Source of the DNA: Nitrosospira sp.
GTDB lineage: Bacteria; Pseudomonadota; Gammaproteobacteria; Burkholderiales; Nitrosomonadaceae
Length of the DNA stretch: 64,000 bases
Direction: 5' to 3'
NCBI GenBank assembly: GCA_013821425.1
Contig: JACDGV010000002.1
Location: 62,001 to 126,000 of the forward strand
In this document: in pieces, positions 1 through 64,000 of the stretch
Numbering within the stretch: position 1 is the first letter of the stretch
How the letters are laid out: every line of letters starts with the position of its first letter
Program-made: the position numbers and the translations under genes
Notes under the pieces: generated by a model
Seen by the model: the letters and a program-made list of their open reading frames with translations, nothing else
What the model was told of the DNA's origin: nothing
The model's database searches: none

Positions 1-504
1 AATGTGCGAACCGTATGGCAGCCAAGACCTCCTGATCCGGATCTTGAAGCAGAGATGCTTTCCCGTCTGATGATGCGTTTTGGCGTAGCGGAAGAACGCG
101 CCCGATCGGCGGTGGCCAGTACAGGTCCTATAGAGGAGCGCGCGCGTCTCAGCCGTGATAAGGGCGACGTCCTCACTGTGAATGAAGCCTTCGATCGCTC
201 TTGGCGCCGTGTCGGATTGGCACTGGACCGTATCGGCTTCACGGTCGAGGATCGTAATCGCTCCCAGGGGATTTACTATGTGCGTTATATCGACCCGGAT
301 GTAGACAGTGGGGTGGGGGGAGGTTTCCTGTCGAAACTTGCCTTCTGGCGTGACGAAACCTCTGAAAAGCCAGGTCAATACCGTATTTTGCTAAGTGAGA
401 CGGAAGCCGGTACCGAAGTGAAAGTGCTGAACCCGGGCGGCGAGCCAGAAAAATCCAACAATGCAAACCGCATATTGAGGCTGCTCTATGAACAGTTGAA
501 GTAA
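1..504 (+). CDS. bamC: Outer membrane assembly factor BamC (C-terminal part)
   Basis: The frame is open from the first base, so the gene begins left of the window and only about the last 167 residues are present. BamC is a lipoprotein of the BAM complex that inserts beta-barrel proteins into the outer membrane. The visible part has the helix-grip pattern of the NlpB/BamC C-terminal domain: NEAFDRSWRRVGLALDRIGF, then YYVRYIDPD, and a final ILLSETEAGTEVKVLN strand followed by a short helix ending LYEQLK. The stop is TAA and a strong terminator follows 145 bases later. Identification is by family resemblance; the lipobox and N-terminal domain cannot be checked. Confidence 0.85.
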   Translation, partial: NVRTVWQPRPPDPDLEAEMLSRLMMRFGVAEERARSAVASTGPIEERARLSRDKGDVLTVNEAFDRSWRRVGLALDRIGFTVEDRNRSQGIYYVRYIDPDVDSGVGGGFLSKLAFWRDETSEKPGQYRILLSETEAGTEVKVLNPGGEPEKSNNANRILRLLYEQLK

Positions 505-648
505 CGGCAGGTGGAAGTTAACCGCGTCGCTGGCGTGGCAAAAGTGCCGCAAGTTGTACTTCAGTCCAATAGACGAGAGTTTAGAAGCGTGTAAGATTTG
601 TAACCGGGGAAATAATTATTGTTTCTCCAATATAGCGGGTGCCTTATA

Positions 649-680
649 GCCCGGCGCAGTCATCCTGTGCCGGGCTTTTT
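649..680 (+). terminator. Intrinsic terminator after bamC
   Basis: Arms GCCCGGC (649-655) and GCCGGGC (669-675), extendable by CA/TG across one mismatch, are followed by a T-run (676-680). This is a textbook rho-independent terminator for bamC. The group II intron remnant starts only a few bases after it, which is the usual insertion site of group IIC introns. Confidence 0.85.
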
Positions 681-683
681 CTT

Positions 684-1360
684 GTGCGCCCAGCATGGGT
701 GCACTCTTGCGGGTGGAAGTCCCGCCGTAAGTTGATCACAGCGAACGCAACAACTGAAGACTGAGTGGCCCAATATCCGCGAGCAGCTGCTGGCAGGGAC
801 ATACCGGCCCAGTCCGGTACGCCGGGTAACGATCCCGAAGCCGGAGGGTGGCGAGCGCGAGCTTGGCATTCCGACGGCGACGGATCGACTGATCCAGCAG
901 GCACTGCTACAGGTGCTGCAGCCGATTCTGGACCGCACATTTAGCGAGCACAGCTACGGCTTTCGGCCGGAACGGCGTGTACACGACGCGGTGTTAGCCG
1001 CGCAGTTGTACGTACAGTCTGGCCGGCGGGTTGTGGTGGACGTGGACCTGGAGAAATTCTTCGATCGGGTCAACCACGACATTCTGATCGACCGCCTACA
1101 CAAGCGTATCGGGGACGCCGGAGTGGTCCGGCTGATTCGGGCGTATTTGGCCCATGCCCCTGCCATGTCGCGCAGCGGGCGGCTACGAACTCGCGATGCT
1201 GGTGGCGAAACAGCAATGGTGACATCAAACGGGTACTCACCGTCGCGCACTTTGATCGCCTTGGCGTACCCCGTCTCTCATGACCTCAACTTCTCGAATC
1301 GCCCGGTGCGGACCCAATGCCGGGTGGTGTGGCAGGGGCCAGGTAGGACGCCCCCTAGTT
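684..1360 (+). mobile_element. Deleted group IIC intron remnant
   Basis: The left part (GTGCGCCCAGCATGGG, then GCGGGTGGAAGTCCCGCC) resembles the conserved 5' end of bacterial class C introns. The right part (about 1290-1360: GCCCGGTGCGGACCC, GCCGGGTGGTGTGGCAGGGG) resembles the domain V/VI region. Between them lies a truncated reverse transcriptase. A full element is near 1.9-2 kb; this copy is about 0.68 kb, so most of the ribozyme and RT is gone. It sits just behind the bamC terminator, as group IIC introns do. The exact 3' boundary is uncertain and appears to overlap the osmC stop codon. It should be inactive. Confidence 0.75.
736..1283 (+). pseudogene. ltrA: Group II intron reverse transcriptase/maturase remnant
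   Basis: From 736 one frame reads IPKPEGGERELGIPTATDRL, YGFRPERRVHDAV and DVDLEKFFDRVNHDIL, the RT fingers/palm blocks of class C intron proteins. It runs to IRAYL near 1150, then continues in a different frame with NSRCWWRNS and FDRLGVPRLS followed by TGA at 1281-1283, which is the C-terminal signature of the same proteins. The roughly 200 residues between, including the catalytic YADD block and the thumb, are missing, and the join shifts the frame. The N-terminus (about 60 residues) is also absent, with a stop at 733-735. The frame before the deletion stays open to 1389 but means nothing after about 1150. Confidence 0.8.
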
Positions 1361-1789
1361 CGGGGGTTCCAGCCGGGCATTCATGGTAATTTTTGCCTTT
1401 AGAACCTTCGATACGGGGCAGCCCTCTTTCGCCTTGTTCGTAATTTCCTCAAACTTGGCTTTATCCGCGCCGGGAATCCTGGCTACTACGTCAAGGTGGC
1501 TCGTGGTAATCTCAAATCCGTCACCTATTTTTTCGAGGGTGATATCCACATGGGTTTCGATTCGCTCCGGCGTGAGGCCGGATTCTTCCAGCATTAAGGA
1601 AAGGGCCATCGAAAAACAGCCGGCGTGGGCGGCTCCTATCAATTCCTCCGGGTTGGTGCCTTTGCCATTTTCAAACCGTGAGTTGAAACCGTAAGGGGCT
1701 TCGCTAAGCACTCCCGTTTCGGTGGAAATCGTGCCGCCGCCATCCTTGATGCCGCCCTTCCAGACTGCCCATGCTTTCTTTGTGCTCAT
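1355..1789 (-). CDS. OsmC-family peroxiredoxin
   Basis: A 144-residue OsmC/Ohr-fold protein, the usual family length. These cytoplasmic dimers reduce organic hydroperoxides with a pair of cysteines. Both are visible: C58 region in GAAHAGCFSMALS and the second in KEGCPVSKVLKAK. The N-terminus KAWAVWKGGIKDGGG matches the OsmC subgroup more than Ohr. Start ATG is supported by AAGGAGCAATC just upstream. The stop TAG and the last residues (EPPN) lie inside the 3' edge of the intron remnant, so the intron insertion or its deletion seems to have rewritten the C-terminal end. Monocistronic by context. Confidence 0.88.
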   Translation of the reverse strand: MSTKKAWAVWKGGIKDGGGTISTETGVLSEAPYGFNSRFENGKGTNPEELIGAAHAGCFSMALSLMLEESGLTPERIETHVDITLEKIGDGFEITTSHLDVVARIPGADKAKFEEITNKAKEGCPVSKVLKAKITMNARLEPPN

Positions 1790-1907
1790 GATTGCTCCTT
1801 GTTTAAAAACTGTTGCTCCAGTTTTTTCGTAAAAAGCTGATCAATGCCGCAGCACCGGAGCGAAAAGCAAGTCCGCCATCTGGAGGACTTACGCAAAATT
1901 TCTGCAA

Positions 1908-2174
1908 TCAATAGATATACAGGCTGTCTGACTGTTCCCCGAACATGGAGGTCGTTATGTCGTGATCATCCATGCGATCAATTGCCCTCGATAAAGCATC
2001 CCGGAGCTCGCGGGCCTGCTCCGCTTGCATAACGTACGGCCTGCCGGGGTCAGCCTCGGCCAGTTTTTGCTGCTCGTGTGACAAAAAAGGAAAACGGACA
2101 GAGAGCAAACCCTCGACCGGCTCAGTTTTTATTTCCCAGCCGGTAATAGGAAATTGAAAAAAATCGTCGTCCAT
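1908..2174 (-). CDS. Small BssS-like protein
   Basis: An 88-residue protein. I start it at MDDDFFQFP (2174) because GACGGAG lies upstream at good spacing and the longer frame to 2300 adds an unrelated hydrophobic, cysteine-rich stretch. The N-terminal half (FPITGWEIKTEPVEGLLSVR) resembles enterobacterial BssS/YceP (HPLVGWDISTV...ALMLRL), a small protein linked to biofilm and motility control, and the rest keeps the pattern of a helix near EQARELRDALSRAIDRM. The resemblance is recalled, not computed. No catalytic residues are evident. It stands alone between osmC and the flhDC leader, convergent with nothing. Confidence 0.55.
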   Translation of the reverse strand: MDDDFFQFPITGWEIKTEPVEGLLSVRFPFLSHEQQKLAEADPGRPYVMQAEQARELRDALSRAIDRMDDHDITTSMFGEQSDSLYIY

Positions 2175-2934
2175 GAAAACTCCGTCGGCGAAAAGTAAAA
2201 GCCAAAAGCTTACCAGAGCGAATCTTCCTTTTTTGTGGGGTAGCGCACATAGTAAACGGCAGCACAGATGGTGGACCTGAACAAGCTCGGGCAGGATCAC
2301 GTGAGGGCGGTATCACAATCACAGGGGGTGGGGTGCGTCGGATATATCCGTAAACGTAATATATATGTCCACCAGCTTCCCCTATGGCGCGACTTGAACC
2401 CCGCAAACCACCGGCAAGCCGGAGCACGATTACTGCTATCCAGATCAAGTAAACGGCAGGGAGACTGTGTCCCCACCGGGATGGAAAGGAATCGAAATCT
2501 GTCCGTGCGGCATTACTCTCTCAGTTGAATAATTGAGGTCCAGACTATCGTGATGCCCAGTGCCAATGCGAAGTAGAAATGTTCCTTTCTCTGTTGCAAA
2601 CACGCTACGGGCCCGCACTTCTCCAGTTGGTGGCCGACATGTCGAGGTGTTTAAGGAGCCGGTGGCTGAATTCGCTTACGTCGTCTACGGCATGGACTGC
2701 GCGGTTATACCCGCGGGCTCATGGCACAGGTAAGAACGAGTTTGGCAAGGGAATAGTCCAAATCGGGACCTCCGTGGTGCGCACCGAGGTCTGCCTGCGC
2801 AAAGGCAAAAATATCTTTCGGCGTATCCTAAAGTTCTGCGCGGCAGGGCCGTTGCCAGGAAGGGCGGTCACCAATGCCATCATTTAGCGTACGGCAATGA
2901 TCTGCCCCGTTGGGCCGGACCGGTTGCCCTCTCA
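2175..2934. other. No confident gene; degraded sequence
   Basis: About 760 bases with no convincing gene. Open frames here (for example 2268-2528 and 2579-2887 on +) lack ribosome sites and family signatures. A short frame 2566-2733 (+, 55 codons, with VEVFKEPVAEFAYVVYGMDC) looks somewhat protein-like but has no upstream ribosome site, and may be debris of a lost gene. A perfect 10-base palindrome GGATATATCC is at 2340-2349. I see no tRNA or insertion sequence that can be closed. Confidence 0.4.
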
Positions 2935-3007
2935 GGATTCCGTGTAGGAAACTCTCCTACGCGGAATCCGGCCCATTTCCTACTCGCGAATCGGATGGAT
3001 TCCGATT
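2935..3007 (+). promoter_or_regulatory. Two stacked hairpins in the flhDC leader
   Basis: Hairpin 1: arms 2935-2949 (GGATTCCGTGTAGGA) and 2955-2969 (TCCTACGCGGAATCC), a 15-bp stem with one G-T pair and a 5-base loop. Hairpin 2: arms AATCGGA (2989-2995) and TCCGATT (3001-3007), loop TGGAT, followed by TTCC. They end 60 bases before the flhD start. Either they terminate an upstream transcript or they form a structured 5' leader controlling flhDC. The sequence shows the structure; the role is inference. Confidence 0.6.
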
Positions 3008-3067
3008 TTCCGGCGTTGTGCGTATGCGCACAATGGAGCCACTTTACATATGGGAGAGGGGCTCAAA

Positions 3068-3385
3068 ATGAAGGCTAACGAACTGACATCCGAAATCAAG
3101 GAACTGAATCTGACTTACCTCATGCTGGCCCAGCAGATGGTCTTGGCCGACAGGGACATGGCAATTTTCCGGTTGGGGATAAGCAAGGACATTGCGGAAA
3201 TACTGGAGGTTCTGACACCAGGGCAGATTCTCAAATTATCTAACTCGAACATGATGTTGTGCCGTATACGTTTCGACGACAGTCTGGTATTCGGTATGCT
3301 CGCCAACTACAGTAAAGATAAAGCGATGGCACAATCCCATGCGGCTATTCTCCTGGCCGGTCAATCGGTTGAACAGATTTCGTAA
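3068..3385 (+). CDS. flhD: Flagellar master regulator subunit FlhD
   Basis: FlhD, with FlhC, forms the FlhD4C2 activator that recruits sigma-70 RNA polymerase to early flagellar promoters. The frame opens at 3050, but I start at ATG 3068 because GAGAGGGG lies just upstream and the protein then begins MKANELTSEIKELNLTYLML, as in the family (105 residues). The helical core continues LADRDMAIFRLGISKDIAEIL and LTPGQILKLSNSNMMLCRIR. Cysteine in LCRIR corresponds to the dimer-linking region in enterobacterial FlhD. FlhC follows after 25 bases, so the two are one operon under the structured leader. Confidence 0.93.
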   Translation: MKANELTSEIKELNLTYLMLAQQMVLADRDMAIFRLGISKDIAEILEVLTPGQILKLSNSNMMLCRIRFDDSLVFGMLANYSKDKAMAQSHAAILLAGQSVEQIS

Positions 3386-3410
3386 TTTCCCCGACAACGA
3401 GGAGCCGCTC

Positions 3411-3959
3411 ATGCGTAAAAAGAGCCTAGTATCGGAAGCCAGAGATATTCAGATTGCGATCGAAATGATCAATCTGGGTGCGCGACTGCAACTGCTGGAG
3501 AGCGAGACGAACCTGAGCCGCGAGAGGCTCATTAAGCTCTACAAGGAACTGAAAGGGGTTTCTCCCCCCAAGGGGATGTTACCGTTTTCCGCTGACTGGT
3601 TCCTGACCTGGCAACCTAATATTCATTCCTCCGTATTTGCCGATATTTACCGCTATTTGATCAATCACGCGGACTGCCGCGGCATCGAAGCTACGGTAAA
3701 GAGTTACAAGCTCTATCTGGAACACTGCCACATAAGCCAGATGGAACCGATATTGAGTCTGACCCGGGCGTGGACTTTGCTGCGCTTCTTCGAAGGCAAC
3801 ATGCTGCAAACCGCGCCTTGCACTCAATGCGGGGGGCGCTTCGTAGTTCATACCCACGACCTTTACAACCGCTACGTATGCGGCTTGTGCCACACTCCTT
3901 CCCGAGCTGGAAAAACCAATAAAGTAAGGGCAATCGCGCTAGCCGCCGTAGCAGCCTAG
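3411..3959 (+). CDS. flhC: Flagellar master regulator subunit FlhC
   Basis: FlhC is the zinc-containing DNA-binding partner of FlhD. The 183-residue protein starts at ATG 3411, preceded by GAGGAG; the upstream extension to 3339 lies inside flhD and is a shadow. It begins KKSLVSEARDIQIAIEMINLGARLQLLE, the conserved FlhC N-terminus. The zinc site is visible near residues 140-162 as CTQCGGRF and CGLC. A terminator hairpin follows 25 bases after the stop, so flhDC form a closed operon separate from motAB. Confidence 0.95.
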   Translation: MRKKSLVSEARDIQIAIEMINLGARLQLLESETNLSRERLIKLYKELKGVSPPKGMLPFSADWFLTWQPNIHSSVFADIYRYLINHADCRGIEATVKSYKLYLEHCHISQMEPILSLTRAWTLLRFFEGNMLQTAPCTQCGGRFVVHTHDLYNRYVCGLCHTPSRAGKTNKVRAIALAAVAA

Positions 3960-3984
3960 CCCGACTTCCCGACTCCAGCGCACT

Positions 3985-4012
3985 CCCCGGGCCTTCAGCC
4001 CCGGGATTTTTC
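3985..4012 (+). terminator. Intrinsic terminator after flhDC
   Basis: CCCGGG (3986-3991) pairs with CCCGGG (4000-4005) around an eight-base loop and is followed by ATTTTT. It separates flhDC from motAB, about 250 bases downstream. Confidence 0.75.
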
Positions 4013-4261
4013 GTCCGCATCTTATCTTCCGGCCACGATGTCGCCTGTCGCCATTCGTCGGGAGATTGCAGGGTCGCCGTTCCTCCTAAAGTACGCCGGA
4101 TTCCAGCCGTTACAGGGAGTGAATTACTCGCACACCCCATCGCTTCGCTGTCCAGTACCTGATCAGCATACCCAGGAGCCAGGGCACAGACAGCCAAGCC
4201 GCAGGTCACGCTGCAGGGTTATTTATTGCCGTAACACTCGATATCAGGAAGAACTGGAAAA

Positions 4262-5122
4262 ATGCTGGTCATAGTAGGGCTCCTCATCGTTGTTGGATCG
4301 GTATTCGGTGGATTCGTTCTTGCCGGCGGGCATCCGGCGGTGCTGTATCAGCCGGTTGAGCTGCTGATTATTGCTGGTGCGGCGGTAGGAGCATTTGTGC
4401 TAGGCAACACGCGAAAGGCGCAAACAGCCACTCTCAAGTCGATGCCGAAAATTCTGCGGGGCACCAAGTATACGAAAACGGCATATATGGACCTTATGGC
4501 GCTGCTCTATGATCTTCTTGTGAAAGTGCGGAAGGAGGGGATGATGTCAATCGAGGCCGACGTGGATGAACCGGGCAAGAGTGCGATTTTTTCCCATTAC
4601 CCGAATATTCTGGCCGATCATGAAGTGATCGAGTTCATTACCGACTACCTTCGCCTCATGGTCGCTGGCAACCTTAACGTGTTCGAACTTGAGAATTTGA
4701 TGGATAACGAAATTGAAACCCATCAGCAGGAGGGTGAGGTGCCGGTGCATTGTATAGCTAAACTGGGCGACAGTATGCCGGCGTTTGGTATTGTCGCCGC
4801 GGTAATGGGCGTGATCCACACTATGGCGTCTGTGGGTTTGCCGCCATCGGAGTTAGGGATATTGGTGGCGCAGGCGCTGGTGGGAACCTTCCTGGGTATT
4901 CTCCTGGGCTATGGTTTTGTGGGACCTTTTGCTGCCGTGCTTGAGCAGAAGCTGAGTGAGTCCACCAAGATGCTGCAATGCATCAGAGTAACTTTGCTTG
5001 CAAGCGTTAGTGGCTACACTCCCGCACTGGCGGTTGAATTCGGCCGTAAGGTGCTCTACTCGACTGAACGGCCGAGCTTTGCGGAACTCGAAGAACATGT
5101 CAGGCACGCCAGAAATAAATAG
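4262..5122 (+). CDS. motA: Flagellar stator protein MotA
   Basis: MotA is the cytoplasmic-membrane stator subunit that, with MotB, conducts protons to power the motor. At 286 residues it matches the enterobacterial type, with four hydrophobic segments (start, about 30-50, about 165-190 and 200-225) and a large cytoplasmic loop. The loop holds KVRKEGMMSIEADVD with the charged Arg and Glu that contact FliG, and SMPAFGIVAAVMGVI carries the conserved proline at the channel. ATG 4262 has a nearby AGGAAG. The gene is followed after 17 bases by motB. The 250-base gap before it must hold the promoter, but I could not find a clear sigma-28 site. Confidence 0.94.
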   Translation: MLVIVGLLIVVGSVFGGFVLAGGHPAVLYQPVELLIIAGAAVGAFVLGNTRKAQTATLKSMPKILRGTKYTKTAYMDLMALLYDLLVKVRKEGMMSIEADVDEPGKSAIFSHYPNILADHEVIEFITDYLRLMVAGNLNVFELENLMDNEIETHQQEGEVPVHCIAKLGDSMPAFGIVAAVMGVIHTMASVGLPPSELGILVAQALVGTFLGILLGYGFVGPFAAVLEQKLSESTKMLQCIRVTLLASVSGYTPALAVEFGRKVLYSTERPSFAELEEHVRHARNK

Positions 5123-5139
5123 CCAAGGTAGATTTCCGA

Positions 5140-6066
5140 ATGAGTCAGGGCCAGCGTCCGATTGTAATCAAGAGAATAAAAAAGCATTCGCCTAACCACG
5201 GAGGCCAGTGGAAGATCGCGTACGCGGACTTTGTTACGGCCATGATGGCATTCTTCCTGCTCATGTGGCTGCTTGGTTCCGCTACCCAGGCGGAATTGCA
5301 AGGTATTTCCAAATACTTTCAGACACCTCTGGATGTGGCGCCGGACAAGAGTGCCGGGAATGGCGACAGAATCAGCCTGATTCAGGCTGGGGGTAAAGAC
5401 CTGACGCGACTCGACGGACAGATGAGAAAATCCGATGCGGACACTGATCGACCCCGCAATCTCAGGGCAGAGCGAGCCGAATGGGAGCGCCGCGATACGC
5501 TCAGGCTCGATGATTTGAAGAGGCGGCTGGAGCGACTGATTGAGTCGAATGCGACCATGCGCGAGTTCAGGAGTCAGTTGCTGCTGGACATTACCACCGA
5601 AGGGCTCCGCATCCAGATTATCGATGACAAGAACCGGCCCATGTTCGCGCTTGCAAGAGCTGAACTGGAGCCGCATACGCGAGAAATTCTGCAAAGGCTG
5701 GGCGGAGTGTTGAACGAAATGCCAAACAGGGTGAGCCTCTCGGGCCACACCGATGCAACAGCCTATGCAAGTGGCGAGAAGAACTATAGCAATTGGGAAT
5801 TGTCCGCTGACCGGGCCAACGCCTCGCGCCGTGAACTCATCATGGGTGGTATGGATGAGCAAAAGATCCTGAGGGTGGTCGGTTTGGGTTCCGCAGTGCT
5901 GTTCGACAAAAATGACCCCACCAATCCAGTAAACCGGCGCATCAGCGTTATTGTGATGAGCAACAGGGCCGCGGAGGCGCTGAGTAATGAAGGCTCGGAA
6001 ACGAAAGAAATCAAAACCAACGCGGTAGTGGATTTACAAACCCTGCAGTCTGCTGGCGCCAGTTAA
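5140..6066 (+). CDS. motB: Flagellar stator protein MotB
   Basis: MotB anchors the stator to peptidoglycan. The 308-residue protein has a short basic N-terminus, a single transmembrane helix WKIAYADFVTAMMAFFLLMW with the proton-carrying aspartate at residue 30, a plug/linker region, and a C-terminal OmpA-like domain (about 190-280: LSGHTDATAY, NWELSADRANASRRELI) that binds peptidoglycan. The KHSPNHGGQWKIAYADF start is typical of MotB partners of enterobacterial-type MotA. It forms an operon with motA. The 220-base space to flhB has no gene. Confidence 0.94.
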   Translation: MSQGQRPIVIKRIKKHSPNHGGQWKIAYADFVTAMMAFFLLMWLLGSATQAELQGISKYFQTPLDVAPDKSAGNGDRISLIQAGGKDLTRLDGQMRKSDADTDRPRNLRAERAEWERRDTLRLDDLKRRLERLIESNATMREFRSQLLLDITTEGLRIQIIDDKNRPMFALARAELEPHTREILQRLGGVLNEMPNRVSLSGHTDATAYASGEKNYSNWELSADRANASRRELIMGGMDEQKILRVVGLGSAVLFDKNDPTNPVNRRISVIVMSNRAAEALSNEGSETKEIKTNAVVDLQTLQSAGAS

Positions 6067-6240
6067 TAAATCAGCGCGTCCGAATGAGGCTCGCGCCGAC
6101 CGTTCCCGTTTCCAGCTACTCTTCGGTATGAAACGGAATTACGGGACGAATTCCGCTCTTTTCCCTCGATAGTTTATTCCTGCGCCGTTCAATAATGTCG
6201 CATGTTTCCCGCACGGCAATCAATTGCCTGGCGGCGACAT

Positions 6241-6259
6241 CCCAGCCAGACGGGCTGGG
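6241..6259 (+). promoter_or_regulatory. Palindrome upstream of flhB
   Basis: CCCAGCC (6241-6247) pairs with GGCTGGG (6253-6259) around a five-base loop, 26 bases before the flhB GTG. There is no T-run, so it is more likely a leader hairpin or a binding site than a terminator. Confidence 0.4.
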
Positions 6260-6285
6260 AATGAACGTATGAGCAGGAGCCAGCG

Positions 6286-7470
6286 GTGAGCGAAGAGAGC
6301 GATCAAGAACGAACGGAACCTGCATCACCCCGGCGGCTGGAAAAATCTCGCGATGACGGGCAGGTGCCCCGTTCCGCGGAACTCTCCACATTCGCGGTCC
6401 TCATTGCCGCCGGCTCGGGCATCTGGCTGATGAGCGGTCATATCAGTGGACAACTCATTCAACTGATGCAAGACGGGATGCGCGTATCTCCCCAGGCCGA
6501 TTTCGATACGGCACGTCTCACAGAGCGGCTGTTCGACCAGTCGTTTCACGTCCTGATCGCGTTCTCTCCGTTCCTGATGCTGATGTTTTTGGTAGCTCTG
6601 GTTGCGCCCATGCTGCTTTCCGGGTGGCTCTTTACCGGAAAATCACTTTCTCCCGACTTCAAGCGGCTCAACCCATTGACGGGGATAGGCCGCATGTTTT
6701 CATTACACAGTCTGGTCGAACTGGTCAAAGCTCTCCTTAAGGCCGCGCTCATCGGCGGAGCAGGGGTGTGGACGATATGGCATCACAAGGAAGCGGTGCT
6801 GTCCCTCATTGCCGCGCCCCTTTCCGCGAGTGCGGGGCATATGGGTGAATTGACCGTGATGAGCTTTATTGCCATAGCCGGGGCGATGGTGCTGGTCGCG
6901 GCGGTGGACGTGCCGTTTCAGCTTTGGGATAACCAGCGCAAGCTGAAGATGACCAAAGAAGAAGTTCGGCAGGAAAACAAGGAAACCGAAGGCGATCCTC
7001 AGATCAAGGCCCGAATTCGAACTCAGCAGCGGGCAATGGCGAGAAAGCGCATGATGGCCGAAATTCCCAAGGCTGATGTAATTATCATCAATCCTGCCCA
7101 CTATTCCGTTGCGCTCAAATACGAAGATGGCAAGATGCGGGCACCGCGCGTCGTCGCCAAGGGCGCGCATCTCCTGGCTTTGAAAATTCGTGAAATTGGG
7201 CGCCAGCATCAGGTGCCGGTGCTGGAAGCGCCACCACTTGCGCGCGCGCTCTACCACCATGCCGAGCCAGGGGACGAGATTCCGCAAACACTTTATAACG
7301 CGGTGGCGGAAGTGTTGGCCTACGTTTACCAGTTGCGTCGCTACCGCAAGCAAGGCGATTCCGGCCGGTACGATGACGGCGGCGGAGTTCCGCGCCTTCC
7401 GGATAACCTGGCAGTGCCTGCTGAACTGGATCCAGAAAATCCCGCATACCGCGGAATCAGAAAAAACTGA
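6286..7470 (+). CDS. flhB: Flagellar export switch protein FlhB
   Basis: FlhB sits in the flagellar export gate and changes substrate class from hook to filament when its cytoplasmic domain cleaves itself. The 394-residue protein starts at GTG 6286 behind AGGAG; it opens SEESDQERTEPASPRRLEKSRD as family members do, and has four membrane segments between about 30 and 210. The cleavage site is N269-P270-A271-H272 (IINPAHYSVAL) where most members have NPTH. Asn and Pro, needed for cleavage, are kept. The gene leads the flhB-flhA-flhF-fleN-fliA-motC-motD run, with flhA starting 3 bases after its stop. Confidence 0.95.
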   Translation: MSEESDQERTEPASPRRLEKSRDDGQVPRSAELSTFAVLIAAGSGIWLMSGHISGQLIQLMQDGMRVSPQADFDTARLTERLFDQSFHVLIAFSPFLMLMFLVALVAPMLLSGWLFTGKSLSPDFKRLNPLTGIGRMFSLHSLVELVKALLKAALIGGAGVWTIWHHKEAVLSLIAAPLSASAGHMGELTVMSFIAIAGAMVLVAAVDVPFQLWDNQRKLKMTKEEVRQENKETEGDPQIKARIRTQQRAMARKRMMAEIPKADVIIINPAHYSVALKYEDGKMRAPRVVAKGAHLLALKIREIGRQHQVPVLEAPPLARALYHHAEPGDEIPQTLYNAVAEVLAYVYQLRRYRKQGDSGRYDDGGGVPRLPDNLAVPAELDPENPAYRGIRKN

Positions 7471-7472
7471 AA

Positions 7473-9557
7473 ATGACCATGAGCCAAATAGCCAAACTGA
7501 CTTATTTATTCAGCGACGTGAAGGCACGTAATCTCGCGGGCCCGCTACTGATATTCATGATTCTTGGCATGATGGTACTGCCTCTGCCCGCTTTCCTGCT
7601 GGACATAATGTTCACCTTCAACATCGCGCTCGCCGCTATGGTGCTACTGGTCAGCATTCATACGCTCAAACCGCTGGATTTCGCGGTGTTTCCCACTGTG
7701 TTGTTGCTTTCGACATTACTGCGGTTGTCGCTCAACGTGGCCTCCACCCGTATTGTGCTCATGGAAGGCCATACCGGCCCGGATGCAGCGGGCAAGGTGA
7801 TTGAGGCCTTTGGCCATTATCTGGTCGGCGGTAATTACACGGTGGGCATCGTCGTTTTCATCATTCTGGTCGTGATCAATTTTATCGTCATTACCAAGGG
7901 CGCGGGCCGCATCGCGGAAGTCGCGGCGCGCTTTACGCTGGATGCGATGCCAGGAAAGCAAATGGCGATCGATGCAGACCTGAATGCCGGTCTCATCGGC
8001 GAAGAAGAGGCAGGCAAGCGGCGGACTACCATCGCCCAGGAAGCAGAGTTTTATGGTTCGATGGATGGGGCCAGCAAGTTCGTGAGGGGGGATGCGATAG
8101 CTGGCATCCTGATATTGTTCATTAACGTGATCGGGGGCTTGGTCATCGGCATGCTGCAGCATGATTTGGACATCGCCACCGCTGCCAGAAACTACACGCT
8201 GCTTGCTATAGGCGATGGCCTGGTCGCCCAGATTCCGGCGCTCATTATCTCTACCGCCGCAGGCTTGGTGGTGAGTCGGGTTGGCACAGATGAGGATATC
8301 AGTACCCAGTTGGCGAGCCAGCTCTTTTCAAAGCCCCAGGTGTTGCTAATGACTGCCGCGATCATCGGCTTCATGGGCCTGATACCGGGCATGCCCCACT
8401 TTGCCTTTCTGTTGCTAGCCGCGCTATTTGGTGGCGGTGCGTATGTCATGGCCCGGCGCGGCAGGCGCGCTTCGGCGCAACCGTCGGCCGCACCCGTGGC
8501 TCCGCCGGAAGCACAGGATGCAACCTGGGATGACGTGATGCCAGTGGATGTTCTTGGGCTCGAAGTGGGATACCGGCTGATCTCGCTGGTGGACAAGGCT
8601 CAGGATGGAGAACTGTTGCGGCGCATCAAGGGGGTACGGAAGAAGTTTGCGCAAGAGATTGGCTACCTGCCCCCCCCGGTGCATATCCGGGACAATCTGG
8701 AGTTACGTCCCAATGCTTACCGCATTACTCTCAAGGGGGTGCAGATCGGCGCTGGAGAAGTCAATGTCGGCCAATACCTGGCAATTGACCCGGGAAGCGT
8801 TTCCGGCAACCTGCCCGGCTCAGTGACCAAGGACCCCGCATTCGGACTACCGGCAGTATGGATCGAGGGCAGCCGGCGGGAGCAGGCTCAGACGCAAGGT
8901 TACACCGTAGTCGATGCCGGTACCGTTGTAGCCACCCATTTGAATCATTTGGTGCATGCGCACGCGGCGGAATTGCTCGGGCGCACGGAAGTGCAGCAGC
9001 TACTCGACCGTTTGGCTAAAGAATCACCCAAGGCGGTCGAGGACCTGACTCCCAAACTCCTGTCGGTCTCGACTCTGCAAAAGGTCTTGCAAAACCTCCT
9101 TGAAGAGAACGTGCACATTCGCGACATGCGAACGATCGCTGATTCCCTGACCGAACATGCTGTCCAGGTGCAGGATGCACATGAATTGACGGCCCTGGTT
9201 CGCATCGCCCTGGGGCGGGCGATCGTGCAGCAAATATGGCCGCAAGCAGGGGAGTTGCAGGTCATGGCGCTGGATTCCGGGCTTGAGAGAATGTTGACGC
9301 AGGTCCTGCAAGCCAGCCCGAATGGAGCCGGGATCGAGCCAGGGCTGGCGGAAACCCTTTTGCGGGAAGCCTCGGGAGCTAGCCAGCGTCAGGAGCAGGT
9401 CGGACTGGTGCCGGTACTGCTGGTGCCCGCGCCGTTGCGCACATTGCTTGCCCGGTTTCTGCGCCGCACGTTGCCACAACTCAAGATTCTGTCACACGCG
9501 GAAGTACCCGATTCCAGCAACATCAAAGTTACCTCTATTCTGGGAGCCAGAGCATGA
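7473..9557 (+). CDS. flhA: Flagellar export gate protein FlhA
   Basis: FlhA is the large ring-forming export-gate protein that couples proton flow to secretion and docks chaperone-substrate complexes. The 694-residue length is standard. About eight hydrophobic segments fill residues 20-320. The FHIPEP-type loop reads TKGAGRIAEVAARFTLDAMPGKQMAIDADLNAG (given here only to name the region, about 145-175) and is highly conserved. The C-terminal half is the soluble docking domain, ending near SILGARA. Start ATG 7473 or ATG 7479 are both possible; neither has a strong ribosome site, which suggests coupling to flhB. Its stop overlaps the flhF start (ATGA). Confidence 0.95.
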   Translation: MTMSQIAKLTYLFSDVKARNLAGPLLIFMILGMMVLPLPAFLLDIMFTFNIALAAMVLLVSIHTLKPLDFAVFPTVLLLSTLLRLSLNVASTRIVLMEGHTGPDAAGKVIEAFGHYLVGGNYTVGIVVFIILVVINFIVITKGAGRIAEVAARFTLDAMPGKQMAIDADLNAGLIGEEEAGKRRTTIAQEAEFYGSMDGASKFVRGDAIAGILILFINVIGGLVIGMLQHDLDIATAARNYTLLAIGDGLVAQIPALIISTAAGLVVSRVGTDEDISTQLASQLFSKPQVLLMTAAIIGFMGLIPGMPHFAFLLLAALFGGGAYVMARRGRRASAQPSAAPVAPPEAQDATWDDVMPVDVLGLEVGYRLISLVDKAQDGELLRRIKGVRKKFAQEIGYLPPPVHIRDNLELRPNAYRITLKGVQIGAGEVNVGQYLAIDPGSVSGNLPGSVTKDPAFGLPAVWIEGSRREQAQTQGYTVVDAGTVVATHLNHLVHAHAAELLGRTEVQQLLDRLAKESPKAVEDLTPKLLSVSTLQKVLQNLLEENVHIRDMRTIADSLTEHAVQVQDAHELTALVRIALGRAIVQQIWPQAGELQVMALDSGLERMLTQVLQASPNGAGIEPGLAETLLREASGASQRQEQVGLVPVLLVPAPLRTLLARFLRRTLPQLKILSHAEVPDSSNIKVTSILGARA

Positions 9558-11179
9558 GTATCAAACGTTTTTTTGCAAAAACGACCAGCGAGGCACTGCG
9601 CAAGGTTCGTGATGCGCTAGGACCTGAAAGCGTGATTCTTTCAAACCGCTCGGTTGATGGCGGCATAGAGATATTGGCCCTGGATCAGGACGCTATGACA
9701 GCGCTGCTGCCTCCTCACCTTCCGGACGCAGGTGTAGCGCCAGTCCGAACACAAACGCCGCAGAGAATTGATGCTTCCGGGCCCGGTTACCAGTTGCACG
9801 TACCCTTATCGCTGAACGAGGACCGTGTCTGGACGCAGTCAGCGGAGGCCGCTTCAGACGCCGCGGGGTTCTCCGCAACGGACTCCCTCTCTCCCCAAGG
9901 CGGGAAGCACGATCAGCGGACGAATTCGCCCGATAGCTCAAACCTTGCAATGTTTCGCGCAATTGCAGGTCATGCAGCCGAGTTCCGCGAAACATCGAAT
10001 CACGTAACGATGACACCGGCGGGATCTGGCAAACGTCGGCCTGCAGCAGACCCGAATGAAACAGCGCAACCAGTGGAACCGGATTTTTCGGCCAGTGTGC
10101 CGGGTTCCGGCAGGAAGCTGCGGACTCCACGCCCCCAGACAGTAAAAACAGGGACCAAGGCCCCCGCAAAAAATCATTCTGCGGGCATTGACGCACGTGA
10201 ACTCGCGAGCGAGGTGGCTGCGAGCGTACTTGGGGAGATAAAGTCGATGCGCGGTGCGCTGGAACAGCAGTTCGCTTCATTAAACCGGAATGAGCAGGAG
10301 CGGCGCGAACCGGTTCGTGGATTGGTATTGCGTCACCTGTTGAGGGTCGGCTTCAGCCATGTGCTGGCGCAGGAACTCCTTGACCAGTTACCCAATGCGA
10401 ACGGCGAGAAAGACACCATAAGTCAAATAAAGACTGTATTGGCCGGCAGGATCGAAGTCATGGGCAATGAGCAGGAAATTCTGGAAAAGGGCGGCGTTTA
10501 TGCGCTGGTGGGCCCCACCGGCGTGGGCAAGACAACAACCACGGCCAAGCTTGCGGCTCGTTGCGTCGTGCGGCATGGGGCAGACAAGCTGGCATTGCTG
10601 ACTACAGACGGCTACCGTATCGGCGGTCACGAGCAACTTCGGATCTACGGCAAGATCCTCGGAGTTACCGTTCATGCTGTCAGGGACAGGCGCGACCTGA
10701 CGCTTGCTTTAACTGAACTGCGGGGCAAGCATATGGTATTGATCGACACAGTAGGTATGGGGCAGCGCGACCGGATGATGGCTGAACAGGTTGCAATGCT
10801 CGCTGGTTGCGGCACCCCGGTGAAGCGCCTGCTACTGCTCAACGCGGCGTCTAATGGCCTTACGCTGAACGAAGTCGCCCACGCATATCGGGGCGACGGT
10901 CTGGCTGGTGCCATTATCACCAAAGTGGACGAAGCGGTTGTCACGGGTTATGCCCTCGACACCGCGATTCGCCATCGCTTGCCGCTTTACTATATCGCCG
11001 GAGGCCAGCGTGTTCCCGAGGATCTCGAACTGGCGGATTCGGCGTACCTGGCAAACTGTGCGCTGGACAACCTCGCTCAGGACTCTCCCTTCGATGCGCC
11101 GGACGAGACCCCCTTGTTCCTGGCGACCCGCAAGAGCGGCCACACAGGACTGGAGATGAACGGAGCCCACCTTGGCTAA
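9554..11179 (+). CDS. flhF: Flagellar placement GTPase FlhF
   Basis: FlhF is an SRP-family GTPase that fixes the site, usually the pole, of flagellum assembly. The 541-residue protein starts MSIKRFFAKTTSEALRKVRDALG, the family N-terminus, followed by a long low-complexity linker (about 60-220) and the NG domain. The P-loop GPTGVGKTTTTAKLAARC is near residue 318, LLTTDGYRIGGHEQLRIYGKIL is the G2/G3 area, DTVGMGQRD replaces the usual DTAGMGQRD, and TKVDEAVVTG is G4. ATGA overlap with flhA and an eight-base overlap with fleN show a tightly coupled operon. Confidence 0.93.
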   Translation: MSIKRFFAKTTSEALRKVRDALGPESVILSNRSVDGGIEILALDQDAMTALLPPHLPDAGVAPVRTQTPQRIDASGPGYQLHVPLSLNEDRVWTQSAEAASDAAGFSATDSLSPQGGKHDQRTNSPDSSNLAMFRAIAGHAAEFRETSNHVTMTPAGSGKRRPAADPNETAQPVEPDFSASVPGSGRKLRTPRPQTVKTGTKAPAKNHSAGIDARELASEVAASVLGEIKSMRGALEQQFASLNRNEQERREPVRGLVLRHLLRVGFSHVLAQELLDQLPNANGEKDTISQIKTVLAGRIEVMGNEQEILEKGGVYALVGPTGVGKTTTTAKLAARCVVRHGADKLALLTTDGYRIGGHEQLRIYGKILGVTVHAVRDRRDLTLALTELRGKHMVLIDTVGMGQRDRMMAEQVAMLAGCGTPVKRLLLLNAASNGLTLNEVAHAYRGDGLAGAIITKVDEAVVTGYALDTAIRHRLPLYYIAGGQRVPEDLELADSAYLANCALDNLAQDSPFDAPDETPLFLATRKSGHTGLEMNGAHLG

Positions 11180-12056
11180 GCCAATACATGACCAGGCGGA
11201 GGGATTGCGCCGCCTGCGGGTGCAGGATTCTCTCCGCATTGTTACTACCACAGCCGGCAGAGCGGGCGCGGGCAAAACAACTACCGTGGTCAATCTGGCG
11301 GTGGCGCTGGCATGCGGTGGAAAAAAAGTGCTGGTGATCGACGAGAACGTGGGCGTCAATAACATTTGCGCGACCCTGGGTTTGAATGCCCACCGCGACT
11401 TGCTGGATGTAATCAGAAGAGATAAGACCGTCGAGGAAGTGATTGTTACCAGTCCCCAGGGTTTCTGCATCCTGCCAGCCGGCCTGGGCATGCGCGTGCT
11501 TGGGGCGCTCAGCCCGGGTGATCAAACCCATCTGATCGGCGCCTTCGCGTCTATAGCTCAGGGCATTGATGTGATATTGATCGACGGGGCGTCGGGACGG
11601 ACCGGTCTTTCGCTTCTGCTTGCCCTGTCCAGCCATGAAATTGTTGTGGTTGTGTCGCCCGAGCCTGCTTCCATCACTGCGGCCTATGCCTTAATCAAGC
11701 ATATCAGCAGCCATCATGAGGATAAACGGGACTACCACGTTCTGGTCAACAAGGCCAGTGTCGAGGCGGAGGCCCGGACGATATTCGACAACATGGAGAG
11801 TGTGGCCAAACGCTACCTGGCAGTCAAACTCCACTTCATGGGCTTTGTTCCCTACGATGGCAAGCATTGCGTGCGCCGCACCCTGGCCGGAGGGTTTTCA
11901 GCCTCGGCTTTGGAAGCGGCATTCGGCCAAGCGGCCGAATCATTAACTTGCTGGCCATGTGAGGACGGCGAGGGACGGGGGCTCGAACGCTTCATGCAGC
12001 GTTTGCTGCAAAGCAGCCAAAACAGCAGGCCGTACATCGCCTCCACTGATTTCTGA
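11172..12056 (+). CDS. fleN: Flagellar number regulator FleN/FlhG (MinD-like ATPase)
   Basis: A 294-residue MinD/ParA-type ATPase that in other bacteria works against FlhF and limits flagellar number. I use TTG 11172, preceded by CGGAG, overlapping the flhF end. The Walker A region near residue 28-38 reads TAGRAGAGKTTTVVNLA: the P-loop lysine is present, but the signature lysine of the deviant MinD motif (KGGxGKT) is Arg, with Ala after it. Later blocks VLVIDENVGVNN (switch I), VILIDGASG (Walker B/switch II) and VLVNKA match the family. Position between flhF and fliA confirms the role. Reduced or altered dimerisation is possible because of the Walker change. Confidence 0.88.
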   Translation: MAKPIHDQAEGLRRLRVQDSLRIVTTTAGRAGAGKTTTVVNLAVALACGGKKVLVIDENVGVNNICATLGLNAHRDLLDVIRRDKTVEEVIVTSPQGFCILPAGLGMRVLGALSPGDQTHLIGAFASIAQGIDVILIDGASGRTGLSLLLALSSHEIVVVVSPEPASITAAYALIKHISSHHEDKRDYHVLVNKASVEAEARTIFDNMESVAKRYLAVKLHFMGFVPYDGKHCVRRTLAGGFSASALEAAFGQAAESLTCWPCEDGEGRGLERFMQRLLQSSQNSRPYIASTDF

Positions 12057-12796
12057 TGGGTAAAGTCATGTATAACTCAGCCGGTACCGTCGATAAACAG
12101 CATCATCTTGAACAGTTCGCTCCGCTTGTCAAACGGATTGCCCATCACATGATGGCCAGGCTACCGGTAAGCGTCGAGGCCGATGATCTCATCCAGGTCG
12201 GGATGATCGGTTTAATGGAAGCCTTGAACCGATATGAGGAGATGCCGGGAGCGCAGTTCGAGACTTATGCACAGCAGCGAATCCGCGGTGCAATGCTGGA
12301 TGAGTTGCGGCAGCTGGACTGGCTGCCGCGCGGCGCACGCAAAAATATGCGTCAAATAGAAGCGGCGATCAATGCGCTGCAACAGCGCCTGGGCCGTTCG
12401 CCTGCAGAGAAGGAGATAGCCAGAGAACTCGGCCTGTCGATTGATGGTTACCACGGGATGCTACTCGATGCGCGCGGTGCCCAGCTGATCCATTATGAAG
12501 ACTTTGCCAAAAGCGACGACGATGACTTTCTGGAGCGTAACTGCGCCGATGCTGGCGCCGATCCGCTGGCGAGTCTGCTGGATGACGATTTGAGGTACGC
12601 ACTGATTGGCGCGATAGATGGCCTTCCCGAGCGGGAAAAGACGTTGATGGGTCTGTATTATGAACAGGAATTGAATTTTAAGGAAATCGGCGCGGTCTTG
12701 GGCGTATCCGAATCCAGGGTATGCCAAATACATAGCCAGGCTGTGGGGCGGCTTCGGGCCAAACTCAAGGAAAGCGCGTGGACTTCAATAGCGTAA
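12056..12796 (+). CDS. fliA: Flagellar sigma factor FliA (sigma-28)
   Basis: FliA directs RNA polymerase to late flagellar genes and is held by FlgM until the hook is complete. The 246-residue protein has region 2 (PLVKRIAHHMMARLP, DDLIQVGMIGLMEALNRYE, FETYAQQRIRGAMLDELR), region 3 (RSPAEKEIARELGLS) and region 4 (LPEREKTLMGLYY, FKEIGAVLGVSESRVCQIHS). Its ATG overlaps the fleN stop by one base; ATG 12068 is an alternative start. The end overlaps motC by 19 bases. The cognate anti-sigma FlgM is in this window at 15100-15396. Confidence 0.95.
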   Translation: MGKVMYNSAGTVDKQHHLEQFAPLVKRIAHHMMARLPVSVEADDLIQVGMIGLMEALNRYEEMPGAQFETYAQQRIRGAMLDELRQLDWLPRGARKNMRQIEAAINALQQRLGRSPAEKEIARELGLSIDGYHGMLLDARGAQLIHYEDFAKSDDDDFLERNCADAGADPLASLLDDDLRYALIGAIDGLPEREKTLMGLYYEQELNFKEIGAVLGVSESRVCQIHSQAVGRLRAKLKESAWTSIA

Positions 12797-13518
12797 TCGG
12801 TATCGTGATCGCTGTAGCTGCCATCTTTGGCGGCCAGGCGCTGGAAGGCGGCCATCCGGCTTCGCTCATGCAGTTCACCGCTTTGGCCATCGTGGTTGGC
12901 GGCACACTGGGCGCGGTATTGTTGCAAAGCCCGGTGCGCCAGTTTGTACTCGCCATGAAGATGAGTCGGTGGGTATTTGTTCCGCCATTACTTGACGTTG
13001 AGGCGCTAGTGCAGCATATCGCAACCTGGAGCGCTGCTGCTCGCAAAGAAGGCCTGCTTTCGCTTGATACGCATGTTGAAGGGATTGATGATCCTTTTGT
13101 AAAAAAGGGGCTGCAACTTGTGGTTGACGGTACCGAACCGCTGGTATTGAAGCGCGTGCTGGAGGTGGAGATCGACACTTTCGAGGATCTTCATCATCAG
13201 GGCGCAAAAGTGTGGGAGGCCGCCGGCGGCTACGCGCCAACTATTGGTATCCTTGGAGCCGTAATGGGCCTTATTCAGGTCATGGAAAATTTGTCCGATC
13301 CGGCCCACCTCGGGACCGGCATTGCAGTCGCGTTCGTCGCGACGATTTATGGCGTCGGGCTGGCTAATCTGGCATTTTTGCCCATAGCGAGCAAGCTCAA
13401 GACCCTGATTGCCCGTCAGGTGCTGATGCGCGAAATGCTGGTGGATGGGTTGGTCGGAATCGCGAGCGGCGAGAACCCGCGCCTGATAACGGGACGTCTG
13501 CGTGGCTACGTCGTATAA
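12778..13518 (+). CDS. motC: Second flagellar stator protein MotC (MotA-like)
   Basis: A 246-residue MotA/PomA/ExbB-type membrane protein, shorter than MotA at 4262. It starts at GTG 12778 inside the end of fliA. It begins DFNSVIGIVIAVAAIFGGQALEGGHPASLMQF, has four membrane segments, the loop ARKEGLLSLDTHVE with conserved Arg/Glu, and GGYAPTIGILGAVMGLIQV with the channel proline. This type matches MotC of pseudomonads and other polar-flagellated proteobacteria, where MotCD support swarming or high-load motion. MotD follows after 97 bases. Whether this stator uses protons or sodium cannot be told. Confidence 0.9.
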   Translation: MDFNSVIGIVIAVAAIFGGQALEGGHPASLMQFTALAIVVGGTLGAVLLQSPVRQFVLAMKMSRWVFVPPLLDVEALVQHIATWSAAARKEGLLSLDTHVEGIDDPFVKKGLQLVVDGTEPLVLKRVLEVEIDTFEDLHHQGAKVWEAAGGYAPTIGILGAVMGLIQVMENLSDPAHLGTGIAVAFVATIYGVGLANLAFLPIASKLKTLIARQVLMREMLVDGLVGIASGENPRLITGRLRGYVV

Positions 13519-13614
13519 CAACTTACATGGTATATCACGCACCTTGGTCGTGGTGAAAAAGGTCCTGATGAGAAAAACTGCACTGACTTCACAGGCGTGT
13601 GAGGGCTTTGCGGG

Positions 13615-14586
13615 ATGAGGATTAGTCAACCGCGTGATTCCGGGACCTCGTCTTCCAACTTATTTCTCAACCAAAGCCTGGCACGACAGGCGCGGAGGCA
13701 CCGGCACGGATCGAAATATGGACTGACAGAGCATGAAAATCACGATCGCTGGATGGTGTCTTATGCAGACTTCATTACACTGCTGCTCGCGATGTTTGTC
13801 GTAATGTACGCGATTTCTCATGTGAACGAGGGTAAATACCGGATATTGACAGGTTCTCTTGTCGGCACCTTCAGCCCGCAGCCAGAGCGTCACAACATCT
13901 TGACCCCCGCGCGGGAGGAGTTGCTGTTGAACGAGAACCTCGCGGCAAAAAAAGTACGCCGATTGGCGGAAGCCCAGCGCCAGCGGCGTGAAGGAATGGA
14001 AATTATAGCTCATGACATCACGGGGGCGTTTGCGCCCTTCGCACATCTTATTCAGAATGGACAGGTGAGGGTGGTTCAAAGCGATCGGGGCGTGAGCGTG
14101 GAGATAAATGCAAACGTACTGTTTGCGCCCGGACAGGCCCTTTTGCAGGAAGACTCCAGCAGGGTGCTGGAAGTAGTAGCCGAGGCATTGAAAGACAGCA
14201 GCCACGCAATTCAGGTGGAAGGCCATACCGATAACATACCAATAGTCACCGAGAAATTTCCTTCCAACTGGGAACTATCGGTGGTGCGCGCCAGCAGCGT
14301 GATACGGTTGCTGATAGAGAACGGGATCGCCGCGAAGCGGTTAGCGGCGGTTGGTTATGGGGAGAACCGGCCAGTGGATTCGAACGATACCGAGGAAGGG
14401 CGAACTCGTAACAGGCGGGTCACAATCACGGTCTTATCCGCTTCGCCAGACACGTTACCCGGTGCCTCATCCAATGATCTGTCCGATCCCTTACCCGAGT
14501 CTTTACCCGAGCCATTATTGGATACGCTGCCCGATCAGGGTAGGGGCATGCGGGTCTTGGGATTTCCGTCTGTAAAAATTTCCTAG
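13615..14586 (+). CDS. motD: Second flagellar stator protein MotD (MotB-like)
   Basis: A 323-residue MotB-family partner of MotC. The single membrane helix WMVSYADFITLLLAMFVVMY holds the proton-carrying Asp at residue 52, and the OmpA-like domain lies at about 200-280 (VEGHTDNIPI, NWELSVVRASSVIRLLIE, NRRVTITVL). The N-terminal extension (about 40 residues, with QARRHRHGSKYGLTEHENH) is typical of MotD. The last 40 residues contain a repeated Pro-Glu/Ser pattern (SDPLPESLPEPLLDTLPD), probably unstructured. It ends the flhB operon and converges on flgN with a 25-base gap that has no clear terminator. Confidence 0.9.
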   Translation: MRISQPRDSGTSSSNLFLNQSLARQARRHRHGSKYGLTEHENHDRWMVSYADFITLLLAMFVVMYAISHVNEGKYRILTGSLVGTFSPQPERHNILTPAREELLLNENLAAKKVRRLAEAQRQRREGMEIIAHDITGAFAPFAHLIQNGQVRVVQSDRGVSVEINANVLFAPGQALLQEDSSRVLEVVAEALKDSSHAIQVEGHTDNIPIVTEKFPSNWELSVVRASSVIRLLIENGIAAKRLAAVGYGENRPVDSNDTEEGRTRNRRVTITVLSASPDTLPGASSNDLSDPLPESLPEPLLDTLPDQGRGMRVLGFPSVKIS

Positions 14587-14611
14587 TAAATCCAGGGAAG
14601 CAGGCCGGAGT

Positions 14612-15085
14612 TCAGACCTCGCCAAGCTCGCGCCCGCCAGAGAACGCCTGGGAGTGCCCATTCGGGCCGTACAACCCCGCGTCCTGCGGGATGGCCTGGA
14701 GTACGGAGAGTGCCTGCCGGGTATAACGCAGGCGCTGGCCAACAAGACTACCGTTGATTTTATTGAGCTGGCTAGCAGTTTCAGCTACCTCAAGCAGTTC
14801 CTCCCAGGCTTCGGCGGCGCCGGGAAAATTCCTTAGTCCTCGTTCCATGTTACGACCGGCGCGGTCCGGTGAGGGGCTAAGCGTCCCCAGCCAGCTCTTG
14901 CGAGCAGCCGCCAGCTGGGCCAGTTGCTGGGTCTGCCGTGCTTTTTCCTGTGCGAGGGGCAGTAGCAGAGACACGTCCGACTGTCGCAGAGCATGCTGCT
15001 CCCGCCGCAAAATATCAATGAAATCATATGTCGCATTGCATTCCGCATTGATTGACGGGATGGGATCGAAAACTGTTTCGCTCAA
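14612..15085 (-). CDS. flgN: Flagellar export chaperone FlgN
   Basis: FlgN chaperones the hook-filament junction proteins FlgK and FlgL, both encoded in this window. The 157-residue protein is helical and acidic, with the loosely conserved FlgN pattern: a first long helix (about 15-65, ILRREQHALRQSDVSLLLPL then EKARQTQQLAQLAA), a middle variable part, and NKINGSLVGQRLRYTRQALSVL near 110-130, whose N-x-x-N-G-x-L-I/V motif is the best signature. ATG 15085 follows flgM by 14 bases, so flgM-flgN are co-transcribed. Confidence 0.88.
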   Translation of the reverse strand: MSETVFDPIPSINAECNATYDFIDILRREQHALRQSDVSLLLPLAQEKARQTQQLAQLAAARKSWLGTLSPSPDRAGRNMERGLRNFPGAAEAWEELLEVAETASQLNKINGSLVGQRLRYTRQALSVLQAIPQDAGLYGPNGHSQAFSGGRELGEV

Positions 15086-15099
15086 GATGACGTCCTAAT

Positions 15100-15396
15100 T
15101 TAACCCTGCCTGCCGCGGATAAGATCACGCACGGTTTCCAGTAAAGCATCCGCCACTTTTTCGGGATTTACGACGAAACGGCCCTCGCTGATTGCCTGCT
15201 TGATTTCTTCCACCCGCGCAGCGTTGAAAGCTTCTCCGCTAGCCAGTCTCTTTTCGAGAGCTTGGAGTTGCGCACTCAGCTGAACGCCCTCGCCCGAAAT
15301 CATGGTTCCAGATGCTTTTGGTGCGGATTTCGCAGCGGACACCGAGGTATCGCCAGCGCCAGTTTCCGTTGCCTTTATCGTATTCTCAATCTTCAT
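15100..15396 (-). CDS. flgM: Anti-sigma-28 factor FlgM
   Basis: FlgM binds FliA and is exported when the hook is finished, releasing late gene expression. The 98-residue protein has the disordered N-terminal half typical of the family (MKIENTIKATETG...) and the C-terminal sigma-binding helices: LSAQLQALEKRLASGEAFNAARVEEIKQAIS is the conserved block, followed by GRFVVNPEKVADALLETV. It lies between flgA and flgN as in most proteobacteria, and faces away from flgB. Confidence 0.92.
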   Translation of the reverse strand: MKIENTIKATETGAGDTSVSAAKSAPKASGTMISGEGVQLSAQLQALEKRLASGEAFNAARVEEIKQAISEGRFVVNPEKVADALLETVRDLIRGRQG

Positions 15397-15538
15397 TGTG
15401 TGTCTCCTGCAGTCAACCTGACAGTTCTAACGGTTGGCCTTGCGGAAACTTAAGGTAAATCCGGTGATATTGTTACACAGTGAACTGATTGAATATGCCT
15501 TTCTTCTGCCGCGACAGGTGGATCAGCGCTACAATCCA

Positions 15539-16255
15539 TCAATAATTCACTTCCACTATTGCTCCGGCACGAGCGATTCCGCTCACCACCGAGCCGGAAG
15601 CGACCCGAACCTGTACCAGTTGTCCGTCAATTGCGTTGTTGAGCGCTTTTCCCTCCGCACTTACGCTGAATCCGCGTCCGCTTGAGACGAGTTTCACGCT
15701 CTGGTTGTGCATTACCGCCGCTTTTGCCCGTAGCATGTCCTGGCGTAACAGGCTGCCGAAGGGGAGGTTGCCAGTCAGCGTCTTGCCCATCGCCTGGTTC
15801 AGATCAGTAATGATACCCGCAGGGAGCTGGGTCAGGTCGCCTCTCTGGAGCGTCAAGTCTGTTGCATGAAGTATATGGCCTGAGGTCAACGGCCGGGCAC
15901 TGACTACGTAATCGGCTATTACCTTCACTGTTGCGCGTACGTAAATAGTCCATGGATGAGGCGAGGTGCATCGCACCACTACCGTTGTATTGCCCCAGGG
16001 CCGGCTGCCAGGTGGCAAGGATGGCTCAAGCACCGCGCAGGACGGAAGGTTTACCCGCGCATCTATGATGCCGGGCTTGATTTCCACCTCCCCGGGAAGA
16101 CCAGCCGATTGCGTATGCAGGAAGCCAAGGACGGTCTCCTGAATAAGACGCGGATCCTGTTTTGCATTCAAAGCCGCCGATGCAGCGGCTGTGCTGGAAA
16201 AGAGGGTGAGCAGGCTCATAGCGCATGCCAGCAGTCGGAAATCGATTAGGGGCAT
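15539..16255 (-). CDS. flgA: P-ring assembly chaperone FlgA
   Basis: FlgA is a periplasmic chaperone needed to polymerise FlgI into the P ring. The 238-residue precursor has a signal peptide (FRLLACAMSLLTLFSSTAAASA) ending near residue 28. The C-terminal SAF domain is clear: VVSARPLTSGHILHATDLTLQ, GKTLTGNLPFGSLLRQDMLR and VKLVSSGRGFSVSAEGKAL, then SGIARAGAIVEV. It is divergent from flgB across 365 bases and lies 142 bases before flgM on the same strand. Confidence 0.93.
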   Translation of the reverse strand: MPLIDFRLLACAMSLLTLFSSTAAASAALNAKQDPRLIQETVLGFLHTQSAGLPGEVEIKPGIIDARVNLPSCAVLEPSLPPGSRPWGNTTVVVRCTSPHPWTIYVRATVKVIADYVVSARPLTSGHILHATDLTLQRGDLTQLPAGIITDLNQAMGKTLTGNLPFGSLLRQDMLRAKAAVMHNQSVKLVSSGRGFSVSAEGKALNNAIDGQLVQVRVASGSVVSGIARAGAIVEVNY

Positions 16256-16620
16256 GACGGTTTCCTGTGAAATAAATATATCAGAAATAAGGTGGATGGG
16301 AAACAGCCCCCAATTCTAGAGCGAGCGATTTTAACCAGTATGCGGAGTTGAGCCTGGTTTTACCCGCTATTTGACCGATTGGCTGAAACCCACCCAGGCT
16401 ACCATCCGCAGTGCGATGATCTGGCCAACGAACTCTATCTTTTTCAAACTACCCATCATTGGATAATGGTGCGAGGAGCGGAAAATCCGAAGCCCGTGCA
16501 TTTCAAAGCCGCAAGATAAGAGGTTTTAATCCCCTTGACTCGTCTTTTGAGCAGAGCCGGCGTCCAATAACATGTCTCATGTAAACCCAGCAGCAACGAA
16601 TGATTGATCGAGGAGGCTTC
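16256..16620. promoter_or_regulatory. Divergent flgA/flgB intergenic region
   Basis: 365 bases without a gene between the leftward flgA and rightward flgB. Both promoters should lie here, probably FlhDC-dependent. An A/T-rich run (AATAAATATATCAGAAATAAGG, 16270-16291) sits just before flgA and TTGACT occurs at 16535, but I could not match a full sigma-70 or sigma-28 promoter. GAGGAGG just before 16621 is the flgB ribosome site. Confidence 0.5.
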
Positions 16621-17025
16621 ATGATGGACAAACTTGGCCCGGCATTCCAGTTTTACCAGGACGCAGCCAATCTGCGGGCACACCGCCAGCAATTGATTGC
16701 TTCGAATATCGCAAACGCAGATACCCCGGGGTATAAAGCGCGCGACATCAACTTCAAGTCGGCTCTAGAAGGAGCCGTAGCCGGAAACCAAGGCATCAGT
16801 CTGGTGACGAACGCCCCCAAACATATTAATCCTGCCACTGGCAGCGGGGCGGCAGGGGGAGCGCCGTTGTTGTACCGGGCCGCGGTGCAAGGCAGCATCG
16901 ACGGAAATACGGTTGATATGGATGTGGAGCGCAGCCAATTCGCCGACAACGCCATTCACTACGAAGCCAATCTTACGTTTATCAATGACCAGATCAGAGT
17001 AATGCGGACTGCCATTCAGGGTTAG
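16621..17025 (+). CDS. flgB: Flagellar rod protein FlgB
   Basis: FlgB is a proximal rod subunit. I start at ATG 16621 directly behind GAGGAGGCTTC; the frame extends to 16600, and ATG 16624 is an alternative. The 135-residue protein has the rod-family N-terminal motif [21 protein letters not shown] and the C-terminal block [19 protein letters not shown] that forms the coiled coil with other axial proteins. First gene of the flgBCDEFGHIJKL run. Confidence 0.93.
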
Positions 17026-17038
17026 GGAGAAAACTAAT

Positions 17039-17467
17039 ATGTCCTTATTTAATATTTTTGCTGTGGCGGGATCGGCCATGACTGCCCAGAATCAGCGCCT
17101 CAATGTGGTTGCCAGCAATCTTGCCAACGCCGACAGCGCCGCAAGTTCCAACGGACAGCCCTACAAAGCCAAACAGGTAATGTTCGTGAGCACCTCGCCC
17201 ATGGGCAGTATTAACGGCAACAGTACTTCCAGCGGTACCCACGGGGTGAGGGTGTCGGCGGTGATCGAGGATCAATCCCCCATGAAGCTGGTCTATGAAC
17301 CGACTCATCCGATGGCGAACCCCGAGGGGTTCGTGACCATGCCGAATGTCAATGTGGTGGAGGAGATGGTCAATATGATTTCCGCCTCTCGGTCCTACCA
17401 GAACAATGTGGATATGATGAATACAGCGAAGACGCTGCTGCTGAAGACTTTAACGATCGGCCAATAA
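17039..17467 (+). CDS. flgC: Flagellar rod protein FlgC
   Basis: FlgC is a proximal rod subunit. The 142-residue protein has [27 protein letters not shown] at its N-terminus and [36 protein letters not shown] at its C-terminus (listed to identify the two axial-protein blocks, about 5-32 and 100-138). It starts 13 bases after flgB, with GGAGAAAAC as ribosome site. Confidence 0.94.
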
Positions 17468-17479
17468 AGAGGAGTAGCG

Positions 17480-18160
17480 ATGAGTATGATTCAGGATATG
17501 CAACCCGCCCAATCGTCGGCAACCAGTCCGTTTGCGCCGCATGGCACGAAAAGCACTGGCAAATCCGGCGTGGATGATCAACAGGACCGGTTTCTCCAGC
17601 TCCTGGTTACGCAAATGAAGAACCAGGACCCGCTTAATCCCCTCGACAATGCCCAGGTGACATCTCAACTCGCCCAGATTAGCACGGTAAATGGTATCGA
17701 GAAGCTTAACGCTACCATTCAAGCCATGGCGAACAGCTTTACCGCGGGGCAATCCCTGCAGGCCGCCAGTATGATCGGCAAAGATGTGCTCGTGCCCGGT
17801 TCCACATTGCAATTTTCCGGCGGGAGCGGGCGGTTCGGTATAGATGTGGGGCAAGCCGCGGATCAGGTGGAAGTGACGATACGCAACACTGCAGGCGCCG
17901 CGCTCCGGGTTCTGAATCTGGGCGCGCAAGCGGCAGGCTCCCAGATACTGGAATGGGACGGCAAGACCAGTGACGGCGCACAGGTGGCGGATGGGAGCTA
18001 CAGCGTAAGTGTCAGCGCGATGCGTGGGGATGAGAAGATCGATGCGCAAACCTTGACCCGGGCCACGGTTCAGGGCGTGTCGCAAGATAATCAGGGTGTG
18101 CGGCTCAACGTGGGAACCTTGGGAACAGTGGGATTGGCGGATATCAGGCAGATTCTTTAA
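17480..18160 (+). CDS. flgD: Hook-capping protein FlgD
   Basis: FlgD forms the scaffold at the growing hook tip and is discarded afterwards. The 226-residue protein has the conserved N-terminal block QDRFLQLLVTQMKNQDPLNP followed by LDNAQVTSQLAQISTVNGIEKLN, then a beta-rich C-terminal domain including ILEWDGKTSDGAQVADGSY, the FlgD Ig-like/Tudor-like region. It starts 12 bases after flgC with AGAGGAG upstream. Confidence 0.94.
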   Translation: MSMIQDMQPAQSSATSPFAPHGTKSTGKSGVDDQQDRFLQLLVTQMKNQDPLNPLDNAQVTSQLAQISTVNGIEKLNATIQAMANSFTAGQSLQAASMIGKDVLVPGSTLQFSGGSGRFGIDVGQAADQVEVTIRNTAGAALRVLNLGAQAAGSQILEWDGKTSDGAQVADGSYSVSVSAMRGDEKIDAQTLTRATVQGVSQDNQGVRLNVGTLGTVGLADIRQIL

Positions 18161-18275
18161 CCGATCCTAAACCGGGGCGATCTGTCCCGGCGAAAAGACT
18201 TTTAGCGCGTTAAGCATGCTCTCATCAGGGCAAGACAATTAATTAAATGGATTAAACGGGAATAGGGAGATCATC
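18161..18275 (+). promoter_or_regulatory. flgD-flgE spacer with hairpin
   Basis: CCGGG (18172-18176) pairs with CCCGG (18186-18190) soon after the flgD stop. The loop is nine bases and there is no T-run, so it is a weak or partial terminator at best. The flgE ribosome site GGGAGATCATC ends the spacer. Confidence 0.35.
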
Positions 18276-19496
18276 ATGAGTTTTCAGCAAGGTTTAAGTG
18301 GCTTGAACGCCGCATCCAAGAATCTGGATGTCATCGGAAACAACATAGCCAATACGAACACGGTGGGATTCAAGCACTCCGAGGCACAGTTTGCGGATAT
18401 GTTTGCGAACTCATTGTCGGGCACCGGCGGCAATCAGGCTGGAATCGGTGTCAAGGTGGCAACAATCGCACAGCAGTTCAGCCAGGGCAGTATTACAGCA
18501 TCAAATAACCCGCTGGATATTGCAATCAACGGCGCGGGCTTCTACCGCCTTAGCGACCAGGGCGCGGTCAGCTACTCACGCAATGGTCAATTTCATCCGG
18601 ATAAGGATGGTTACATCGTCAACAGCAGCGGACTTCGCCTCACGGGTTATACTGCGAACGCGGCTGGAGGCATCAATTCCGCGGCGCCAACCGATTTGCG
18701 TATTTCGACAGCCGACCTGCCGCCCGCAACCACCGGCCTGGTAAGCGCATTGGTTAATCTCGATTCGCGCGAGGCCCCATTGAGCTCCGCTGCCTTCAAT
18801 GTTGCTGATCCGGCAACCTATCATAGCTCAACCTCGACATTGGTCTACGATAGCCTGGGTAATCCCTCTACATTTTCAACTTATTTCCTCAAAACCGCGG
18901 CAAATAGCTGGGATGTATTCGCCGCCAATGACGGCGGCGTGCTCAACGGCGGGTCGCCGATTGGCGGACTGGATTTCTTGTCGAATGGCGCGCTCGACCC
19001 GCTGAGTTCCAGTACGTTCAGCGTAACGACCCCCGTCGGTACCGGGGCCAATCCCCTTGCTTTCGATGTGAATTTCGCCGGCACAACCCAATTCGGTTCC
19101 AGCTCTGCCGTCAACGCGTTATCTCAGGACGGCTACGCCTCAGGCCAGCTCACCGGCTTTTCCGTTGGCGCCGATGGTGTAATCCGCGGCAGCTACTCCA
19201 GTGGCAAGTTCCTCACCCTCGGACAAATAGCGCTGGCTAACTTCGCCAATCCCCAGGGTCTGGAAGTGCACGGCAACAATACCTGGAAAGAGAGTTCCGC
19301 GTCAGGCGTCGCACTGGTGAGCGCGCCGAATAGCGGCGGCCTGGGTGTGCTGCAAGCTGGCGCGGTCGAGGATTCGAACGTCGAACTTACTTCCGAGCTG
19401 GTGAATATGATTACGGCGCAGCGCGTTTATCAGGCTAACGCCCAGACCATCAAAACTCAGGACCAGATACTCCAGACGATGGTAAACCTGAGATGA
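18276..19496 (+). CDS. flgE: Flagellar hook protein FlgE
   Basis: FlgE is the hook subunit. The 406-residue protein opens SFQQGLSGLNAASKNLDVIG and NNIANTNTVGFKHSEAQFADMF, the axial-protein N-terminal block, and closes with EDSNVELTSELVNMITAQR and YQANAQTIKTQDQILQTMVNLR. The central variable domain (about 90-330) is Ser/Asn/Gly rich as usual for surface-exposed hook domains. Length is typical for FlgE of betaproteobacteria. Confidence 0.95.
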   Translation: MSFQQGLSGLNAASKNLDVIGNNIANTNTVGFKHSEAQFADMFANSLSGTGGNQAGIGVKVATIAQQFSQGSITASNNPLDIAINGAGFYRLSDQGAVSYSRNGQFHPDKDGYIVNSSGLRLTGYTANAAGGINSAAPTDLRISTADLPPATTGLVSALVNLDSREAPLSSAAFNVADPATYHSSTSTLVYDSLGNPSTFSTYFLKTAANSWDVFAANDGGVLNGGSPIGGLDFLSNGALDPLSSSTFSVTTPVGTGANPLAFDVNFAGTTQFGSSSAVNALSQDGYASGQLTGFSVGADGVIRGSYSSGKFLTLGQIALANFANPQGLEVHGNNTWKESSASGVALVSAPNSGGLGVLQAGAVEDSNVELTSELVNMITAQRVYQANAQTIKTQDQILQTMVNLR

Positions 19497-19534
19497 TGGG
19501 ACGATAGTTAGGACGGGTAACTACAGGAGCAGAT

Positions 19535-20287
19535 ATGGATCGCATGATCTACGTTGCCATGACCGGGGCAAAACATACACTTGGGCAGCATGCCGCAGTG
19601 TCGCATAACCTGGCGAACACGAATACCACGGGCTTCCGGGCGGAAATAAGTACCTTGCGCGCGGTGCCGGTGTTCAGCGATACGCTGGCGACACGGACAT
19701 TCGTAGTGGATTCGAGTGCGGGAGCGGACTTTCGTCCGGGCACGGCACAGCATACGGGGCGCGATCTCGACGTGGCAGTACAAGGAACAGGCTGGATCGC
19801 GGTGCAACTGGAGGACGGCAGCGAGGCTTATACTCGCAACGGCAACTTCCATGTCAACGTCAACGGGTTGCTGCAGACCCGCAACGGATTGAATGTACGG
19901 GGCGAAGGTGGGCCAATTTCCATTCCGCCAAACGCGAAAGTCACCGTTGGGACGGACGGGACGGTTTCCACGGTACCCGCTGGAGCGGGGACGAACGAAC
20001 CCAACATTGCCGTGATGATCGACCGTATCAAGCTGGTCGATCCACCCGAAGCTCAACTCACCCGTGGCGCGGATGGCCTCTTCCGGCTCGCTGGCGGCGG
20101 CGTGACGGAAGCGGATGGAGAGGTCAAGCTCGGCAGTGGTATGCTGGAAGGAAGCAACGTGAACGTCGTCGAGGCAATGGTCGATATGATTTCACTCTCC
20201 CGCCAGTTCGAGATGCACATGAAGTTGCTACAGAATGCCGAGGGTAATGCGCAACGGGCAAGCAACCTTCTGACCATCAGTTCGTAA
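19535..20287 (+). CDS. flgF: Flagellar rod protein FlgF
   Basis: FlgF is a proximal rod subunit paralogous to FlgG. The 250-residue protein begins MDRMIYVAMTGAKHTLGQHA with HNLANTNTTGFRAE, and ends VNVVEAMVDMISLSRQFEMH followed by LLTISS. AGGAGCAGAT precedes ATG 19535. A 185-base spacer containing a hairpin separates it from flgG, unusually long for these two genes. Confidence 0.93.
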   Translation: MDRMIYVAMTGAKHTLGQHAAVSHNLANTNTTGFRAEISTLRAVPVFSDTLATRTFVVDSSAGADFRPGTAQHTGRDLDVAVQGTGWIAVQLEDGSEAYTRNGNFHVNVNGLLQTRNGLNVRGEGGPISIPPNAKVTVGTDGTVSTVPAGAGTNEPNIAVMIDRIKLVDPPEAQLTRGADGLFRLAGGGVTEADGEVKLGSGMLEGSNVNVVEAMVDMISLSRQFEMHMKLLQNAEGNAQRASNLLTISS

Positions 20288-20420
20288 CTCAAATTGGCAA
20301 CTTTCAGCATTAATCCGCAAAGCCGAATAAGTGTAAAACCGGAAGAGAAAAAACGCGCGTTTGTTTTTGCCGCTTTGGGCAGCCATGTGCTCATAAGATA
20401 ACTCTAATTACCCGTCAGTT

Positions 20421-20448
20421 CCGGTGCTTTGCCCTACGATGGCACCGG
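20421..20448 (+). promoter_or_regulatory. Hairpin in the flgF-flgG spacer
   Basis: CCGGTGC (20421-20427) pairs exactly with GCACCGG (20442-20448) around a 14-base loop. It lies 24 bases before the flgG start. It may modulate read-through or protect the downstream message; no T-run follows. Confidence 0.45.
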
Positions 20449-20472
20449 TCTTATACCGCTCAGGAGGTCTAC

Positions 20473-21255
20473 TTGATACGCTCGCTTTGGATTTCGAAGA
20501 CTGGTCTCGATGCCCAACAGACTCAGATGGATGTGATCGCCAACAATCTGGCGAATGTAAGCACTAATGGCTTCAAGCGCTCGCGCGCAGTTTTTGAAGA
20601 TCTGCTTTATCAGACCCTGCGCCAGCCTGGTGCGCAATCATCCCAGCAAACGCAACTTCCTTCCGGGTTGCAGCTCGGCACGGGTGTCCGACCGGTCTCG
20701 ACTGAGCGAATATTTACCCAGGGCAATTTGCAGCAGACTGGAAATTCCAAGGACGCGGCTATCCAGGGCCAAGGATTCTTTCAGGTATTGCGGCCGGACG
20801 GATCAACAGCTTATACACGCGACGGCTCGTTTCAAACGGATTTCGAGGGCCAACTCGTGACCTCCAGCGGATATTATATTCAGCCGGCAATTGCCATTCC
20901 TCCCAATGCCCAATCCATCACCATTGGCCGGGACGGAATTATTTCGGTCACTACGCCAGACTCTACCGTCCCCGTTCAGGTGGGTAGCCTGCAACTTGCC
21001 ACATTCATCAATCCCGCGGGCTTGCAGAGTGTGGGTGAGAACCTTTACGTGGAAACAGCTTCAAGCGGGGATCCCAACGTCACCGATCCCGGCACCGATG
21101 GCGCGGGAGTGCTCAACCAGGGGTATGTGGAAACCTCCAATGTGAATGTGGTGGAGGAGTTGGTCAATATGATCCAGACTCAGCGCGCTTATGAAATCAA
21201 TAGCAAAGCCGTACAGACCTCGGATCAGATGCTGCAGCGGTTAACGCAAATGTAG
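20473..21255 (+). CDS. flgG: Distal rod protein FlgG
   Basis: FlgG builds the distal rod. The 260-residue protein (standard length) starts at TTG 20473 behind CAGGAGGTCTAC and reads [20 protein letters not shown] then [20 protein letters not shown], both classic. The C-terminus has [19 protein letters not shown] and [18 protein letters not shown]. The TTG start and long spacer suggest expression of flgG is set partly on its own. Confidence 0.95.
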
Positions 21256-21314
21256 GCAGGAACGAATCCTGAAAAGGGAAGCACAGAAATGCCCACAGAA
21301 CATACTGGAGCCCA

Positions 21315-22007
21315 ATGATTACAAGGTTGTCAGCCAAGCGTGGCGGTCCGCGCATGGTGCTTATGGCGGCGGCCCTCGCTGTACTTTCCGGCTGCGTCGG
21401 CATGCCCGCCCCACATGCCATTGTGCAACAACCCATGTCGGCTCGTGCCGTCCAGGTTGGGCAACCTCCGAACAATGGTGCGATCTATCAAACCGGCATT
21501 CAGCATCGGCCCCTTTTCGAGGATCGGCGTGCGCGCCAGGTGGGAGACACGCTGGTAGTCTTGCTCAATGAGAGGACGAACGCAAGCAAGAGGTCCAATA
21601 GCAGTGCCAACAAGAGTGGTGAGGTGAATGTGGGTATTCCGCCCATCGTGTTCGGCGTACCCATTACCAAAAAACTTGAAATGGGCGCGTCGTCTTCGAA
21701 TGAGTTCGGCGGCGGAGGCGAAGCAGCCTCTACCAACAATTTTAATGGCACGATCACGGTCACCGTAATTGACGTGCTGCCCAACGGCTACTTGCTGGTA
21801 AGCGGTGAAAAGCAGCTTGCCATGACCCAGGGCACGGAGTACATCCGTTTTTCCGGCGTAGTGCGTCCTGAAACGGTCATTAACAATACTGTGTCGTCAA
21901 TACAGGTGGCGGATGCGCGAATCGAGTACAAGGCGAACGGTTATATTGATGAAGCGCAGACGATGGGCTGGCTTTCGCGTTTTTTCCTGACTATCTCGCC
22001 ATTCTGA
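21315..22007 (+). CDS. flgH: L-ring lipoprotein FlgH
   Basis: FlgH forms the L ring in the outer membrane. The 230-residue precursor has a lipoprotein signal with lipobox LSGC at about residue 26. Conserved blocks follow: [65 protein letters not shown] and [17 protein letters not shown] at the end. It is 59 bases after flgG and 12 bases before the flgI ATG. Confidence 0.95.
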
Positions 22008-22019
22008 AAGGTGTGGAAA

Positions 22020-23168
22020 ATGTCGCGTGACACCATTAGATTGATTCCTCTGATAATTCCAGGGCTGACCTATCGCTTTTTCCTGTCCAGCCTGTGGCTC
22101 GCGTGGTGCGTCACTGCAACCCCCGCGCTAGCCGAGCGCATCAAGGATCTGGCTTCGATCCAGGGAGTGCGCACCAACCAGCTTATCGGCTATGGTCTGG
22201 TGGTCGGGCTGGATGGTACCGGCGACCAGACCGTTCAGACGCCGTTCACCATACAATCCCTCACCAGCATGCTGACACAGTTGGGTATCAATGTGCCGCC
22301 TGGTACCAACATGAGGTTGAGGAACGTGGCGGCGGTGATGGTTACGGCTGCGCTGCCGCCGCTCGCCCAGCCAGGACAGGTTATCGACGTGACGGTGTCC
22401 AGTATGGGAAACGCCAGAAGTCTGCGAGGCGGAACCTTGCTGATGACCCCACTCAAGGGTGCCGACGGTCAAGTCTACGGAATGGCTCAGGGCAATCTGC
22501 TGGTTGGAGGAATTGGCGCTGCCGCGAGCGGAAGCAAGGTTCAGGTTAACCATCTCAGCGCCGGGCGCATCACGGGCGGCGCGACTGTGGAACGTGCCGT
22601 GCCGGTTGCCCTGGGCCTGGACGACACCATTCGGCTCGAGCTTAACACCACTGATTTTTCCACGACCAAGCGGATCGTCGATGCAATCAATGAGCGATTC
22701 GGCCCTGGCACCGCCTTTGCTCTGGATGGGCGGGCAATCCAGGTCCGCACACCCGGCGGAAGCGACGCTCGCGTGGGGTTTCTCGCGGACATGGAGAGCC
22801 TGAACATAACTCCTGCGCAGACCAGCGCCAAGGTCATTGTCAATAGCCGCACGGGCTCGGTCGTCATGAACCAGGCGGCAACGGTGGATCAATGCGCGAT
22901 CGCTCACGGCAATCTAACGGTGGTCATCAGCACCGAGCCGATAATTAGCCAGCCCGGGCCGTTTTCAGGTGGGCAAACGGTGCAAGCGCAGCGCTCGACC
23001 ATCGAAATCAAGCAGGAGTCGGGCTTGTTGACCATGGTTGAGGGCGCGTCGCTGGCTGACGTGGTGAAAGCCCTGAATGCGATCGGGGCGACACCGCAAG
23101 ACCTGCTGGCGATTTTGCAGGCGATGAAGGCGGCCGGGGCGCTAAGGGCGGACCTTGAGATCATCTGA
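22020..23168 (+). CDS. flgI: P-ring protein FlgI
   Basis: FlgI forms the periplasmic P ring. I choose ATG 22020 over GTG 22011; AAGGTG lies upstream. The 382-residue precursor has a signal peptide with [10 protein letters not shown] then [20 protein letters not shown], the mature start of the family. [30 protein letters not shown] and [17 protein letters not shown] are further FlgI blocks. The stop overlaps flgJ (TGATG). FlgA, its chaperone, is encoded upstream. Confidence 0.95.
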
Positions 23169-24127
23169 TGGTCGCACCAGCTGATCTTTCCACGAAGTTC
23201 GCTCTCGATGTGCAGGCTGTCAACGAGTTGCGGGTTACGGCAAACAGGACTGGTCAAGACGGGCTGGAAGCAGCCGCCAAACAATTCGAGGCGCTTTTCC
23301 TGAACATGATATTGAAGAGCATGCGCGACGCCACTCCCAAAGACAGCCTGATGGACAGCGAGCAGAGCCGTTTTTACCTGTCAATGCTCGATCAGCAGTT
23401 GTCGCAGAGCATGGCCGCGCGCGGGGTCGGACTGGCGGAAGTCATGATGAGGCAGTTGCGTCACGCAGCTCCCTCCGATATGGCGCAAAAAGCGGATGCC
23501 ACGGTCGCGTATGCCGCACCCCCCCAGTGGCGAGCGCCAGACATCCCGCTCCCGCCCGCGCGGCAATCAAGCTTGTCCGGTAACGTGCGGCCAATTGAGC
23601 AGACGGAACGTCCGGAGCCGAACGCATTTCACCCCGCACCGCACCTGCAGGCGCAACCATCCCACGTAGTCGAATTCCAGGCAAGGCTAATGTCCTACGC
23701 GCAGGAGGCCAGCCAGGCGACAGGCATACCTGCGCGGTTCATGCTTGGTCAGGCGGCCCTGGAGAGTGGATGGGGCAAACGGGAACTTCGCGGGGCGGAC
23801 GGCTTGCCCAGCCACAACCTGTTCGGCATAAAGGCCGGCGGAAACTGGAAAGGGCCGGTAGTGGAAGCAGTAACGACGGAATATATTAACGGCGTGGCGC
23901 ATAAGACAGTAGAAAAATTCCGCGCCTACCACTCCTATGCCGATGCTTTCCGCGACTATGCGAATTTGCTGCGCAGCAACCCGCGTTATGCGGAGGTGCT
24001 GACCCAGGCGGCGAATGGGCTCGACGCGGAAGGCTTCGCGCATGGCTTGCAACGGGCGGGTTATGCCACTGATCCGAGCTACGCGGAAAAATTGAACCGG
24101 ATAATCAGGACCACGCCGTGGTCGTGA
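23168..24127 (+). CDS. flgJ: Rod-cap peptidoglycan hydrolase FlgJ
   Basis: FlgJ caps the growing rod and cuts peptidoglycan so that it can pass. The 319-residue protein has both domains: an N-terminal rod-cap part (about 30-100: AAKQFEALFLNMILKSMRDA, QLSQSMAARGVGLAEVMMRQ) and a C-terminal glucosaminidase domain (about 165-315) with FMLGQAALESGWGKRELRG carrying the catalytic glutamate, then NLFGIKAGGNWKG. ATG overlaps the flgI stop. Confidence 0.94.
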   Translation: MVAPADLSTKFALDVQAVNELRVTANRTGQDGLEAAAKQFEALFLNMILKSMRDATPKDSLMDSEQSRFYLSMLDQQLSQSMAARGVGLAEVMMRQLRHAAPSDMAQKADATVAYAAPPQWRAPDIPLPPARQSSLSGNVRPIEQTERPEPNAFHPAPHLQAQPSHVVEFQARLMSYAQEASQATGIPARFMLGQAALESGWGKRELRGADGLPSHNLFGIKAGGNWKGPVVEAVTTEYINGVAHKTVEKFRAYHSYADAFRDYANLLRSNPRYAEVLTQAANGLDAEGFAHGLQRAGYATDPSYAEKLNRIIRTTPWS

Positions 24128-24205
24128 AATGTGATGTCGAGCTAAATTTTTCCAAACCGGTTCCGTTAACACAGACAAGGATATTCATAGAGGCAGGGCA
24201 TAACG

Positions 24206-26122
24206 ATGAGTAATGGTATCTTCGGCATCGGCGTCAGTGCCCTCAATGCCGCTCAGCGGGCACTGCTCGTTACCGGTCATAACGTCAGCAACGCCGGAAC
24301 TCCCGGCTACACTCGACAGCAGGCCATTCAATCGACCAGCGAGGCGCAGGCTACCGGCAGTGGATTCGTCGGCCAGGGCGTGCAGATCGACTCCGTAAAG
24401 CGTGCGTATAACCAGTTCCTTACCAGCCAGGTGGCACAGGCGACAACCGAGGCCAGCCAGCTCGACACCTATTTTTCCCAGATCAAACAGATCGACAGCC
24501 TGCTGACTGATCCTGCCGGCGGGGGCCTGTCACCAGTAATGCAGGAATTTTTCGGCAGCATACAAGACCTAGCCACCAATCCTGTAGAGGCGGCATCCCG
24601 GCAATCCGTGCTTTCCAACGCGGAGGTACTGGTACGGCGATTCCAGTCCCTGGATGACCGGCTCGAGGAGATCCAGGATGGTGCGAATAGGCAAATCGAA
24701 AATAGCGTATCGGTTATCAACAACCTGGCTGAACAGATCGCAAAACTGAACGGAACTATCAGCCTGGCCGAGAGTACTGCTGGGGGTCACGCAGCGAACG
24801 ACCTGCGGGACCAGCGCGATGACCTGGTAATGCAGCTCAATCAGGAGGTCCGCGCCAAGGTCGTCGTCCAGCGCGACGGAGGTTATAGCGTTTTTATCGG
24901 TACGGGTCAGTCGCTGGTAACGGGCACTACGGCTCTTCAACTTACGGTTACCGCTTCCGCACTTGACGTCCGTCGCCTTGAGGTCGCCCACGTCTCCGGC
25001 GGCAATAGCGTACCGGTAAAGGAGTCGAGCCTGGAGAGCGGCAAGCTGGGCGGCTTATTGCAATTCCGTAATGAGGCGATCGACGCCGTGCGCAACGGGC
25101 TGGGACGTGTCGCGATTGCTTTGGCGGGCACGTTCAATGAGCAGCACCAGTTGGGACAAGACGTGCGGGGTAATCCGGGCGGGGAGTTCTTTATCATCCC
25201 GAGCCCGGCGGTGGTTGCATCGACAAAGAACACCGGCAGCGCTGGCATTACCGCCGATATCATCAGTTATGGCGATCTCGCCACCAGCGATTACCGCTTA
25301 CGTTTCGATGGGACCAATTACACAGTTACGCGGCTGACGAATGGCGTTGAAGGCGGTGCGCAGATGTTTGCCGCATTCCCGCAGACAGTGGATGGCGTGC
25401 GCCTGGACCTTGCTTCCGGCGCGATTGCGGCGGGTGACGAATTCCTGATCCGGCCGACCATAAATGGCGCCAGCCAGATTGGAGTAGCGATACGAGATAT
25501 CAGCCTAATCGCGGCCGGGGCACCGATACGTTCCGAAGCACCGCTCCCAAATACCGGTACTGGCCGTATTAGCGCCGGCACCGTCAACACACCGCCGCCG
25601 CCCGATCCTAACCTGCAGCAACCCGTCACGATAACTTTTACCAGCGCTACCAGCTTCGATGTAAGCGGCACGGGTACCGGGGCCCCGACTGCAATCGCAT
25701 TCACTCCCGGCGCGCCGATCAGCTTCAACGGCTGGACGGTGGATATCACTGGGTCGCCCCAGCCGGGTGATACATTCCGTATTGGGCCCAACACTAATGG
25801 TGCGGCCGATAATCGAAATGCTTTGCTGTTGGGCGGATTACAGGTCGGCAATACCATGGGCGGCGGTACCACCAGTTACCAGGGAGCCTATGGACAGGTA
25901 GTCAGTCTGATAGGCAACAAGACCCGCGAACTGGAAGCGACCAGCGAGGGTCAGGCCGCGCTGCTGAGGCAGACACAGGTTTTGCAGCAATCCCAATCGG
26001 GAGTCAATCTGGATGAGGAGGCGGCCAACCTGCTGCGCTATCAGCAAGCGTACCTGGCAGCCAGCAAAGTGATACAGACGGCCAGCCGGATGTTCGATGC
26101 TCTACTGGAGGCAACAGGGTGA
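24206..26122 (+). CDS. flgK: Hook-filament junction protein FlgK
   Basis: FlgK (HAP1) is the first junction protein between hook and filament. The 638-residue protein begins SNGIFGIGVSALNAAQRALL with GHNVSNAGTPGYTRQQ, and ends SGVNLDEEAANLLRYQQAYL then ASKVIQTASRMFDALLEA, the axial-protein blocks. The large middle (about 110-560) is the variable surface domain. FlgN, encoded at 14612-15085, should be its export chaperone. Confidence 0.95.
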   Translation: MSNGIFGIGVSALNAAQRALLVTGHNVSNAGTPGYTRQQAIQSTSEAQATGSGFVGQGVQIDSVKRAYNQFLTSQVAQATTEASQLDTYFSQIKQIDSLLTDPAGGGLSPVMQEFFGSIQDLATNPVEAASRQSVLSNAEVLVRRFQSLDDRLEEIQDGANRQIENSVSVINNLAEQIAKLNGTISLAESTAGGHAANDLRDQRDDLVMQLNQEVRAKVVVQRDGGYSVFIGTGQSLVTGTTALQLTVTASALDVRRLEVAHVSGGNSVPVKESSLESGKLGGLLQFRNEAIDAVRNGLGRVAIALAGTFNEQHQLGQDVRGNPGGEFFIIPSPAVVASTKNTGSAGITADIISYGDLATSDYRLRFDGTNYTVTRLTNGVEGGAQMFAAFPQTVDGVRLDLASGAIAAGDEFLIRPTINGASQIGVAIRDISLIAAGAPIRSEAPLPNTGTGRISAGTVNTPPPPDPNLQQPVTITFTSATSFDVSGTGTGAPTAIAFTPGAPISFNGWTVDITGSPQPGDTFRIGPNTNGAADNRNALLLGGLQVGNTMGGGTTSYQGAYGQVVSLIGNKTRELEATSEGQAALLRQTQVLQQSQSGVNLDEEAANLLRYQQAYLAASKVIQTASRMFDALLEATG

Positions 26123-26279
26123 ACAGGTAATGAAGTAAAAGACCGGTAGGAGCATGAATTTGCTCGCGGAATGGGCGTAGCTATATTTTAGCATTCCCCA
26201 TAGCGGGAAAAGCTTTCCGGTTGAGCCAAATTTATCCAGCAAACACAGAAAGAGAACAGCAGGGACCAAAGGAGCCATA

Positions 26280-27215
26280 ATGCGTGTCAGCAGCAATATC
26301 AGTTATGAGCTAGGCATTGCCGCGCTCAACCGCCAACAGAGCTTACAGGTCAGAACCCTGGAACAGATTAGCAGCGGGCGGAGCGTGCTAACGCCGTCGC
26401 AGAACCCCGTGGCTTATGTTCGCGCGCTGGAAGTGTCCCAGGCCGATAATGCCAACAGCCAATATGGGCTGAACCGGCAGAACGCCATCGGGAGCCTGGG
26501 CATGCTAGAAGGCACGCTGAGTGACGTAACAAGTTTGGTGCAGAATGCTCAGCAACTGACCGTATATGCGGGCAACGGCACGCTTGACGACAGTGGACGC
26601 AGCGCTATAGCAACCCAACTGCGCAACAGTTTCGACGAACTGCTGAGTCTCGCCAACCGCGTTGACGGCCACGGGCAATACATATTTTCCGGCTTTCAAG
26701 GTTCAACCAAACCGTTCGCCAATTCCGGGAGCGGAGTGCAGTATTCTGGCGATGAAGGCCTGCGGATGGTTCAAGCCAGTGCATCGCGCCAACTCGCAGT
26801 AAACGAATCGGGACGAGAGGTATTTGAACGCATTCCGGCTTCCGCAGGTGGTTACCAGAGCATGTTTACCACGCTCTCCGACCTCATCGGTATCCTCGAG
26901 AGACCTGTAATCACCGATGCGGACAAGACAATACTTGCAAACGGCCTTGGCTCTGCCCAGGCCAATCTTTCTAATGCGCTGGATAACGTCCTAAGAGTCC
27001 GCGCATCGGTAGGGACGCGGGCCAACGAGCTGGATACGCTTAGCAACAGCGGAGATGATCTGAGTATCCAGTACAAGCAACAGCTTGCCGACCTGCGCGA
27101 CGTCGATTATGCGCGGGCGATCAGTGACTTGACCCAGCAGCAGGCCTACCTGGAAGCGACACAGAGGGCGTTTCTGAAGGTGCAGGGGTTGTCGTTATTT
27201 GATTATCTCCGATAA
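26280..27215 (+). CDS. flgL: Hook-filament junction protein FlgL
   Basis: FlgL (HAP3) is the second junction protein. The 311-residue protein is flagellin-like: MRVSSNISYELGIAALNRQQ at the N-terminus, SQNPVAYVRALEVSQ, and ISDLTQQQAYLEATQRAFLK then LSLFDYL at the end. GGAGCCATA precedes ATG 26280. It closes the flg run. A palindrome follows about 60 bases downstream. Confidence 0.94.
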   Translation: MRVSSNISYELGIAALNRQQSLQVRTLEQISSGRSVLTPSQNPVAYVRALEVSQADNANSQYGLNRQNAIGSLGMLEGTLSDVTSLVQNAQQLTVYAGNGTLDDSGRSAIATQLRNSFDELLSLANRVDGHGQYIFSGFQGSTKPFANSGSGVQYSGDEGLRMVQASASRQLAVNESGREVFERIPASAGGYQSMFTTLSDLIGILERPVITDADKTILANGLGSAQANLSNALDNVLRVRASVGTRANELDTLSNSGDDLSIQYKQQLADLRDVDYARAISDLTQQQAYLEATQRAFLKVQGLSLFDYLR

Positions 27216-27275
27216 CGAGCTGGCTCGAGGCACTCGCATAACCTTCCCCGCGGTAAAGCTCCAGCAAACTCCATT

Positions 27276-27293
27276 CATGCCAGGGCTGGCATG
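27276..27293 (+). promoter_or_regulatory. Palindrome after flgL
   Basis: CATGCCAG (27276-27283) and CTGGCATG (27286-27293) form an almost perfect 18-base palindrome. No T-run follows, so it is a possible binding site or a rho-type stem, in the 177-base space before the EAL/HDOD gene. Confidence 0.35.
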
Positions 27294-27392
27294 TAGCCAT
27301 TTTACGGGTAATGCAAAGTAGATGTCTGATCCGGATTATTTAAACTTATCTCCCTCGGCGTCTGCTCCATCCTGGACCCGGCTTGCGATCAG

Positions 27393-28697
27393 ATGGACGA
27401 ATCGAGAGCCGGCATGATGCTCGATTCTACCCAACATTTTTCTTTTGTTCCTCAGGTAAAGGAGTTTTTCCTCGCACGTCAGCCCATTCTGGACCGACGC
27501 CAGAGTCTCGTTGCCTATGAATTATTGTTCCGCCGGGTAGTGGCTGGGCGAATGAACGACCTCGACGAGATAAGTGGGGCCGCCTCCATCATCGCGCACA
27601 CGTCGGAACTCGGCATTGACAATGTGATTGGCAATGCTCTGGGTTTCTTTAACGTTGACTCCTCCGCATTGATGTCCGGCCTGATCCATTTCCTGCCATC
27701 CAAGAGGGTTGTGCTCGAGATTCCTCAAACAGCAAAGATAACTTCCCAGTTTGTGCGGTGCGTGCGGGAAATGGTGGACGCCGGATACAGGTTTGCCCTG
27801 GACGACGTGATTACATTTTCAGAATACATACAGCCATTGCTGCCAATGGTCGAATTCGTCAAAATCGATACATCGGTCATGACTCGGGCCGACCTGGTTA
27901 TCCTGGCGGATCAATTCAGGCACGTCAACAAATCGCTGGTAGCGGAAAAAGTGGAGACGACCGAACAGTTCCAAAATTGTCTTGAACTGGGATTCGATTT
28001 CTATCAGGGTTATTATTTCGCCAAGCCTGTTATTCTGTCCGGTAAAAAACTTACCACGTCACAGACGGCAATCCTGCAATTGATGACATTGATTACGCAG
28101 GACGCGGATAACGCGCAAATCGAACACCGGATTAAAAAAGAGCCATCGCTCTTTCTGTCCCTGCTGAGGTTGGTCAATACGGCGGGAATGGGTGTTGTGA
28201 AGAGTATCGACTCAATAAGGGGAGCCTTGATGGTGCTCGGCCGCCGCCAATTGCGGCAATGGCTGCAAATCCAGCTTTACACCGGACCTCATACAAATGC
28301 AAATCCCGCGTCGCCGCTTCTGTTGCTGGCAACAACGCGTGGCAAACTTCTTGAACTCATCGCGCGAAAACTCAATCCTGCCAATAAAAGCATTGCTGAT
28401 ACGGCCTTTACCGTCGGCATCATGTCGCTAGTGGATGTCTTGCTGGGACAGAACATGAAAAAAATCCTGGAACAAATTATTCTGGGCAAGGATGCCAATG
28501 ATGCGTTATTGTATCGCACCGGGTTTTATGGGGATTTATTAAAACTTGCCGAGTATGTTGAAAAACCGGGCGAGGCCGGACGGCTACTCGCACCCCTGCT
28601 TCTCAAATTGAAATTGCCGGTTGAAGAACTTTATCCGCTACAATTGGAAGCATTCGAGTGGAGCAATAACTTGTCGGCTTTTGTGGATGAGCGGTAA
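27393..28697 (+). CDS. EAL/HDOD signalling protein
   Basis: A 434-residue cytoplasmic protein with an N-terminal EAL-like domain (about 25-215) and a C-terminal HDOD domain (about 225-420), the YuxH/CdgJ architecture. EAL-type landmarks are reduced: FFLARQPILDRRQSLVAYELLFR, then FALDDVI and VAEKVETTEQF stand where active enzymes have EALLR, DDFGTG and EGVET. The full metal site is not visible, so cyclic-di-GMP hydrolysis is doubtful and a binding or protein-interaction role is likelier. HDOD: LFLSLLRLVNTAGMG, SIRGALMVLGRRQLRQWL. CdgJ-type proteins affect motility, which fits the position behind flgL. ATG 27393 has only a weak ribosome site. Confidence 0.85.
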   Translation: MDESRAGMMLDSTQHFSFVPQVKEFFLARQPILDRRQSLVAYELLFRRVVAGRMNDLDEISGAASIIAHTSELGIDNVIGNALGFFNVDSSALMSGLIHFLPSKRVVLEIPQTAKITSQFVRCVREMVDAGYRFALDDVITFSEYIQPLLPMVEFVKIDTSVMTRADLVILADQFRHVNKSLVAEKVETTEQFQNCLELGFDFYQGYYFAKPVILSGKKLTTSQTAILQLMTLITQDADNAQIEHRIKKEPSLFLSLLRLVNTAGMGVVKSIDSIRGALMVLGRRQLRQWLQIQLYTGPHTNANPASPLLLLATTRGKLLELIARKLNPANKSIADTAFTVGIMSLVDVLLGQNMKKILEQIILGKDANDALLYRTGFYGDLLKLAEYVEKPGEAGRLLAPLLLKLKLPVEELYPLQLEAFEWSNNLSAFVDER

Positions 28698-28749
28698 TCT
28701 GGACTTCACTTCGGCATGAGCCTACCGCGCGCATTTTCCCGCTCTAGGG

Positions 28750-28755
28750 TTATAA
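28750..28755 (+). promoter_or_regulatory. Possible -10 box of the thioredoxin gene
   Basis: A perfect TATAAT hexamer lies six bases before ATG 28762. No consensus -35 hexamer is at 16-18 bases upstream. If used, transcription would start at or next to the start codon. Confidence 0.4.
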
Positions 28756-28761
28756 TGCCGC

Positions 28762-29097
28762 ATGGACAATGTTTACTCGGCAAGAGAGCCGGGAAGGGCT
28801 GAGATCGATTCACTGGAAGGACCTGCGGTTGTCGAGTTTGGGGCTACCTGGTGCGGATACTGCCGGGTTGCGCAACCCCTTATTGCGTCTGCATTTTCCG
28901 GCTTCCCCCTTGTTCGTCACATCAAGATTGAGGACGGGAAGGCACGGCGTCTTGGCCGCTCTTTTGGAGTGAAGCTCTGGCCGACGCTGATCTTTCTTAA
29001 TCACGGCAAGGAAGTTACCCGTCTCGTTCGCCCTACTGATGCTGGCGCCATCAACAGCGCCTTGGGCAGTATCACTGGCCCATGTAATGCACCATGA
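28762..29097 (+). CDS. Thioredoxin-family protein
   Basis: A 111-residue cytoplasmic thioredoxin-fold protein without signal peptide. The active site is FGATWCGYCRVAQPLI with C31-G32-Y33-C34, in place of the classic CGPC. The cis-proline region is KLWPTLIFLNHGKEV. CGYC suggests a redox potential different from TrxA. No ribosome site lies upstream. TATAAT at 28750-28755 is only six bases before the ATG, so the message may be leaderless. It stands alone; it could reduce the OsmC or other stress proteins, but nothing here proves a partner. Confidence 0.85.
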   Translation: MDNVYSAREPGRAEIDSLEGPAVVEFGATWCGYCRVAQPLIASAFSGFPLVRHIKIEDGKARRLGRSFGVKLWPTLIFLNHGKEVTRLVRPTDAGAINSALGSITGPCNAP

Positions 29098-29369
29098 TCA
29101 TGATCCGGTTGGAACGGATGCTCAATCAGGACATGTCTTGCCCCGTCTAGCGGTAACCGGCAAGGACAACGGAATGCAACGCGTTTTTCCCACGCTTGTT
29201 CGGGTTTGGGGCGAGATTCTCCGCTCGGTGAATTTATCATCATACCTCCCGGCGCTCCTATCCGGGTGGAAATCACCGCGTCCATGACGATGACGCTGTT
29301 CTTGACGAAGGATGGATGTTTTATTAAAAACTAACTATCATTTTTCTTAATTTGCTTGTGGAGGTTGAA

Positions 29370-29570
29370 ATGAAAGCTGATTATAAGGGTTATCGTATTA
29401 GTACCTGGCCAGAGCAGGACAACGTCACCGGTCTTTGGAATGGCCGGTACAGGATTCTTGATGATAAAGAAATTGTTGCTTATGAAAGCTTCGCCGAACC
29501 TGTACACGACGAAAATGAGGCGCATGAGGCTGCTAACGTAGAAGCCCGAGCATGGATCGACAAGCAATAG
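29370..29570 (+). CDS. Hypothetical 66-residue protein
   Basis: A small acidic soluble protein starting at ATG 29370 behind GTGGAGGTTGAA; the frame extends 18 bases upstream but the ribosome site decides the start. It reads MKADYKGYRISTWPEQDN then GRYRILDDKEIVAYESFAEP and ends in a helix EAHEAANVEARAWIDKQ. I do not know a function; similar short proteins with a YKGY..ST pattern occur in betaproteobacteria as uncharacterised families. TTGACG at 29303 with an A/T-rich stretch about 17 bases on may be its promoter. Confidence 0.7.
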   Translation: MKADYKGYRISTWPEQDNVTGLWNGRYRILDDKEIVAYESFAEPVHDENEAHEAANVEARAWIDKQ

Positions 29571-29599
29571 TGAAATTTGTCCCCGGGAGAGAGGGGACA

Positions 29600-30225
29600 T
29601 TGCTGCATGGGACTAATGATTGTCCAGGCGGGTGTCAGCAACAAATAGAATTGTCCGGTTTTGCAGCAAATGAATTGTCCGCTTTTTACGGTGGTCGGGA
29701 AGCGCGTTGTTTTTCATGCTTCCTCCACCGGCGGCTGTTGCGGCGGACTTACGCAACAGTCTTTATTTCTGGTTGGAGCAATTGCCCCTGGTCGTCATAC
29801 TCGGCCAGCTTGCGTGGCCTGTGCAGGGTCGCAAGATTACCATTGTATAGCGCAGTACCGATACCTTTACCTTGGTTTCCCACAGAGTGGCAGCGATAGC
29901 GATCCGCTGTAATCTGCAGTTTCATTCCTTACGCAGTTATCGTTGCCGACTGCGCGCTCAAAGCGTTCGCACAGGATGTTGTCAAACTCGCCACCAATTC
30001 AGTCGACGAAGGCGCTTCCTTCTTCCATGGAAGGTCTGTATGAATTGGGCATTGAATGCTGGCCGGTATGTCTTGTCCAGGTAATGGTTAGCTGCCGCCA
30101 TGGTGATCCCCGCCAACAGGAGTTCGCATGGCACCCGCTCCTGGTGGTGCGAAACATCCGCTCTGAGCGCCCTTGCGCCCCAGGCGAATAGGCCGCGATC
30201 ATCTCGATACCAGGCGCGCCGCACC
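29600..30225 (-). mobile_element. Decayed ISNCY-family element
   Basis: Approximate extent of the element that carried the transposase remnant, including the repeated GGACAATTC motifs at its left side. Boundaries are estimates because neither terminal inverted repeat pair nor target duplication could be matched. Nothing else is coded in this 720-base gap between the small protein and the SulP transporter. Confidence 0.5.
29749..30202 (-). pseudogene. ISNCY-type transposase remnant
   Basis: On the minus strand, in three frames, the C-terminal third of an ISNCY/IS1202-like DDE transposase can be read: YSPGAQGRSERMFRT, then (shifted) ITMAAANHYLDKTYRPAFNA, then MEEGSAFVD, then FDNILCERFERAVGNDNCV and finally LATLHRPRKLAEYDDQGQLL before TAA. 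At least two frameshifts and an in-frame stop break it, and the N-terminal two thirds with the first catalytic Asp residues are missing. Downstream on the same strand lie GCGGACAATTC and CCGGACAATTC (about 29645-29685), which look like the internal repeats of an element end. No intact right end is visible. Confidence 0.7.
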
Positions 30226-30288
30226 TCCTATGGTGAATATTGCATAAGCCGAGGAAAAATTTTAGCTGGTTGATGGAGAAAATGTTTT

Positions 30289-31641
30289 ATGGCTGATAAC
30301 CGAGAGCCCCCCGCATCTTCGGATGATCACCCAAACGATGGGCACCACCCCTTGACCGCGCCTTTAGGGCGCGCAGCATTTCAGGGCAAATACCTTTTTC
30401 GCGATGTCCAGGCCGGTATCATAACCGGCGCGATGGCGGTGCCCCTTACCGTTGGTATTGCGATGATGTCGCATTACCCCATCAAGGTTGGATTGGCTAC
30501 AGTTGCTTTCGCCAGTTTTATCGGGTGGATCAATGCCTGGTTCAGGCCCGGCAACTATATAGGCGCCCCCGGGATCGCGGCAGGTCTGGCACCGGTGCTG
30601 GCAATGGGGGTGGCCGCTTTCGGCATCGAAAACATGGCGTTCGTGATTTTCCTTGTTTCCGCCATGCAAGCGTTGATATGGAAGTTTAACTGGCAGAAAT
30701 ATATCTTGATGGCCGTGCCGGGCTACCTGGTGGAAGGGTTGCTGGCGGGAGTAGGCTTGAAGATCGCCTTGAAGTTCCTGGAATTTACTTATGAACTTCC
30801 CCTGGCGCAGGAATCGCCGGATACGTTCTGGAATGGCGCCCGCATACAGATGTGCCTGATATCCCTGGCCGGTTTTGCAATGTTTGTGTACCTATTCTCC
30901 AAATTCAAGGATACGCAACCGGCCATTCCCTACTTTGCGCTAATCATCGCAGGCGCAATGTTGGCCCAGTTTGTCCCTGTGCCGATGCTGCACGTGGAAG
31001 ACGTGGATATCAGGGTTGCGCTCCCCGTACCGCATTTTGACTCCGCACTGATGTGGGCATATGTGATTGGCTTCGCAGCAATGCTAGCCTTAATTGACGT
31101 AATTGAACAAGTGATGAGTAATGCCGCCATCGAGAAAATAGATCCACTGAAACGAAAATGCAACAGCAATAACAGTCTGCTGGCCATCTGGATTGCCAAT
31201 ATGGGTTCCAGTTTCTTCGGCGGCATGACCAACCTGGACGGTCTGGCAAAGAGCACCACCAACAAACTGGCAGGCGCAATGACCAAGTTTTCCGTCCTGG
31301 TTCTAGGTATCGTGATTGTTTTCTTTCTGATCTATTCGCAATTTCTGGAATACCTGCCGAAGTTTGCGCTGGCGGCAATGATGATATTTTCGGGCTGGAA
31401 GATGATTCTAGGGCTGGTGCATGTTTCCGACGACGGCCCCTACGCGCTGATGCTTGCTACGATATGCGGAGCTCTGGTCTTTAAAGTGGGAATTTTCGAG
31501 GGCCTGCTGATCGCAATGGCGATACACGGCCTCGTTCACTATATGGTTTATCACAATGCCGATAAATTACCGAACAAGGCGATTATAAGGAAATATCTCG
31601 AAAAGTTTTCTTCCCATGGAGGGGCTGGAGGTCCGGACTAA
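30289..31641 (+). CDS. SulP/SLC26-type anion transporter without STAS domain
   Basis: A 450-residue membrane protein with ten or more hydrophobic segments from about residue 40 to 430. It has SulP-type features (FRDVQAGIITGAMAVPLTVGIAM, GAPGIAAGLAPVLAMGV, NMGSSFFGGMTNLDGLAKST) but ends just after the last membrane segment, without the C-terminal STAS domain of most SulP proteins. The family moves sulfate, bicarbonate or other anions; the substrate here is unknown. In an autotroph, bicarbonate uptake would be attractive but is speculation. Start ATG 30289 lacks a strong ribosome site. It is followed by a DUF1264 gene on the same strand. Confidence 0.78.
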   Translation: MADNREPPASSDDHPNDGHHPLTAPLGRAAFQGKYLFRDVQAGIITGAMAVPLTVGIAMMSHYPIKVGLATVAFASFIGWINAWFRPGNYIGAPGIAAGLAPVLAMGVAAFGIENMAFVIFLVSAMQALIWKFNWQKYILMAVPGYLVEGLLAGVGLKIALKFLEFTYELPLAQESPDTFWNGARIQMCLISLAGFAMFVYLFSKFKDTQPAIPYFALIIAGAMLAQFVPVPMLHVEDVDIRVALPVPHFDSALMWAYVIGFAAMLALIDVIEQVMSNAAIEKIDPLKRKCNSNNSLLAIWIANMGSSFFGGMTNLDGLAKSTTNKLAGAMTKFSVLVLGIVIVFFLIYSQFLEYLPKFALAAMMIFSGWKMILGLVHVSDDGPYALMLATICGALVFKVGIFEGLLIAMAIHGLVHYMVYHNADKLPNKAIIRKYLEKFSSHGGAGGPD

Positions 31642-31743
31642 CACCGCTGGATTTTACCCATGTGCGTTATCGTACGGATACAGCGCGGCAGTATCCGTAA
31701 GGTAGGTTCTTCATAAGCTGGACGATTGAGATGGAGGACTGAT

Positions 31744-32547
31744 GTGAAGAGGCTTGGAAATTTTCTCCCTGCATTGTTTGCCGCGCTGCTTACAGGTACG
31801 TTGGCTGGCATGGCCCCTGAAGCTACTGCGCAGCAGCCTGGGGAACAGGGCGTTTCCCCGGCTGGCGAGGCAAAGACACCCAAGACCAAGATGCTGGAGC
31901 TGGGCGCCAAACTGCTCCAGAGCGATTCTCCTTTAAAGCCGTTCGACATATATCTGGTAGGTTTCCATCCGATGAAGGATTCGCCCGAAGATCAAATGGA
32001 GGCGCACCATTATTGTCATCAGGTCAATGAAGATTTCGCGCAGTGCGCCTTGTTCGATGGCAATACCGAGGAAGCCAACCTGAATGGCATTGAATACATA
32101 ATCTCCGAAAAACTTTTCGAAAGCTTGCCTGAAGAGGAGAAAAAATACTGGCATCCTCATAACGGTGAAATACTTTCCGGGCAGCTCATCGCACCTAATA
32201 TCCCTGATATCGCAGAAAAGTCATTGATGAAGGAGAAAATGAATAGCTATGGCAAGACATGGCACGTCTGGAATACGGGCCACGAAGGAAAGCCGGGAGA
32301 CAGATTGCCCTTGGGCGAGCCGATGCTCGGCTGGTCTTTCAACCGGGACGGCGAAGCGATACCCCGGCTGGTGGAAAAGCGGGACGAGAAACTGGATATA
32401 GACACCGCCGAGGTGCGCAAGGAACGCGCGGATCTACTCCAATACGCGCGGCCGCAATCCGGCGTCGATGACCTGAAAGGTAAATTTGTCCGCCCGACGC
32501 AGGACATTCCCGGGGTGGTCGACAAAACCAGCGCAAGAAAGGATTGA
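31744..32547 (+). CDS. Exported DUF1264 (OBAP-like) protein
   Basis: A 267-residue protein; I start at GTG 31744 behind TGGAGGACTGAT. The N-terminus has a signal peptide (FLPALFAALLTGTLAGMAPEATA). The mature part follows the DUF1264/oil-body-associated-protein pattern: PFDIYLVGFHPMKD, QMEAHHYCHQVNEDFAQC, NLNGIEYIISEKLFESLPEEE and YWHPHNGEILSGQLIAP, with conserved His and Cys residues that could bind metal. Function is unknown in bacteria. It is 100 bases after the SulP gene and converges on ktrB. Confidence 0.75.
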   Translation: MKRLGNFLPALFAALLTGTLAGMAPEATAQQPGEQGVSPAGEAKTPKTKMLELGAKLLQSDSPLKPFDIYLVGFHPMKDSPEDQMEAHHYCHQVNEDFAQCALFDGNTEEANLNGIEYIISEKLFESLPEEEKKYWHPHNGEILSGQLIAPNIPDIAEKSLMKEKMNSYGKTWHVWNTGHEGKPGDRLPLGEPMLGWSFNRDGEAIPRLVEKRDEKLDIDTAEVRKERADLLQYARPQSGVDDLKGKFVRPTQDIPGVVDKTSARKD

Positions 32548-32717
32548 GCCACCGGGCGCAGCGGCGCCGTCCCGGAGATATCAAGCCGACGAAAGAAAGG
32601 AGAATCGGACTTATGGCGTCAACCGGGTCCAGGGTTCCTTGAAGTTATACAGAGCTGAGGAAAACCTTTGCGCCCAAACCAGGGGGGTAGTTATTTAGTG
32701 TCCGTGGAATGTCTGCC

Positions 32718-34079
32718 TTACCCGATGCTTACGTGGCCTCGTGGGTACTGGATGCTTTGGCGATGCGTGTCAGCGAGAGTAAATGCGATCGTAAGGGGTC
32801 CCACGCGGCCAATGAGCATCATTACGACGATGAGGAACTGGCCTGTAGACGACAAGTCTGCTGTTACCCCCCGTGACAATCCGACTGTAGCGGCCGCGGA
32901 TACAGCTTCGAAGGCCAGATCGAGAAAATCTCCGCTTTCGGTTATATTTAACAGAAAGATGGCTGTGGTGACGGAAAGCAGCGAGATAACGATCATGGCC
33001 AGCGATTTACGGATGATTTCGGGGTGAATGCTGCGGCCAAATACTACCGGGCGCTCCTGTTTCTGCAGGAATGCCCAGGTCGCCAGCAATGCAACAATGA
33101 AGGTGGTAAGCTTTATGCCGCCAGCGGTGGAACCACTCCCGCCGCCAATGAACATCAGTCCCATGACGAAAAATGCGGTTGCAGGCAACAACGCTCCAGT
33201 ATCGAGCGTGTTAAAACCGGAACTGCGCGGTGCCACGGCGTGGAACCAGGACGCCCATAGCTTCGCGCCCCAGTCGGACAGCCCTGCCAGAGTGGCAGGA
33301 TTGCCGTATTCGAGGGCAAGAATTATGACTGTCGCAATTATGTTGATAACTACAGTGCCAATCAACATGAATTTCGTATGCAGCGAATAATGCCTGAAGT
33401 GTGTTTTGCCTATAATGTCGGCCACGACGACAAAGCCGATCCCTCCAAAAATGAATAATAGGGAAATAACAATATTGATCAGGGGACTGCCCACATACGA
33501 CATCAAGCTATCAGGCCTCAAAGCAAAGCCGGCGTTATTGAATGCCGAAACTGCATGGAAAAAACTGAAAAACAAGCCCTTACTCCAGCCCAGCTCCGGA
33601 ACCCACTGAAAGGCGAGAAGCACCGTGCCGAGTGATTCGAGGATCGCAGCGAATACGACCGCTGACAGCAGCAGGCGCCGCAGGTCGGCTTGACCGCTCT
33701 GATTGAAGGTTTCGCGCAGGGCCGCCCGATGCTTGATCGCCAACTGTCCTCTCATGATATGGATAACGAGGATGCCGAACGTCATTAATCCGAGACCGCC
33801 GCATTGCATCAGAAAAAGCAGTATCCACTGCCCAAGCAGCGTAAAGTGAGCGCCGGTATCGACAACCACCAGTCCGGTTATTGTCGACGCGGACACAGCC
33901 GTGAAGAGTGCCTGAGCCCATGAGGTGGGCTCATGGGTTGCCCCTGGCAGTTTTAACAGCAGGGTACCTATAAGGGATAATCCGACATAGGAGAGAGCCA
34001 GCCCCTGAGGAGGTGTCAGGCCAAGAACGTGCGCCTTTACCTTCTGGAACAATTGCGCCGGAGCAAGTGCTGCCATCAT
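32718..34079 (-). CDS. ktrB: Potassium uptake membrane subunit (KtrB/TrkH family)
   Basis: A 453-residue Trk/Ktr/HKT-type translocator. I start at ATG 34079, which overlaps the ktrA stop (ATGA), instead of the longer frame to 34121. Four pore-loop signatures with the selectivity-filter glycines are visible: STITGLVVVDTG, AFNNAGFAL, APRSSGFNTLDTG and AAATVGLSRGV. The gated intramembrane loop GGGSGSTAGGIKLTTF is also present. With KtrA it imports potassium, with sodium coupling in studied examples. The two genes form an operon ktrA-ktrB on the minus strand. Confidence 0.92.
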   Translation of the reverse strand: MMAALAPAQLFQKVKAHVLGLTPPQGLALSYVGLSLIGTLLLKLPGATHEPTSWAQALFTAVSASTITGLVVVDTGAHFTLLGQWILLFLMQCGGLGLMTFGILVIHIMRGQLAIKHRAALRETFNQSGQADLRRLLLSAVVFAAILESLGTVLLAFQWVPELGWSKGLFFSFFHAVSAFNNAGFALRPDSLMSYVGSPLINIVISLLFIFGGIGFVVVADIIGKTHFRHYSLHTKFMLIGTVVINIIATVIILALEYGNPATLAGLSDWGAKLWASWFHAVAPRSSGFNTLDTGALLPATAFFVMGLMFIGGGSGSTAGGIKLTTFIVALLATWAFLQKQERPVVFGRSIHPEIIRKSLAMIVISLLSVTTAIFLLNITESGDFLDLAFEAVSAAATVGLSRGVTADLSSTGQFLIVVMMLIGRVGPLTIAFTLADTHRQSIQYPRGHVSIG

Positions 34080-34723
34080 AGATACTTGCTGATCTTGCGC
34101 AGATTGCGAAGCGTTCCCCATAACAGGATCTTATCGTTAAACTTGAACTCGTATTGCTCCGACGGCGTGATCACCTGATCAAGATGCTTGATCAGCACAC
34201 ACTGAAGGTCATTCTCGGCCAGATGCAGCGCATTGATATTTTGCCCCGCGAGCCGCTCCGACGCACGCACCTCGACGGCAAAATAATCATCCCCGAAGCT
34301 GATGTAATCCATTACCTCGGGATAGACCATGCCACGCGCAAGTCTCAGCCCCATCTCATGCTCCGGGTGCACGATATGATCGGTGCCCAGTTTTTCGAGT
34401 ATCTTGTGGTGGTTGTGGTTGAACGCTTTTGCCCACACCTTGGGCTTGGGCATGCCCTTGACAATCAAGGTGGCGAGAATATTGGCCTCGATGTCTTCTC
34501 CAATGGCAATCACTACGCCGTCGCATTCGTGAACACCCAGGTCGCGCAAAACTTTCTCGTCCCGCGCATCAGCTATTACGGCCTGGGTAATCTTGTCGGC
34601 GATATCATTGACGAGATTGGGATTGACGTCGATGCCTATGACATCGTGGCCCAGGCGGGAAAGCTCAAGCGCAACGGTGGACCCGAAAATACCGAGTCCG
34701 ACAACAGTATAGGTATGTTTCAT
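34076..34723 (-). CDS. ktrA: Potassium uptake regulatory subunit (KtrA/TrkA)
   Basis: A 215-residue cytoplasmic RCK protein, the KtrA size (TrkA of E. coli is twice as long). The nucleotide-binding Rossmann motif is VVGLGIFGSTVALELSRLG with the acidic residue in GIDVN that selects NAD(H) or ATP/ADP. The RCK-N domain covers about 1-130 (CDGVVIAIGEDIEAN, VWAKAFNHNHHKILEKLG) and RCK-C about 135-215. It gates KtrB, encoded directly downstream. Confidence 0.92.
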   Translation of the reverse strand: MKHTYTVVGLGIFGSTVALELSRLGHDVIGIDVNPNLVNDIADKITQAVIADARDEKVLRDLGVHECDGVVIAIGEDIEANILATLIVKGMPKPKVWAKAFNHNHHKILEKLGTDHIVHPEHEMGLRLARGMVYPEVMDYISFGDDYFAVEVRASERLAGQNINALHLAENDLQCVLIKHLDQVITPSEQYEFKFNDKILLWGTLRNLRKISKYL

Positions 34724-34887
34724 GAAGAAGTTAAAACCATTACATTCTGTGCCGGTATGAAGGACAAGCAGCGAACGGGGAACCGCGCGTATTCCAAGAT
34801 GCTAAAGGACGTGAGGGAGGATAGGGCGAAATTTGAGCATTCTCCAGTTTCCAATTCAAATAGCCATTTTATCAGAAGGAGCAACTC

Positions 34888-35103
34888 TTGCCGTACTTGA
34901 TGCCGGAACACCCTGCCGGAACACCCGCTATCCATATGTTCGATTTCAAGTCAGCTGGGGTGGACATGGGTGAAATGCCGAACGCATCGTACTCCGCAGG
35001 CTCCGCCTGTTACTTTAATGGACTAGAAACTTTACGTCGGAGCAGCCTCGTGTCCCCCATGGTATCTCAAGGCAACGTGTCGGGGGAGAGTGTTAAGCTT
35101 TAA
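34888..35103 (+). CDS. Possible small protein upstream of Usp gene
   Basis: A 71-residue frame starting at TTG 34888 behind AGAAGGAGCAACTC. It reads PYLMPEHPAGTPAIHMFDF, then GVDMGEMPNASYSAG, with no recognised domain. A direct repeat CCGGAACACC occurs twice near its start. The ribosome site is good but the TTG start and lack of family make it doubtful; it may be leader sequence for the Usp gene 20 bases on. The rest of the 34724-35123 gap shows nothing. Confidence 0.3.
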   Translation: MPYLMPEHPAGTPAIHMFDFKSAGVDMGEMPNASYSAGSACYFNGLETLRRSSLVSPMVSQGNVSGESVKL

Positions 35104-35123
35104 AAACTCTATGGAGCAGCGGT

Positions 35124-36008
35124 ATGCCAAACACCAAGACCATTCTTGTCGGGACTGATTTTTCCAAATTCTCCCGTCGTGCGGAAAGAAGCGCAGGTAT
35201 GTTGGGCGCTATCCTCAGCTGTGATTCGATCGAGTTATTGACTGTAAAGGAAGCGGGACTGCCTGACGCGCTTGCGGTTCTTCGCAAGAGTACTCCGGCA
35301 GTAGCCGAGGCGGTTCTGGCCGATCGCACCTTGGGAGAGCTGCGGCTGACCTGCGGGCAGTTGGAGGACAACTATGGGATTCCTTGTACCAGTAGTGTCA
35401 AGTTTGGCCGGCCGGAGCAAGAGATCGTTGCCAGAGCGGAGGAATTGTCTGCGACGCTAACGGTTATCGGTGCTCATGGGGGCAATTTATTGATCGACCT
35501 ATTTCTCGGCAATACTGCCGATAAAGTTGCACGCATGAGTAAAACGCCCGTGCTGCTGGTCAGGAATGAAGCCGCGCAACCCTATCGCCAGGTCCTGATC
35601 CCAGTCGATTTTTCCTAAAGCTCAAGGTGCGCCGCCGTCACGGCGCTTGAGATTGCGTCTGATGCGAATGTGAATTTTTTACACGTTTTTGATGTAATTC
35701 TGGAGGAACAAATGCGATCCGCCAGCATTGCTGAGGAGGTCCTCCACGATTATCAGGTTAAAGCGGGCGAAGAAGCACGGCGCGATTTGAACCAGTTCAT
35801 CGCGAACCTCCATGCTGATCGTCGCCCAGTTTCCCGCACGGTGGTTTTTGGTCATCCGGGGCATGTGATATGCGACCATGCTAAATCAATCAAGCCGGAC
35901 CTCATTGTCCTCGGAAAGCACGGAAAATCACGTTTCGAGGAGTTGTTGTTGGGAAGTGTCTCCCGATATGTCATCGAGCAATCCCTTTGCGATGTTCTCA
36001 TCACGTGA
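35124..36008 (+). pseudogene. Tandem universal stress protein split by a stop codon
   Basis: Two Usp domains in one frame: domain 1 at 35124-35580 (TILVGTDFSKFSRRAERSAG, TLTVIGAHGGNLLIDLFLGNTADKVARMSKTPVLLV as the ATP-binding GxHGxx region), and domain 2 starting VLIPVDFS, interrupted by TAA at 35616-35618, then continuing in the same frame with VTALEIASDANVNFLHVFD and DLIVLGKHGKSRFEELLLGSV to 36008. Without the stop it would be a 294-residue tandem UspA, a common form. Either it is a recent nonsense mutant, or the parts are made as a 164-residue protein and a separate fragment (next ATG 35712), or read-through occurs. The G-rich ATP loop is kept in both halves. Confidence 0.75.
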
Positions 36009-36070
36009 CGGCTCCCCCAGCTGGAGAGAAAAGCACGTAATAACAAGGCGGCAGTAGGGCGACCGCATCC

Positions 36071-38842
36071 ATGCATACAGGCTCTGACCCGATAATCGAT
36101 CGCTCCCCCATCCCTGAGACGGAACCGTTCCCGCCGCAGCCCTGGCACGCGCTCGCCCCAGAGATTGTCCAGCAGCAACTGGAAACAGGACGGGACGGGC
36201 TCACCGAGGCGGAGGCTCGTCGGCGGCTTGCCCTATATCGGCCCAACCGCCTCGTGCCCCCCAAGCGGCGAGGACCGCTGCTGCGCCTGCTGATGCAGTT
36301 TCACAACATTCTGCTCTACGTGATGATGGGCGCGGCGGTGATTACGGCTTCTCTCGGCCACTGGCTGGACACCGGCGTCTTGCTGGGCGCGGTGATGATC
36401 AACGCAATTATCGGCTTTATTCAGGAAGGCAAGGCAGAAGCCGCGCTCGAATCCATACGCGCCATGCTTTCTCCGCGTGCTAACGTCATTCGCGACGGCA
36501 ATCGGCACGAGATCGATGCGGCCGACCTTGTGCCGGGCGATCTCGTCACGCTTTCTTCCGGGGACCGGGTGCCGGCTGACGTGCGTCTGATGATTGTCAG
36601 GGAGTTGCGGGTCGAGGAGGCTGCCCTTACGGGCGAATCACTGCCTGTTGAAAAAAAAGTAGACGCGGTCGCCGAAGATGCACCCCTGGGAGACCGCTGC
36701 GGCATGGCCTACTCAGGGACGCTCGTCGTGTACGGGAAGGCCACTGGCGTGGTTGTCGCCACGGGCCCTGACACCGAGCTGGGCAAGATCAACACAATGC
36801 TGTCCAGGATCGAGAGCGCGACTACGCCGCTGCTCCAACAGATTGATCGCTTTGGTCGCGGGCTGGCGATTGTCATTCTTGCCGTTGCCGCGGCGACGTT
36901 CGTTTTTGGCACGCTCGTCCGTGGACATCCCCCATCCGAGATGTTCATGATGGTGGTGGCCTTGGCCGCTTCCGCCATCCCGGAGGGACTGCCGGCGATC
37001 ATGACCGTGACGTTGGCCCTTGGCGTGCAGCGCATGGCGCAGCACAATGCAATCATTCGCCGCCTGCCCGCGGTTGAGACATTGGGTTCAGTGACAGTGA
37101 TCTGCTCGGACAAGACGGGCACCCTTACCCGCAATGAAATGACCGTACAGCGGGTCGTCTGCGCCGGGCATGTATTCGATATTGGCGGAGTAGGTTACGC
37201 CCCGGTGGGCGACTTCAGTATTGATGGCCATATTATAGAAGCCGGCAGCCATCCCGTGCTTTCGCTGGCGCTGCGTGCCGGGGTGCTATGCAACGACGCC
37301 TGCCTGCGAGAGGAGGAGGGCCTGTGGCGGATCGATGGAGACCCTACCGAGGGCGCCTTGCTCGTCGCGGGGCATAAGGCAGGCATTGTTCAAGCGGACG
37401 AGCAGGCCGCTTGGTCCCGGATTGATTCCATCCCGTTCGAATCGGAACACCGCTTCATGGCCACCCATCACCTTGATCCCGACGGCGTGCCGTGGCTGTT
37501 CCTAAAGGGGGCGCCCGAGCGTATCCTTGGTGTCTGCTCGCACCAGCTCGGCATTGACGGCGAATCGCCGCTCGACGATTATTGGTATGACAAGGCCATC
37601 GAGACGGCTGCTCAGGGGTTGCGGCTGCTTGCCGTGGCCTGCAAACGGGCCCAGCCTGCCAGCGGTCCCCTGCGATTCGAGGACGTGGCTGAAGGCTTTA
37701 CCCTTCTTGCCCTGATCGGCATCGTTGACCCGCCGCGCGAGGAGGCGATCGGCGCGGTGGAGGAATGCCACCACGCCGGTATCCGCGTGAAGATGATTAC
37801 CGGCGATCACGTCGATACCGCGCGCGCCATTGGCGCCCAACTCGCCATTGGCGCTGGCAAACCGGCAATAACTGGCATAGATATCGAGGCGATGGATGAC
37901 GCTATGCTACGCCGCTCGGCAATGGAGATCGACATCTTCGCTCGCGCCAGCCCCGAGCACAAACTGCGTCTTGTCCAGGCACTGCACGACGACGGCCAGA
38001 TCGTGGCGATGACCGGCGATGGTGTGAATGACGCGCCCGCGCTCAAGCAAGCCGATGTGGGCGTGGCCATGGGCATGAAAGGCACGGAAGCAGCCAAGGA
38101 GGCCTCTGACATGGTGCTTGCCGATGATAATTTTGCCACCATCGTCACTGCGGTGCGTGAAGGCCGGGCGGTATATGACAACCTGAAAAAGTTCATTCTC
38201 TTCATATTGCCCACAAATGGAGGTGAAGCACTGGTAGTCATTGCTGCAATCGTGTTCGAGCTGGCCCTGCCGCTCACTCCCGTCCAGGTATTGTGGATCA
38301 ACATGGTTACGTCCAGCACGCTCGGGTTGGCCCTTGCCTTCGAGCCGACCGAGCGCAATATCATGTCGCGTAAACCGCGGCCGCCAGGGGAGGCGCTGCT
38401 GTCGGGTTTCTTCGTCTGGCGCGTCATTATGGTTTCTGTCCTCATGATGACCGGCGCGCTCGGCCTTTTCCTGTGGGAGATGGATCGCGGCACCAGCATT
38501 GAAGTGGCTCGCACAATGGCTGTCAACGCAATTGTCGTCAGTGAGATGTTCTATCTCATCAACAGCCGCTACATTTTCGCTCCGGTCACCAATCTAGAAG
38601 GATTCACGGGAAACCGCTATGCGCTGCTGGCAATCGCTGCCTGCATCCCCTTGCAGTTGGCGTTCACGCATACACCGGCAATGCAGGGTGTCTTCGGTTC
38701 CGCTGATCTTTCCGCGTTGGAATGGTTAAAAGTCTTCGGCGCCGGTTTGCTTGTATTCGGAGTAGCGGAATTGGAAAAGCTTGCAGTGAGGCAGATGCGC
38801 CCCGCCGGGATTTTCCGGCGAACCGGTCCTGGGTTGTCATAG
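36071..38842 (+). CDS. P2-type cation-transporting ATPase
   Basis: A 923-residue P-type ATPase of the calcium/sodium-like P2 group. Motifs in order: cation ATPase N-terminal domain (LETGRDGLTEAEARRRLALY), LTGES near 186, PEGLPAIMTVTLALGVQRMA, DKTGTLT with the phosphorylated Asp near 347, KGAPERIL, and TGDGVNDAPALKQADVGVAMG near 650. Ten membrane segments fit. In the sixth, INMVTSSTLGLALAFEP has Ser where calcium pumps have Asp (VTDGLPA), so the ion cannot be assigned. It follows the Usp gene by 62 bases, and KtrAB lies nearby, so a role in ion balance under stress is likely. Start ATG 36071 has no strong ribosome site. Confidence 0.85.
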   Translation: MHTGSDPIIDRSPIPETEPFPPQPWHALAPEIVQQQLETGRDGLTEAEARRRLALYRPNRLVPPKRRGPLLRLLMQFHNILLYVMMGAAVITASLGHWLDTGVLLGAVMINAIIGFIQEGKAEAALESIRAMLSPRANVIRDGNRHEIDAADLVPGDLVTLSSGDRVPADVRLMIVRELRVEEAALTGESLPVEKKVDAVAEDAPLGDRCGMAYSGTLVVYGKATGVVVATGPDTELGKINTMLSRIESATTPLLQQIDRFGRGLAIVILAVAAATFVFGTLVRGHPPSEMFMMVVALAASAIPEGLPAIMTVTLALGVQRMAQHNAIIRRLPAVETLGSVTVICSDKTGTLTRNEMTVQRVVCAGHVFDIGGVGYAPVGDFSIDGHIIEAGSHPVLSLALRAGVLCNDACLREEEGLWRIDGDPTEGALLVAGHKAGIVQADEQAAWSRIDSIPFESEHRFMATHHLDPDGVPWLFLKGAPERILGVCSHQLGIDGESPLDDYWYDKAIETAAQGLRLLAVACKRAQPASGPLRFEDVAEGFTLLALIGIVDPPREEAIGAVEECHHAGIRVKMITGDHVDTARAIGAQLAIGAGKPAITGIDIEAMDDAMLRRSAMEIDIFARASPEHKLRLVQALHDDGQIVAMTGDGVNDAPALKQADVGVAMGMKGTEAAKEASDMVLADDNFATIVTAVREGRAVYDNLKKFILFILPTNGGEALVVIAAIVFELALPLTPVQVLWINMVTSSTLGLALAFEPTERNIMSRKPRPPGEALLSGFFVWRVIMVSVLMMTGALGLFLWEMDRGTSIEVARTMAVNAIVVSEMFYLINSRYIFAPVTNLEGFTGNRYALLAIAACIPLQLAFTHTPAMQGVFGSADLSALEWLKVFGAGLLVFGVAELEKLAVRQMRPAGIFRRTGPGLS

Positions 38843-38930
38843 CGTGAAAGACGGTGCTTGCCCGACAGGCTTTACTGAACTGATCCCCTGTGCTTCAGTC
38901 GCGTCCTGTTCTGTTGAGAGGAGTGCGGGC

Positions 38931-40109
38931 TCAATCAGGGTTGATTTCCAGCGCGATAAACTGGGTTAGCTGGGTCTTGGTGAAGTTGTTGTCAGCCACA
39001 AGGATAATGGTGCGTTTGCCGTTAAAGTCCGGCCCCAGGGTGATGCCTTCGATATTACCCTGCGCCAGGACGGAGCCATCCTCGTTTTTCAGTTCCGATA
39101 AATTGAGCAGGAGAGCCTTTCTTACCGGGCGGATACTTGCGCCCACGATCGTCTCCAGACCTGAAACATCGGTGGCGTCGCGCGCGTCCGCGTAGTAAAG
39201 CCGGACAGCATAACCGGTGGATGTGCTGCCGGGTATGAGTGCTCTCAAGGTGAAGGAGCGTTCAATGGCTATGAACTGCCGGTCGCCGATAGCGATGAAG
39301 TCTGTCACCCCGTTAGTTGCAAACCCGATAATTGCTGCGGGGGCGAAAACAACCGGGTCAGTATCATAAATATATTCTGCGGCCGGTTTTCCGCTCTCAA
39401 TGTCGAAGGAAAGGATGCGCGCCCGGGAACCAGCCAGGATACTTGCTGGGGGAGTGTCCTGGATCAGGCCATTTTCCGTGGCGGCATATAGCGTGCTGCC
39501 GTCAACGGATATCGCGAGGCTCTCGAATGCAAGGTTATTATAAATGCCTCTGTCTCCGGGGAATAAGCCGAAGCTGGAACCGCGCGGATAATAATAATAA
39601 GGCACCGCGAAGTCGCGATTATGGCTGCCGTCGAGATTCATCTCGCGCACTGCCGGGTTGCGTGCCCGCGAAATGCTGCGCTGGCCCTCTTCGCACCAGT
39701 AGATTTTATTTCGAGCGACATCAATACGCATGCCTTCCGGGTCCACCGAGCTTTCACTAAAAGCGCCTCCCTCGGGGCGCTCGATCATCGTCACCGCTTG
39801 AAATGTTACGCCAGCCATGCCTGGGATGGCGGAACGCTGAAACTGAGATAGATCCAGAGACAATTCATAGAAACGTGCGCGATTGATTTTGCTCCGGTCG
39901 TCGCTGACGGCCAAATAACGATTGGTAACAGGGTGATAGTCGAGCGATGATAGGCCGCCGATGATAGTACCGTTGAAACGCATATTGTTGGGCACGATCT
40001 GTTGGCCAATATAGTTCAGGGCGAGGGCCGCTGGATCGTCGGCGGCTTGGACGGGGATACAGGAGACGAGATTTGCAGCCAGGATGGCGGATATGAGAGC
40101 ATTCCTCAT
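38931..40109 (-). CDS. Exported esterase-like phytase-family protein
   Basis: A 392-residue precursor with signal peptide (LISAILAANLVSCIPVQA). The mature part follows the esterase-like phytase (DUF4394/phytase-esterase) pattern of a beta-propeller: FNGTIIGGLSSLDYHPVTN, YLAVSDDRS, SVDPEGMRIDVARNKIYW, NNLAFESLAISVDGSTLYAATE, and NIEGITLGPDFNGKRTIILVADNN. Acidic residues in DPEGM and NIEG probably bind calcium. The substrate is unknown; family members are annotated from weak similarity. It is divergent to the ATPase end and lies 307 bases from the oxidase gene. Confidence 0.78.
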   Translation of the reverse strand: MRNALISAILAANLVSCIPVQAADDPAALALNYIGQQIVPNNMRFNGTIIGGLSSLDYHPVTNRYLAVSDDRSKINRARFYELSLDLSQFQRSAIPGMAGVTFQAVTMIERPEGGAFSESSVDPEGMRIDVARNKIYWCEEGQRSISRARNPAVREMNLDGSHNRDFAVPYYYYPRGSSFGLFPGDRGIYNNLAFESLAISVDGSTLYAATENGLIQDTPPASILAGSRARILSFDIESGKPAAEYIYDTDPVVFAPAAIIGFATNGVTDFIAIGDRQFIAIERSFTLRALIPGSTSTGYAVRLYYADARDATDVSGLETIVGASIRPVRKALLLNLSELKNEDGSVLAQGNIEGITLGPDFNGKRTIILVADNNFTKTQLTQFIALEINPD

Positions 40110-40416
40110 GAGGCAGGAATCTGGAATTCTTGGAATTTCTCGACTTTGTCATAAACAGACACGCGGAGGTTGGTGATTTCACCCGCTTTTTTTAGTCTTC
40201 GCGTGGGCACGCTCTAGGCTCCATGGAAACTCAACAGAATACGCGGCAACACATTTCCCAGAGAAAACACTGCGCCGGGCAAGGTTAAAAACTAAAGGTC
40301 AAAGACGCCTCTGAATCGTGCGGAGGTGCAAATGCGCTCCTCCGAGGATTGTTCAATCGCCACCAATGGGCGGTGCAGTCAGCGCCTTTCTCCGCAGAAT
40401 ATCCTGTCTTTACTCT
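40110..40416. other. Gap without gene
   Basis: 307 bases between the phytase-like gene (promoter side) and the 3' end of the multicopper/galactose oxidase gene. I see no gene, clear promoter or terminator; AATTCTTGGAATT near 40121 is an imperfect palindrome. Confidence 0.4.
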
Positions 40417-43400
40417 TTACGACAGGGCTACCATGCTGGCTTCGGATGGCACTCCCTGATTATTGACCACAAAGAGCATGTAAAAACCCGGAGGGGCGAT
40501 ATTCCCATTAGCGGGGGCTTCCGTTTCCACGGTCGTGGCCGTGCGCGAGAGGATCGGCAATTTGACATAACGCTGCCCGGCGTCTGTATGATGAGTCACT
40601 GAAATCGGGGCGATCAATACGACTGACCCGATATCGGCGGGTTGAGGCGTTTCGATCCCAAAAGTGCTGGCATAAACAACGCTTGGGGGTGCTATCGAGA
40701 TAACGGGACGTAATCCCAGGCCCAGATAGCCGGGCGAATAGAGTTCAAGCGAGTACTGGTCCTGTTCCGCTGTGCCCGGAGCCACCCCTCCTGCTGCAAG
40801 GACTTTGCCATCCGGCAGGAGAATGCATACTGAATGATACTGGCGGGGAAAGTTCAATGATGCGCCGGGGGTCCACTTGTCCGTAGCGGGATCATAGATT
40901 TCCGTTTCCAACACAGGAGTAGGCGACCATTTCTGACCGTTACTGTGGCCCCCTACGATGAGTATTTTTCCGTTCGGCAACACTACTGCATTGACATTGG
41001 TGCGCCCAAAATTCATGTCCGCGATACGCCGCCAGGATGACCCAGCGACGCCGCCATTAAATTCAATTACTTCGGCCGTGCTGTTATTGCGCGCCGTGGC
41101 GGGACCCGATACCCCGCCGCCGAAGATATAGAGGCTCGTATGCTCGGGTGTCACAGTCGTGTCGATCATGAGCAGGCTCATTCCTTCCTGGCGGTCATAA
41201 AACTGCTGCTCCCCATGGTTGTTCCAATTGCCGTTATTGGGGCCAGTCATGGTTAGATAAGCCGTTTGCGTTCCAGCAGCGCCGGCCCAACCAGCACGAG
41301 TATAGAAAATTTCGCCCGAGGGAAGGAGATGAAGGCCAGGATACAGCTCATCGAAAGACCTGGCTGCACCCGATACCACCGTCCATGCTCCCCCATCGAA
41401 CACTTCAACTTCTGCCGCGATCGGGTGGCCTCCTGAAAAGGCCAGGACACGTCCGTCGCTCAGGCTTAACGCTGTGGGATACCAGCGCGCGTGCGCCATA
41501 CTTCCCGTGGGAGCAAACGTTCCGGTATCCGGATTTGCCGCATTCGGCGTAAAAATAAAGCAGCGGTTATTGGTATGCCCCAAACCGTTTGTATCCCCGC
41601 CGATCACGAGTAAGCGGCCATCGGGCAGGAATATATGCCCGCTGCAGAACAGGTCTTCCGGCAAGGGAATGATCCCTGTCATGATCTGCTTGGTTGCCGG
41701 GTCCCAGATCCGGGCTTCCAGGGGATAATTTCTTTCTGCTGCTCCTGAAAAAAGCAATACATGTCCTGTGTGCAAAAGCGCGCCGTGGACACTGAAAATC
41801 GTAGAAGACTCGAGCAGTTCCCAGCCGTCTTCGCCATCCCCACCACAAGGATGGTGGCCCACCTCCGGGCACTGGTGCAAGCGCACTTTTGGCAGCTGAT
41901 AACAAATCCGGCTGACTTCGTCCTCGCTCAACTCGACTCGCTGGATAGCGCGTAGCACCGCCGCCATGCCTTCCATCATGTGCATCTCGACGTGGCAATG
42001 AATCAGGAAATCCCCCTGCAACTCGTATTTCCTGCATTTTTTCTTCGTCCGGTCCGAGTACGCGTCGCGACTGTCCGGTGACTCGAATCCTTTTGGCGCT
42101 TGAGATCCCCCGGAATGCGATGATGAAGCCGCATGTTCTATCACCGAACCCGAGCGACCCGCTGTGCCAGACTCAGAGTGCCTGTGTTCCGGGCCGTGCC
42201 CGCTCTCATTTTGATCCCCATTCTTATTCTCAGGCATCGGCTCGTGGTCTTCATGATCTTCACGAGGGTTGCAGATGCAATCAAGTGCCAGAGGCTCCAG
42301 GATTACGGGGGGCACAACCGTATCGGCGACAAATGATTCGGCGGGACCGAGGGACCGCGTGTCAACCCATTCTGTGCCCCACAACCAGCGTTGCCCATGC
42401 AGATGGAAGTTATGCCAAGCCATGCCCAAATCCAGATTGAAGACATACCAGCGCACGCGGATCCCGGACTCAGCTACGATAGTCGGTGTATTTCCGACAA
42501 ACGTTCGCCCGTTAATGGCATATGACTCCAGGCCCGCGCCACTGCGCTCGGTTACGGTATGGGGCTGGTTCCCGGCGTGATTCCAGGTAACCAGCGCGCC
42601 TACCCCTACCGTGATATCGTCGAGTTCAAAGCGGGCGGGGGTGTCGAGGATGTTAACCACGGCGTTGAGAGGGCCGGCGGCGGTAACTCGTACGCGCCCT
42701 TGCATGGGATGAAAACGGCAGTAGTATTCAAAAGTACCTTCCTCAGTGAAGGTAAACGCAAATGAATCACCGGGATCGAGTGAATCGCTGTCGAACACCG
42801 CCTCACCAATATCAACATTCGCAGTAAGGCGGTGAAAAAAGATGGGTACTTCCAGATCTGCTTTTTCGCAGCCCGGATCGCGAACCACAATGCCGCCGAA
42901 CAGCCCTCGCTTTACCACCTCCTCGATATGCATGTGATGGTCGTGGAAGGGCCAGGCGCCGACCGTGTCCTCCCTAACATCAAAGGTGTAACACCATTGT
43001 TCTCCGGGGCAAATGCCGTCGCTGCGATTTGGTCCATCATATTCCTGTACGCCGAAAGGCCACGAACCATCGGAGTCGATGCCATAGTGCAGGCCGTGCA
43101 CGTGGAGACTGTGCGGCTCGCTATCTCCATTCAGCACATGGATGTAAAGCCTTTCCCCCGGCTGTGTGTAGATGACGGTCCCAGGAATACGCCGGTCAAC
43201 ACGAGGTTCATTGATGTCGGCGGCAATGAGCGGAGTATCCTCGATCACGCTGTAGGAAGCGTCCAGGTATTCGCGATAAACGAGTGCGTTGAGCATTCGA
43301 CGCTCCACTTCCGCTGGTGGAATGGTTGCGTCTGCATGTTCCATATTTCTCATGCAGTCAAGGCGGTGTTTGTGATGCTCGGCATCGTCGGGCGCTACCG

Positions 43401-43452
43401 GGCTGTAGTTTGGCATTGCCTCGATTTTCAGGTATATATGTCTCACGTGCAT
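40417..43452 (-). CDS. Multicopper oxidase fused to galactose/glyoxal oxidase
   Basis: A 1011-residue fusion; I start at ATG 43452 behind AAGGAG (GTG 43491 is possible). No signal peptide is evident. N-terminal multicopper oxidase (about 50-540): HSLHVHG (H114, H117, H119), HDHHMH (H170, H172), HNFHLHG (H347, H350, H352) and HCHVEMHMMEGM (H485-C486-H487, H491, M496) supply type 1, 2 and 3 coppers. An extra blue-copper-like C245-x2-H248-P-M250 and H298 lie between. A charged His-rich insert (about 395-470) splits the last cupredoxin. C-terminal kelch/DUF1929 part (about 560-1011) has C603, Y658, Y872, H873 and H954, spaced as the Cys-Tyr radical copper site of galactose and glyoxal oxidases. 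One half makes peroxide in known relatives and the other reduces oxygen to water; the joint reaction is unknown. Confidence 0.88.
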   Translation of the reverse strand: MHVRHIYLKIEAMPNYSPVAPDDAEHHKHRLDCMRNMEHADATIPPAEVERRMLNALVYREYLDASYSVIEDTPLIAADINEPRVDRRIPGTVIYTQPGERLYIHVLNGDSEPHSLHVHGLHYGIDSDGSWPFGVQEYDGPNRSDGICPGEQWCYTFDVREDTVGAWPFHDHHMHIEEVVKRGLFGGIVVRDPGCEKADLEVPIFFHRLTANVDIGEAVFDSDSLDPGDSFAFTFTEEGTFEYYCRFHPMQGRVRVTAAGPLNAVVNILDTPARFELDDITVGVGALVTWNHAGNQPHTVTERSGAGLESYAINGRTFVGNTPTIVAESGIRVRWYVFNLDLGMAWHNFHLHGQRWLWGTEWVDTRSLGPAESFVADTVVPPVILEPLALDCICNPREDHEDHEPMPENKNGDQNESGHGPEHRHSESGTAGRSGSVIEHAASSSHSGGSQAPKGFESPDSRDAYSDRTKKKCRKYELQGDFLIHCHVEMHMMEGMAAVLRAIQRVELSEDEVSRICYQLPKVRLHQCPEVGHHPCGGDGEDGWELLESSTIFSVHGALLHTGHVLLFSGAAERNYPLEARIWDPATKQIMTGIIPLPEDLFCSGHIFLPDGRLLVIGGDTNGLGHTNNRCFIFTPNAANPDTGTFAPTGSMAHARWYPTALSLSDGRVLAFSGGHPIAAEVEVFDGGAWTVVSGAARSFDELYPGLHLLPSGEIFYTRAGWAGAAGTQTAYLTMTGPNNGNWNNHGEQQFYDRQEGMSLLMIDTTVTPEHTSLYIFGGGVSGPATARNNSTAEVIEFNGGVAGSSWRRIADMNFGRTNVNAVVLPNGKILIVGGHSNGQKWSPTPVLETEIYDPATDKWTPGASLNFPRQYHSVCILLPDGKVLAAGGVAPGTAEQDQYSLELYSPGYLGLGLRPVISIAPPSVVYASTFGIETPQPADIGSVVLIAPISVTHHTDAGQRYVKLPILSRTATTVETEAPANGNIAPPGFYMLFVVNNQGVPSEASMVALS

Positions 43453-43883
43453 GATCCCAGTCTCCTTTTTGTAGCGATCATTGATCTTCACCGTTAGATA
43501 AAAGATAGTAGATATTGGGTTAAAAGCAAGGAGTAATGGAGATTACCAGCGCCGTGCTGGGTATGGCGCTACGAGGATTTACAGCCTTGACACTCAAATT
43601 GCCGTGGACTATTAATTTGATTGAAGAAAATTCGGCCTTGAAATTCCTCCGAAAGGAACGGAGCCTGACTGGATGAGTATTACTTCGGGATAGACCCCGT
43701 TTCCTTATATTTACCCATGATGACCCCTACTGAACCGGTTACCAAAGTTAAGGGACAGAATTCTACTGACAACGAGGCAGTCCGATTTCACTATTCTTTC
43801 TTGCCTTTCCTGTTTTTTAAACTATAAAGAAAGGGAGGTGAAGCGGACAGTGAGGTTGCTCCATGGACTTTTGGGAATAAACC
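43453..43883. promoter_or_regulatory. Divergent regulatory region of the copper-oxidase island
   Basis: 431 bases without a gene between the leftward fused oxidase and the rightward unknown protein. It contains the strong promoter at 43587-43615, and a segment GGGACAGAATTCT (43752-43764) like sequences found near REP/transposase debris in related genomes. A paired AAAGAAAGGG occurs just before the 43884 start. Confidence 0.5.
43587..43615 (+). promoter_or_regulatory. Strong sigma-70 promoter
   Basis: TTGACA at 43587-43592, a 17-base spacer, and TATTAA (43610-43615). It points at the gene at 43884 and leaves an untranslated leader of about 260 bases, unusually long for this window. Confidence 0.65.
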
Positions 43884-44618
43884 GTGGAAAAAATACTGGA
43901 AGTCATAGAAGTCGAACTTGCAGTGCTGGAAAGCTTTCCGCCTAAGTTGCGGATCACCGCAGCGGGTACAGTGCGTACCGGGGGGTGGTCCAACCCCAGG
44001 TTGGAGCCATACGTGCATATTCAGGCACCACCCGATGGAATCCATGATTTCGATTTTGTTGCCGACCGCCCTGAAGGAATCGTCACCCAGGTGATTTCTC
44101 CCATCGCAGCCGTTTATACCTGGGAAAATTTTCCAGAAGGTGTAAAGGGGGTACGCGTACATGCTTCAGAAAATTCAAAAACAGCGTGGTTGAAAACGGG
44201 CATGCCTGATCGCCAGCCTAACCGCTTTACTTTTAGCGAATGCAATGGTACTACCCGTATTGAATTTTTTCCCAAGTCGCTAACTCCGTTAGGAACGAGT
44301 GGATCTTCTGCAGATGCACAGCTTGAATACCACGGCGCAGAGGGCCAGCTGATGTTCAGGGGAGAAGATATAACGCAGGAGCAAACCGTGCTTGGTTCGC
44401 TCATCTCCGTGACTCTGCAACCCAATGCGGATGCAGGTGGAGTGGATTTTGCGCTGGTTCTGCCACCAGTCAATCTGGCGGGTCAGGCGCGGCAGCGTTT
44501 TGAAACCGTGGGAATCAAGATGCGTAGTCGCGGGCGCGTGATCGATTCGGCTGGAGCGGAGCTCTCTTACGAGGTATTACTATTGAATGGCGTGGCGGAA
44601 GACATTCCTGTTCTTTGA
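43884..44618 (+). CDS. Unknown protein of the tyrosinase cluster
   Basis: A 244-residue protein starting at GTG 43884 with GGGA nine bases upstream. No signal peptide or membrane segment. The N-terminal part (ELAVLESFPPKLRITAAGTV, YVHIQAPPDGIHDFDFVADR) and the C-terminal part (VTLQPNADAGGVDFALVLPP, RSRGRVIDSAGAELSYEVLL) each look like beta sandwich sequence. I do not recognise the family. It is the first gene rightward of the strong promoter and is followed, at close distance, by the caddie protein and tyrosinase, so it may act with them in copper loading, substrate handling or enzyme binding. That is inference from position only. Confidence 0.75.
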   Translation: MEKILEVIEVELAVLESFPPKLRITAAGTVRTGGWSNPRLEPYVHIQAPPDGIHDFDFVADRPEGIVTQVISPIAAVYTWENFPEGVKGVRVHASENSKTAWLKTGMPDRQPNRFTFSECNGTTRIEFFPKSLTPLGTSGSSADAQLEYHGAEGQLMFRGEDITQEQTVLGSLISVTLQPNADAGGVDFALVLPPVNLAGQARQRFETVGIKMRSRGRVIDSAGAELSYEVLLLNGVAEDIPVL

Positions 44619-44629
44619 AACATATGCGC

Positions 44630-45208
44630 ATGCACCTTGCAGGATGGACAAGCCTCGGAAGTGTCAATGAAAGAAAGCATGTTAATAGCCAATGCCCCTT
44701 TGTTCTATCTGGATTTTTATGGAGGAATTACACTGATGGAAGAGAAAAACGCCACAAGAAAAGCGCGGGGGAAGGTAAGAACCCGGGGTCTGTCAGGGGA
44801 GAGCCGGATGATTCCATCCGTAATCCGGATATCTCTGTTCTTGAGCAGTATTCGCCAACGGAGGGAGCGCAGTCCCATCCAGATTGGGTAAAGGAAAAAT
44901 TCCCCGCGCATGTCGCGCCCCATGGTGGGCACGAAGCGACGAGCGTGCGCGAGCTGACGCATAAGGGGCACAATGTCAAGATCATCACCACCTACCGCGT
45001 TGAGGTGGATGGAAAGCCAGCCGAAATGCACCTTTCCGTGGACGAGGACGGACAAGTGTTCACGCATGCGACACCGTTCGTAACGTATGCTTCCGCAGTA
45101 GACTTGATGCAGGCAGTGATGGACGCGTACCCGGATGACGCGTTTTCCGATTCCGCTTCGCATAACAGCCACGATCACAACCATGATCATGGGGGAGAGC
45201 ACGCATGA
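44630..45208 (+). CDS. MelC1-like tyrosinase caddie protein (start uncertain)
   Basis: The conserved part (about 44890-45170) reads VRELTHKGHNVKIITTYRVE, VDGKPAEMHLSVDEDGQVFT and TYASAVDLMQAVMDAYPDDA, closely following Streptomyces MelC1 (K/G-R-x-I...YEVFVDGxxLHVMxxxDGSWxS...Y.PVPTPRAAARAAVDEL). The tail is His-rich (HNSHDHNHDHGGEHA). MelC1 carries copper to apo-tyrosinase and keeps it in complex. The stop overlaps the tyrosinase ATG (ATGA), as expected for such a pair. The start is unclear: this frame has only ATG 44624/44630 without ribosome site, whereas ATG 44736 with TATGGAGGAATTACACTG lies one frame off. A frameshift near 44750 (after AAA AAC) would join them into about 157 residues. 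Confidence 0.72.
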   Translation: MHLAGWTSLGSVNERKHVNSQCPFVLSGFLWRNYTDGREKRHKKSAGEGKNPGSVRGEPDDSIRNPDISVLEQYSPTEGAQSHPDWVKEKFPAHVAPHGGHEATSVRELTHKGHNVKIITTYRVEVDGKPAEMHLSVDEDGQVFTHATPFVTYASAVDLMQAVMDAYPDDAFSDSASHNSHDHNHDHGGEHA

Positions 45209-46104
45209 TTCGGCGCAATTTCCTCACCGACACCAACGCGGCCCGAATGTACATAGACGGGATTCGGCGGCTGAAAGACCCCGCGCAGTTTCCGTGGCCG
45301 GGGCAGGATGGGTTGTCCATGTATGACGTGTTCGTATTCTGGCATCACCAGTCCATGATGCTGATGACCCCGCCCAGTCAAAACGATCGTAACGCCGCGC
45401 ACTCCGGCCCGTCATTCCTGCCGTGGCACCGCTATTTTCTGATCACCCTTGAGGGGTTCCTGCGCCGGGCAGTGAATGACACTCAGTTCAGAATCCCATA
45501 CTGGGACTGGGCCACCGATGCGGAACTGGATGAACCTGTTACATCATCCATCTGGAGTAACGCGAACCTCGGTCAATTTGCCGGCGGGGATTGGCGCATC
45601 CGCCTGGAGATGAACCTGAGGACCGGCGACTTGCGCCGGGCAAATCGGTCGCTGGAACGCTTCCTCGGCAGGGATGGGCGGCTTCCTCGTCGCAACGATG
45701 TGCGCGCGGTCATCCGCGAGCAATCGGTCTACGACTCGGCGCCGTTTAATTCCTCCTCGGGCGGAATGCGTAATCTCGTGGAAGGCTGGATCGGGAACGC
45801 ACGCATTCACAACAATGTTCACGTCTGGGTTAGCGGGGACATGGCGTTATCATCATCTCCGAATGACCCGGTATTCTTTTTGCATCATTGCAACGTGGAC
45901 CGCATCTGGGCGGCATGGCAGGAAGCGCATCCTGGCTCAACCTACCTGCCCGATATGACAGCGCCGGAGACGCTCCAGTTTCACCGCGTCGACGATGCGC
46001 TTTACAGCATATTCAACGAGACTGTTACTCCGGGGGAAATGGTGGATTACCAGCAGTATTACGAGTACGATAGCATTGCCGATCTGACGGAACTGAATGC
46101 TTGA
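45205..46104 (+). CDS. Tyrosinase (binuclear copper monooxygenase)
   Basis: A 299-residue tyrosinase, close to the length of Streptomyces enzymes. It hydroxylates phenols and oxidises catechols to quinones. CuA ligands: H47 or H48 (FWHHQSM), H66 (NAAHSGPSFLPWHRYF) and H75. CuB ligands: H202, H206 (IHNNVHVWVSGDM) and H228 (FFLHHCNVDRIW). PYWDWATDAELDEP is also typical. No signal peptide, and no extra lid domain, consistent with a separate caddie. ATG overlaps the caddie stop by four bases, so the two are translated together. Natural substrate is unknown. Confidence 0.92.
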   Translation: MIRRNFLTDTNAARMYIDGIRRLKDPAQFPWPGQDGLSMYDVFVFWHHQSMMLMTPPSQNDRNAAHSGPSFLPWHRYFLITLEGFLRRAVNDTQFRIPYWDWATDAELDEPVTSSIWSNANLGQFAGGDWRIRLEMNLRTGDLRRANRSLERFLGRDGRLPRRNDVRAVIREQSVYDSAPFNSSSGGMRNLVEGWIGNARIHNNVHVWVSGDMALSSSPNDPVFFLHHCNVDRIWAAWQEAHPGSTYLPDMTAPETLQFHRVDDALYSIFNETVTPGEMVDYQQYYEYDSIADLTELNA

Positions 46105-46260
46105 GAGAGCATTCCCGAGGCGCCACCCGCGCCACGCTTCTGGCAGACGAGGCGGTTCACTCCTGCCTATTCCCTTTGATGCCTTGTTGAACCCCTCCCT
46201 TTCAAGGGTATCAAACTTTTGTGCTTGTTGCGAGACAAGGTGACCAATGAAGGGAGGAAA

Positions 46261-46374
46261 ATGCTGGCTGCCGATCTGGAAAACTTCAGTATTCCCGATT
46301 TAAATCGGCATGCCGGCGTCGTTTCTCAAGGGGTGCTCTACGGGAGCTTTGACCATGAAGCCGCAAAAGGCTAA
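46261..46374 (+). CDS. 37-residue ORF coupled to acyl-CoA synthetase
   Basis: ATG 46261 sits directly behind GAAGGGAGGAAA, one of the best ribosome sites in the window. The frame reads MLAADLENFSIPDLNRHAGV then VSQGVLYGSFDHEAAKG and stops at TAA 46374, 20 bases inside the acyl-CoA synthetase gene. The overlap suggests translational coupling. No known family; it could be a leader peptide or a small binding partner. It was missed by simple length filters. Confidence 0.5.
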   Translation: MLAADLENFSIPDLNRHAGVVSQGVLYGSFDHEAAKG

Positions 46375-48262
46375 AGGGCTGGAGACTGACATTATTCCTT
46401 GTGCGGAAGCGCGTTCGCTGCCTGGTTTGTTTGCTGCGCGCATCCGACGGACGCCTGATTCGCCTGCTTACCGGCAGTTTGACATGGAAAGCGGCGAATG
46501 GCGGAGTTATACCTGGCAGGAAACGGCCGCACTGGTGCGGCGCTGGAAGCAGGCTTTAGCGGAAGAGAATCTCGACCCCGGCGAGCGGGTGGCAGTACTG
46601 CTGGGCAATTCGCTGGAGTGGGTCTGTTTCGACCAGGCCGCGCTGGCGTTGGGCCTTGTCGTGGTACCGCTTTACCCCTCGGATACACCTCATAACATTG
46701 CCTTCATTCTTGGGGACTCGGGCGCGAGGTTGCTGCTGGTTGGGACGCAACGCCGATGGGAAACGCTGGCTCCACTATTTGCCGATGGAACCCCGCTGGG
46801 AAAGGTGTTATGCAAGCGAGAATCGGAAGAGCCGGAAGATCGGTCTTCCGGTTCCAGCAAGAAGATTATCGTGGAGGGCGTGGACGACTGGCTCCACCGC
46901 GCGGGCCAGCAGGCCGAAGGCCAGCCAGGTGGCCAGGTTGATATCGATAACGCTCTTTCCATTGATCCGGGAGCGCTCGCGACGCTCGTCTATACGTCCG
47001 GCACCACCGGCAAGCCCAAAGGGGTAATGCTCTCCCACCAAAATATTCTCTGGAACGCGGAGGCGACGCTTACCGCTATACCTGGATATCGGGAAGACGT
47101 TTATCTCTCGCTGCTACCGCTTTCGCATATGTTCGAGCGTACCGTCGGCTACTACGTTCCGATCATGGCTGGAAGCAGCGTCGCGTATGCGCGGTCGCTC
47201 AAGAACCTGCCCGAGGACCTGGATTCCGTCCGCCCGCGCATACTTGTTGCAGTGCCGCAAGTTTACGAAAAAATTCGAGACAAGGTACACCAGCAGGTAC
47301 AGGAGAAGGGAAGGGTTGCCAGGACGTTATTCGACTGGACGATTGCAATAGGCTGGGGGCGTTTTGAGTCCATGCAGCGACGACGGAACGAGGCAGATTC
47401 ACGGTGGTGGCACCGCCTCGCCTGGCCGGTATTGCATCGGCTGGTAGCGAAAAAGATCCTGGCACATCTTGGCGGCGAGCTCCGGCTCGCTGTCAGCGGA
47501 GGCGGCCCCCTCGCCGCTGAGGTGTCACGGCATTTCATCGCAATGGGACTACCGCTGGTGCAGGGCTACGGATTGACCGAGACCTCGCCGGTTCTGACCG
47601 CCAACCGTATAGAAGATAACATCGCCGAGTCGGTTGGCAGGGCATTGCCGGGGGTTGAGCTTAAGCTGGGCGGCCAGGATGAATTGCTGGTCCGCAGCCC
47701 CGGGCTCATGCTTGGCTACTGGAACAGGCCGGAAGACACCCAGGCCGCGATAGACCAGGATGGATGGTTTCACACCGGGGACGTGGCACGTATCTCGAAC
47801 GATCACGTCTTTATTTGCGGCCGGATCAAGGAAATACTAGTCACATCAGGGGGGGAAAAAATACCGGCCGGGGATCTGCAGATGGCAATAACCCGGGAGC
47901 CGCTGTTCGAACAGGCAATGGTGGTAGGTGAAGGGCGGCCTCATCTGGCTGCGCTTATAGTGATGAATCAGGAGGAGTGGGAGAAATTCGCGGCTGATCT
48001 GGGCGTGCAGCCAAACGATCCCGAATCGCTGACAAATCCAACCGTAAAGGGTAAAGTTATGAACAGGATCAGCGAGGCGCTACGCGGTTTTCCAAAGTAC
48101 GCCCGGATCCGTTCTGTTCACCTGGCGCTGGAACCATGGACCGTTGAAAACGGGCTGCTAACACCCACAATGAAACTTAAGCGGCCCGAAATGGAAAAAT
48201 GCTTCGCCGACGAGATTACCCGGCTGTATAACAAGCATGACGCTCGGCCTGAACCAAAGTAA
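46355..48262 (+). CDS. Long-chain fatty acid-CoA ligase (AMP-forming)
   Basis: A 635-residue ANL-family enzyme that activates fatty acids to acyl-AMP and then acyl-CoA. Start ATG 46355 has GGGAG eight bases upstream; the longer frame to 46310 adds an unlikely extension. Motifs: TLVYTSGTTGKPKGVMLSH (A3, near 214), the RPRILVAVPQVYEKI block, QGYGLTETSPVLT (A5) and GWFHTGDVARI then GRIKEILVTSGGEKI (A7/A8). The size and the EKI-type loop match bacterial FadD15-like synthetases. It follows the tyrosinase by 250 bases on the same strand and overlaps a 37-codon ORF. A link to the tyrosinase is not obvious. Confidence 0.9.
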   Translation: MKPQKAKGLETDIIPCAEARSLPGLFAARIRRTPDSPAYRQFDMESGEWRSYTWQETAALVRRWKQALAEENLDPGERVAVLLGNSLEWVCFDQAALALGLVVVPLYPSDTPHNIAFILGDSGARLLLVGTQRRWETLAPLFADGTPLGKVLCKRESEEPEDRSSGSSKKIIVEGVDDWLHRAGQQAEGQPGGQVDIDNALSIDPGALATLVYTSGTTGKPKGVMLSHQNILWNAEATLTAIPGYREDVYLSLLPLSHMFERTVGYYVPIMAGSSVAYARSLKNLPEDLDSVRPRILVAVPQVYEKIRDKVHQQVQEKGRVARTLFDWTIAIGWGRFESMQRRRNEADSRWWHRLAWPVLHRLVAKKILAHLGGELRLAVSGGGPLAAEVSRHFIAMGLPLVQGYGLTETSPVLTANRIEDNIAESVGRALPGVELKLGGQDELLVRSPGLMLGYWNRPEDTQAAIDQDGWFHTGDVARISNDHVFICGRIKEILVTSGGEKIPAGDLQMAITREPLFEQAMVVGEGRPHLAALIVMNQEEWEKFAADLGVQPNDPESLTNPTVKGKVMNRISEALRGFPKYARIRSVHLALEPWTVENGLLTPTMKLKRPEMEKCFADEITRLYNKHDARPEPK

Positions 48263-48379
48263 GGGGGGGAAAAAGGGACAAAATACGGCCAGGCCATATC
48301 CTTTGACCTAGGAACTTGAAAAAGCTTCCCTGCCGAGGACAGATGGACTGGCCGTGCTGCGTTTCTGCCGTCCCCTTCA

Positions 48380-48400
48380 CGAGGAGGAGGGGCGGTGATG
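48380..48400. terminator. Weak convergent hairpin
   Basis: CCGTCCCC near 48369-48376 can pair with GGGGCGG near 48389-48395 between the ligase (+) and the lipoprotein gene (-). There is no good T-run, so this is only a possible bidirectional terminator. Confidence 0.25.
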
Positions 48401-48413
48401 GTCAGATTAACCG

Positions 48414-48716
48414 TTATTTCTTCTCACGAACGCGATCAGCCTGCTCCTCCATTTGATCGGCGCGTTCTTCCGTATACTCGCGGGTGGTCTCTGCAGCACG
48501 ATCGGTGGAATCAGAATCCATTATCCCTGGATCCCGCCTTTCAATCCGATCGGCCGTAGCTTCTCCGCGATCGCGCGTTACATCCGCCCTTTCTTCCATC
48601 GTATCTGCTCTTTGCTCCAGTACGTCTTCACGCCGGTCTTCTTCCTTGGAATCACATGCGGAAAGTACAAACGCCAACGTGGCGGCAGCAAGAACAGGTT
48701 TCAAGTAATTATTCAT
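48414..48716 (-). CDS. Small charged lipoprotein
   Basis: A 100-residue precursor with a lipoprotein signal (YLKPVLAAATLAFVLSAC; lipobox LSAC with Cys near 21). The mature part is almost wholly charged: repeats of RADTMEERADVTRDRG, TADRIERRD, TREYTEERADQMEEQADRV suggest one long helix or coiled coil. It resembles small periplasmic Glu/Arg-rich lipoproteins of unknown role. It is probably anchored in the outer membrane. It has its own AGGTAACTTATT leader and is not clearly in an operon. Confidence 0.75.
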   Translation of the reverse strand: MNNYLKPVLAAATLAFVLSACDSKEEDRREDVLEQRADTMEERADVTRDRGEATADRIERRDPGIMDSDSTDRAAETTREYTEERADQMEEQADRVREKK

Positions 48717-48727
48717 AATAAGTTACC

Positions 48728-48940
48728 TCAATCATTGTGAAGGGTGGGGTTCCTGACCGAATAGTAAGGATAGCCAAAATTACCACAGCGCCGGATCCCG
48801 ACTTGCGCGGACCCCCAATCTGGCACTTGGTTCACAGTGTAGTCCCCGCATTGGCTATCTTCTGTGCGCTGGCACACCGATGAATGACTTGCCCCATGCG
48901 GGCGCGCCAAACCCGGAACGGCGCCCACGCCCACATGCAC
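48728..48940 (-). CDS. Doubtful ORF downstream of tyrosinase 2
   Basis: A 70-residue frame after the second tyrosinase reads VCQRTEDSQCGDYTVNQVPD and IRRCGNFGYPYYSVRNPTLH. The cysteine spacing and aromatic pattern look protein-like, and the frame stays open upstream to the tyrosinase stop, but the only starts are GTG codons without a ribosome site. It may be the remains of a third gene of that operon. Confidence 0.25.
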   Translation of the reverse strand: MHVGVGAVPGLARPHGASHSSVCQRTEDSQCGDYTVNQVPDWGSAQVGIRRCGNFGYPYYSVRNPTLHND

Positions 48941-48985
48941 CGAGGCATGCGGGCTCGACCGGTGGCACTGGCGGTGTTCTTTTTC

Positions 48986-49879
48986 TTATATGTAGGTATA
49001 CCCGAGTGCAGCGATATCGCGCGTATCCGTCTCGTTCTCGGTCCATGGGTCCATTGTCGCCGCGGCGCCCGCGAGGTTCGGATTTTCCCCGGGATTCGCG
49101 GACTGCCATTCGGCCCAGAGCCGATCGATCTCGGCATGATGCATCCAGAATATCGGATCCGCCGGGGCGGTTTGTATGCTCTGCATTGATCCGCCGACCC
49201 ATACATGCCCTGAATTGTGAATCCCCTCAAGACCTCCCCCAAATACGTTGAAGGTATTATTCGCCATTACCGTATCCACGTCCGACGTATCCGGCAGTAT
49301 CGCTAATGCGCCGATGTTCCGCGTGACCGTATGTGGTCCTGTCATCAAGGTTACGGTAGGGGTAAAGCCGAGCAACCATGGTGGAAACGACTGGTCCTCA
49401 CTCGATTTCCAGTAGGGGATACACACCGTTGGATCTATCATCCGCAGCATTTCCTCCATGCGCAGCAGGTAAATCCGATGCCACGGCAGAAAACGGGGAT
49501 TCGAATGCATCTGATGGGCAGCATTAGCGTGGATATCCACCAACGGGCCGAGTGCGGCTATATTATTGAGCTGAGTAAAGGCATTAAGGAGGCGGTCCCG
49601 TTGATCGGCTGTCAGGGAGCGCTGATTTCTGCGGCCACACTGGCCATTCGTATCATCCCCATCACACGGAACCGGCGGTTTGTAATCCTCCTTGCGCGGC
49701 TTGAAACAGGCATGTTCATATGGGTGCGGGACGTAGGGCGGTGGGTTCTTTGACGCATAGTCGCCGAAGATGCGCTGGTCTGTGTAACGAAGATTCTCCG
49801 GGGGAGCGGAGTGGTCGTGCTCATGGCCGTCCTTCTCATAATCCGGATTCTCATGAGGTGAGCATTTATCTCTTTCCAT
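48986..49879 (-). CDS. Second tyrosinase-family protein
   Basis: A 297-residue type 3 copper protein. CuA: H117 (DIHANAAHQMHS), H125 and H134 (FLPWHRIYLL), with H122 nearby. CuB: H221, H225 (GIHNSGHVWVGGSM) and H248 (FWMHHAEIDRLWAEW). It differs from the first tyrosinase: an N-terminal 90-residue His/Pro/Cys-rich extension (MERDKCSPHENPDY, GHEHDHSAPPE, NPPPYVPHPYEHACF) and no caddie next to it. The extension could carry copper itself. Start ATG 49879 is behind AGGAGAACCCCTA. Activity may be that of a catechol oxidase or polyphenol oxidase instead of a true tyrosinase. Confidence 0.9.
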   Translation of the reverse strand: MERDKCSPHENPDYEKDGHEHDHSAPPENLRYTDQRIFGDYASKNPPPYVPHPYEHACFKPRKEDYKPPVPCDGDDTNGQCGRRNQRSLTADQRDRLLNAFTQLNNIAALGPLVDIHANAAHQMHSNPRFLPWHRIYLLRMEEMLRMIDPTVCIPYWKSSEDQSFPPWLLGFTPTVTLMTGPHTVTRNIGALAILPDTSDVDTVMANNTFNVFGGGLEGIHNSGHVWVGGSMQSIQTAPADPIFWMHHAEIDRLWAEWQSANPGENPNLAGAAATMDPWTENETDTRDIAALGYTYI

Positions 49880-49932
49880 TAGGGGTTCTCCTAAAAGGTA
49901 TCATCAATGAAACGGGAGTTCTAACCGTGTTC

Positions 49933-50211
49933 ATGTCCAGAGATCCACATCAGTTGCAAGGACGGTCAGTAGACGTCGGGACAGAGAAACACAATTTTGT
50001 TATAGATGAGGAATTCAAAATTACAATGAGCGATGTCATCAACCTTGGGAAAAAATATTTTCGGAAAGGAAATGGAACCGAAGGGGGTGCCGATTTCGCT
50101 GTACCGTATGCGCCAGGGTGTACCGTTGTGCTAGGGGAACCCTGCCGGTCTCTTCTGTTGAGAGTCTCCGCCAGGATGATTCGCGGCAAGCAATGTTGGA
50201 TAGCGTACTGA
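49933..50211 (+). CDS. Possible small hypothetical protein
   Basis: A 92-residue frame from ATG 49933 (SRDPHQLQGRSVDVGTEKHN, FVIDEEFKITMSDVINLGKK, ending RMIRGKQCWIAY). The sequence looks more protein-like than its neighbours but there is no ribosome site and no family is recognised. The same frame extends upstream through the antisense of tyrosinase 2, which is a shadow. The rest of the 49880-50370 gap shows nothing certain. Confidence 0.3.
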   Translation: MSRDPHQLQGRSVDVGTEKHNFVIDEEFKITMSDVINLGKKYFRKGNGTEGGADFAVPYAPGCTVVLGEPCRSLLLRVSARMIRGKQCWIAY

Positions 50212-50370
50212 ACAGCTGTTGAACCCGTGGTATTTATGGAACAATCGCTTTTCGGGAATTAACCCCGCGCATTGCTGGCTGGGTGCGAGTGCACGGAGAC
50301 AAAATCGCAGGGGGAGCCTGCTCGCCCTGGTTCGAGCGGCCGTTCAAAGAATGTTAATGGGGAGGAATCA

Positions 50371-50604
50371 ATGGCAATATGCGACACGTGCGGAAATGAC
50401 TACGACAAGTCTTTTCAAGTGATAGCTTTAAACAAAACCTATACTTTTGATAGTTTCGAGTGCGCCATCAACCAGCTTGCTCCTACATGCGCAAATTGCC
50501 ACGTGCGGATCATGGGGCACGGGCTGGAGAAGAATGGTACGGTATTTTGCTGTAACCATTGCGCAGAGCAAAAGGGTGTGACGGAGCTACGCGACCGCTC
50601 ATAA
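50371..50604 (+). CDS. Cysteine-rich metal-binding small protein
   Basis: A 77-residue protein starting at ATG 50371 behind GGGGAGGAATCA. Cysteines are arranged as CDTCGNDYDKSFQ, DSFECAINQLAPTCANCHVRI and GTVFCCNHCAEQ, giving CxxC pairs at both ends plus a central CxxC. This zinc-ribbon or metallothionein-like pattern is seen in short uncharacterised proteins of betaproteobacteria. It probably binds zinc or copper. Position beside tyrosinases and upstream of DUF2238 genes is suggestive but unproven. Confidence 0.75.
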   Translation: MAICDTCGNDYDKSFQVIALNKTYTFDSFECAINQLAPTCANCHVRIMGHGLEKNGTVFCCNHCAEQKGVTELRDRS

Positions 50605-50644
50605 TAAATACGCGGCGGCTTAGTTACGCTGCCGCTTGCTGCCG

Positions 50645-51289
50645 TTACCCGCGAGGGCCCGTTTTCTCGTTCTTCCTTCTCTTGTTCCACATGCGTACGT
50701 TTCTGCGTCCGATGCTCACTGCCAGCGCGGCGCCGACGATTGCGAGCGCCATGTCCTTTTGGGCATCCCAAACATCCCCTTGTGTTCCAAGATAAGCAGT
50801 CCCAAGCTCGGGATCGACGAGCATGGCAATCACCGCCTCGATGATTTCAAAAAATCCGCTTAAGGCCACAATTATGGAAGCAGGGAGAACTAGGGCCCAG
50901 AAATTGGCAACTCGCATCCCGCGCACGACCACTTCCTGAACCGGATACGCCATTACTCCAAACCAGAAATGAACGATCCGGTCGAAATGGTTTCGTTCCA
51001 GTTGTAACAGATCTTTGAGCCAATAACCCAGCGGCACTTCCGCGTAGGTATAGTGTGCGCCCACGGCGTGCATGACGAGGAAGAGAAAGATAAGTACATA
51101 GCTAATGTCCGAGAGTGGCAACCGCTGGTAAGTGAAGACCAGTGCGGGCACCGAGGTGAAGACGAGGAGATTTTCGAGCAGCCAGTCGTTGCGTTTGACT
51201 GGCTCGATTGCCGTCAGTATCCAGATGATCGTGTAGCAGATGCAAAGCGCCTGCAGCAGCCTGCGTTCGCGAAACGGCTTTTCATTCAT
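50645..51289 (-). CDS. DUF2238 membrane protein (YjdF-like), copy 2
   Basis: A 214-residue membrane protein with six predicted helices. Family landmarks: the acidic/His stretch FDRIVHFWFGVMAYPVQEVV, FFEIIEAVIAMLVDPELGTA, and YLGTQGDVWDAQKDMALAIVGA, the D-x-W-D-x-x-x-D block of DUF2238. The biochemical role is unknown. The start overlaps the preceding DUF2238 gene by eight bases, so this is a tandem duplicated operon. Long C-terminal basic tail (RRNVRMWNKRRKNEK). Confidence 0.85.
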   Translation of the reverse strand: MNEKPFRERRLLQALCICYTIIWILTAIEPVKRNDWLLENLLVFTSVPALVFTYQRLPLSDISYVLIFLFLVMHAVGAHYTYAEVPLGYWLKDLLQLERNHFDRIVHFWFGVMAYPVQEVVVRGMRVANFWALVLPASIIVALSGFFEIIEAVIAMLVDPELGTAYLGTQGDVWDAQKDMALAIVGAALAVSIGRRNVRMWNKRRKNEKTGPRG

Positions 51290-51917
51290 GGGGTGGTCGG
51301 TATCTAGCGGTGGAACGTTCTCGCCGGTATGTCAACACCATTGCTACAGTAGCACCGAGCAGAGCCGATACCAGGTCCAGTTGCATATCCCATTCGTCGC
51401 CCTGCGCACCGAGCCAGGCGGGACCTGTGCCGGGGCTGACAATCTCCGCCACGAGCGACTCCACGACTTCAAAACCCACGCTTGCAGCGAGAATAAAGCT
51501 CACCGGCAACCAGAATTTCACGCGGCCGCGAAGATTGCTCGTGCGCACGAGGAGTTCGTAAAATGGGTATGCGAGCAACAGACCGAATGCGCAATGTATG
51601 ACTCTGTCATATGGATTCCTGCTCATGGCAAGCGTTTCTTTTAGCCAAAACCCGATTGGCGCCTGTGCGTAGCCGGTGTTTGTGCCAATCGCGTGCAGGC
51701 TGAGGAAAACTGCCATCAGCAGATAGGAAAGATTCGAAAAGGCGAATCGCCGATATGTCGCCACAAGGAGGGCAGCGAAAGCGACGACAAGGATGTTCTC
51801 CAGAACCCAGGTCAGCCAATCGCGGGGGTAGATCGCAGTCGCGCCCCAAATCAGAACGTAACCCGCCACCACCAGTTGCAGGAAGCGGTTTTTGGAAAAT
51901 GGCGGGAGATTAGTCAT
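51282..51917 (-). CDS. DUF2238 membrane protein (YjdF-like), copy 1
   Basis: A 211-residue paralogue of the next gene, with the same layout: YPRDWLTWVLENILVV, MSRNPYDRVIHCAFGLLLAY, FEVVESLVAEIVSPGTGPAW, LGAQGDEWDMQLDLVSALLG. The two share the key Arg-His and Asp-Trp-Asp motifs but differ elsewhere, so the duplication is old. First gene of the minus-strand pair. Function unknown. Confidence 0.85.
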   Translation of the reverse strand: MTNLPPFSKNRFLQLVVAGYVLIWGATAIYPRDWLTWVLENILVVAFAALLVATYRRFAFSNLSYLLMAVFLSLHAIGTNTGYAQAPIGFWLKETLAMSRNPYDRVIHCAFGLLLAYPFYELLVRTSNLRGRVKFWLPVSFILAASVGFEVVESLVAEIVSPGTGPAWLGAQGDEWDMQLDLVSALLGATVAMVLTYRRERSTARYRPPHE

Positions 51918-52013
51918 TCTTCTGCGTTTTGCTCGTTTTAGTTCTGGATGGCTTCTGTCTGTATGGCGTTCTGCTTTGGAGGTAAAAGAGTCTAAAGCTT
52001 TTCGGGCTTGGTG

Positions 52014-52101
52014 CGTATTCCGGTGAACGTGACCGGTGATTCCGGTTTATCGTGACCGATTTTTGGTGATTTCCGGAATTGCTGGTCACGATGGGCCAGA
52101 A
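52014..52101. repeat. Orphan IS21-like terminal repeat array
   Basis: CGTGACCG occurs at 52028-52035 and 52051-52058, with an inverted copy GGTCACG at 52084-52090, all set in a phrase of ATTCCGG and TTTCCGG units (CCGGTGAACGTGACCGGTGA). Such multiple internal repeats are typical of one end of IS21-family elements in betaproteobacteria. No istA or istB is nearby, so this is a solo end or scar between the DUF2238 pair and the next gene. Confidence 0.5.
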
Positions 52102-52124
52102 TACCCACTTGGCGGCGATGTAGG

Positions 52125-52871
52125 CTAAAAGTTATAGACAAGGCGGGAGGTGAGCATCCAGTCGGTTTTCTGCTCCTCGTTCAATTGAGACGGGCCACCA
52201 CCCAACTTGAGCGTTTTATTCTTACCGAATGTGTATTGCGCCTGCGGGGTTAACCGGTAACGCCAGCACCGTTCTCCTATTTCATTATTCAGTTCCACCC
52301 CGAGCACGATCCGTTCGGAATAACTGTAAAACAAGCTATTATTCATCAAGCCGATAAGATCGCCGGATCTGGCTATTGCCGTTTGCCTGATGCCAAGCAT
52401 ATTCATCATGCTCCACCTATCTGAAAACTGGTAACCGTTAAGATAGAGGGCTTCCGCTCCAAACGCTTTTTCCTGTCTTTTCCCGCGGCCTATGGCTTGC
52501 CAGCCATGAATCATTCGTCCTTCAGCCAATTCACCGAACGTTCCCTGGAAGGAAAGCTTGTATTCGTCTACCGACGTGTTTTCCAGCGGGAGTTCCAGTT
52601 CCACGGCATATCCGTCCGCGAACGAATACTCAATCTCCGGCGACCATTCAATCTGTCCTGTCCGCGCTGAATAGTCCAGTAGGGCATTGATCTCGAATTC
52701 GCCTTTAGGCGCGCCAAGAGGATCAATCAGATCGAAGACCATCGGCTCGGGTCTCGCGCGTTGCGGGCCGCCGCCGCTACTCTTTTCACTATGGGCGTTG
52801 TGCGTCAGGCTAAGCCCGGCGAGAATGGCGGGGATGATAGCCAGGTTTCGAAAGAAGCCGGACGTCATGTT
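52125..52871 (-). CDS. Putative outer-membrane beta-barrel protein
   Basis: About 248 residues from MNMTSGFFRNLAIIPAILAG; the frame runs to 52901 and the start is uncertain. A signal peptide is likely (LAIIPAILAGLSLTHNAHS). The mature protein has alternating hydrophobic/polar strands (GEFEINALLDYSARTGQIEW, AVELELPLENTSVDEYKLSF, LFYSYSERIVLGVELNN, RYRLTPQAQYTFGKNKTLKL) and ends with aromatic F (SRLVYNF), the mark of outer-membrane barrels. No function is recognised; metal-efflux and alginate-type porins share this look. Confidence 0.65.
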   Translation of the reverse strand, partial: NMTSGFFRNLAIIPAILAGLSLTHNAHSEKSSGGGPQRARPEPMVFDLIDPLGAPKGEFEINALLDYSARTGQIEWSPEIEYSFADGYAVELELPLENTSVDEYKLSFQGTFGELAEGRMIHGWQAIGRGKRQEKAFGAEALYLNGYQFSDRWSMMNMLGIRQTAIARSGDLIGLMNNSLFYSYSERIVLGVELNNEIGERCWRYRLTPQAQYTFGKNKTLKLGGGPSQLNEEQKTDWMLTSRLVYNF

Positions 52872-53075
52872 CATACTTGCATCTATCGTATGAAAAAGCA
52901 TGTTATGCCGCTGGCTTTATATCACTTGCTTGCCCAATGTCGGGTTGCGGTGATATACATCTCCCTACGTTACGTATCGCGCGCGAACAACTGGGGAAGC
53001 GTTCAAGGATTGGAAAGGATCCAGGAAATCCCTTTCTTCGCCAGTTTCTAACGTTTCAATAACTGAATCTGTACG
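52872..53075. other. Upstream region without gene
   Basis: Roughly 200 bases before the barrel gene (reading leftward) with no gene or strong promoter that I could place. Confidence 0.35.
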
Positions 53076-53372
53076 TTGGAATACATTGGAAGATTCAGAA
53101 CGAATCACGGTACCTCGACCAGGGGGCACGTTTTGATTTGCGGAGTCGGAAAGACAATACCCGGTAATCAAGGAGTATGGAAAAGTGCACCCGGTGCCGG
53201 ATGGACCGATTCAATCAGCTACAATCGGGAACGCACGACGACCTTCGATGTGACCAAGGCGGCAGATGCCCTTGTTCACGACGGGTTCGCGCAACCCTGG
53301 GTTAATGGCGAGGTAACCGTCGCATGCACGGCTGGCAGGCATAACGCAAGCGGTGATGCGAGCAGTCAGTGA
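53076..53372 (+). CDS. Possible gene remnant (98 codons, TTG start only)
   Basis: The frame reads GRFRTNHGTSTRGHVLICGV then GNQGVWKSAPGAGWTDSISY, FDVTKAADALVHDGFAQPWV and NGEVTVACTAGRHNASGDAS. It looks like folded secreted-type sequence and ends neatly, but has no ATG or ribosome site and a stop 12 bases upstream of TTG. It may be the C-terminal part of a lost larger protein. I do not recognise the family. Confidence 0.3.
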   Translation: MEYIGRFRTNHGTSTRGHVLICGVGKTIPGNQGVWKSAPGAGWTDSISYNRERTTTFDVTKAADALVHDGFAQPWVNGEVTVACTAGRHNASGDASSQ

Positions 53373-53398
53373 TCCTGCCGTGAGTGGCGGTCATCATT

Positions 53399-55375
53399 TT
53401 ATCCATTTTCTTTAAAGAATGCTTCCGCTTCAGCCAATTCCCGCGTGCGCTTCATCGGCGGCAGGCTCTGCCAGATTTTCCTGCCGTAGGGCTTGGTAAC
53501 GAGGCGTGGATCGCAGATCATCAATACGCCGCGATCAGTCTCATCCCGGATCAATCTTCCCGCCCCCTGCTTCAGGCTGATGACTGCGCGGGGCAACTGA
53601 TATTCCATGAAGGCATTGCGGCCCTCTTTGTTTATTTTGTCGATACGCGCGGCTAGCACGGGGTCATCGGGCGGCGCGAAGGGTAGCTTGTCGATTATTA
53701 CCAGGGACAATGCGTCGCCGCGCACATCCACTCCCTCCCAGAAGGATTGACTGCCAATGAGGATGGCATTACGCGTTTTGCGAAAACGCTCCAGCATCCA
53801 GGATCGGGATCCCTGGCCTTGCCGCAGTAAGGGATAGCCGAGTTGCTCCTGCCTGAATGCTTCCAGCAGCAACTCGTGCGCACGTTGCATTGCTCGCAAA
53901 CTGGTGCACAGGAAAAAAGCGCGGCCCTGGCTCGCTTTCAATACCGGCAGCGCGGCTTTTACCACTTCTTCCGTATACCTGGGGCTGTTGGGTTCGGGCA
54001 GACGGGTGGGCACATAGAGCAGGGCCTGTTTGGCGAAATCGAACGGGCTTTCCCAGCAGGCCGATCTCGCAGCTTTCGATCCCCCACTCAAGCCCATCTC
54101 GGTGTTGTAATGGGAAAAATCGCCTTTCACCGATAATGTTGCCGAGGTAAACACCCATGCGCGCGGCGATCCGGTCAACTGCTTGTTGAATATTTCCGCA
54201 ATGGAAAGGGGCGTCGCGTTGAGTTGCAGTGCCTGGCTGAATACTTCCACCCAGCGTACGAATCCTTCGGCTTCCGCCTGATCGCGCCAGCGCTTTATGG
54301 CATCCCCGATTTCACGCGCCCGTTGCCAGCAGTTTTCCAATCCCTCCGAGCGTTCCGCCTGGCCTTCCAGCATTTCTGCCAGCGCATCCAGTTTTTGCAG
54401 CAACTCGTCCAGCGCAGTGCCGAATCTTGCGTTTTTCATCATGGCTGCCAGCGGCCTGCGCGTGTTTTCGCCTTCAATAGTCAGACGGAAGTCACGTGCG
54501 GCTTTTTCCATTACTGCAATAGCCGGAGGGAGGGCGGCGAAGTCTTTTGCACCCCGCAACGCCTCCACCTCGGTGTCGCGAGCAAGCTCAAGCAGTTGGC
54601 TGGTGCTTACCGATTCGCCAAAAAACAGGCTGGCAGTTTCGGGCAACTGGTGAGCTTCATCGAAAATTACGGTATTGCAAGCCGGAAGCAGTTCAGCCAA
54701 TCCTTCATCGCGGAGCATGACATCCGCGAAAAAAAGATGGTGATTGACCACAACCACGTCCGCGGCAAGTGCCCGTTTTCGGGCTTCCATGACAAAACAA
54801 TCCTTGTAATGCGAGCATTCCGACCCCAGGCAATTGTCGCGGGTGGACGTCACCTGTGACCAGACTGCGGCATTCTCCGGCACTTCGCTCAATCCGCTTT
54901 TATCGCCGCTTTTGCTGCTATTGGCGTAGCGCTCAATCACCTTCAGGTACTTGACCTCTTCCCGGCTGACCAGGATGGCGCGGCCGTCCTGCACTGTGCG
55001 TTCCAGATGATAATGGCAAACGTAGTTGGCGCGGCCCTTTAGGAGCGCGACGGTTACCGGGGCCTTGAGTGCGGCCCGCACCGTGGGAATATCACGGCTG
55101 AAAAGCTGATCTTGCAGGGTCTTGGTGCCAGTGGAAATAATCACCTTGCCGCCAGCCAGCAATGCGGGTACCAGGTAGGCAAAGGTCTTGCCCGTGCCGG
55201 TTCCTGCCTCGGCGACCAGGATAGCGTTTGCGGCGATAGTTTCCGCAATTGCCTGAGCCATTTCCTGCTGCTGAGGGCGAATACTGTAACCCGGTACAGT
55301 GCGGGCAAGCGGCCCGCTGGCAGAGAAAAAAGAGTCTAGGTCGGGCATGGGCAAGGGGGAGGAAACTGTCGTCAT
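53399..55375 (-). CDS. dinG: DinG/YoaA-family ATP-dependent DNA helicase
   Basis: A 658-residue XPD-like superfamily 2 helicase; I start at ATG 55375 (the frame runs to 55402). Motif I is VAEAGTGTGKTFAYLVPALL near 40-58, the DEAH box is FDEAHQLPETA, and the 4Fe-4S cluster cysteines are C in NYVCHYHLE, then CLGSECSHYKDC. Motif V/VI: QSFWEGVDVRGDALSLVIID and QGAGRLIRDETDRGVLMICD. The family repairs DNA and removes R-loops. It is monocistronic and faces away from the 55504 frame. Confidence 0.92.
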   Translation of the reverse strand: MTTVSSPLPMPDLDSFFSASGPLARTVPGYSIRPQQQEMAQAIAETIAANAILVAEAGTGTGKTFAYLVPALLAGGKVIISTGTKTLQDQLFSRDIPTVRAALKAPVTVALLKGRANYVCHYHLERTVQDGRAILVSREEVKYLKVIERYANSSKSGDKSGLSEVPENAAVWSQVTSTRDNCLGSECSHYKDCFVMEARKRALAADVVVVNHHLFFADVMLRDEGLAELLPACNTVIFDEAHQLPETASLFFGESVSTSQLLELARDTEVEALRGAKDFAALPPAIAVMEKAARDFRLTIEGENTRRPLAAMMKNARFGTALDELLQKLDALAEMLEGQAERSEGLENCWQRAREIGDAIKRWRDQAEAEGFVRWVEVFSQALQLNATPLSIAEIFNKQLTGSPRAWVFTSATLSVKGDFSHYNTEMGLSGGSKAARSACWESPFDFAKQALLYVPTRLPEPNSPRYTEEVVKAALPVLKASQGRAFFLCTSLRAMQRAHELLLEAFRQEQLGYPLLRQGQGSRSWMLERFRKTRNAILIGSQSFWEGVDVRGDALSLVIIDKLPFAPPDDPVLAARIDKINKEGRNAFMEYQLPRAVISLKQGAGRLIRDETDRGVLMICDPRLVTKPYGRKIWQSLPPMKRTRELAEAEAFFKENG

Positions 55376-55460
55376 GATAACCCAGTGCCACAGATAAGGC
55401 ACTTCCGAATCTTTCCTCGCCGAGCCGAATATTTGAAAATCTTCCCGCTCACAAATTTTC

Positions 55461-55482
55461 TTGACCTAACGGTTAGTATGTT
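55461..55482. promoter_or_regulatory. Small palindrome near helicase promoter
   Basis: TTGACCTAACGGTTAGTATGTT contains CTAAC-G-GTTAG, a short dyad of the type bound by TetR-like repressors, about 90 bases upstream of the dinG start and 25 before the 55504 frame. Only the dyad is seen; no regulator gene is adjacent. Confidence 0.25.
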
Positions 55483-55503
55483 CTACCAGCTGGAGTAGAG
55501 GCC

Positions 55504-55818
55504 TTGCGCGAGCAGGGGCTTCCCATCGAAACACTGGGCATAACCAGCGCAGAGGAATCCACAGAATGCTCCAGGAGGACGGATACGGTTTTACTGAATG
55601 TGCAGGATGACAGCGAGCGCAAAGTGAATACATACCCGCTCTCTTTACACCTGCGTGGGTTACCTGGAAGAGAAACCTCTAAGGAAAGCGAGCTAGTGGT
55701 CGAGCTAGTGGGGTGCATTTCAGCGCGGCTGGAGCTGTCTCTGTGCCGGGATGTGCGGCTTTATCAGCGCAACTGTGCTGAAGTGGCCAACCGTGGCAAA
55801 ATCACGCTCCCGACCTGA
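55504..55818 (+). CDS. Doubtful ORF
   Basis: A 104-residue frame with TTG start (REQGLPIETLGITSAEESTE, LSLHLRGLPGRETSKESELV). No ribosome site and no family. It is the only content of the 55376-55839 gap besides the dyad at 55467. Listed because its composition is acceptable; likely spurious. Confidence 0.2.
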   Translation: MREQGLPIETLGITSAEESTECSRRTDTVLLNVQDDSERKVNTYPLSLHLRGLPGRETSKESELVVELVGCISARLELSLCRDVRLYQRNCAEVANRGKITLPT

Positions 55819-55839
55819 TCGGCGCAAGACCTGATGTCT

Positions 55840-56154
55840 TTATAATCTGCTTTGTCCCGTTATTGGGGATGATACTTTTGGAATGGAAAAGTATCTTATA
55901 GTGGTACGGTAAGGCTGGTGCTTTCCAGAAAATTGTCCCTTTTCGATCTTTTCCGGCTTACCCCGCTTCCCCATTCTGGTGTGAAATGGATTTTTCCCGG
56001 CCTGATAGGGATAGGGTTTCTTCCAGAACGCCTTGCATAACGGATCGCTGTAAAAATCTCGTTTCTGGGCCATGTTCCGCGCCAACCCGCTCAACGCCAT
56101 GAGGCTGATCACCACCAGTATGATCAGAATAACTACTGGAAATGATTTTTTCAT
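55840..56154 (-). CDS. Small single-span membrane protein
   Basis: About 104 residues starting MKKSFPVVILIILVVISLMA (ATG 56154) behind GGGAGGTGCAATTG. One N-terminal membrane segment is followed by a basic, aromatic tail (FWKKPYPYQAGKNPFHTRMG, KGQFSGKHQPYRTTIRY). Function is not recognised. It lies between two small exported-protein genes on the same strand, at a distance that does not prove an operon. Confidence 0.6.
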   Translation of the reverse strand: MKKSFPVVILIILVVISLMALSGLARNMAQKRDFYSDPLCKAFWKKPYPYQAGKNPFHTRMGKRGKPEKIEKGQFSGKHQPYRTTIRYFSIPKVSSPITGQSRL

Positions 56155-56312
56155 CAATTGCACCTCCCTGCAAAAAGTTCGGCTTACTTCTTTTAATCAA
56201 TGGGCGCACCACGACCAAACGACGCTAATCAAACAGGCTCGTCCTTTACGACGTTGTTCCTGCTGATTCAGCCGTCCTGCAGAAAAGTTCTTCCCCAGGG
56301 CTGCCCTGGGCG

Positions 56313-56795
56313 TTACTTCGCGATCTCTGTCTGGGCTGGATCAGTTATGACTCGATCCTGGTCACCGGTACCACGAACGGTTGCGCCGTTTTTGTTTTTC
56401 CCGGAAGTTGCATCACTTCCATGGGCATTTCGCCCAAGTCCGGCTGCCAACTGCCGATGCAAAGCCGCTTTGGGAAAGCTTTTCTCGGCTGCCTGTTCAT
56501 ACCTGACCATTAAAGCCCATGTGTGCGACTGCCGGTCTTGCGCCTGGCGACCATAAAGATAGCCTTTTTCCTGGTAATGCTGGAGCAACTTTCTCTGTTC
56601 CTCTGCTTTAACCCGCATTTCCCTGGTCAAGTTTTCAAAATTCCTGGCCAGGGTATCGTGGTCGCCGCGAGTCCGGGCATTCTGAACAGCTTCCCGAAGA
56701 GCGGGACTGTTTATTGCCTCATACGGGCTCATTGGTGCGCAGGCAGCCAACCAACCGAACACGAAGGCCATCACTAGAAATCGTCCTGTTTCCAC
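56313..56795 (-). CDS. Small lipoprotein, unknown function
   Basis: About 160 residues if started at GTG 56795; the frame reaches 56867. VETGRFLVMAFVFGWLAAC gives a lipoprotein signal with lipobox LAAC. The mature part is helical (ALREAVQNARTRGDHDTLAR, EEQRKLLQHYQEKGYLYGRQ, ALMVRYEQAAEKSFPKAALH), like small periplasmic DUF4398-type proteins, and ends in a charged Asn/Asp tail. Start choice is uncertain. Confidence 0.55.
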   Translation of the reverse strand: METGRFLVMAFVFGWLAACAPMSPYEAINSPALREAVQNARTRGDHDTLARNFENLTREMRVKAEEQRKLLQHYQEKGYLYGRQAQDRQSHTWALMVRYEQAAEKSFPKAALHRQLAAGLGRNAHGSDATSGKNKNGATVRGTGDQDRVITDPAQTEIAK

Positions 56796-56995
56796 GAAAC
56801 CCTGCCTGAAATCCAATTGATGGGCGAAGCGCTGCGGGACGCGCGGCATAGGGAGGAAGATTAGCAACCACCTCGTACTTTGTCAACTATTATATGTCTA
56901 AAGTATGAAAAGAATGTCAGTAGTGCGTGATAATGTGCCCGTACCGGCGCTGTCGGAGGAAGTTCTGCTGCCGAGGCAGCAGCTTTCAGTTTTAT

Positions 56996-57820
56996 TTATT
57001 GCGCCAGCAGACCTTGTTCGATAAACGAAGCCTCGAATGTGGCGACTATATGCGGGTCGGGCAGAATCAGCCGCTCATCCTTGTCTGTATAATCCAGCCG
57101 GCTCAGCATGTCCTTGATTAAATTGAGCCGCGCGAGCGGTTTGTCATCCGCCTGCACTATTATCCAGGGCGTGATGAGGTTGTGGGTATGGACCAGCATT
57201 TTGTCTCGCGCCAGCGTGTATTGTTCCCATTTCTTCAGTGCGAACTCATCCAGTGCGCTCACTTTCCATTGCGCGAGCGGGTCCTTCCTACGCTGATCCA
57301 AGCGCTTCTCCTGCTCGGATTTAGTGATGTCCAGGTAATACTTGAGGAGTTTAAGGCCAGAACGGATCAGCATGTGTTCGAAGTCCAGCACCGAGCTCAT
57401 GAATTCTTCATACTCGTCGTCAGTACAAAAGCCCATTACATGTTCCACCCCTGCCCGGTTGTACCAACTACGGTTAAAAAGTACGAGTTCCTGCGACGCC
57501 GGAAGATAGTGAACATAACGCTGAAAATACCATGAGCTGCGGTCCCGGTCCGAAGGTTTGCCTAGCGCTACAACGCGCGTCTCGCGCGGGCTCAGATACT
57601 GGGTGATGCGCTTGATGGTTCCATCCTTTCCAGCCGCATCGCGGCCTTCGAAGATAATCACGATCCTGTCATTGCGTTTGATCAAATGCCGCTGTAGCTT
57701 GACGAGTTCAATCTGAAGCTTGTACAGCGTGTCCTCGTAAGTCTTTCTGGATATTTCCTTCGAGGGCTTACCGGTTCCGGCTCTTTCTTTGTTATCAGGT
57801 TTCTTGCTCATGGCTGTCAT
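56996..57820 (-). CDS. ppk2: Polyphosphate kinase 2
   Basis: A 274-residue class I PPK2, which uses polyphosphate to phosphorylate nucleoside diphosphates (or the reverse). Landmarks: IIFEGRDAAGKDGTIKRITQ (Walker A), SPRETRVVALGKPSDRD, RSSWYFQRYVHYLPA with the conserved aromatic lid, FNRSWYNRAGVEHVMGFC, and KYYLDITKSEQEKRLDQR. Start ATG 57820 or ATG 57811. Divergent from the cus operon; the 182-base space between holds a tandem repeat. Confidence 0.93.
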   Translation of the reverse strand: MTAMSKKPDNKERAGTGKPSKEISRKTYEDTLYKLQIELVKLQRHLIKRNDRIVIIFEGRDAAGKDGTIKRITQYLSPRETRVVALGKPSDRDRSSWYFQRYVHYLPASQELVLFNRSWYNRAGVEHVMGFCTDDEYEEFMSSVLDFEHMLIRSGLKLLKYYLDITKSEQEKRLDQRRKDPLAQWKVSALDEFALKKWEQYTLARDKMLVHTHNLITPWIIVQADDKPLARLNLIKDMLSRLDYTDKDERLILPDPHIVATFEASFIEQGLLAQ

Positions 57821-57892
57821 TTTCGATGGGTGTGATCAGTGGAATATGCGTCCAGGCAATCCTCGTAACACGGGTGATGTGGCTACAAGTCG

Positions 57893-57920
57893 TCACATGG
57901 ATACATTCACATGGATACAC
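57893..57920. repeat. Tandem 14-base repeat in the ppk2/cus intergenic region
   Basis: TCACATGGATACAT (57893-57906) is followed directly by TCACATGGATACAC (57907-57920). Spaced a little over one helical turn apart, two identical half-sites in a divergent promoter region are typical of a response-regulator or repressor operator. Candidate site for copper-responsive control of the efflux operon. No regulator gene is in the window. Confidence 0.5.
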
Positions 57921-58002
57921 ATTCAAGACACCTAGTTTACTACTTACGGCGTGGGTAAATGTTCCGCTAGCGCATAGGTTACACTTGTCCTTCTCGGGAA
58001 AA

Positions 58003-58422
58003 ATGCGCATACTTGCCTATATGATGCTACAGATGCGTGGATTTATTCTGACTCTGATCATGCTGGGACTGCCGGCGCAGGGCGCTTTGGCCGCCATCAT
58101 GCCGTTGTGCGCCCCAGCTAAAAATACTGTTGCCATCCAGGAGACGGGAGAGTCTTCCGCGGTATCCCCAGACATTCCGCTCATACCCTGCGCCCAGCAC
58201 GATAGCGATATTCATAAAATCCCAGCGAAGACTGATAGTGCGGCCGGTCAGATTGACTTTAATTTCTCCTGCGATGGGACGGTTTGCAACGTAAGCGGGA
58301 ATGGCCTGCCTCCCGCAGCCTCCGCACTGAATCTCGCCACGGAATTCTCTTACGCTATCTCCTTTAATCCCCGCTTCACTTCTTTCCTTCTGCTGCAACC
58401 GCAGCGTCCTCCTCTAGCTTAA
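58003..58422 (+). CDS. CzcI-like periplasmic protein
   Basis: A 139-residue precursor; I start at ATG 58003 because the signal peptide (MMLQMRGFILTLIMLGLPAQ then GALA) begins there, and the longer frame to 57826 is unlikely. ATG 58021 is an alternative. The mature part has Cys pairs (MPLCAPAKN, LIPCAQHDSDIHK, FSCDGTVCNVSG) and ends RFTSFLLLQPQRPPLA, like the CzcI-type proteins that precede metal-efflux operons. Role: probably regulatory or metal-sensing, unproven. Confidence 0.65.
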   Translation: MRILAYMMLQMRGFILTLIMLGLPAQGALAAIMPLCAPAKNTVAIQETGESSAVSPDIPLIPCAQHDSDIHKIPAKTDSAAGQIDFNFSCDGTVCNVSGNGLPPAASALNLATEFSYAISFNPRFTSFLLLQPQRPPLA

Positions 58423-58614
58423 TCTCCGACAGAAGAAATCCGCCTGTCACAAAGGCGTTCTCTCTTATCAGCCTGCACTGGACAGTACGCCTTTTGGCGC
58501 CTTGATTGGTCTAGTCGGCTTGTTCGATTGCAAACTGTACACACATTGGGATTTGCTACCGAATATTCCAGTGAGCTACTTTTCAATGGGCTACTAAAAG
58601 ATCAGGAGATCAGA

Positions 58615-58905
58615 ATGGCTTTTTCGCTATCTTTTAACCTGGGACGCGCGCTTGCGATCGCGTCGCTTGGGGTTGCGTTTATGCCTGCTCTATCCCACGC
58701 GGTCGAGATCGCAGGGCCCGTTTCAGCATCCCGGGAAATGACTGTTCCATCCAGCCTCATTTATGCACGAGGCATCCTGCTGCAGGTTGGCCAGGACAAG
58801 GGCGTAAGTAAAGGCGACGCCGTTGAATTCTTTTTCGAGAAATCAGATCCGGATTACCCTGTTGTAAAACTGCAAAAACTGGCTCCTATAAGGGGGTCTC
58901 AATGA
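58615..58905 (+). CDS. Small periplasmic protein of the efflux operon
   Basis: A 96-residue precursor starting MAFSLSFNLGRALAIASLGV (ATG 58615, behind AGGAGATCAGA). Signal peptide ends near ALSHA. The mature part (SSLIYARGILLQVGQDKGVS, GDAVEFFFEKSDPDYPVVKL) suggests a small beta-rich domain. Its stop overlaps cusC (ATGA), so it belongs to the operon. Function unknown. Confidence 0.7.
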   Translation: MAFSLSFNLGRALAIASLGVAFMPALSHAVEIAGPVSASREMTVPSSLIYARGILLQVGQDKGVSKGDAVEFFFEKSDPDYPVVKLQKLAPIRGSQ

Positions 58906-60281
58906 TTCACGGCGGAATCATTGCGGCAGTCCTTGCCGCTGTTGTGCTTCCTGCAAATGCCGGGGGACAAATTCCGGATGACGCACACTCGGCAACGCCC
59001 CTCCGACCCGTCCCGGAACTCCCTTCGGGAACGTTTACGGCATCACAGGGCAGCAGTTTTACCGCGCTGACCACCTTGATTGATGAAGCCCTTCGAACCA
59101 ACCCCGAAATTCAGGCTGCGCTTCGGGAACGGGAAGCCGCAAGCCAGAGGATATCTCCCGCGGCAGCGCTGGACGATCCTGTGCTTGAAGCAGGCGTGAT
59201 CTACGCGCCCCTGGTTTCATCCACGTTTAACCGCGAGGACATGACAATGAAAATGATCGGTCTGTCCCAGCGCTTGCCATTCCCCGGCAAACGAGGCTTG
59301 CGCAAAGACGTTGCCGCCGAGGAGGCGCAGGGTGTTGGCTACGGTTATGAGGAAACCGTGAATCGCGTAGTTCGCGACATCAAAACCGCCTATTTCAATC
59401 TTGGTCTCACGCTCGAAGTGACCAGGCTGGTAGAGAAAAACAAGCTAATCCTCGAAGAGTTCCTACACCTCGCCGAGGACCACTACACGGTAGGGCGGGG
59501 GAATCAGGTCGACGTACTGAAGGCGCAGACGCAGGTATCCAGGACGATGGATGAGCTGTTCAGGCTTGCGCGGGAACGACGGGCCACCGAAGCCGAGCTT
59601 GTTCGCCTGCTTAGCCGCAGCCCCGCCATTGCAATCCCCATACCGGAGCTGCCGCAATTGCGCGAGGAACCGCTAAACCTGGAATCGCTGCGCGAAACCG
59701 CTCTGAGGCAGCGTCCACAGTTGCTGGCACTGCAAAGTCTGGCTGCGCGTAACGAGAAAGCGCTGGAGCTGGCGCGCAAAAATTACTACCCCGACTTCGA
59801 TGTGCGCATGTCGTACGGCCAACGCGACAACATGCTGGACGGCACGAGCCGCCCTGATATGGTGAGTCTGACCGTAGCGGTCAACCTGCCAGTTTGGCGT
59901 GGCAATAAACTGGCACCGCGGGAAGCAGAGTCGCTGGCAATGCGCGACCAGGCGCTGAGCTTGTATCAGGCCCAACGCGATGAGGTGATCGCCGGATTGC
60001 GCCAGCAGGTGGCGACGGCCGAGCAAAGCCTCGAATCAGCTCGGCTGTACCGAACCGCTATCCTGCCGCAGGCCCGCCTTACGGTTGAATCGGCGCTGGC
60101 GGCATACAGGGTCGATCGGGTTGATTTCCTGACGCTGCTCGATAGTCAGACGATTGTATTCAACTACGAAATCGGCCTTGTAACAGCCATAGCCAGCTAT
60201 AACAAGACGCTTGCGGAGATCGATCTGCTCATCGGCAAATCGCCAGTTAGCTTACCGGGCAATTCCGGGGAGGGCATGTGA
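58902..60281 (+). CDS. cusC: Copper/silver efflux outer-membrane factor CusC
   Basis: A 459-residue TolC-family outer-membrane channel of the CusCBA/CzcCBA tripartite pump. After the signal peptide (AAVLAAVVLPANA) come the coiled-coil repeats of the family: LIDEALRTNPEIQAALRERE, LSQRLPFPGKRGLRKDVAAE, VVRDIKTAYFNLGLTLEVTR, YTVGRGNQVDVLKAQTQVSR and VDRVDFLTLLDSQTIVFNYE. The N-terminal Gln/Leu-Pro-F-P-G motif is shared by Cus/Czc outer proteins. Overlaps neighbours on both sides. Confidence 0.88.
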   Translation: MIHGGIIAAVLAAVVLPANAGGQIPDDAHSATPLRPVPELPSGTFTASQGSSFTALTTLIDEALRTNPEIQAALREREAASQRISPAAALDDPVLEAGVIYAPLVSSTFNREDMTMKMIGLSQRLPFPGKRGLRKDVAAEEAQGVGYGYEETVNRVVRDIKTAYFNLGLTLEVTRLVEKNKLILEEFLHLAEDHYTVGRGNQVDVLKAQTQVSRTMDELFRLARERRATEAELVRLLSRSPAIAIPIPELPQLREEPLNLESLRETALRQRPQLLALQSLAARNEKALELARKNYYPDFDVRMSYGQRDNMLDGTSRPDMVSLTVAVNLPVWRGNKLAPREAESLAMRDQALSLYQAQRDEVIAGLRQQVATAEQSLESARLYRTAILPQARLTVESALAAYRVDRVDFLTLLDSQTIVFNYEIGLVTAIASYNKTLAEIDLLIGKSPVSLPGNSGEGM

Positions 60282-61885
60282 AATTCGCCGCCAGATTGAT
60301 CGCTTTTATCGTCTTGGCTGCAGCTGTCCTTGCTGCTGGATATTGGTGGGGTAAAACCCGATCTTCGGTCTCAGCGGTTGGGCCGCCCAGCGGCTCGCCC
60401 GAGCGGAAGATTCTCTATTATCGCAACCCGATGGGACAACCCGACATCTCGCCGGTGCCGAAGAAAGATCCGATGGGCATGGATTACCTCCCCGTTTACG
60501 AGGGTGAGGAGTCGCCGTCCGCGGATTCGATAGTAAAGATCAGCACTGCAAAAATACAAAAGCTGGGGGTGAGAACCGAGGTCGCCGCGATGCGTGAACT
60601 CATCCGTACCGTGAGGGCGGTGGCGACAGTACAGGCGGACGAGCGCCGGTTGCGCACTGTGGCGCCGAAGTTCGAAGGTTGGATTCACCGGCTCTACGTC
60701 AATACCACGGGCCAGGCGGTGAGGAAAGGCGATGCGCTAATGGATGTGTACAGTCCCGAACTGATCACGGCGCAACACGAATATCTTGTTGCCAGGAAAG
60801 GAATGCGCGCCGTCTCAGAGGGTAGTCCGGAGGTCGAGGCGGCGATGCAGCGGTTGGCCGAGAGTGCCTTGCAGAGATTGCGCAACTGGGATATCGCTGA
60901 GGCCGACCTGAAAGCGCTGCAACAGGAAGGCCAGGTCAGAAGATATGTCGTCTTGCGTTCTGAAGCCAGCGGTGTGGTGTTGGACAAGCTTGCCATCCAG
61001 GGAGAGCGCTTCGTGCCGGGAGAGGTACTGTATCAGATCGCCGATCTCTCTAATATATGGATGCTGGCGGACGTGTTCGAACAGGATCTTGTTCTGGTAC
61101 GCGAGGGCCAGCCTGCCGCCGTCAGAATTGATGCTTACCCGGAAACAGTATTTAACGGCAAGGTGACGTTCATCTACCCCACGGTGAATCCGGACACCCG
61201 GACCGCCAAGGTGCGCATCGAGCTGCCCAACGATCGAGGGCTGCTCAAACCTGCCATGTATGGAAGAGTGGAGTTGGCTTCGGCCCACGGCAAAGACAAG
61301 GTGCTCGCCGTGCCCGAGTCGGCAGTGCTTCATACCGGTACACGGCAACTAGTACTGGTTGATCTCGGCGAGGGCCGGTTTGAGCCGAGGGAAATAAAAC
61401 TCGGCGCCCATGGCGATGACTATGATGAAGTGCTGGACGGGTTGGAGGCCGGGGAAATGGTCGTGGTGAAAGCCAATTTTCTGATTGATGCAGAAAGTAA
61501 CCTCAAGTCGGCCCTGGAAAGCTTTCGCCACAGCACACACGAGGCAATGCTTGGCGAGCCGAGGGAGAAACAGCAAATCTCCCGCTCATCTGTCGTACCG
61601 CCTGCGCTGGTGACGCACCGCGGCGAAGGCACAATTGAAGCAATCGATTTGGTCCGGGGGGCGGTAACACTTGCTCATGGCCCAATTGCCAGCTTGCGGT
61701 GGCCAGCGATGATAATGGATTTTCGCGTCCAGGACCCTGCGTTGCTCCGAACATTGAAACCCGGCCAGGAGGTTGCCTTCGAGATAACCGAGGAACCAGT
61801 TGGCGAGTACGTTATCGTGCGTCTCCAGGCGGCTGAAGCCAGCCCTGCCTCCAGCTCCGTTGCCAGCCCTCTCGGAGGGTATTGA
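60278..61885 (+). CDS. cusB: Copper/silver efflux adaptor CusB with fused CusF domain
   Basis: A 535-residue periplasmic adaptor starting at GTG 60278. Order: membrane anchor (about 5-22), heavy-metal binding domain (ILYYRNPMGQPDISPVPKKD, PMGMDYLPVY), HlyD-type barrel-sandwich and hairpin (120-380), and, near 440-515, a CusF-like copper chaperone (GEGTIEAIDLVRGAVTLAHG, LRWPAMIMDF). In CusF the copper ligands are H36, W44, M47, M49; here H467, W475, M478 and M480 have identical spacing. This links the adaptor to the chaperone in one chain and points to Cu(I)/Ag(I), not zinc/cobalt. Confidence 0.92.
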   Translation: MKFAARLIAFIVLAAAVLAAGYWWGKTRSSVSAVGPPSGSPERKILYYRNPMGQPDISPVPKKDPMGMDYLPVYEGEESPSADSIVKISTAKIQKLGVRTEVAAMRELIRTVRAVATVQADERRLRTVAPKFEGWIHRLYVNTTGQAVRKGDALMDVYSPELITAQHEYLVARKGMRAVSEGSPEVEAAMQRLAESALQRLRNWDIAEADLKALQQEGQVRRYVVLRSEASGVVLDKLAIQGERFVPGEVLYQIADLSNIWMLADVFEQDLVLVREGQPAAVRIDAYPETVFNGKVTFIYPTVNPDTRTAKVRIELPNDRGLLKPAMYGRVELASAHGKDKVLAVPESAVLHTGTRQLVLVDLGEGRFEPREIKLGAHGDDYDEVLDGLEAGEMVVVKANFLIDAESNLKSALESFRHSTHEAMLGEPREKQQISRSSVVPPALVTHRGEGTIEAIDLVRGAVTLAHGPIASLRWPAMIMDFRVQDPALLRTLKPGQEVAFEITEEPVGEYVIVRLQAAEASPASSSVASPLGGY

Positions 61886-61886
61886 G

Positions 61887-64000
61887 ATGGTCGGCAATAT
61901 CATTGAATGGTCTGTGCGGCACGTCTTCCTGGTCTTGCTGGGGACAGTTTTCGTGGTGGCGTGGGGCGTCTATTCAGTCCTGAGGACGCCTATTGATGCA
62001 ATTCCGGATCTTTCGGACGTTCAGGTCATCGTTTACACCGAGTATCCCGGGCAGGCGCCGCAGGTGGTCGAGGACCAGGTCACCTATCCGCTCTCTACCG
62101 CCATGCTAAGCGTCCCTCGATCCAAAATTGTGCGCGGCCTCTCCAGTTTCGGTGTGTCGTTTGTGTACGTCATCTTTGAGGACGGCACCGATATTTATTG
62201 GGCACGCTCACGCGTACTGGAATACTTAAGTTTCGCGGCAAGCCGCCTGCCAAAAGACGTGCAGCCGTCCCTCGGCCCGGATGCAACGGGAGTAGGTTGG
62301 GTTTACCAATATGTAGTAACGGCCAAGAATCGCACTCTCGACGAGCTGCGAGCCATTCAGGACTGGTTCTTGCGCTACCAGTTAACTGCGGCGGAGGGGG
62401 TATCCGAAGTAGCGAGTGTAGGTGGATTTGTAAGAACCTATCAGGTTACTGTTGATCCGCGTCAGCTACAAGCCTACGGCATACCGCTCCAGGAAGTGAG
62501 CAAAGTCATCACCGCGAGCAACCGCGACGTTGGTGGACGCGTTATTGAGCTTGGGGAGACCGAATACGTGGTGCGCGGCAAAGGCTATTTGCGCGGCATT
62601 GAGGATCTGGAAAAACTTGTCGTCAAGGTGCAAGCCGGTACACCGGTGTTGCTGCGCGACATCGCCCGAGTGGAGCTTGTTCCTGACGAGCGCCGCGGTA
62701 TCGCCGAACTCGACGGCGAAGGAGAAGTTGTCTCGGGCATCGCGATAGCGCGGCACGGGGAAAACGCTCTGGACGTTACCCGCAACGTTGAAAAAAGAAT
62801 CGATGAGATCGCACCGGGACTGCCGGAAGACGTTTCGATTCAGCCTGTCTACAACCGTTCCGAGCTGATCCACAGCGCCATCGCTACGTTGAATGAGGTG
62901 TTCGTCGAGCAGATCATTATCATAGCAGTGGTATGCGTAATCTTCCTCATGCATGTGCGCAGCGCGTTGGTGGCGATCATCATGCTTCCCATCGGCGTGT
63001 TGATCGCTTTTATCGCGATGCATTTACTCGGCATTAACTCCAACATCATGAGCCTCGCGGGCATCGCCCTTGCGATCGCCGAGATGACTGACGCGGCCGT
63101 CGTTATGGTTGAGAATGCGCACAAGCATCTTGCCCGCCTGAATCCGGCCACCGACGCGGCGCGCCTGGATGCAGTTATCGCCGCCTGCAAGGAAGTCGGC
63201 CCGTCGCTATTTTTTAGCCTGCTGATCATCACGGTGTCGTTCCTGCCGGTGTTTACCCTTGAGGCCCAGGAAGGGCGCATGTTTCAGCCACTGGCCTATA
63301 CCAAGACTTTCGCCATGGCCGGTGCCGCGGTGCTTTCGATCACGCTGGTTCCGGTTTTGATACTGCTCCTGATCCGTGGCCGCATCCCACATGAGCAGGA
63401 TAATCCGCTGGGCCGCATCATGATCCGGACCTACCGGCCGGTAATAACCTGGGTGATGCAGTGGAAAAAGATCATCATTGCACTGGCACTCGCAGTGCTC
63501 GGGATTACTGTCTATCCGGCGCTCAAGCTGGGCACTGAATTCATGCCAACGTTGGACGAGGGCACGCTCCTCTTTATGCCGGTGACCCTGCCGGGCATCT
63601 CCGCTACGAAGGCGGCGGAAATCCTGCAGACGCAGGACAGGATCATCAAAAGCTTCCCGGAAGTGGCATCCGTCCTTGGCAAAGCGGGACGTGCCAATAC
63701 GGCCACCGACCCAGCGCCTCTGGAGATGGCCGAGACGATCATCAATCTGAAACCCCAAAGTGAGTGGCGCCCGGGCATGACCACCGATAAGTTGATCGCC
63801 GAAATGGATCAATCCCTCCAGATACCCGGAGTGAGCAATGCCTGGACCATGCCGATCAAGAACAGGACAGATATGCTTGCCACAGGAATTCGCACGCCGA
63901 TCGGCGTCAAGGTGTTCGGCAAGGATCTGGAGGAAATCGGGGTGCTTGGCAAGCAGATCGAGGCGGCTGTGAAAACTGTACCTGGAACCACCAGCGTCTA
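61887..64000 (+). CDS. cusA: Copper/silver efflux RND pump CusA (partial)
   Basis: The frame is open from ATG 61887 to the right edge, about 704 residues of an expected 1040. It is the inner-membrane RND pump. N-terminal features: IIEWSVRHVFLVLLGTVFVV (TM1), RTPIDAIPDLSDVQVIVYTE, YPGQAPQVVEDQVTYPLSTA, GPDATGVGWVYQYVV. The charged relay is in AEMTDAAVVMVENAHKHL. Three methionines that bind Cu(I)/Ag(I) in E. coli CusA (M573, M623, M672) line up with M564 (LLFMPVT), M614 (APLEMAET) and M663 (TDMLATGI), again with identical spacing. It starts one base after the cusB stop. Confidence 0.93.
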   Translation, partial: MVGNIIEWSVRHVFLVLLGTVFVVAWGVYSVLRTPIDAIPDLSDVQVIVYTEYPGQAPQVVEDQVTYPLSTAMLSVPRSKIVRGLSSFGVSFVYVIFEDGTDIYWARSRVLEYLSFAASRLPKDVQPSLGPDATGVGWVYQYVVTAKNRTLDELRAIQDWFLRYQLTAAEGVSEVASVGGFVRTYQVTVDPRQLQAYGIPLQEVSKVITASNRDVGGRVIELGETEYVVRGKGYLRGIEDLEKLVVKVQAGTPVLLRDIARVELVPDERRGIAELDGEGEVVSGIAIARHGENALDVTRNVEKRIDEIAPGLPEDVSIQPVYNRSELIHSAIATLNEVFVEQIIIIAVVCVIFLMHVRSALVAIIMLPIGVLIAFIAMHLLGINSNIMSLAGIALAIAEMTDAAVVMVENAHKHLARLNPATDAARLDAVIAACKEVGPSLFFSLLIITVSFLPVFTLEAQEGRMFQPLAYTKTFAMAGAAVLSITLVPVLILLLIRGRIPHEQDNPLGRIMIRTYRPVITWVMQWKKIIIALALAVLGITVYPALKLGTEFMPTLDEGTLLFMPVTLPGISATKAAEILQTQDRIIKSFPEVASVLGKAGRANTATDPAPLEMAETIINLKPQSEWRPGMTTDKLIAEMDQSLQIPGVSNAWTMPIKNRTDMLATGIRTPIGVKVFGKDLEEIGVLGKQIEAAVKTVPGTTSV

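Follow-up and report, generated by a model that had tools for sequence, protein, structure and literature searches.

What might a multicopper oxidase (MCO) be doing in the same polypeptide as a copper radical oxidase (CRO) of the galactose oxidase type? The question is raised by one gene in a 64,000-nucleotide stretch of DNA from the soil nitrifier Nitrosospira sp., the whole of which is referred to here as the window. The gene, its parts and its neighbours are as follows.

40417..43452, minus strand: MCO / permuted cupredoxin / CRO gene (intact ORF, orthologs, purifying selection)
42853..43302, minus strand: MCO domain 1, residues 51-200, with His 117, 119, 170 and 172 of the trinuclear site (Cu-oxidase_3; ligands in 51/51 rows)
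42523..42831, minus strand: circularly permuted cupredoxin, residues 208-310, with C245, H248, M250 and H298 (reversed halves, fold matches)
41848..42522, minus strand: MCO domain 2, residues 311-535 (Cu-oxidase_2)
42037..42282, minus strand: His-rich, low-confidence loop in MCO domain 2, residues 391-472 (pLDDT <50)
40420..41826, minus strand: CRO module, kelch propeller plus GO-like E-set, residues 543-1011 (Pfam, fold match, residue counts)
43884..44618, plus strand: conserved divergent gene, 244 aa, putative partner (without Pfam match)
44615..45208, plus strand: small protein with His-rich tail, putative tyrosinase partner (without Pfam match)
45205..46104, plus strand: tyrosinase, type 3 copper (PF00264, E = 1.6e-41)
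48986..49879, minus strand: second tyrosinase (PF00264, E = 1e-34)

Domain architecture of the fusion protein

The minus-strand ORF from 43452 to 40417 starts with ATG, encodes 1011 aa plus a stop and has no internal stops; a GTG 13 codons upstream is a possible alternative start. Pfam matched Cu-oxidase_3 at residues 85-193, Copper-bind at 226-256 and Cu-oxidase_2 from residue 307, and in the other half of the chain kelch (Kelch_6, 73.4 bits) and GO-like_E_set at 915-1009 (PF09118, 85.9 bits). Glyoxal_oxid_N scored 37.0 bits, slightly below its cut-off of 37.5. As judged from its sequence, the single chain is a complete MCO joined to a galactose oxidase-type CRO, with three copper modules in all; its division into a two-domain-laccase-like MCO, an inserted permuted cupredoxin and a C-terminal CRO, made by sequence and fold, is almost certain. 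Pfam, the fold match of the CRO module and the ligands conserved in relatives all bear out the fusion as originally proposed. The full-length model had a pTM of 0.58, which leaves the placing of the MCO relative to the CRO uncertain. A simple N-terminal scan of the 51 aligned rows revealed no obvious signal peptide. A promoter scan of 40050-44000 returned 0 candidates (2.9 in shuffles), and no clear conserved box was seen in the intergenic alignment with two congeners.

The MCO was predicted to be complete, with four His motifs, and these are present. The two domains together supply a trinuclear set (H117, H119, H170, H172, H350, H352, H485 and H487) and type 1 ligands (C486, H347 and H491), domain 2 contributing the type 1 site, which includes M496, and the remainder of the trinuclear site; the assignment of each His to its copper site follows the usual MCO motifs. 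The ligands of the four His motifs are kept in 51/51 rows with the exception of one locus, L095, which lacks H487 and H491. A redox-tuning coupling between Met/Leu at position 496 and Cys/Ser in the CRO was considered and rejected, as all four combinations are present (19, 13, 11 and 8 of 51 rows). The His-rich insert also noted in the original prediction is real, at about 391-472, but it is long only in the clade of the window, which comprises Nitrosospira, Nitrosovibrio, Nitrosomonas and one Methylococcaceae bin. Its length among members ranges from 6 to 92 residues, with 50 to 92 in this clade, 28 in L061, and 6 to 12, including 0 to 3 His, in the other rows. With a predicted pLDDT below 50 over residues 396-469, it is a clade-specific and probably disordered loop.

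In addition to the two cupredoxin domains of a two-domain MCO, the chain holds a third. The C-x-x-H-P-M motif, described originally as an extra blue-copper-like site, is genuine but does not stand by itself: it is part of a whole cupredoxin of the plastocyanin/amicyanin type, with H298 as the fourth ligand, whose halves lie in swapped order between the two MCO domains. The matches of these halves come in reverse rather than in ordinary strand order. When residues 208-310 were modelled alone, they formed a compact single domain (pLDDT 88.2, pTM 0.80), and the best Foldseek matches were chains of engineered circularly permuted azurin, at statistically weak E values of 0.015 and 0.052. H298, C245, H248 and M250 are present in 50 of 51 rows, the single row without the cupredoxin being, again, L095. 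This blue copper ligand set on one modelled sandwich would provide a second type 1 site in the chain.

In the CRO module, all five active-site residues (C603, Y658, Y872, H873 and H954) were found where they had been predicted, and the spacings of 55, 214 and 81 residues were confirmed in the 1011-aa ORF. The Tyr/Tyr/His/His set is kept wherever the rows reach it (51 rows for Y658 and 49 for Y872, H873 and H954, the contig ending before the last three ligands at two loci). The geometry of the predicted Cys-Tyr site was judged by residue equivalence and fold match only. Position 603 is Cys in 30 and Ser in 21 of the 51 rows. The Ser rows in the tree (n = 20) form one clade with support of 100/100, and this subclade keeps both Tyr, both His, the MCO and the cupredoxin (L095 excepted). 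The Cys is retained in every row of the window's own clade. Position 676, which by eye lies close to where galactose oxidase has Trp290, is not conserved among the aligned rows.

Spread, selection and gene neighbourhood

Full-length orthologs with 79 to 82% identity were found in six congeners. The search for other fused copies, recommended at the outset, gave 54 loci by a motif scan of genomes, 50 of which, spanning eight phyla, entered the family alignment; since two MCO stretches were the scan patterns, part of their invariance among these loci is built in. A profile census of 125 Nitrosomonadaceae genomes, run without those patterns, found 21 full-length copies in 20 of them; many of these genomes are from the same isolates as in the motif scan. 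Twenty census copies, the window's own included, were tabulated with frames picked by the string WHNFH, and the copy lacking this string (L127) was read by eye; all 21 keep the MCO and CRO ligands, with variation confined to position 496 (Met/Leu) and position 603 (Cys/Ser). By these sequence searches the fusion is sporadic, with scattered members in eight phyla, and not a one-off. The original prediction had called it unusual: no description of an MCO-CRO fusion was found in titles or abstract openings among the literature matches listed.

Comparison of the window gene with L049 and L051 gave dN of about 0.11 to 0.13 and dS above 1.5; the CRO and MCO parts have equally low dN. Because of this low dN relative to dS and the orthologs in congeners, the gene is not a chance product; its codon divergence indicates that it is under purifying selection. 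In the tree, drawn with a midpoint root, CRO-only rows sit between fused clades with weak support (88/63), and the fusion may have arisen once or more than once. A mobile-element reading was not supported, the IMG/VR match (L022) being a 79% ortholog at the extreme end of a 99.7-kb contig. Among 37 matching plasmid records, none covers 80% of the query at a single location.

Homologs of the 244-aa gene adjoin a tyrosinase in four congener loci (L041, L042, L043 and L047). The start of the small protein with the His-rich tail is uncertain, its homology beginning at about residue 41 to 62. No signal-like N terminus was found in the 45205..46104 tyrosinase by N-terminal scan.

Possible roles of the combined copper sites

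Radical oxidases are described in PMC10928124 as dropping to an inactive, nonradical state from which strong oxidants, or a peroxidase with a mediator, reactivate them. Likewise, PMC9770985 describes a cosecreted fungal peroxidase as the activator of its alcohol oxidase and reports EPR support for a one-electron oxidation. We propose, with a probability of roughly 0.37, that the MCO with its cupredoxin relay activates the CRO and restores its radical form. From the known chemistry of the parts, the CRO would convert a primary alcohol or aldehyde to the oxidized product and H2O2, while the MCO would drain single electrons to O2, yielding water. The MCO would be the on-board one-electron oxidant and the permuted cupredoxin the electron relay, so that oxidation would turn the inactive, nonradical CRO into its active Cu(II)-tyrosyl-radical state and renew that state after decay, a service that a separate peroxidase performs for fungal radical oxidases. 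The relay and the MCO appear to be coupled, because L095, the sole row without the cupredoxin, also lacks H487 and H491. The Ser subclade keeps the MCO without a thioether radical site and therefore speaks against activation as a general role. The wider claim, that this is a naturally self-activating CRO with a derived branch that runs a thioether-free copper-tyrosyl oxidase lacking the Cys-Tyr cross-link, is doubtful.

A close rival, possible though tentative, accounts for MCO retention in the Ser subclade. It holds that two independent oxidases are tethered for one product chemistry, cross-linking or hardening of a matrix or surface or a peroxide weapon, with no electron transfer between MCO and CRO. 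The MCO, with a nearby tyrosinase, would produce quinones or phenoxyl radicals, and the CRO, to which a LodA amine oxidase is fused in Variovorax, aldehydes and peroxide. A tyrosinase does lie within 10 kb of the fusion in 9 of the 20 carrier Nitrosomonadaceae genomes, and it is the sole PF00264 match in five (G458, G474, G476, G512 and G530); however, the nine cases are plain counts and not phylogenetically independent, the other 11 carriers have no tyrosinase within this distance, and of 20 family genomes that lack a full-length fusion, 15 have tyrosinases as well. Tyrosinase neighbours, of several unlike sequence types, were seen at 10 of 52 loci examined. The Variovorax member (L070) carries MCO, permuted cupredoxin, CRO and LodA quinoprotein oxidase in one 1497-aa ORF, and at L066 a LodA gene and two tyrosinase ORFs lie right alongside the fusion, but LodA is present at just 2 of 54 loci. 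Tethering also leaves unexplained the inserted second blue copper site and its loss together with MCO ligands in L095.

That the MCO and cupredoxin form a copper-handling module, oxidizing Cu(I) and delivering copper to the CRO for formation of the Cys-Tyr cofactor, we consider improbable. The His-rich loop of the window's clade and the extra type 1 ligands in 50/51 rows are in keeping with it, as is the precedent of beta-proteobacterial periplasmic MCOs, described in PMC6769254 as Cu(I)-oxidizing homeostasis proteins; yet the loop is short and His-poor outside that clade and L061, and the Ser subclade, which has no need for thioether formation, retains the module. It is more improbable still that the CRO is a degenerate kelch scaffold and the MCO alone works. 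Replacement of Cys by Ser in 21/51 rows and the variable position 676 would fit such decay, but Tyr/Tyr/His/His persist in all rows reaching them, the Cys persists throughout the window's clade, and the CRO is as constrained in dN as the MCO. Radical copper oxidases are of use in catalysis but become inactive when no activating oxidant is at hand; were on-board activation correct, a natural chain with its own oxidant would offer a self-activating catalyst ready-made. The Ser subclade offers natural enzymes in which the need for the Cys-Tyr thioether becomes testable.

Comparison with known copper oxidases

The CRO part resembles the AA5 galactose, glyoxal and alcohol oxidases and GlxA (4unm, 1gof, 5c86 and 9n3u) in its kelch propeller, E-set and Cys/Tyr/Tyr/His/His set, with Foldseek E values against AA5 structures of about 1e-34 to 1e-30 and a TMt of 0.83 to 5c86. 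C603, Y658, Y872, H873 and H954 align to identical residues of GlxA, which we take to be its active site. At 228.4 bits against a cut-off of 800 for the GlxA equivalog NF052501, the module is GlxA-like but not a GlxA, and unlike GlxA and the AA5 enzymes it sits behind an MCO and a cupredoxin and has no obvious signal peptide.

The MCO part is like the two-domain laccases (small laccase, Ssl1) and ceruloplasmin-type MCOs in having D1 and D2 with HxH, HxH, HxxHxH and HCHxxxHxxxxM; Foldseek gave a TMt of 0.71 to Ssl1 (4wtq), and profile and single-sequence searches also gave matches in this group. It differs from them in the permuted blue-copper domain between D1 and D2, giving two predicted type 1 sites, and in the CRO that follows, and no PDB chain among the alignments listed matched across the cupredoxin insert. 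This insert shares four type 1 ligands and a sandwich fold with amicyanin, plastocyanin, 5fc9 (Blue (Type 1) copper domain protein) and the engineered circularly permuted azurins 5syd and 5yt7; its best two structural matches both come from an engineered permutant. It differs from this group in being a naturally occurring sequence that begins with the C-terminal half and lies inside an MCO, and in having, in the window's clade, a Cys-x-x-His-x-Met loop. Should a structure confirm the permutation, the domain would be nature's equivalent of the permuted azurins, with ligands kept across eight phyla.

As for partnerships, the bacterial AA5 alcohol oxidase with an inactive CE3 domain, named in a title cited in PMC11267884, is likewise a CRO in a multidomain chain, but its partner is inactive whereas that of the fusion is a redox enzyme. 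The fungal tandem peroxidase/alcohol oxidase pairs of PMC9770985 similarly combine a radical oxidase with a one-electron oxidant; there they are two secreted proteins, one a peroxidase, whereas here one chain would carry both, with an MCO as the oxidant.

Architecture of the fusion protein

The original prediction, that one gene joins a multicopper oxidase (MCO) to a copper radical oxidase (CRO), named an ORF that is present and unbroken on the minus strand of the window (host genome, 3.14 Mb), and the active-site residues and spacings that it listed match the translated ORF exactly. The domains are arranged as follows.

43452 to 40417, minus strand: fusion ORF, intact, 1011 residues
Residues 85-193: Cu-oxidase_3 (Pfam match)
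About residues 208-310: permuted cupredoxin, flanked by the two MCO domains
Residues 226-256: Copper-bind (Pfam match)
From residue 307: Cu-oxidase_2 (Pfam match)
Within the fusion protein: kelch repeats (Pfam match)
Residues 915-1009: GO-like_E_set (Pfam match)

A motif-based scan of a GTDB-based genome collection yielded 54 loci, 50 of which were aligned with the window protein (L065, L089, L101, and L102 were excluded, and a few of the 50 are incomplete at contig ends). The type-1 and trinuclear ligands H117, H119, H170, H172, H347, H350, H352, H485, and C486 occur in all 51 rows and H487 and H491 in 50, being absent from L095, an invariance that is partly built in because two ligand stretches served as search patterns of the scan. 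In a separate profile census of Nitrosomonadaceae, 20 of 21 copies, including that of the window, retain every one of these ligands; their frames were selected by the string WHNFH, and the 21st copy, L127, lacks this string yet has all MCO ligands visible by eye. Since many of the census genomes come from isolates that the motif scan also covered, this count checks for pattern bias and does not extend the sample. At residue 496, 32 rows have Met and 19 have Leu. Foldseek matched the MCO part to the Ssl1 laccase 4wtq (TMt 0.71) and to ceruloplasmin, mostly with a large rmsd; these matches are weaker than those of the CRO, so the module is identified as an MCO chiefly on sequence.

The C-terminal module was matched by Foldseek to GlxA (4unm), galactose oxidase (1gof), alcohol oxidase (5c86, TMt 0.83), and glyoxal oxidase (9n3u), and GlxA was also the top NCBIfam model for the fusion, aligning to its C-terminal half with 228.4 bits (cut-off, 800). 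Tyr658 is invariant (51/51), as are Tyr872, His873, and His954 in the 49 rows long enough to reach them. The cross-linking Cys is present in 30 of the 51 rows and is replaced in the other 21 by Ser, which occupies the same alignment column within an altered motif (e.g., LWSAEH versus LFCSGH). The Ser looks derived, because the Ser rows in the tree (n = 20) form one clade (support, 100/100) and all nine CRO-only relatives compared by eye carry Cys in their version of the FC motif.

No obvious signal peptide was found in the 51 rows by a simple hydrophobicity scan (no dedicated predictor), in which the 15-residue peak within the first 60 residues was at most 1.62, compared with 2.25 for the neighboring phytase-like protein; start codons are uncertain in the four rows above 1.2 (L058, L079, L088, and L097). 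By eye, some members (L086, L090-L093, and L096-L100) carry an extra N-terminal domain, which gave no Pfam match in L090, the one member tested.

The permuted cupredoxin

In residues 208-310, the plastocyanin-like C-terminal half (C245, H248, and M250) comes first and the N-terminal half (H298) follows. For the four members tried, the best stretch of the Pfam Copper-bind profile in the native order was its last third, whereas the half-swapped copies of all four matched without interruption, starting near position 8-13 and ending at 98 or 99 of the 99 positions. The score was higher after the swap in each case (29 to 34, 34.3 to 35.8, 41.3 to 48.6, and 24.4 to 25.8 bits), with only a slight gain for two of the members. 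In comparison with solved structures, family member L074 matched 5fc9 and amicyanin in one unbroken piece once its segment was swapped, whereas the native segment fell on 5fc9 in two pieces in reversed order; a 23-member profile gave a reverse-order match to amicyanin and a nitrite reductase.

Predicted separately, residues 208-310 formed a single compact sandwich (mean pLDDT 88.2, core 94-98, pTM 0.80). Of its 188 Foldseek matches, the top two were both to chains of 5syd, an azurin engineered by circular permutation (probability 1.00; query-based TM, 0.53 and 0.52), and were statistically weak at E-values of 0.015 and 0.052. Another engineered permutant, 5yt7, ranked sixth, and no wild-type cupredoxin was found within the best 50 of the 188.

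All four residues C245, H248, M250, and H298 are present in 50 of the 51 rows; the exception, L095, is the lone row without the domain, and its two missing MCO ligands have gone together with it. The copper loop is Cys-x-x-His-Pro-Met in the window clade and one or two residues longer in many others. H207 (codon 42832-42834, minus strand), just ahead of the cupredoxin, is invariant (51/51).

Distribution and neighboring genes

The fusion is neither chance nor unique to the window. Six congeners have full-length orthologs (79-82% identity), and members carry the names of eight phyla (Pseudomonadota, Myxococcota, Acidobacteriota, Nitrospinota, Nitrospirota, Actinomycetota, Planctomycetota, and Bacteroidota), although many are metagenome bins whose individual labels may be wrong. 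The profile census found at least 21 full-length copies in at least 20 of 125 Nitrosomonadaceae genomes. An order-level sample had full-length copies in at least 2 of 399 genomes and a phylum-level one in at least 1 of 398, the window's own; all these counts are lower bounds because few candidates were scored per genome (up to seven in the Nitrosomonadaceae, two in the other samples). Broken copies or remnants occur in several congeners (G009, G010, G016, G021, and G022). Between the window and L049 and L051, dN was 0.11-0.13, low in each of the three modules, and dS was 1.6-2.7, near saturation.

The following genes lie near the fusion in the window.

Across the intergenic space from the fusion, grouped together: a 244-aa gene that matched no Pfam family
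Same group: a small protein whose tail is rich in His
Same group: a tyrosinase
48986-49879: a second tyrosinase
38931-40109, same strand as the fusion and directly downstream: a phytase-like esterase gene, its product having a signal-like N-terminus
50645-51917: two DUF2238 membrane-protein genes in tandem

In some congeners, the three-gene group adjoins the fusion in L043 and L047 and a fusion remnant in L041 and L042. One congener likewise has a phytase-like esterase gene close to the fusion (its loci L043 and L049 represent a single contig). Of the 20 Nitrosomonadaceae carrier genomes, 9 have a tyrosinase no more than 10 kb from the fusion, cases that share ancestry, and 11 have none in that range; five of the nine, which belong to a single genus, contain no other tyrosinase match. 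Tyrosinases were also found in 15 of 20 Nitrosomonadaceae genomes without a full-length fusion.

LodA (L-lysine epsilon-oxidase type) was found in only 2 of the 54 loci. In L070 (Variovorax sp. YR216, 5983-10473), a 1497-residue ORF comprises MCO, permuted cupredoxin, CRO, and LodA, with LodA_N and LodA_C both above cut-off. The next ORF is flavoprotein-like and may be the LodB-type partner. In L066 (Acidobacteria gp4 bin, 2168-11276), the fusion lies beside a LodA gene, a pair of tyrosinase ORFs, and the beginning of another fusion copy. That cluster also holds a separate MCO whose C-terminal cupredoxin is, by eye, in normal order. L086 (9223-11331) has a subtilase (S8) gene near the fusion and a PatG_D/PatG_C protein, of a kind linked to cyanobactins; a homolog of the subtilase gene sits at one end of L049 (2-589).

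Possible function and comparison with known systems

The activities of the parts would be those expected of their families. Radical oxidases are described in PMC10928124 as lapsing into an inactive nonradical state from which strong oxidants, or a peroxidase with a mediator, reactivate them; PMC9770985 reports activation of a partner alcohol oxidase by a fungal peroxidase, EPR being cited there in support of a one-electron oxidation. Joined to the CRO in one chain, the MCO and a blue-copper relay could plausibly serve it as a built-in oxidant. The Ser subclade, which retains the MCO without the cross-linked tyrosine, counts against this proposal. Alternatively, the modules may be co-tethered oxidases engaged in cross-linking or peroxide chemistry together with tyrosinase and LodA, which would better fit both the Ser subclade and the gene neighborhood but does not account for the second blue site. 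We consider the built-in oxidant and the co-tethered oxidases about evenly placed.

Among the matches listed from the PMC literature, outside which most subscription-journal papers fall, neither an MCO-CRO fusion nor a circularly permuted cupredoxin was described by title or abstract start. The permuted azurins 5syd and 5yt7 were made by design, whereas the permuted domain of the fusion is a natural sequence.
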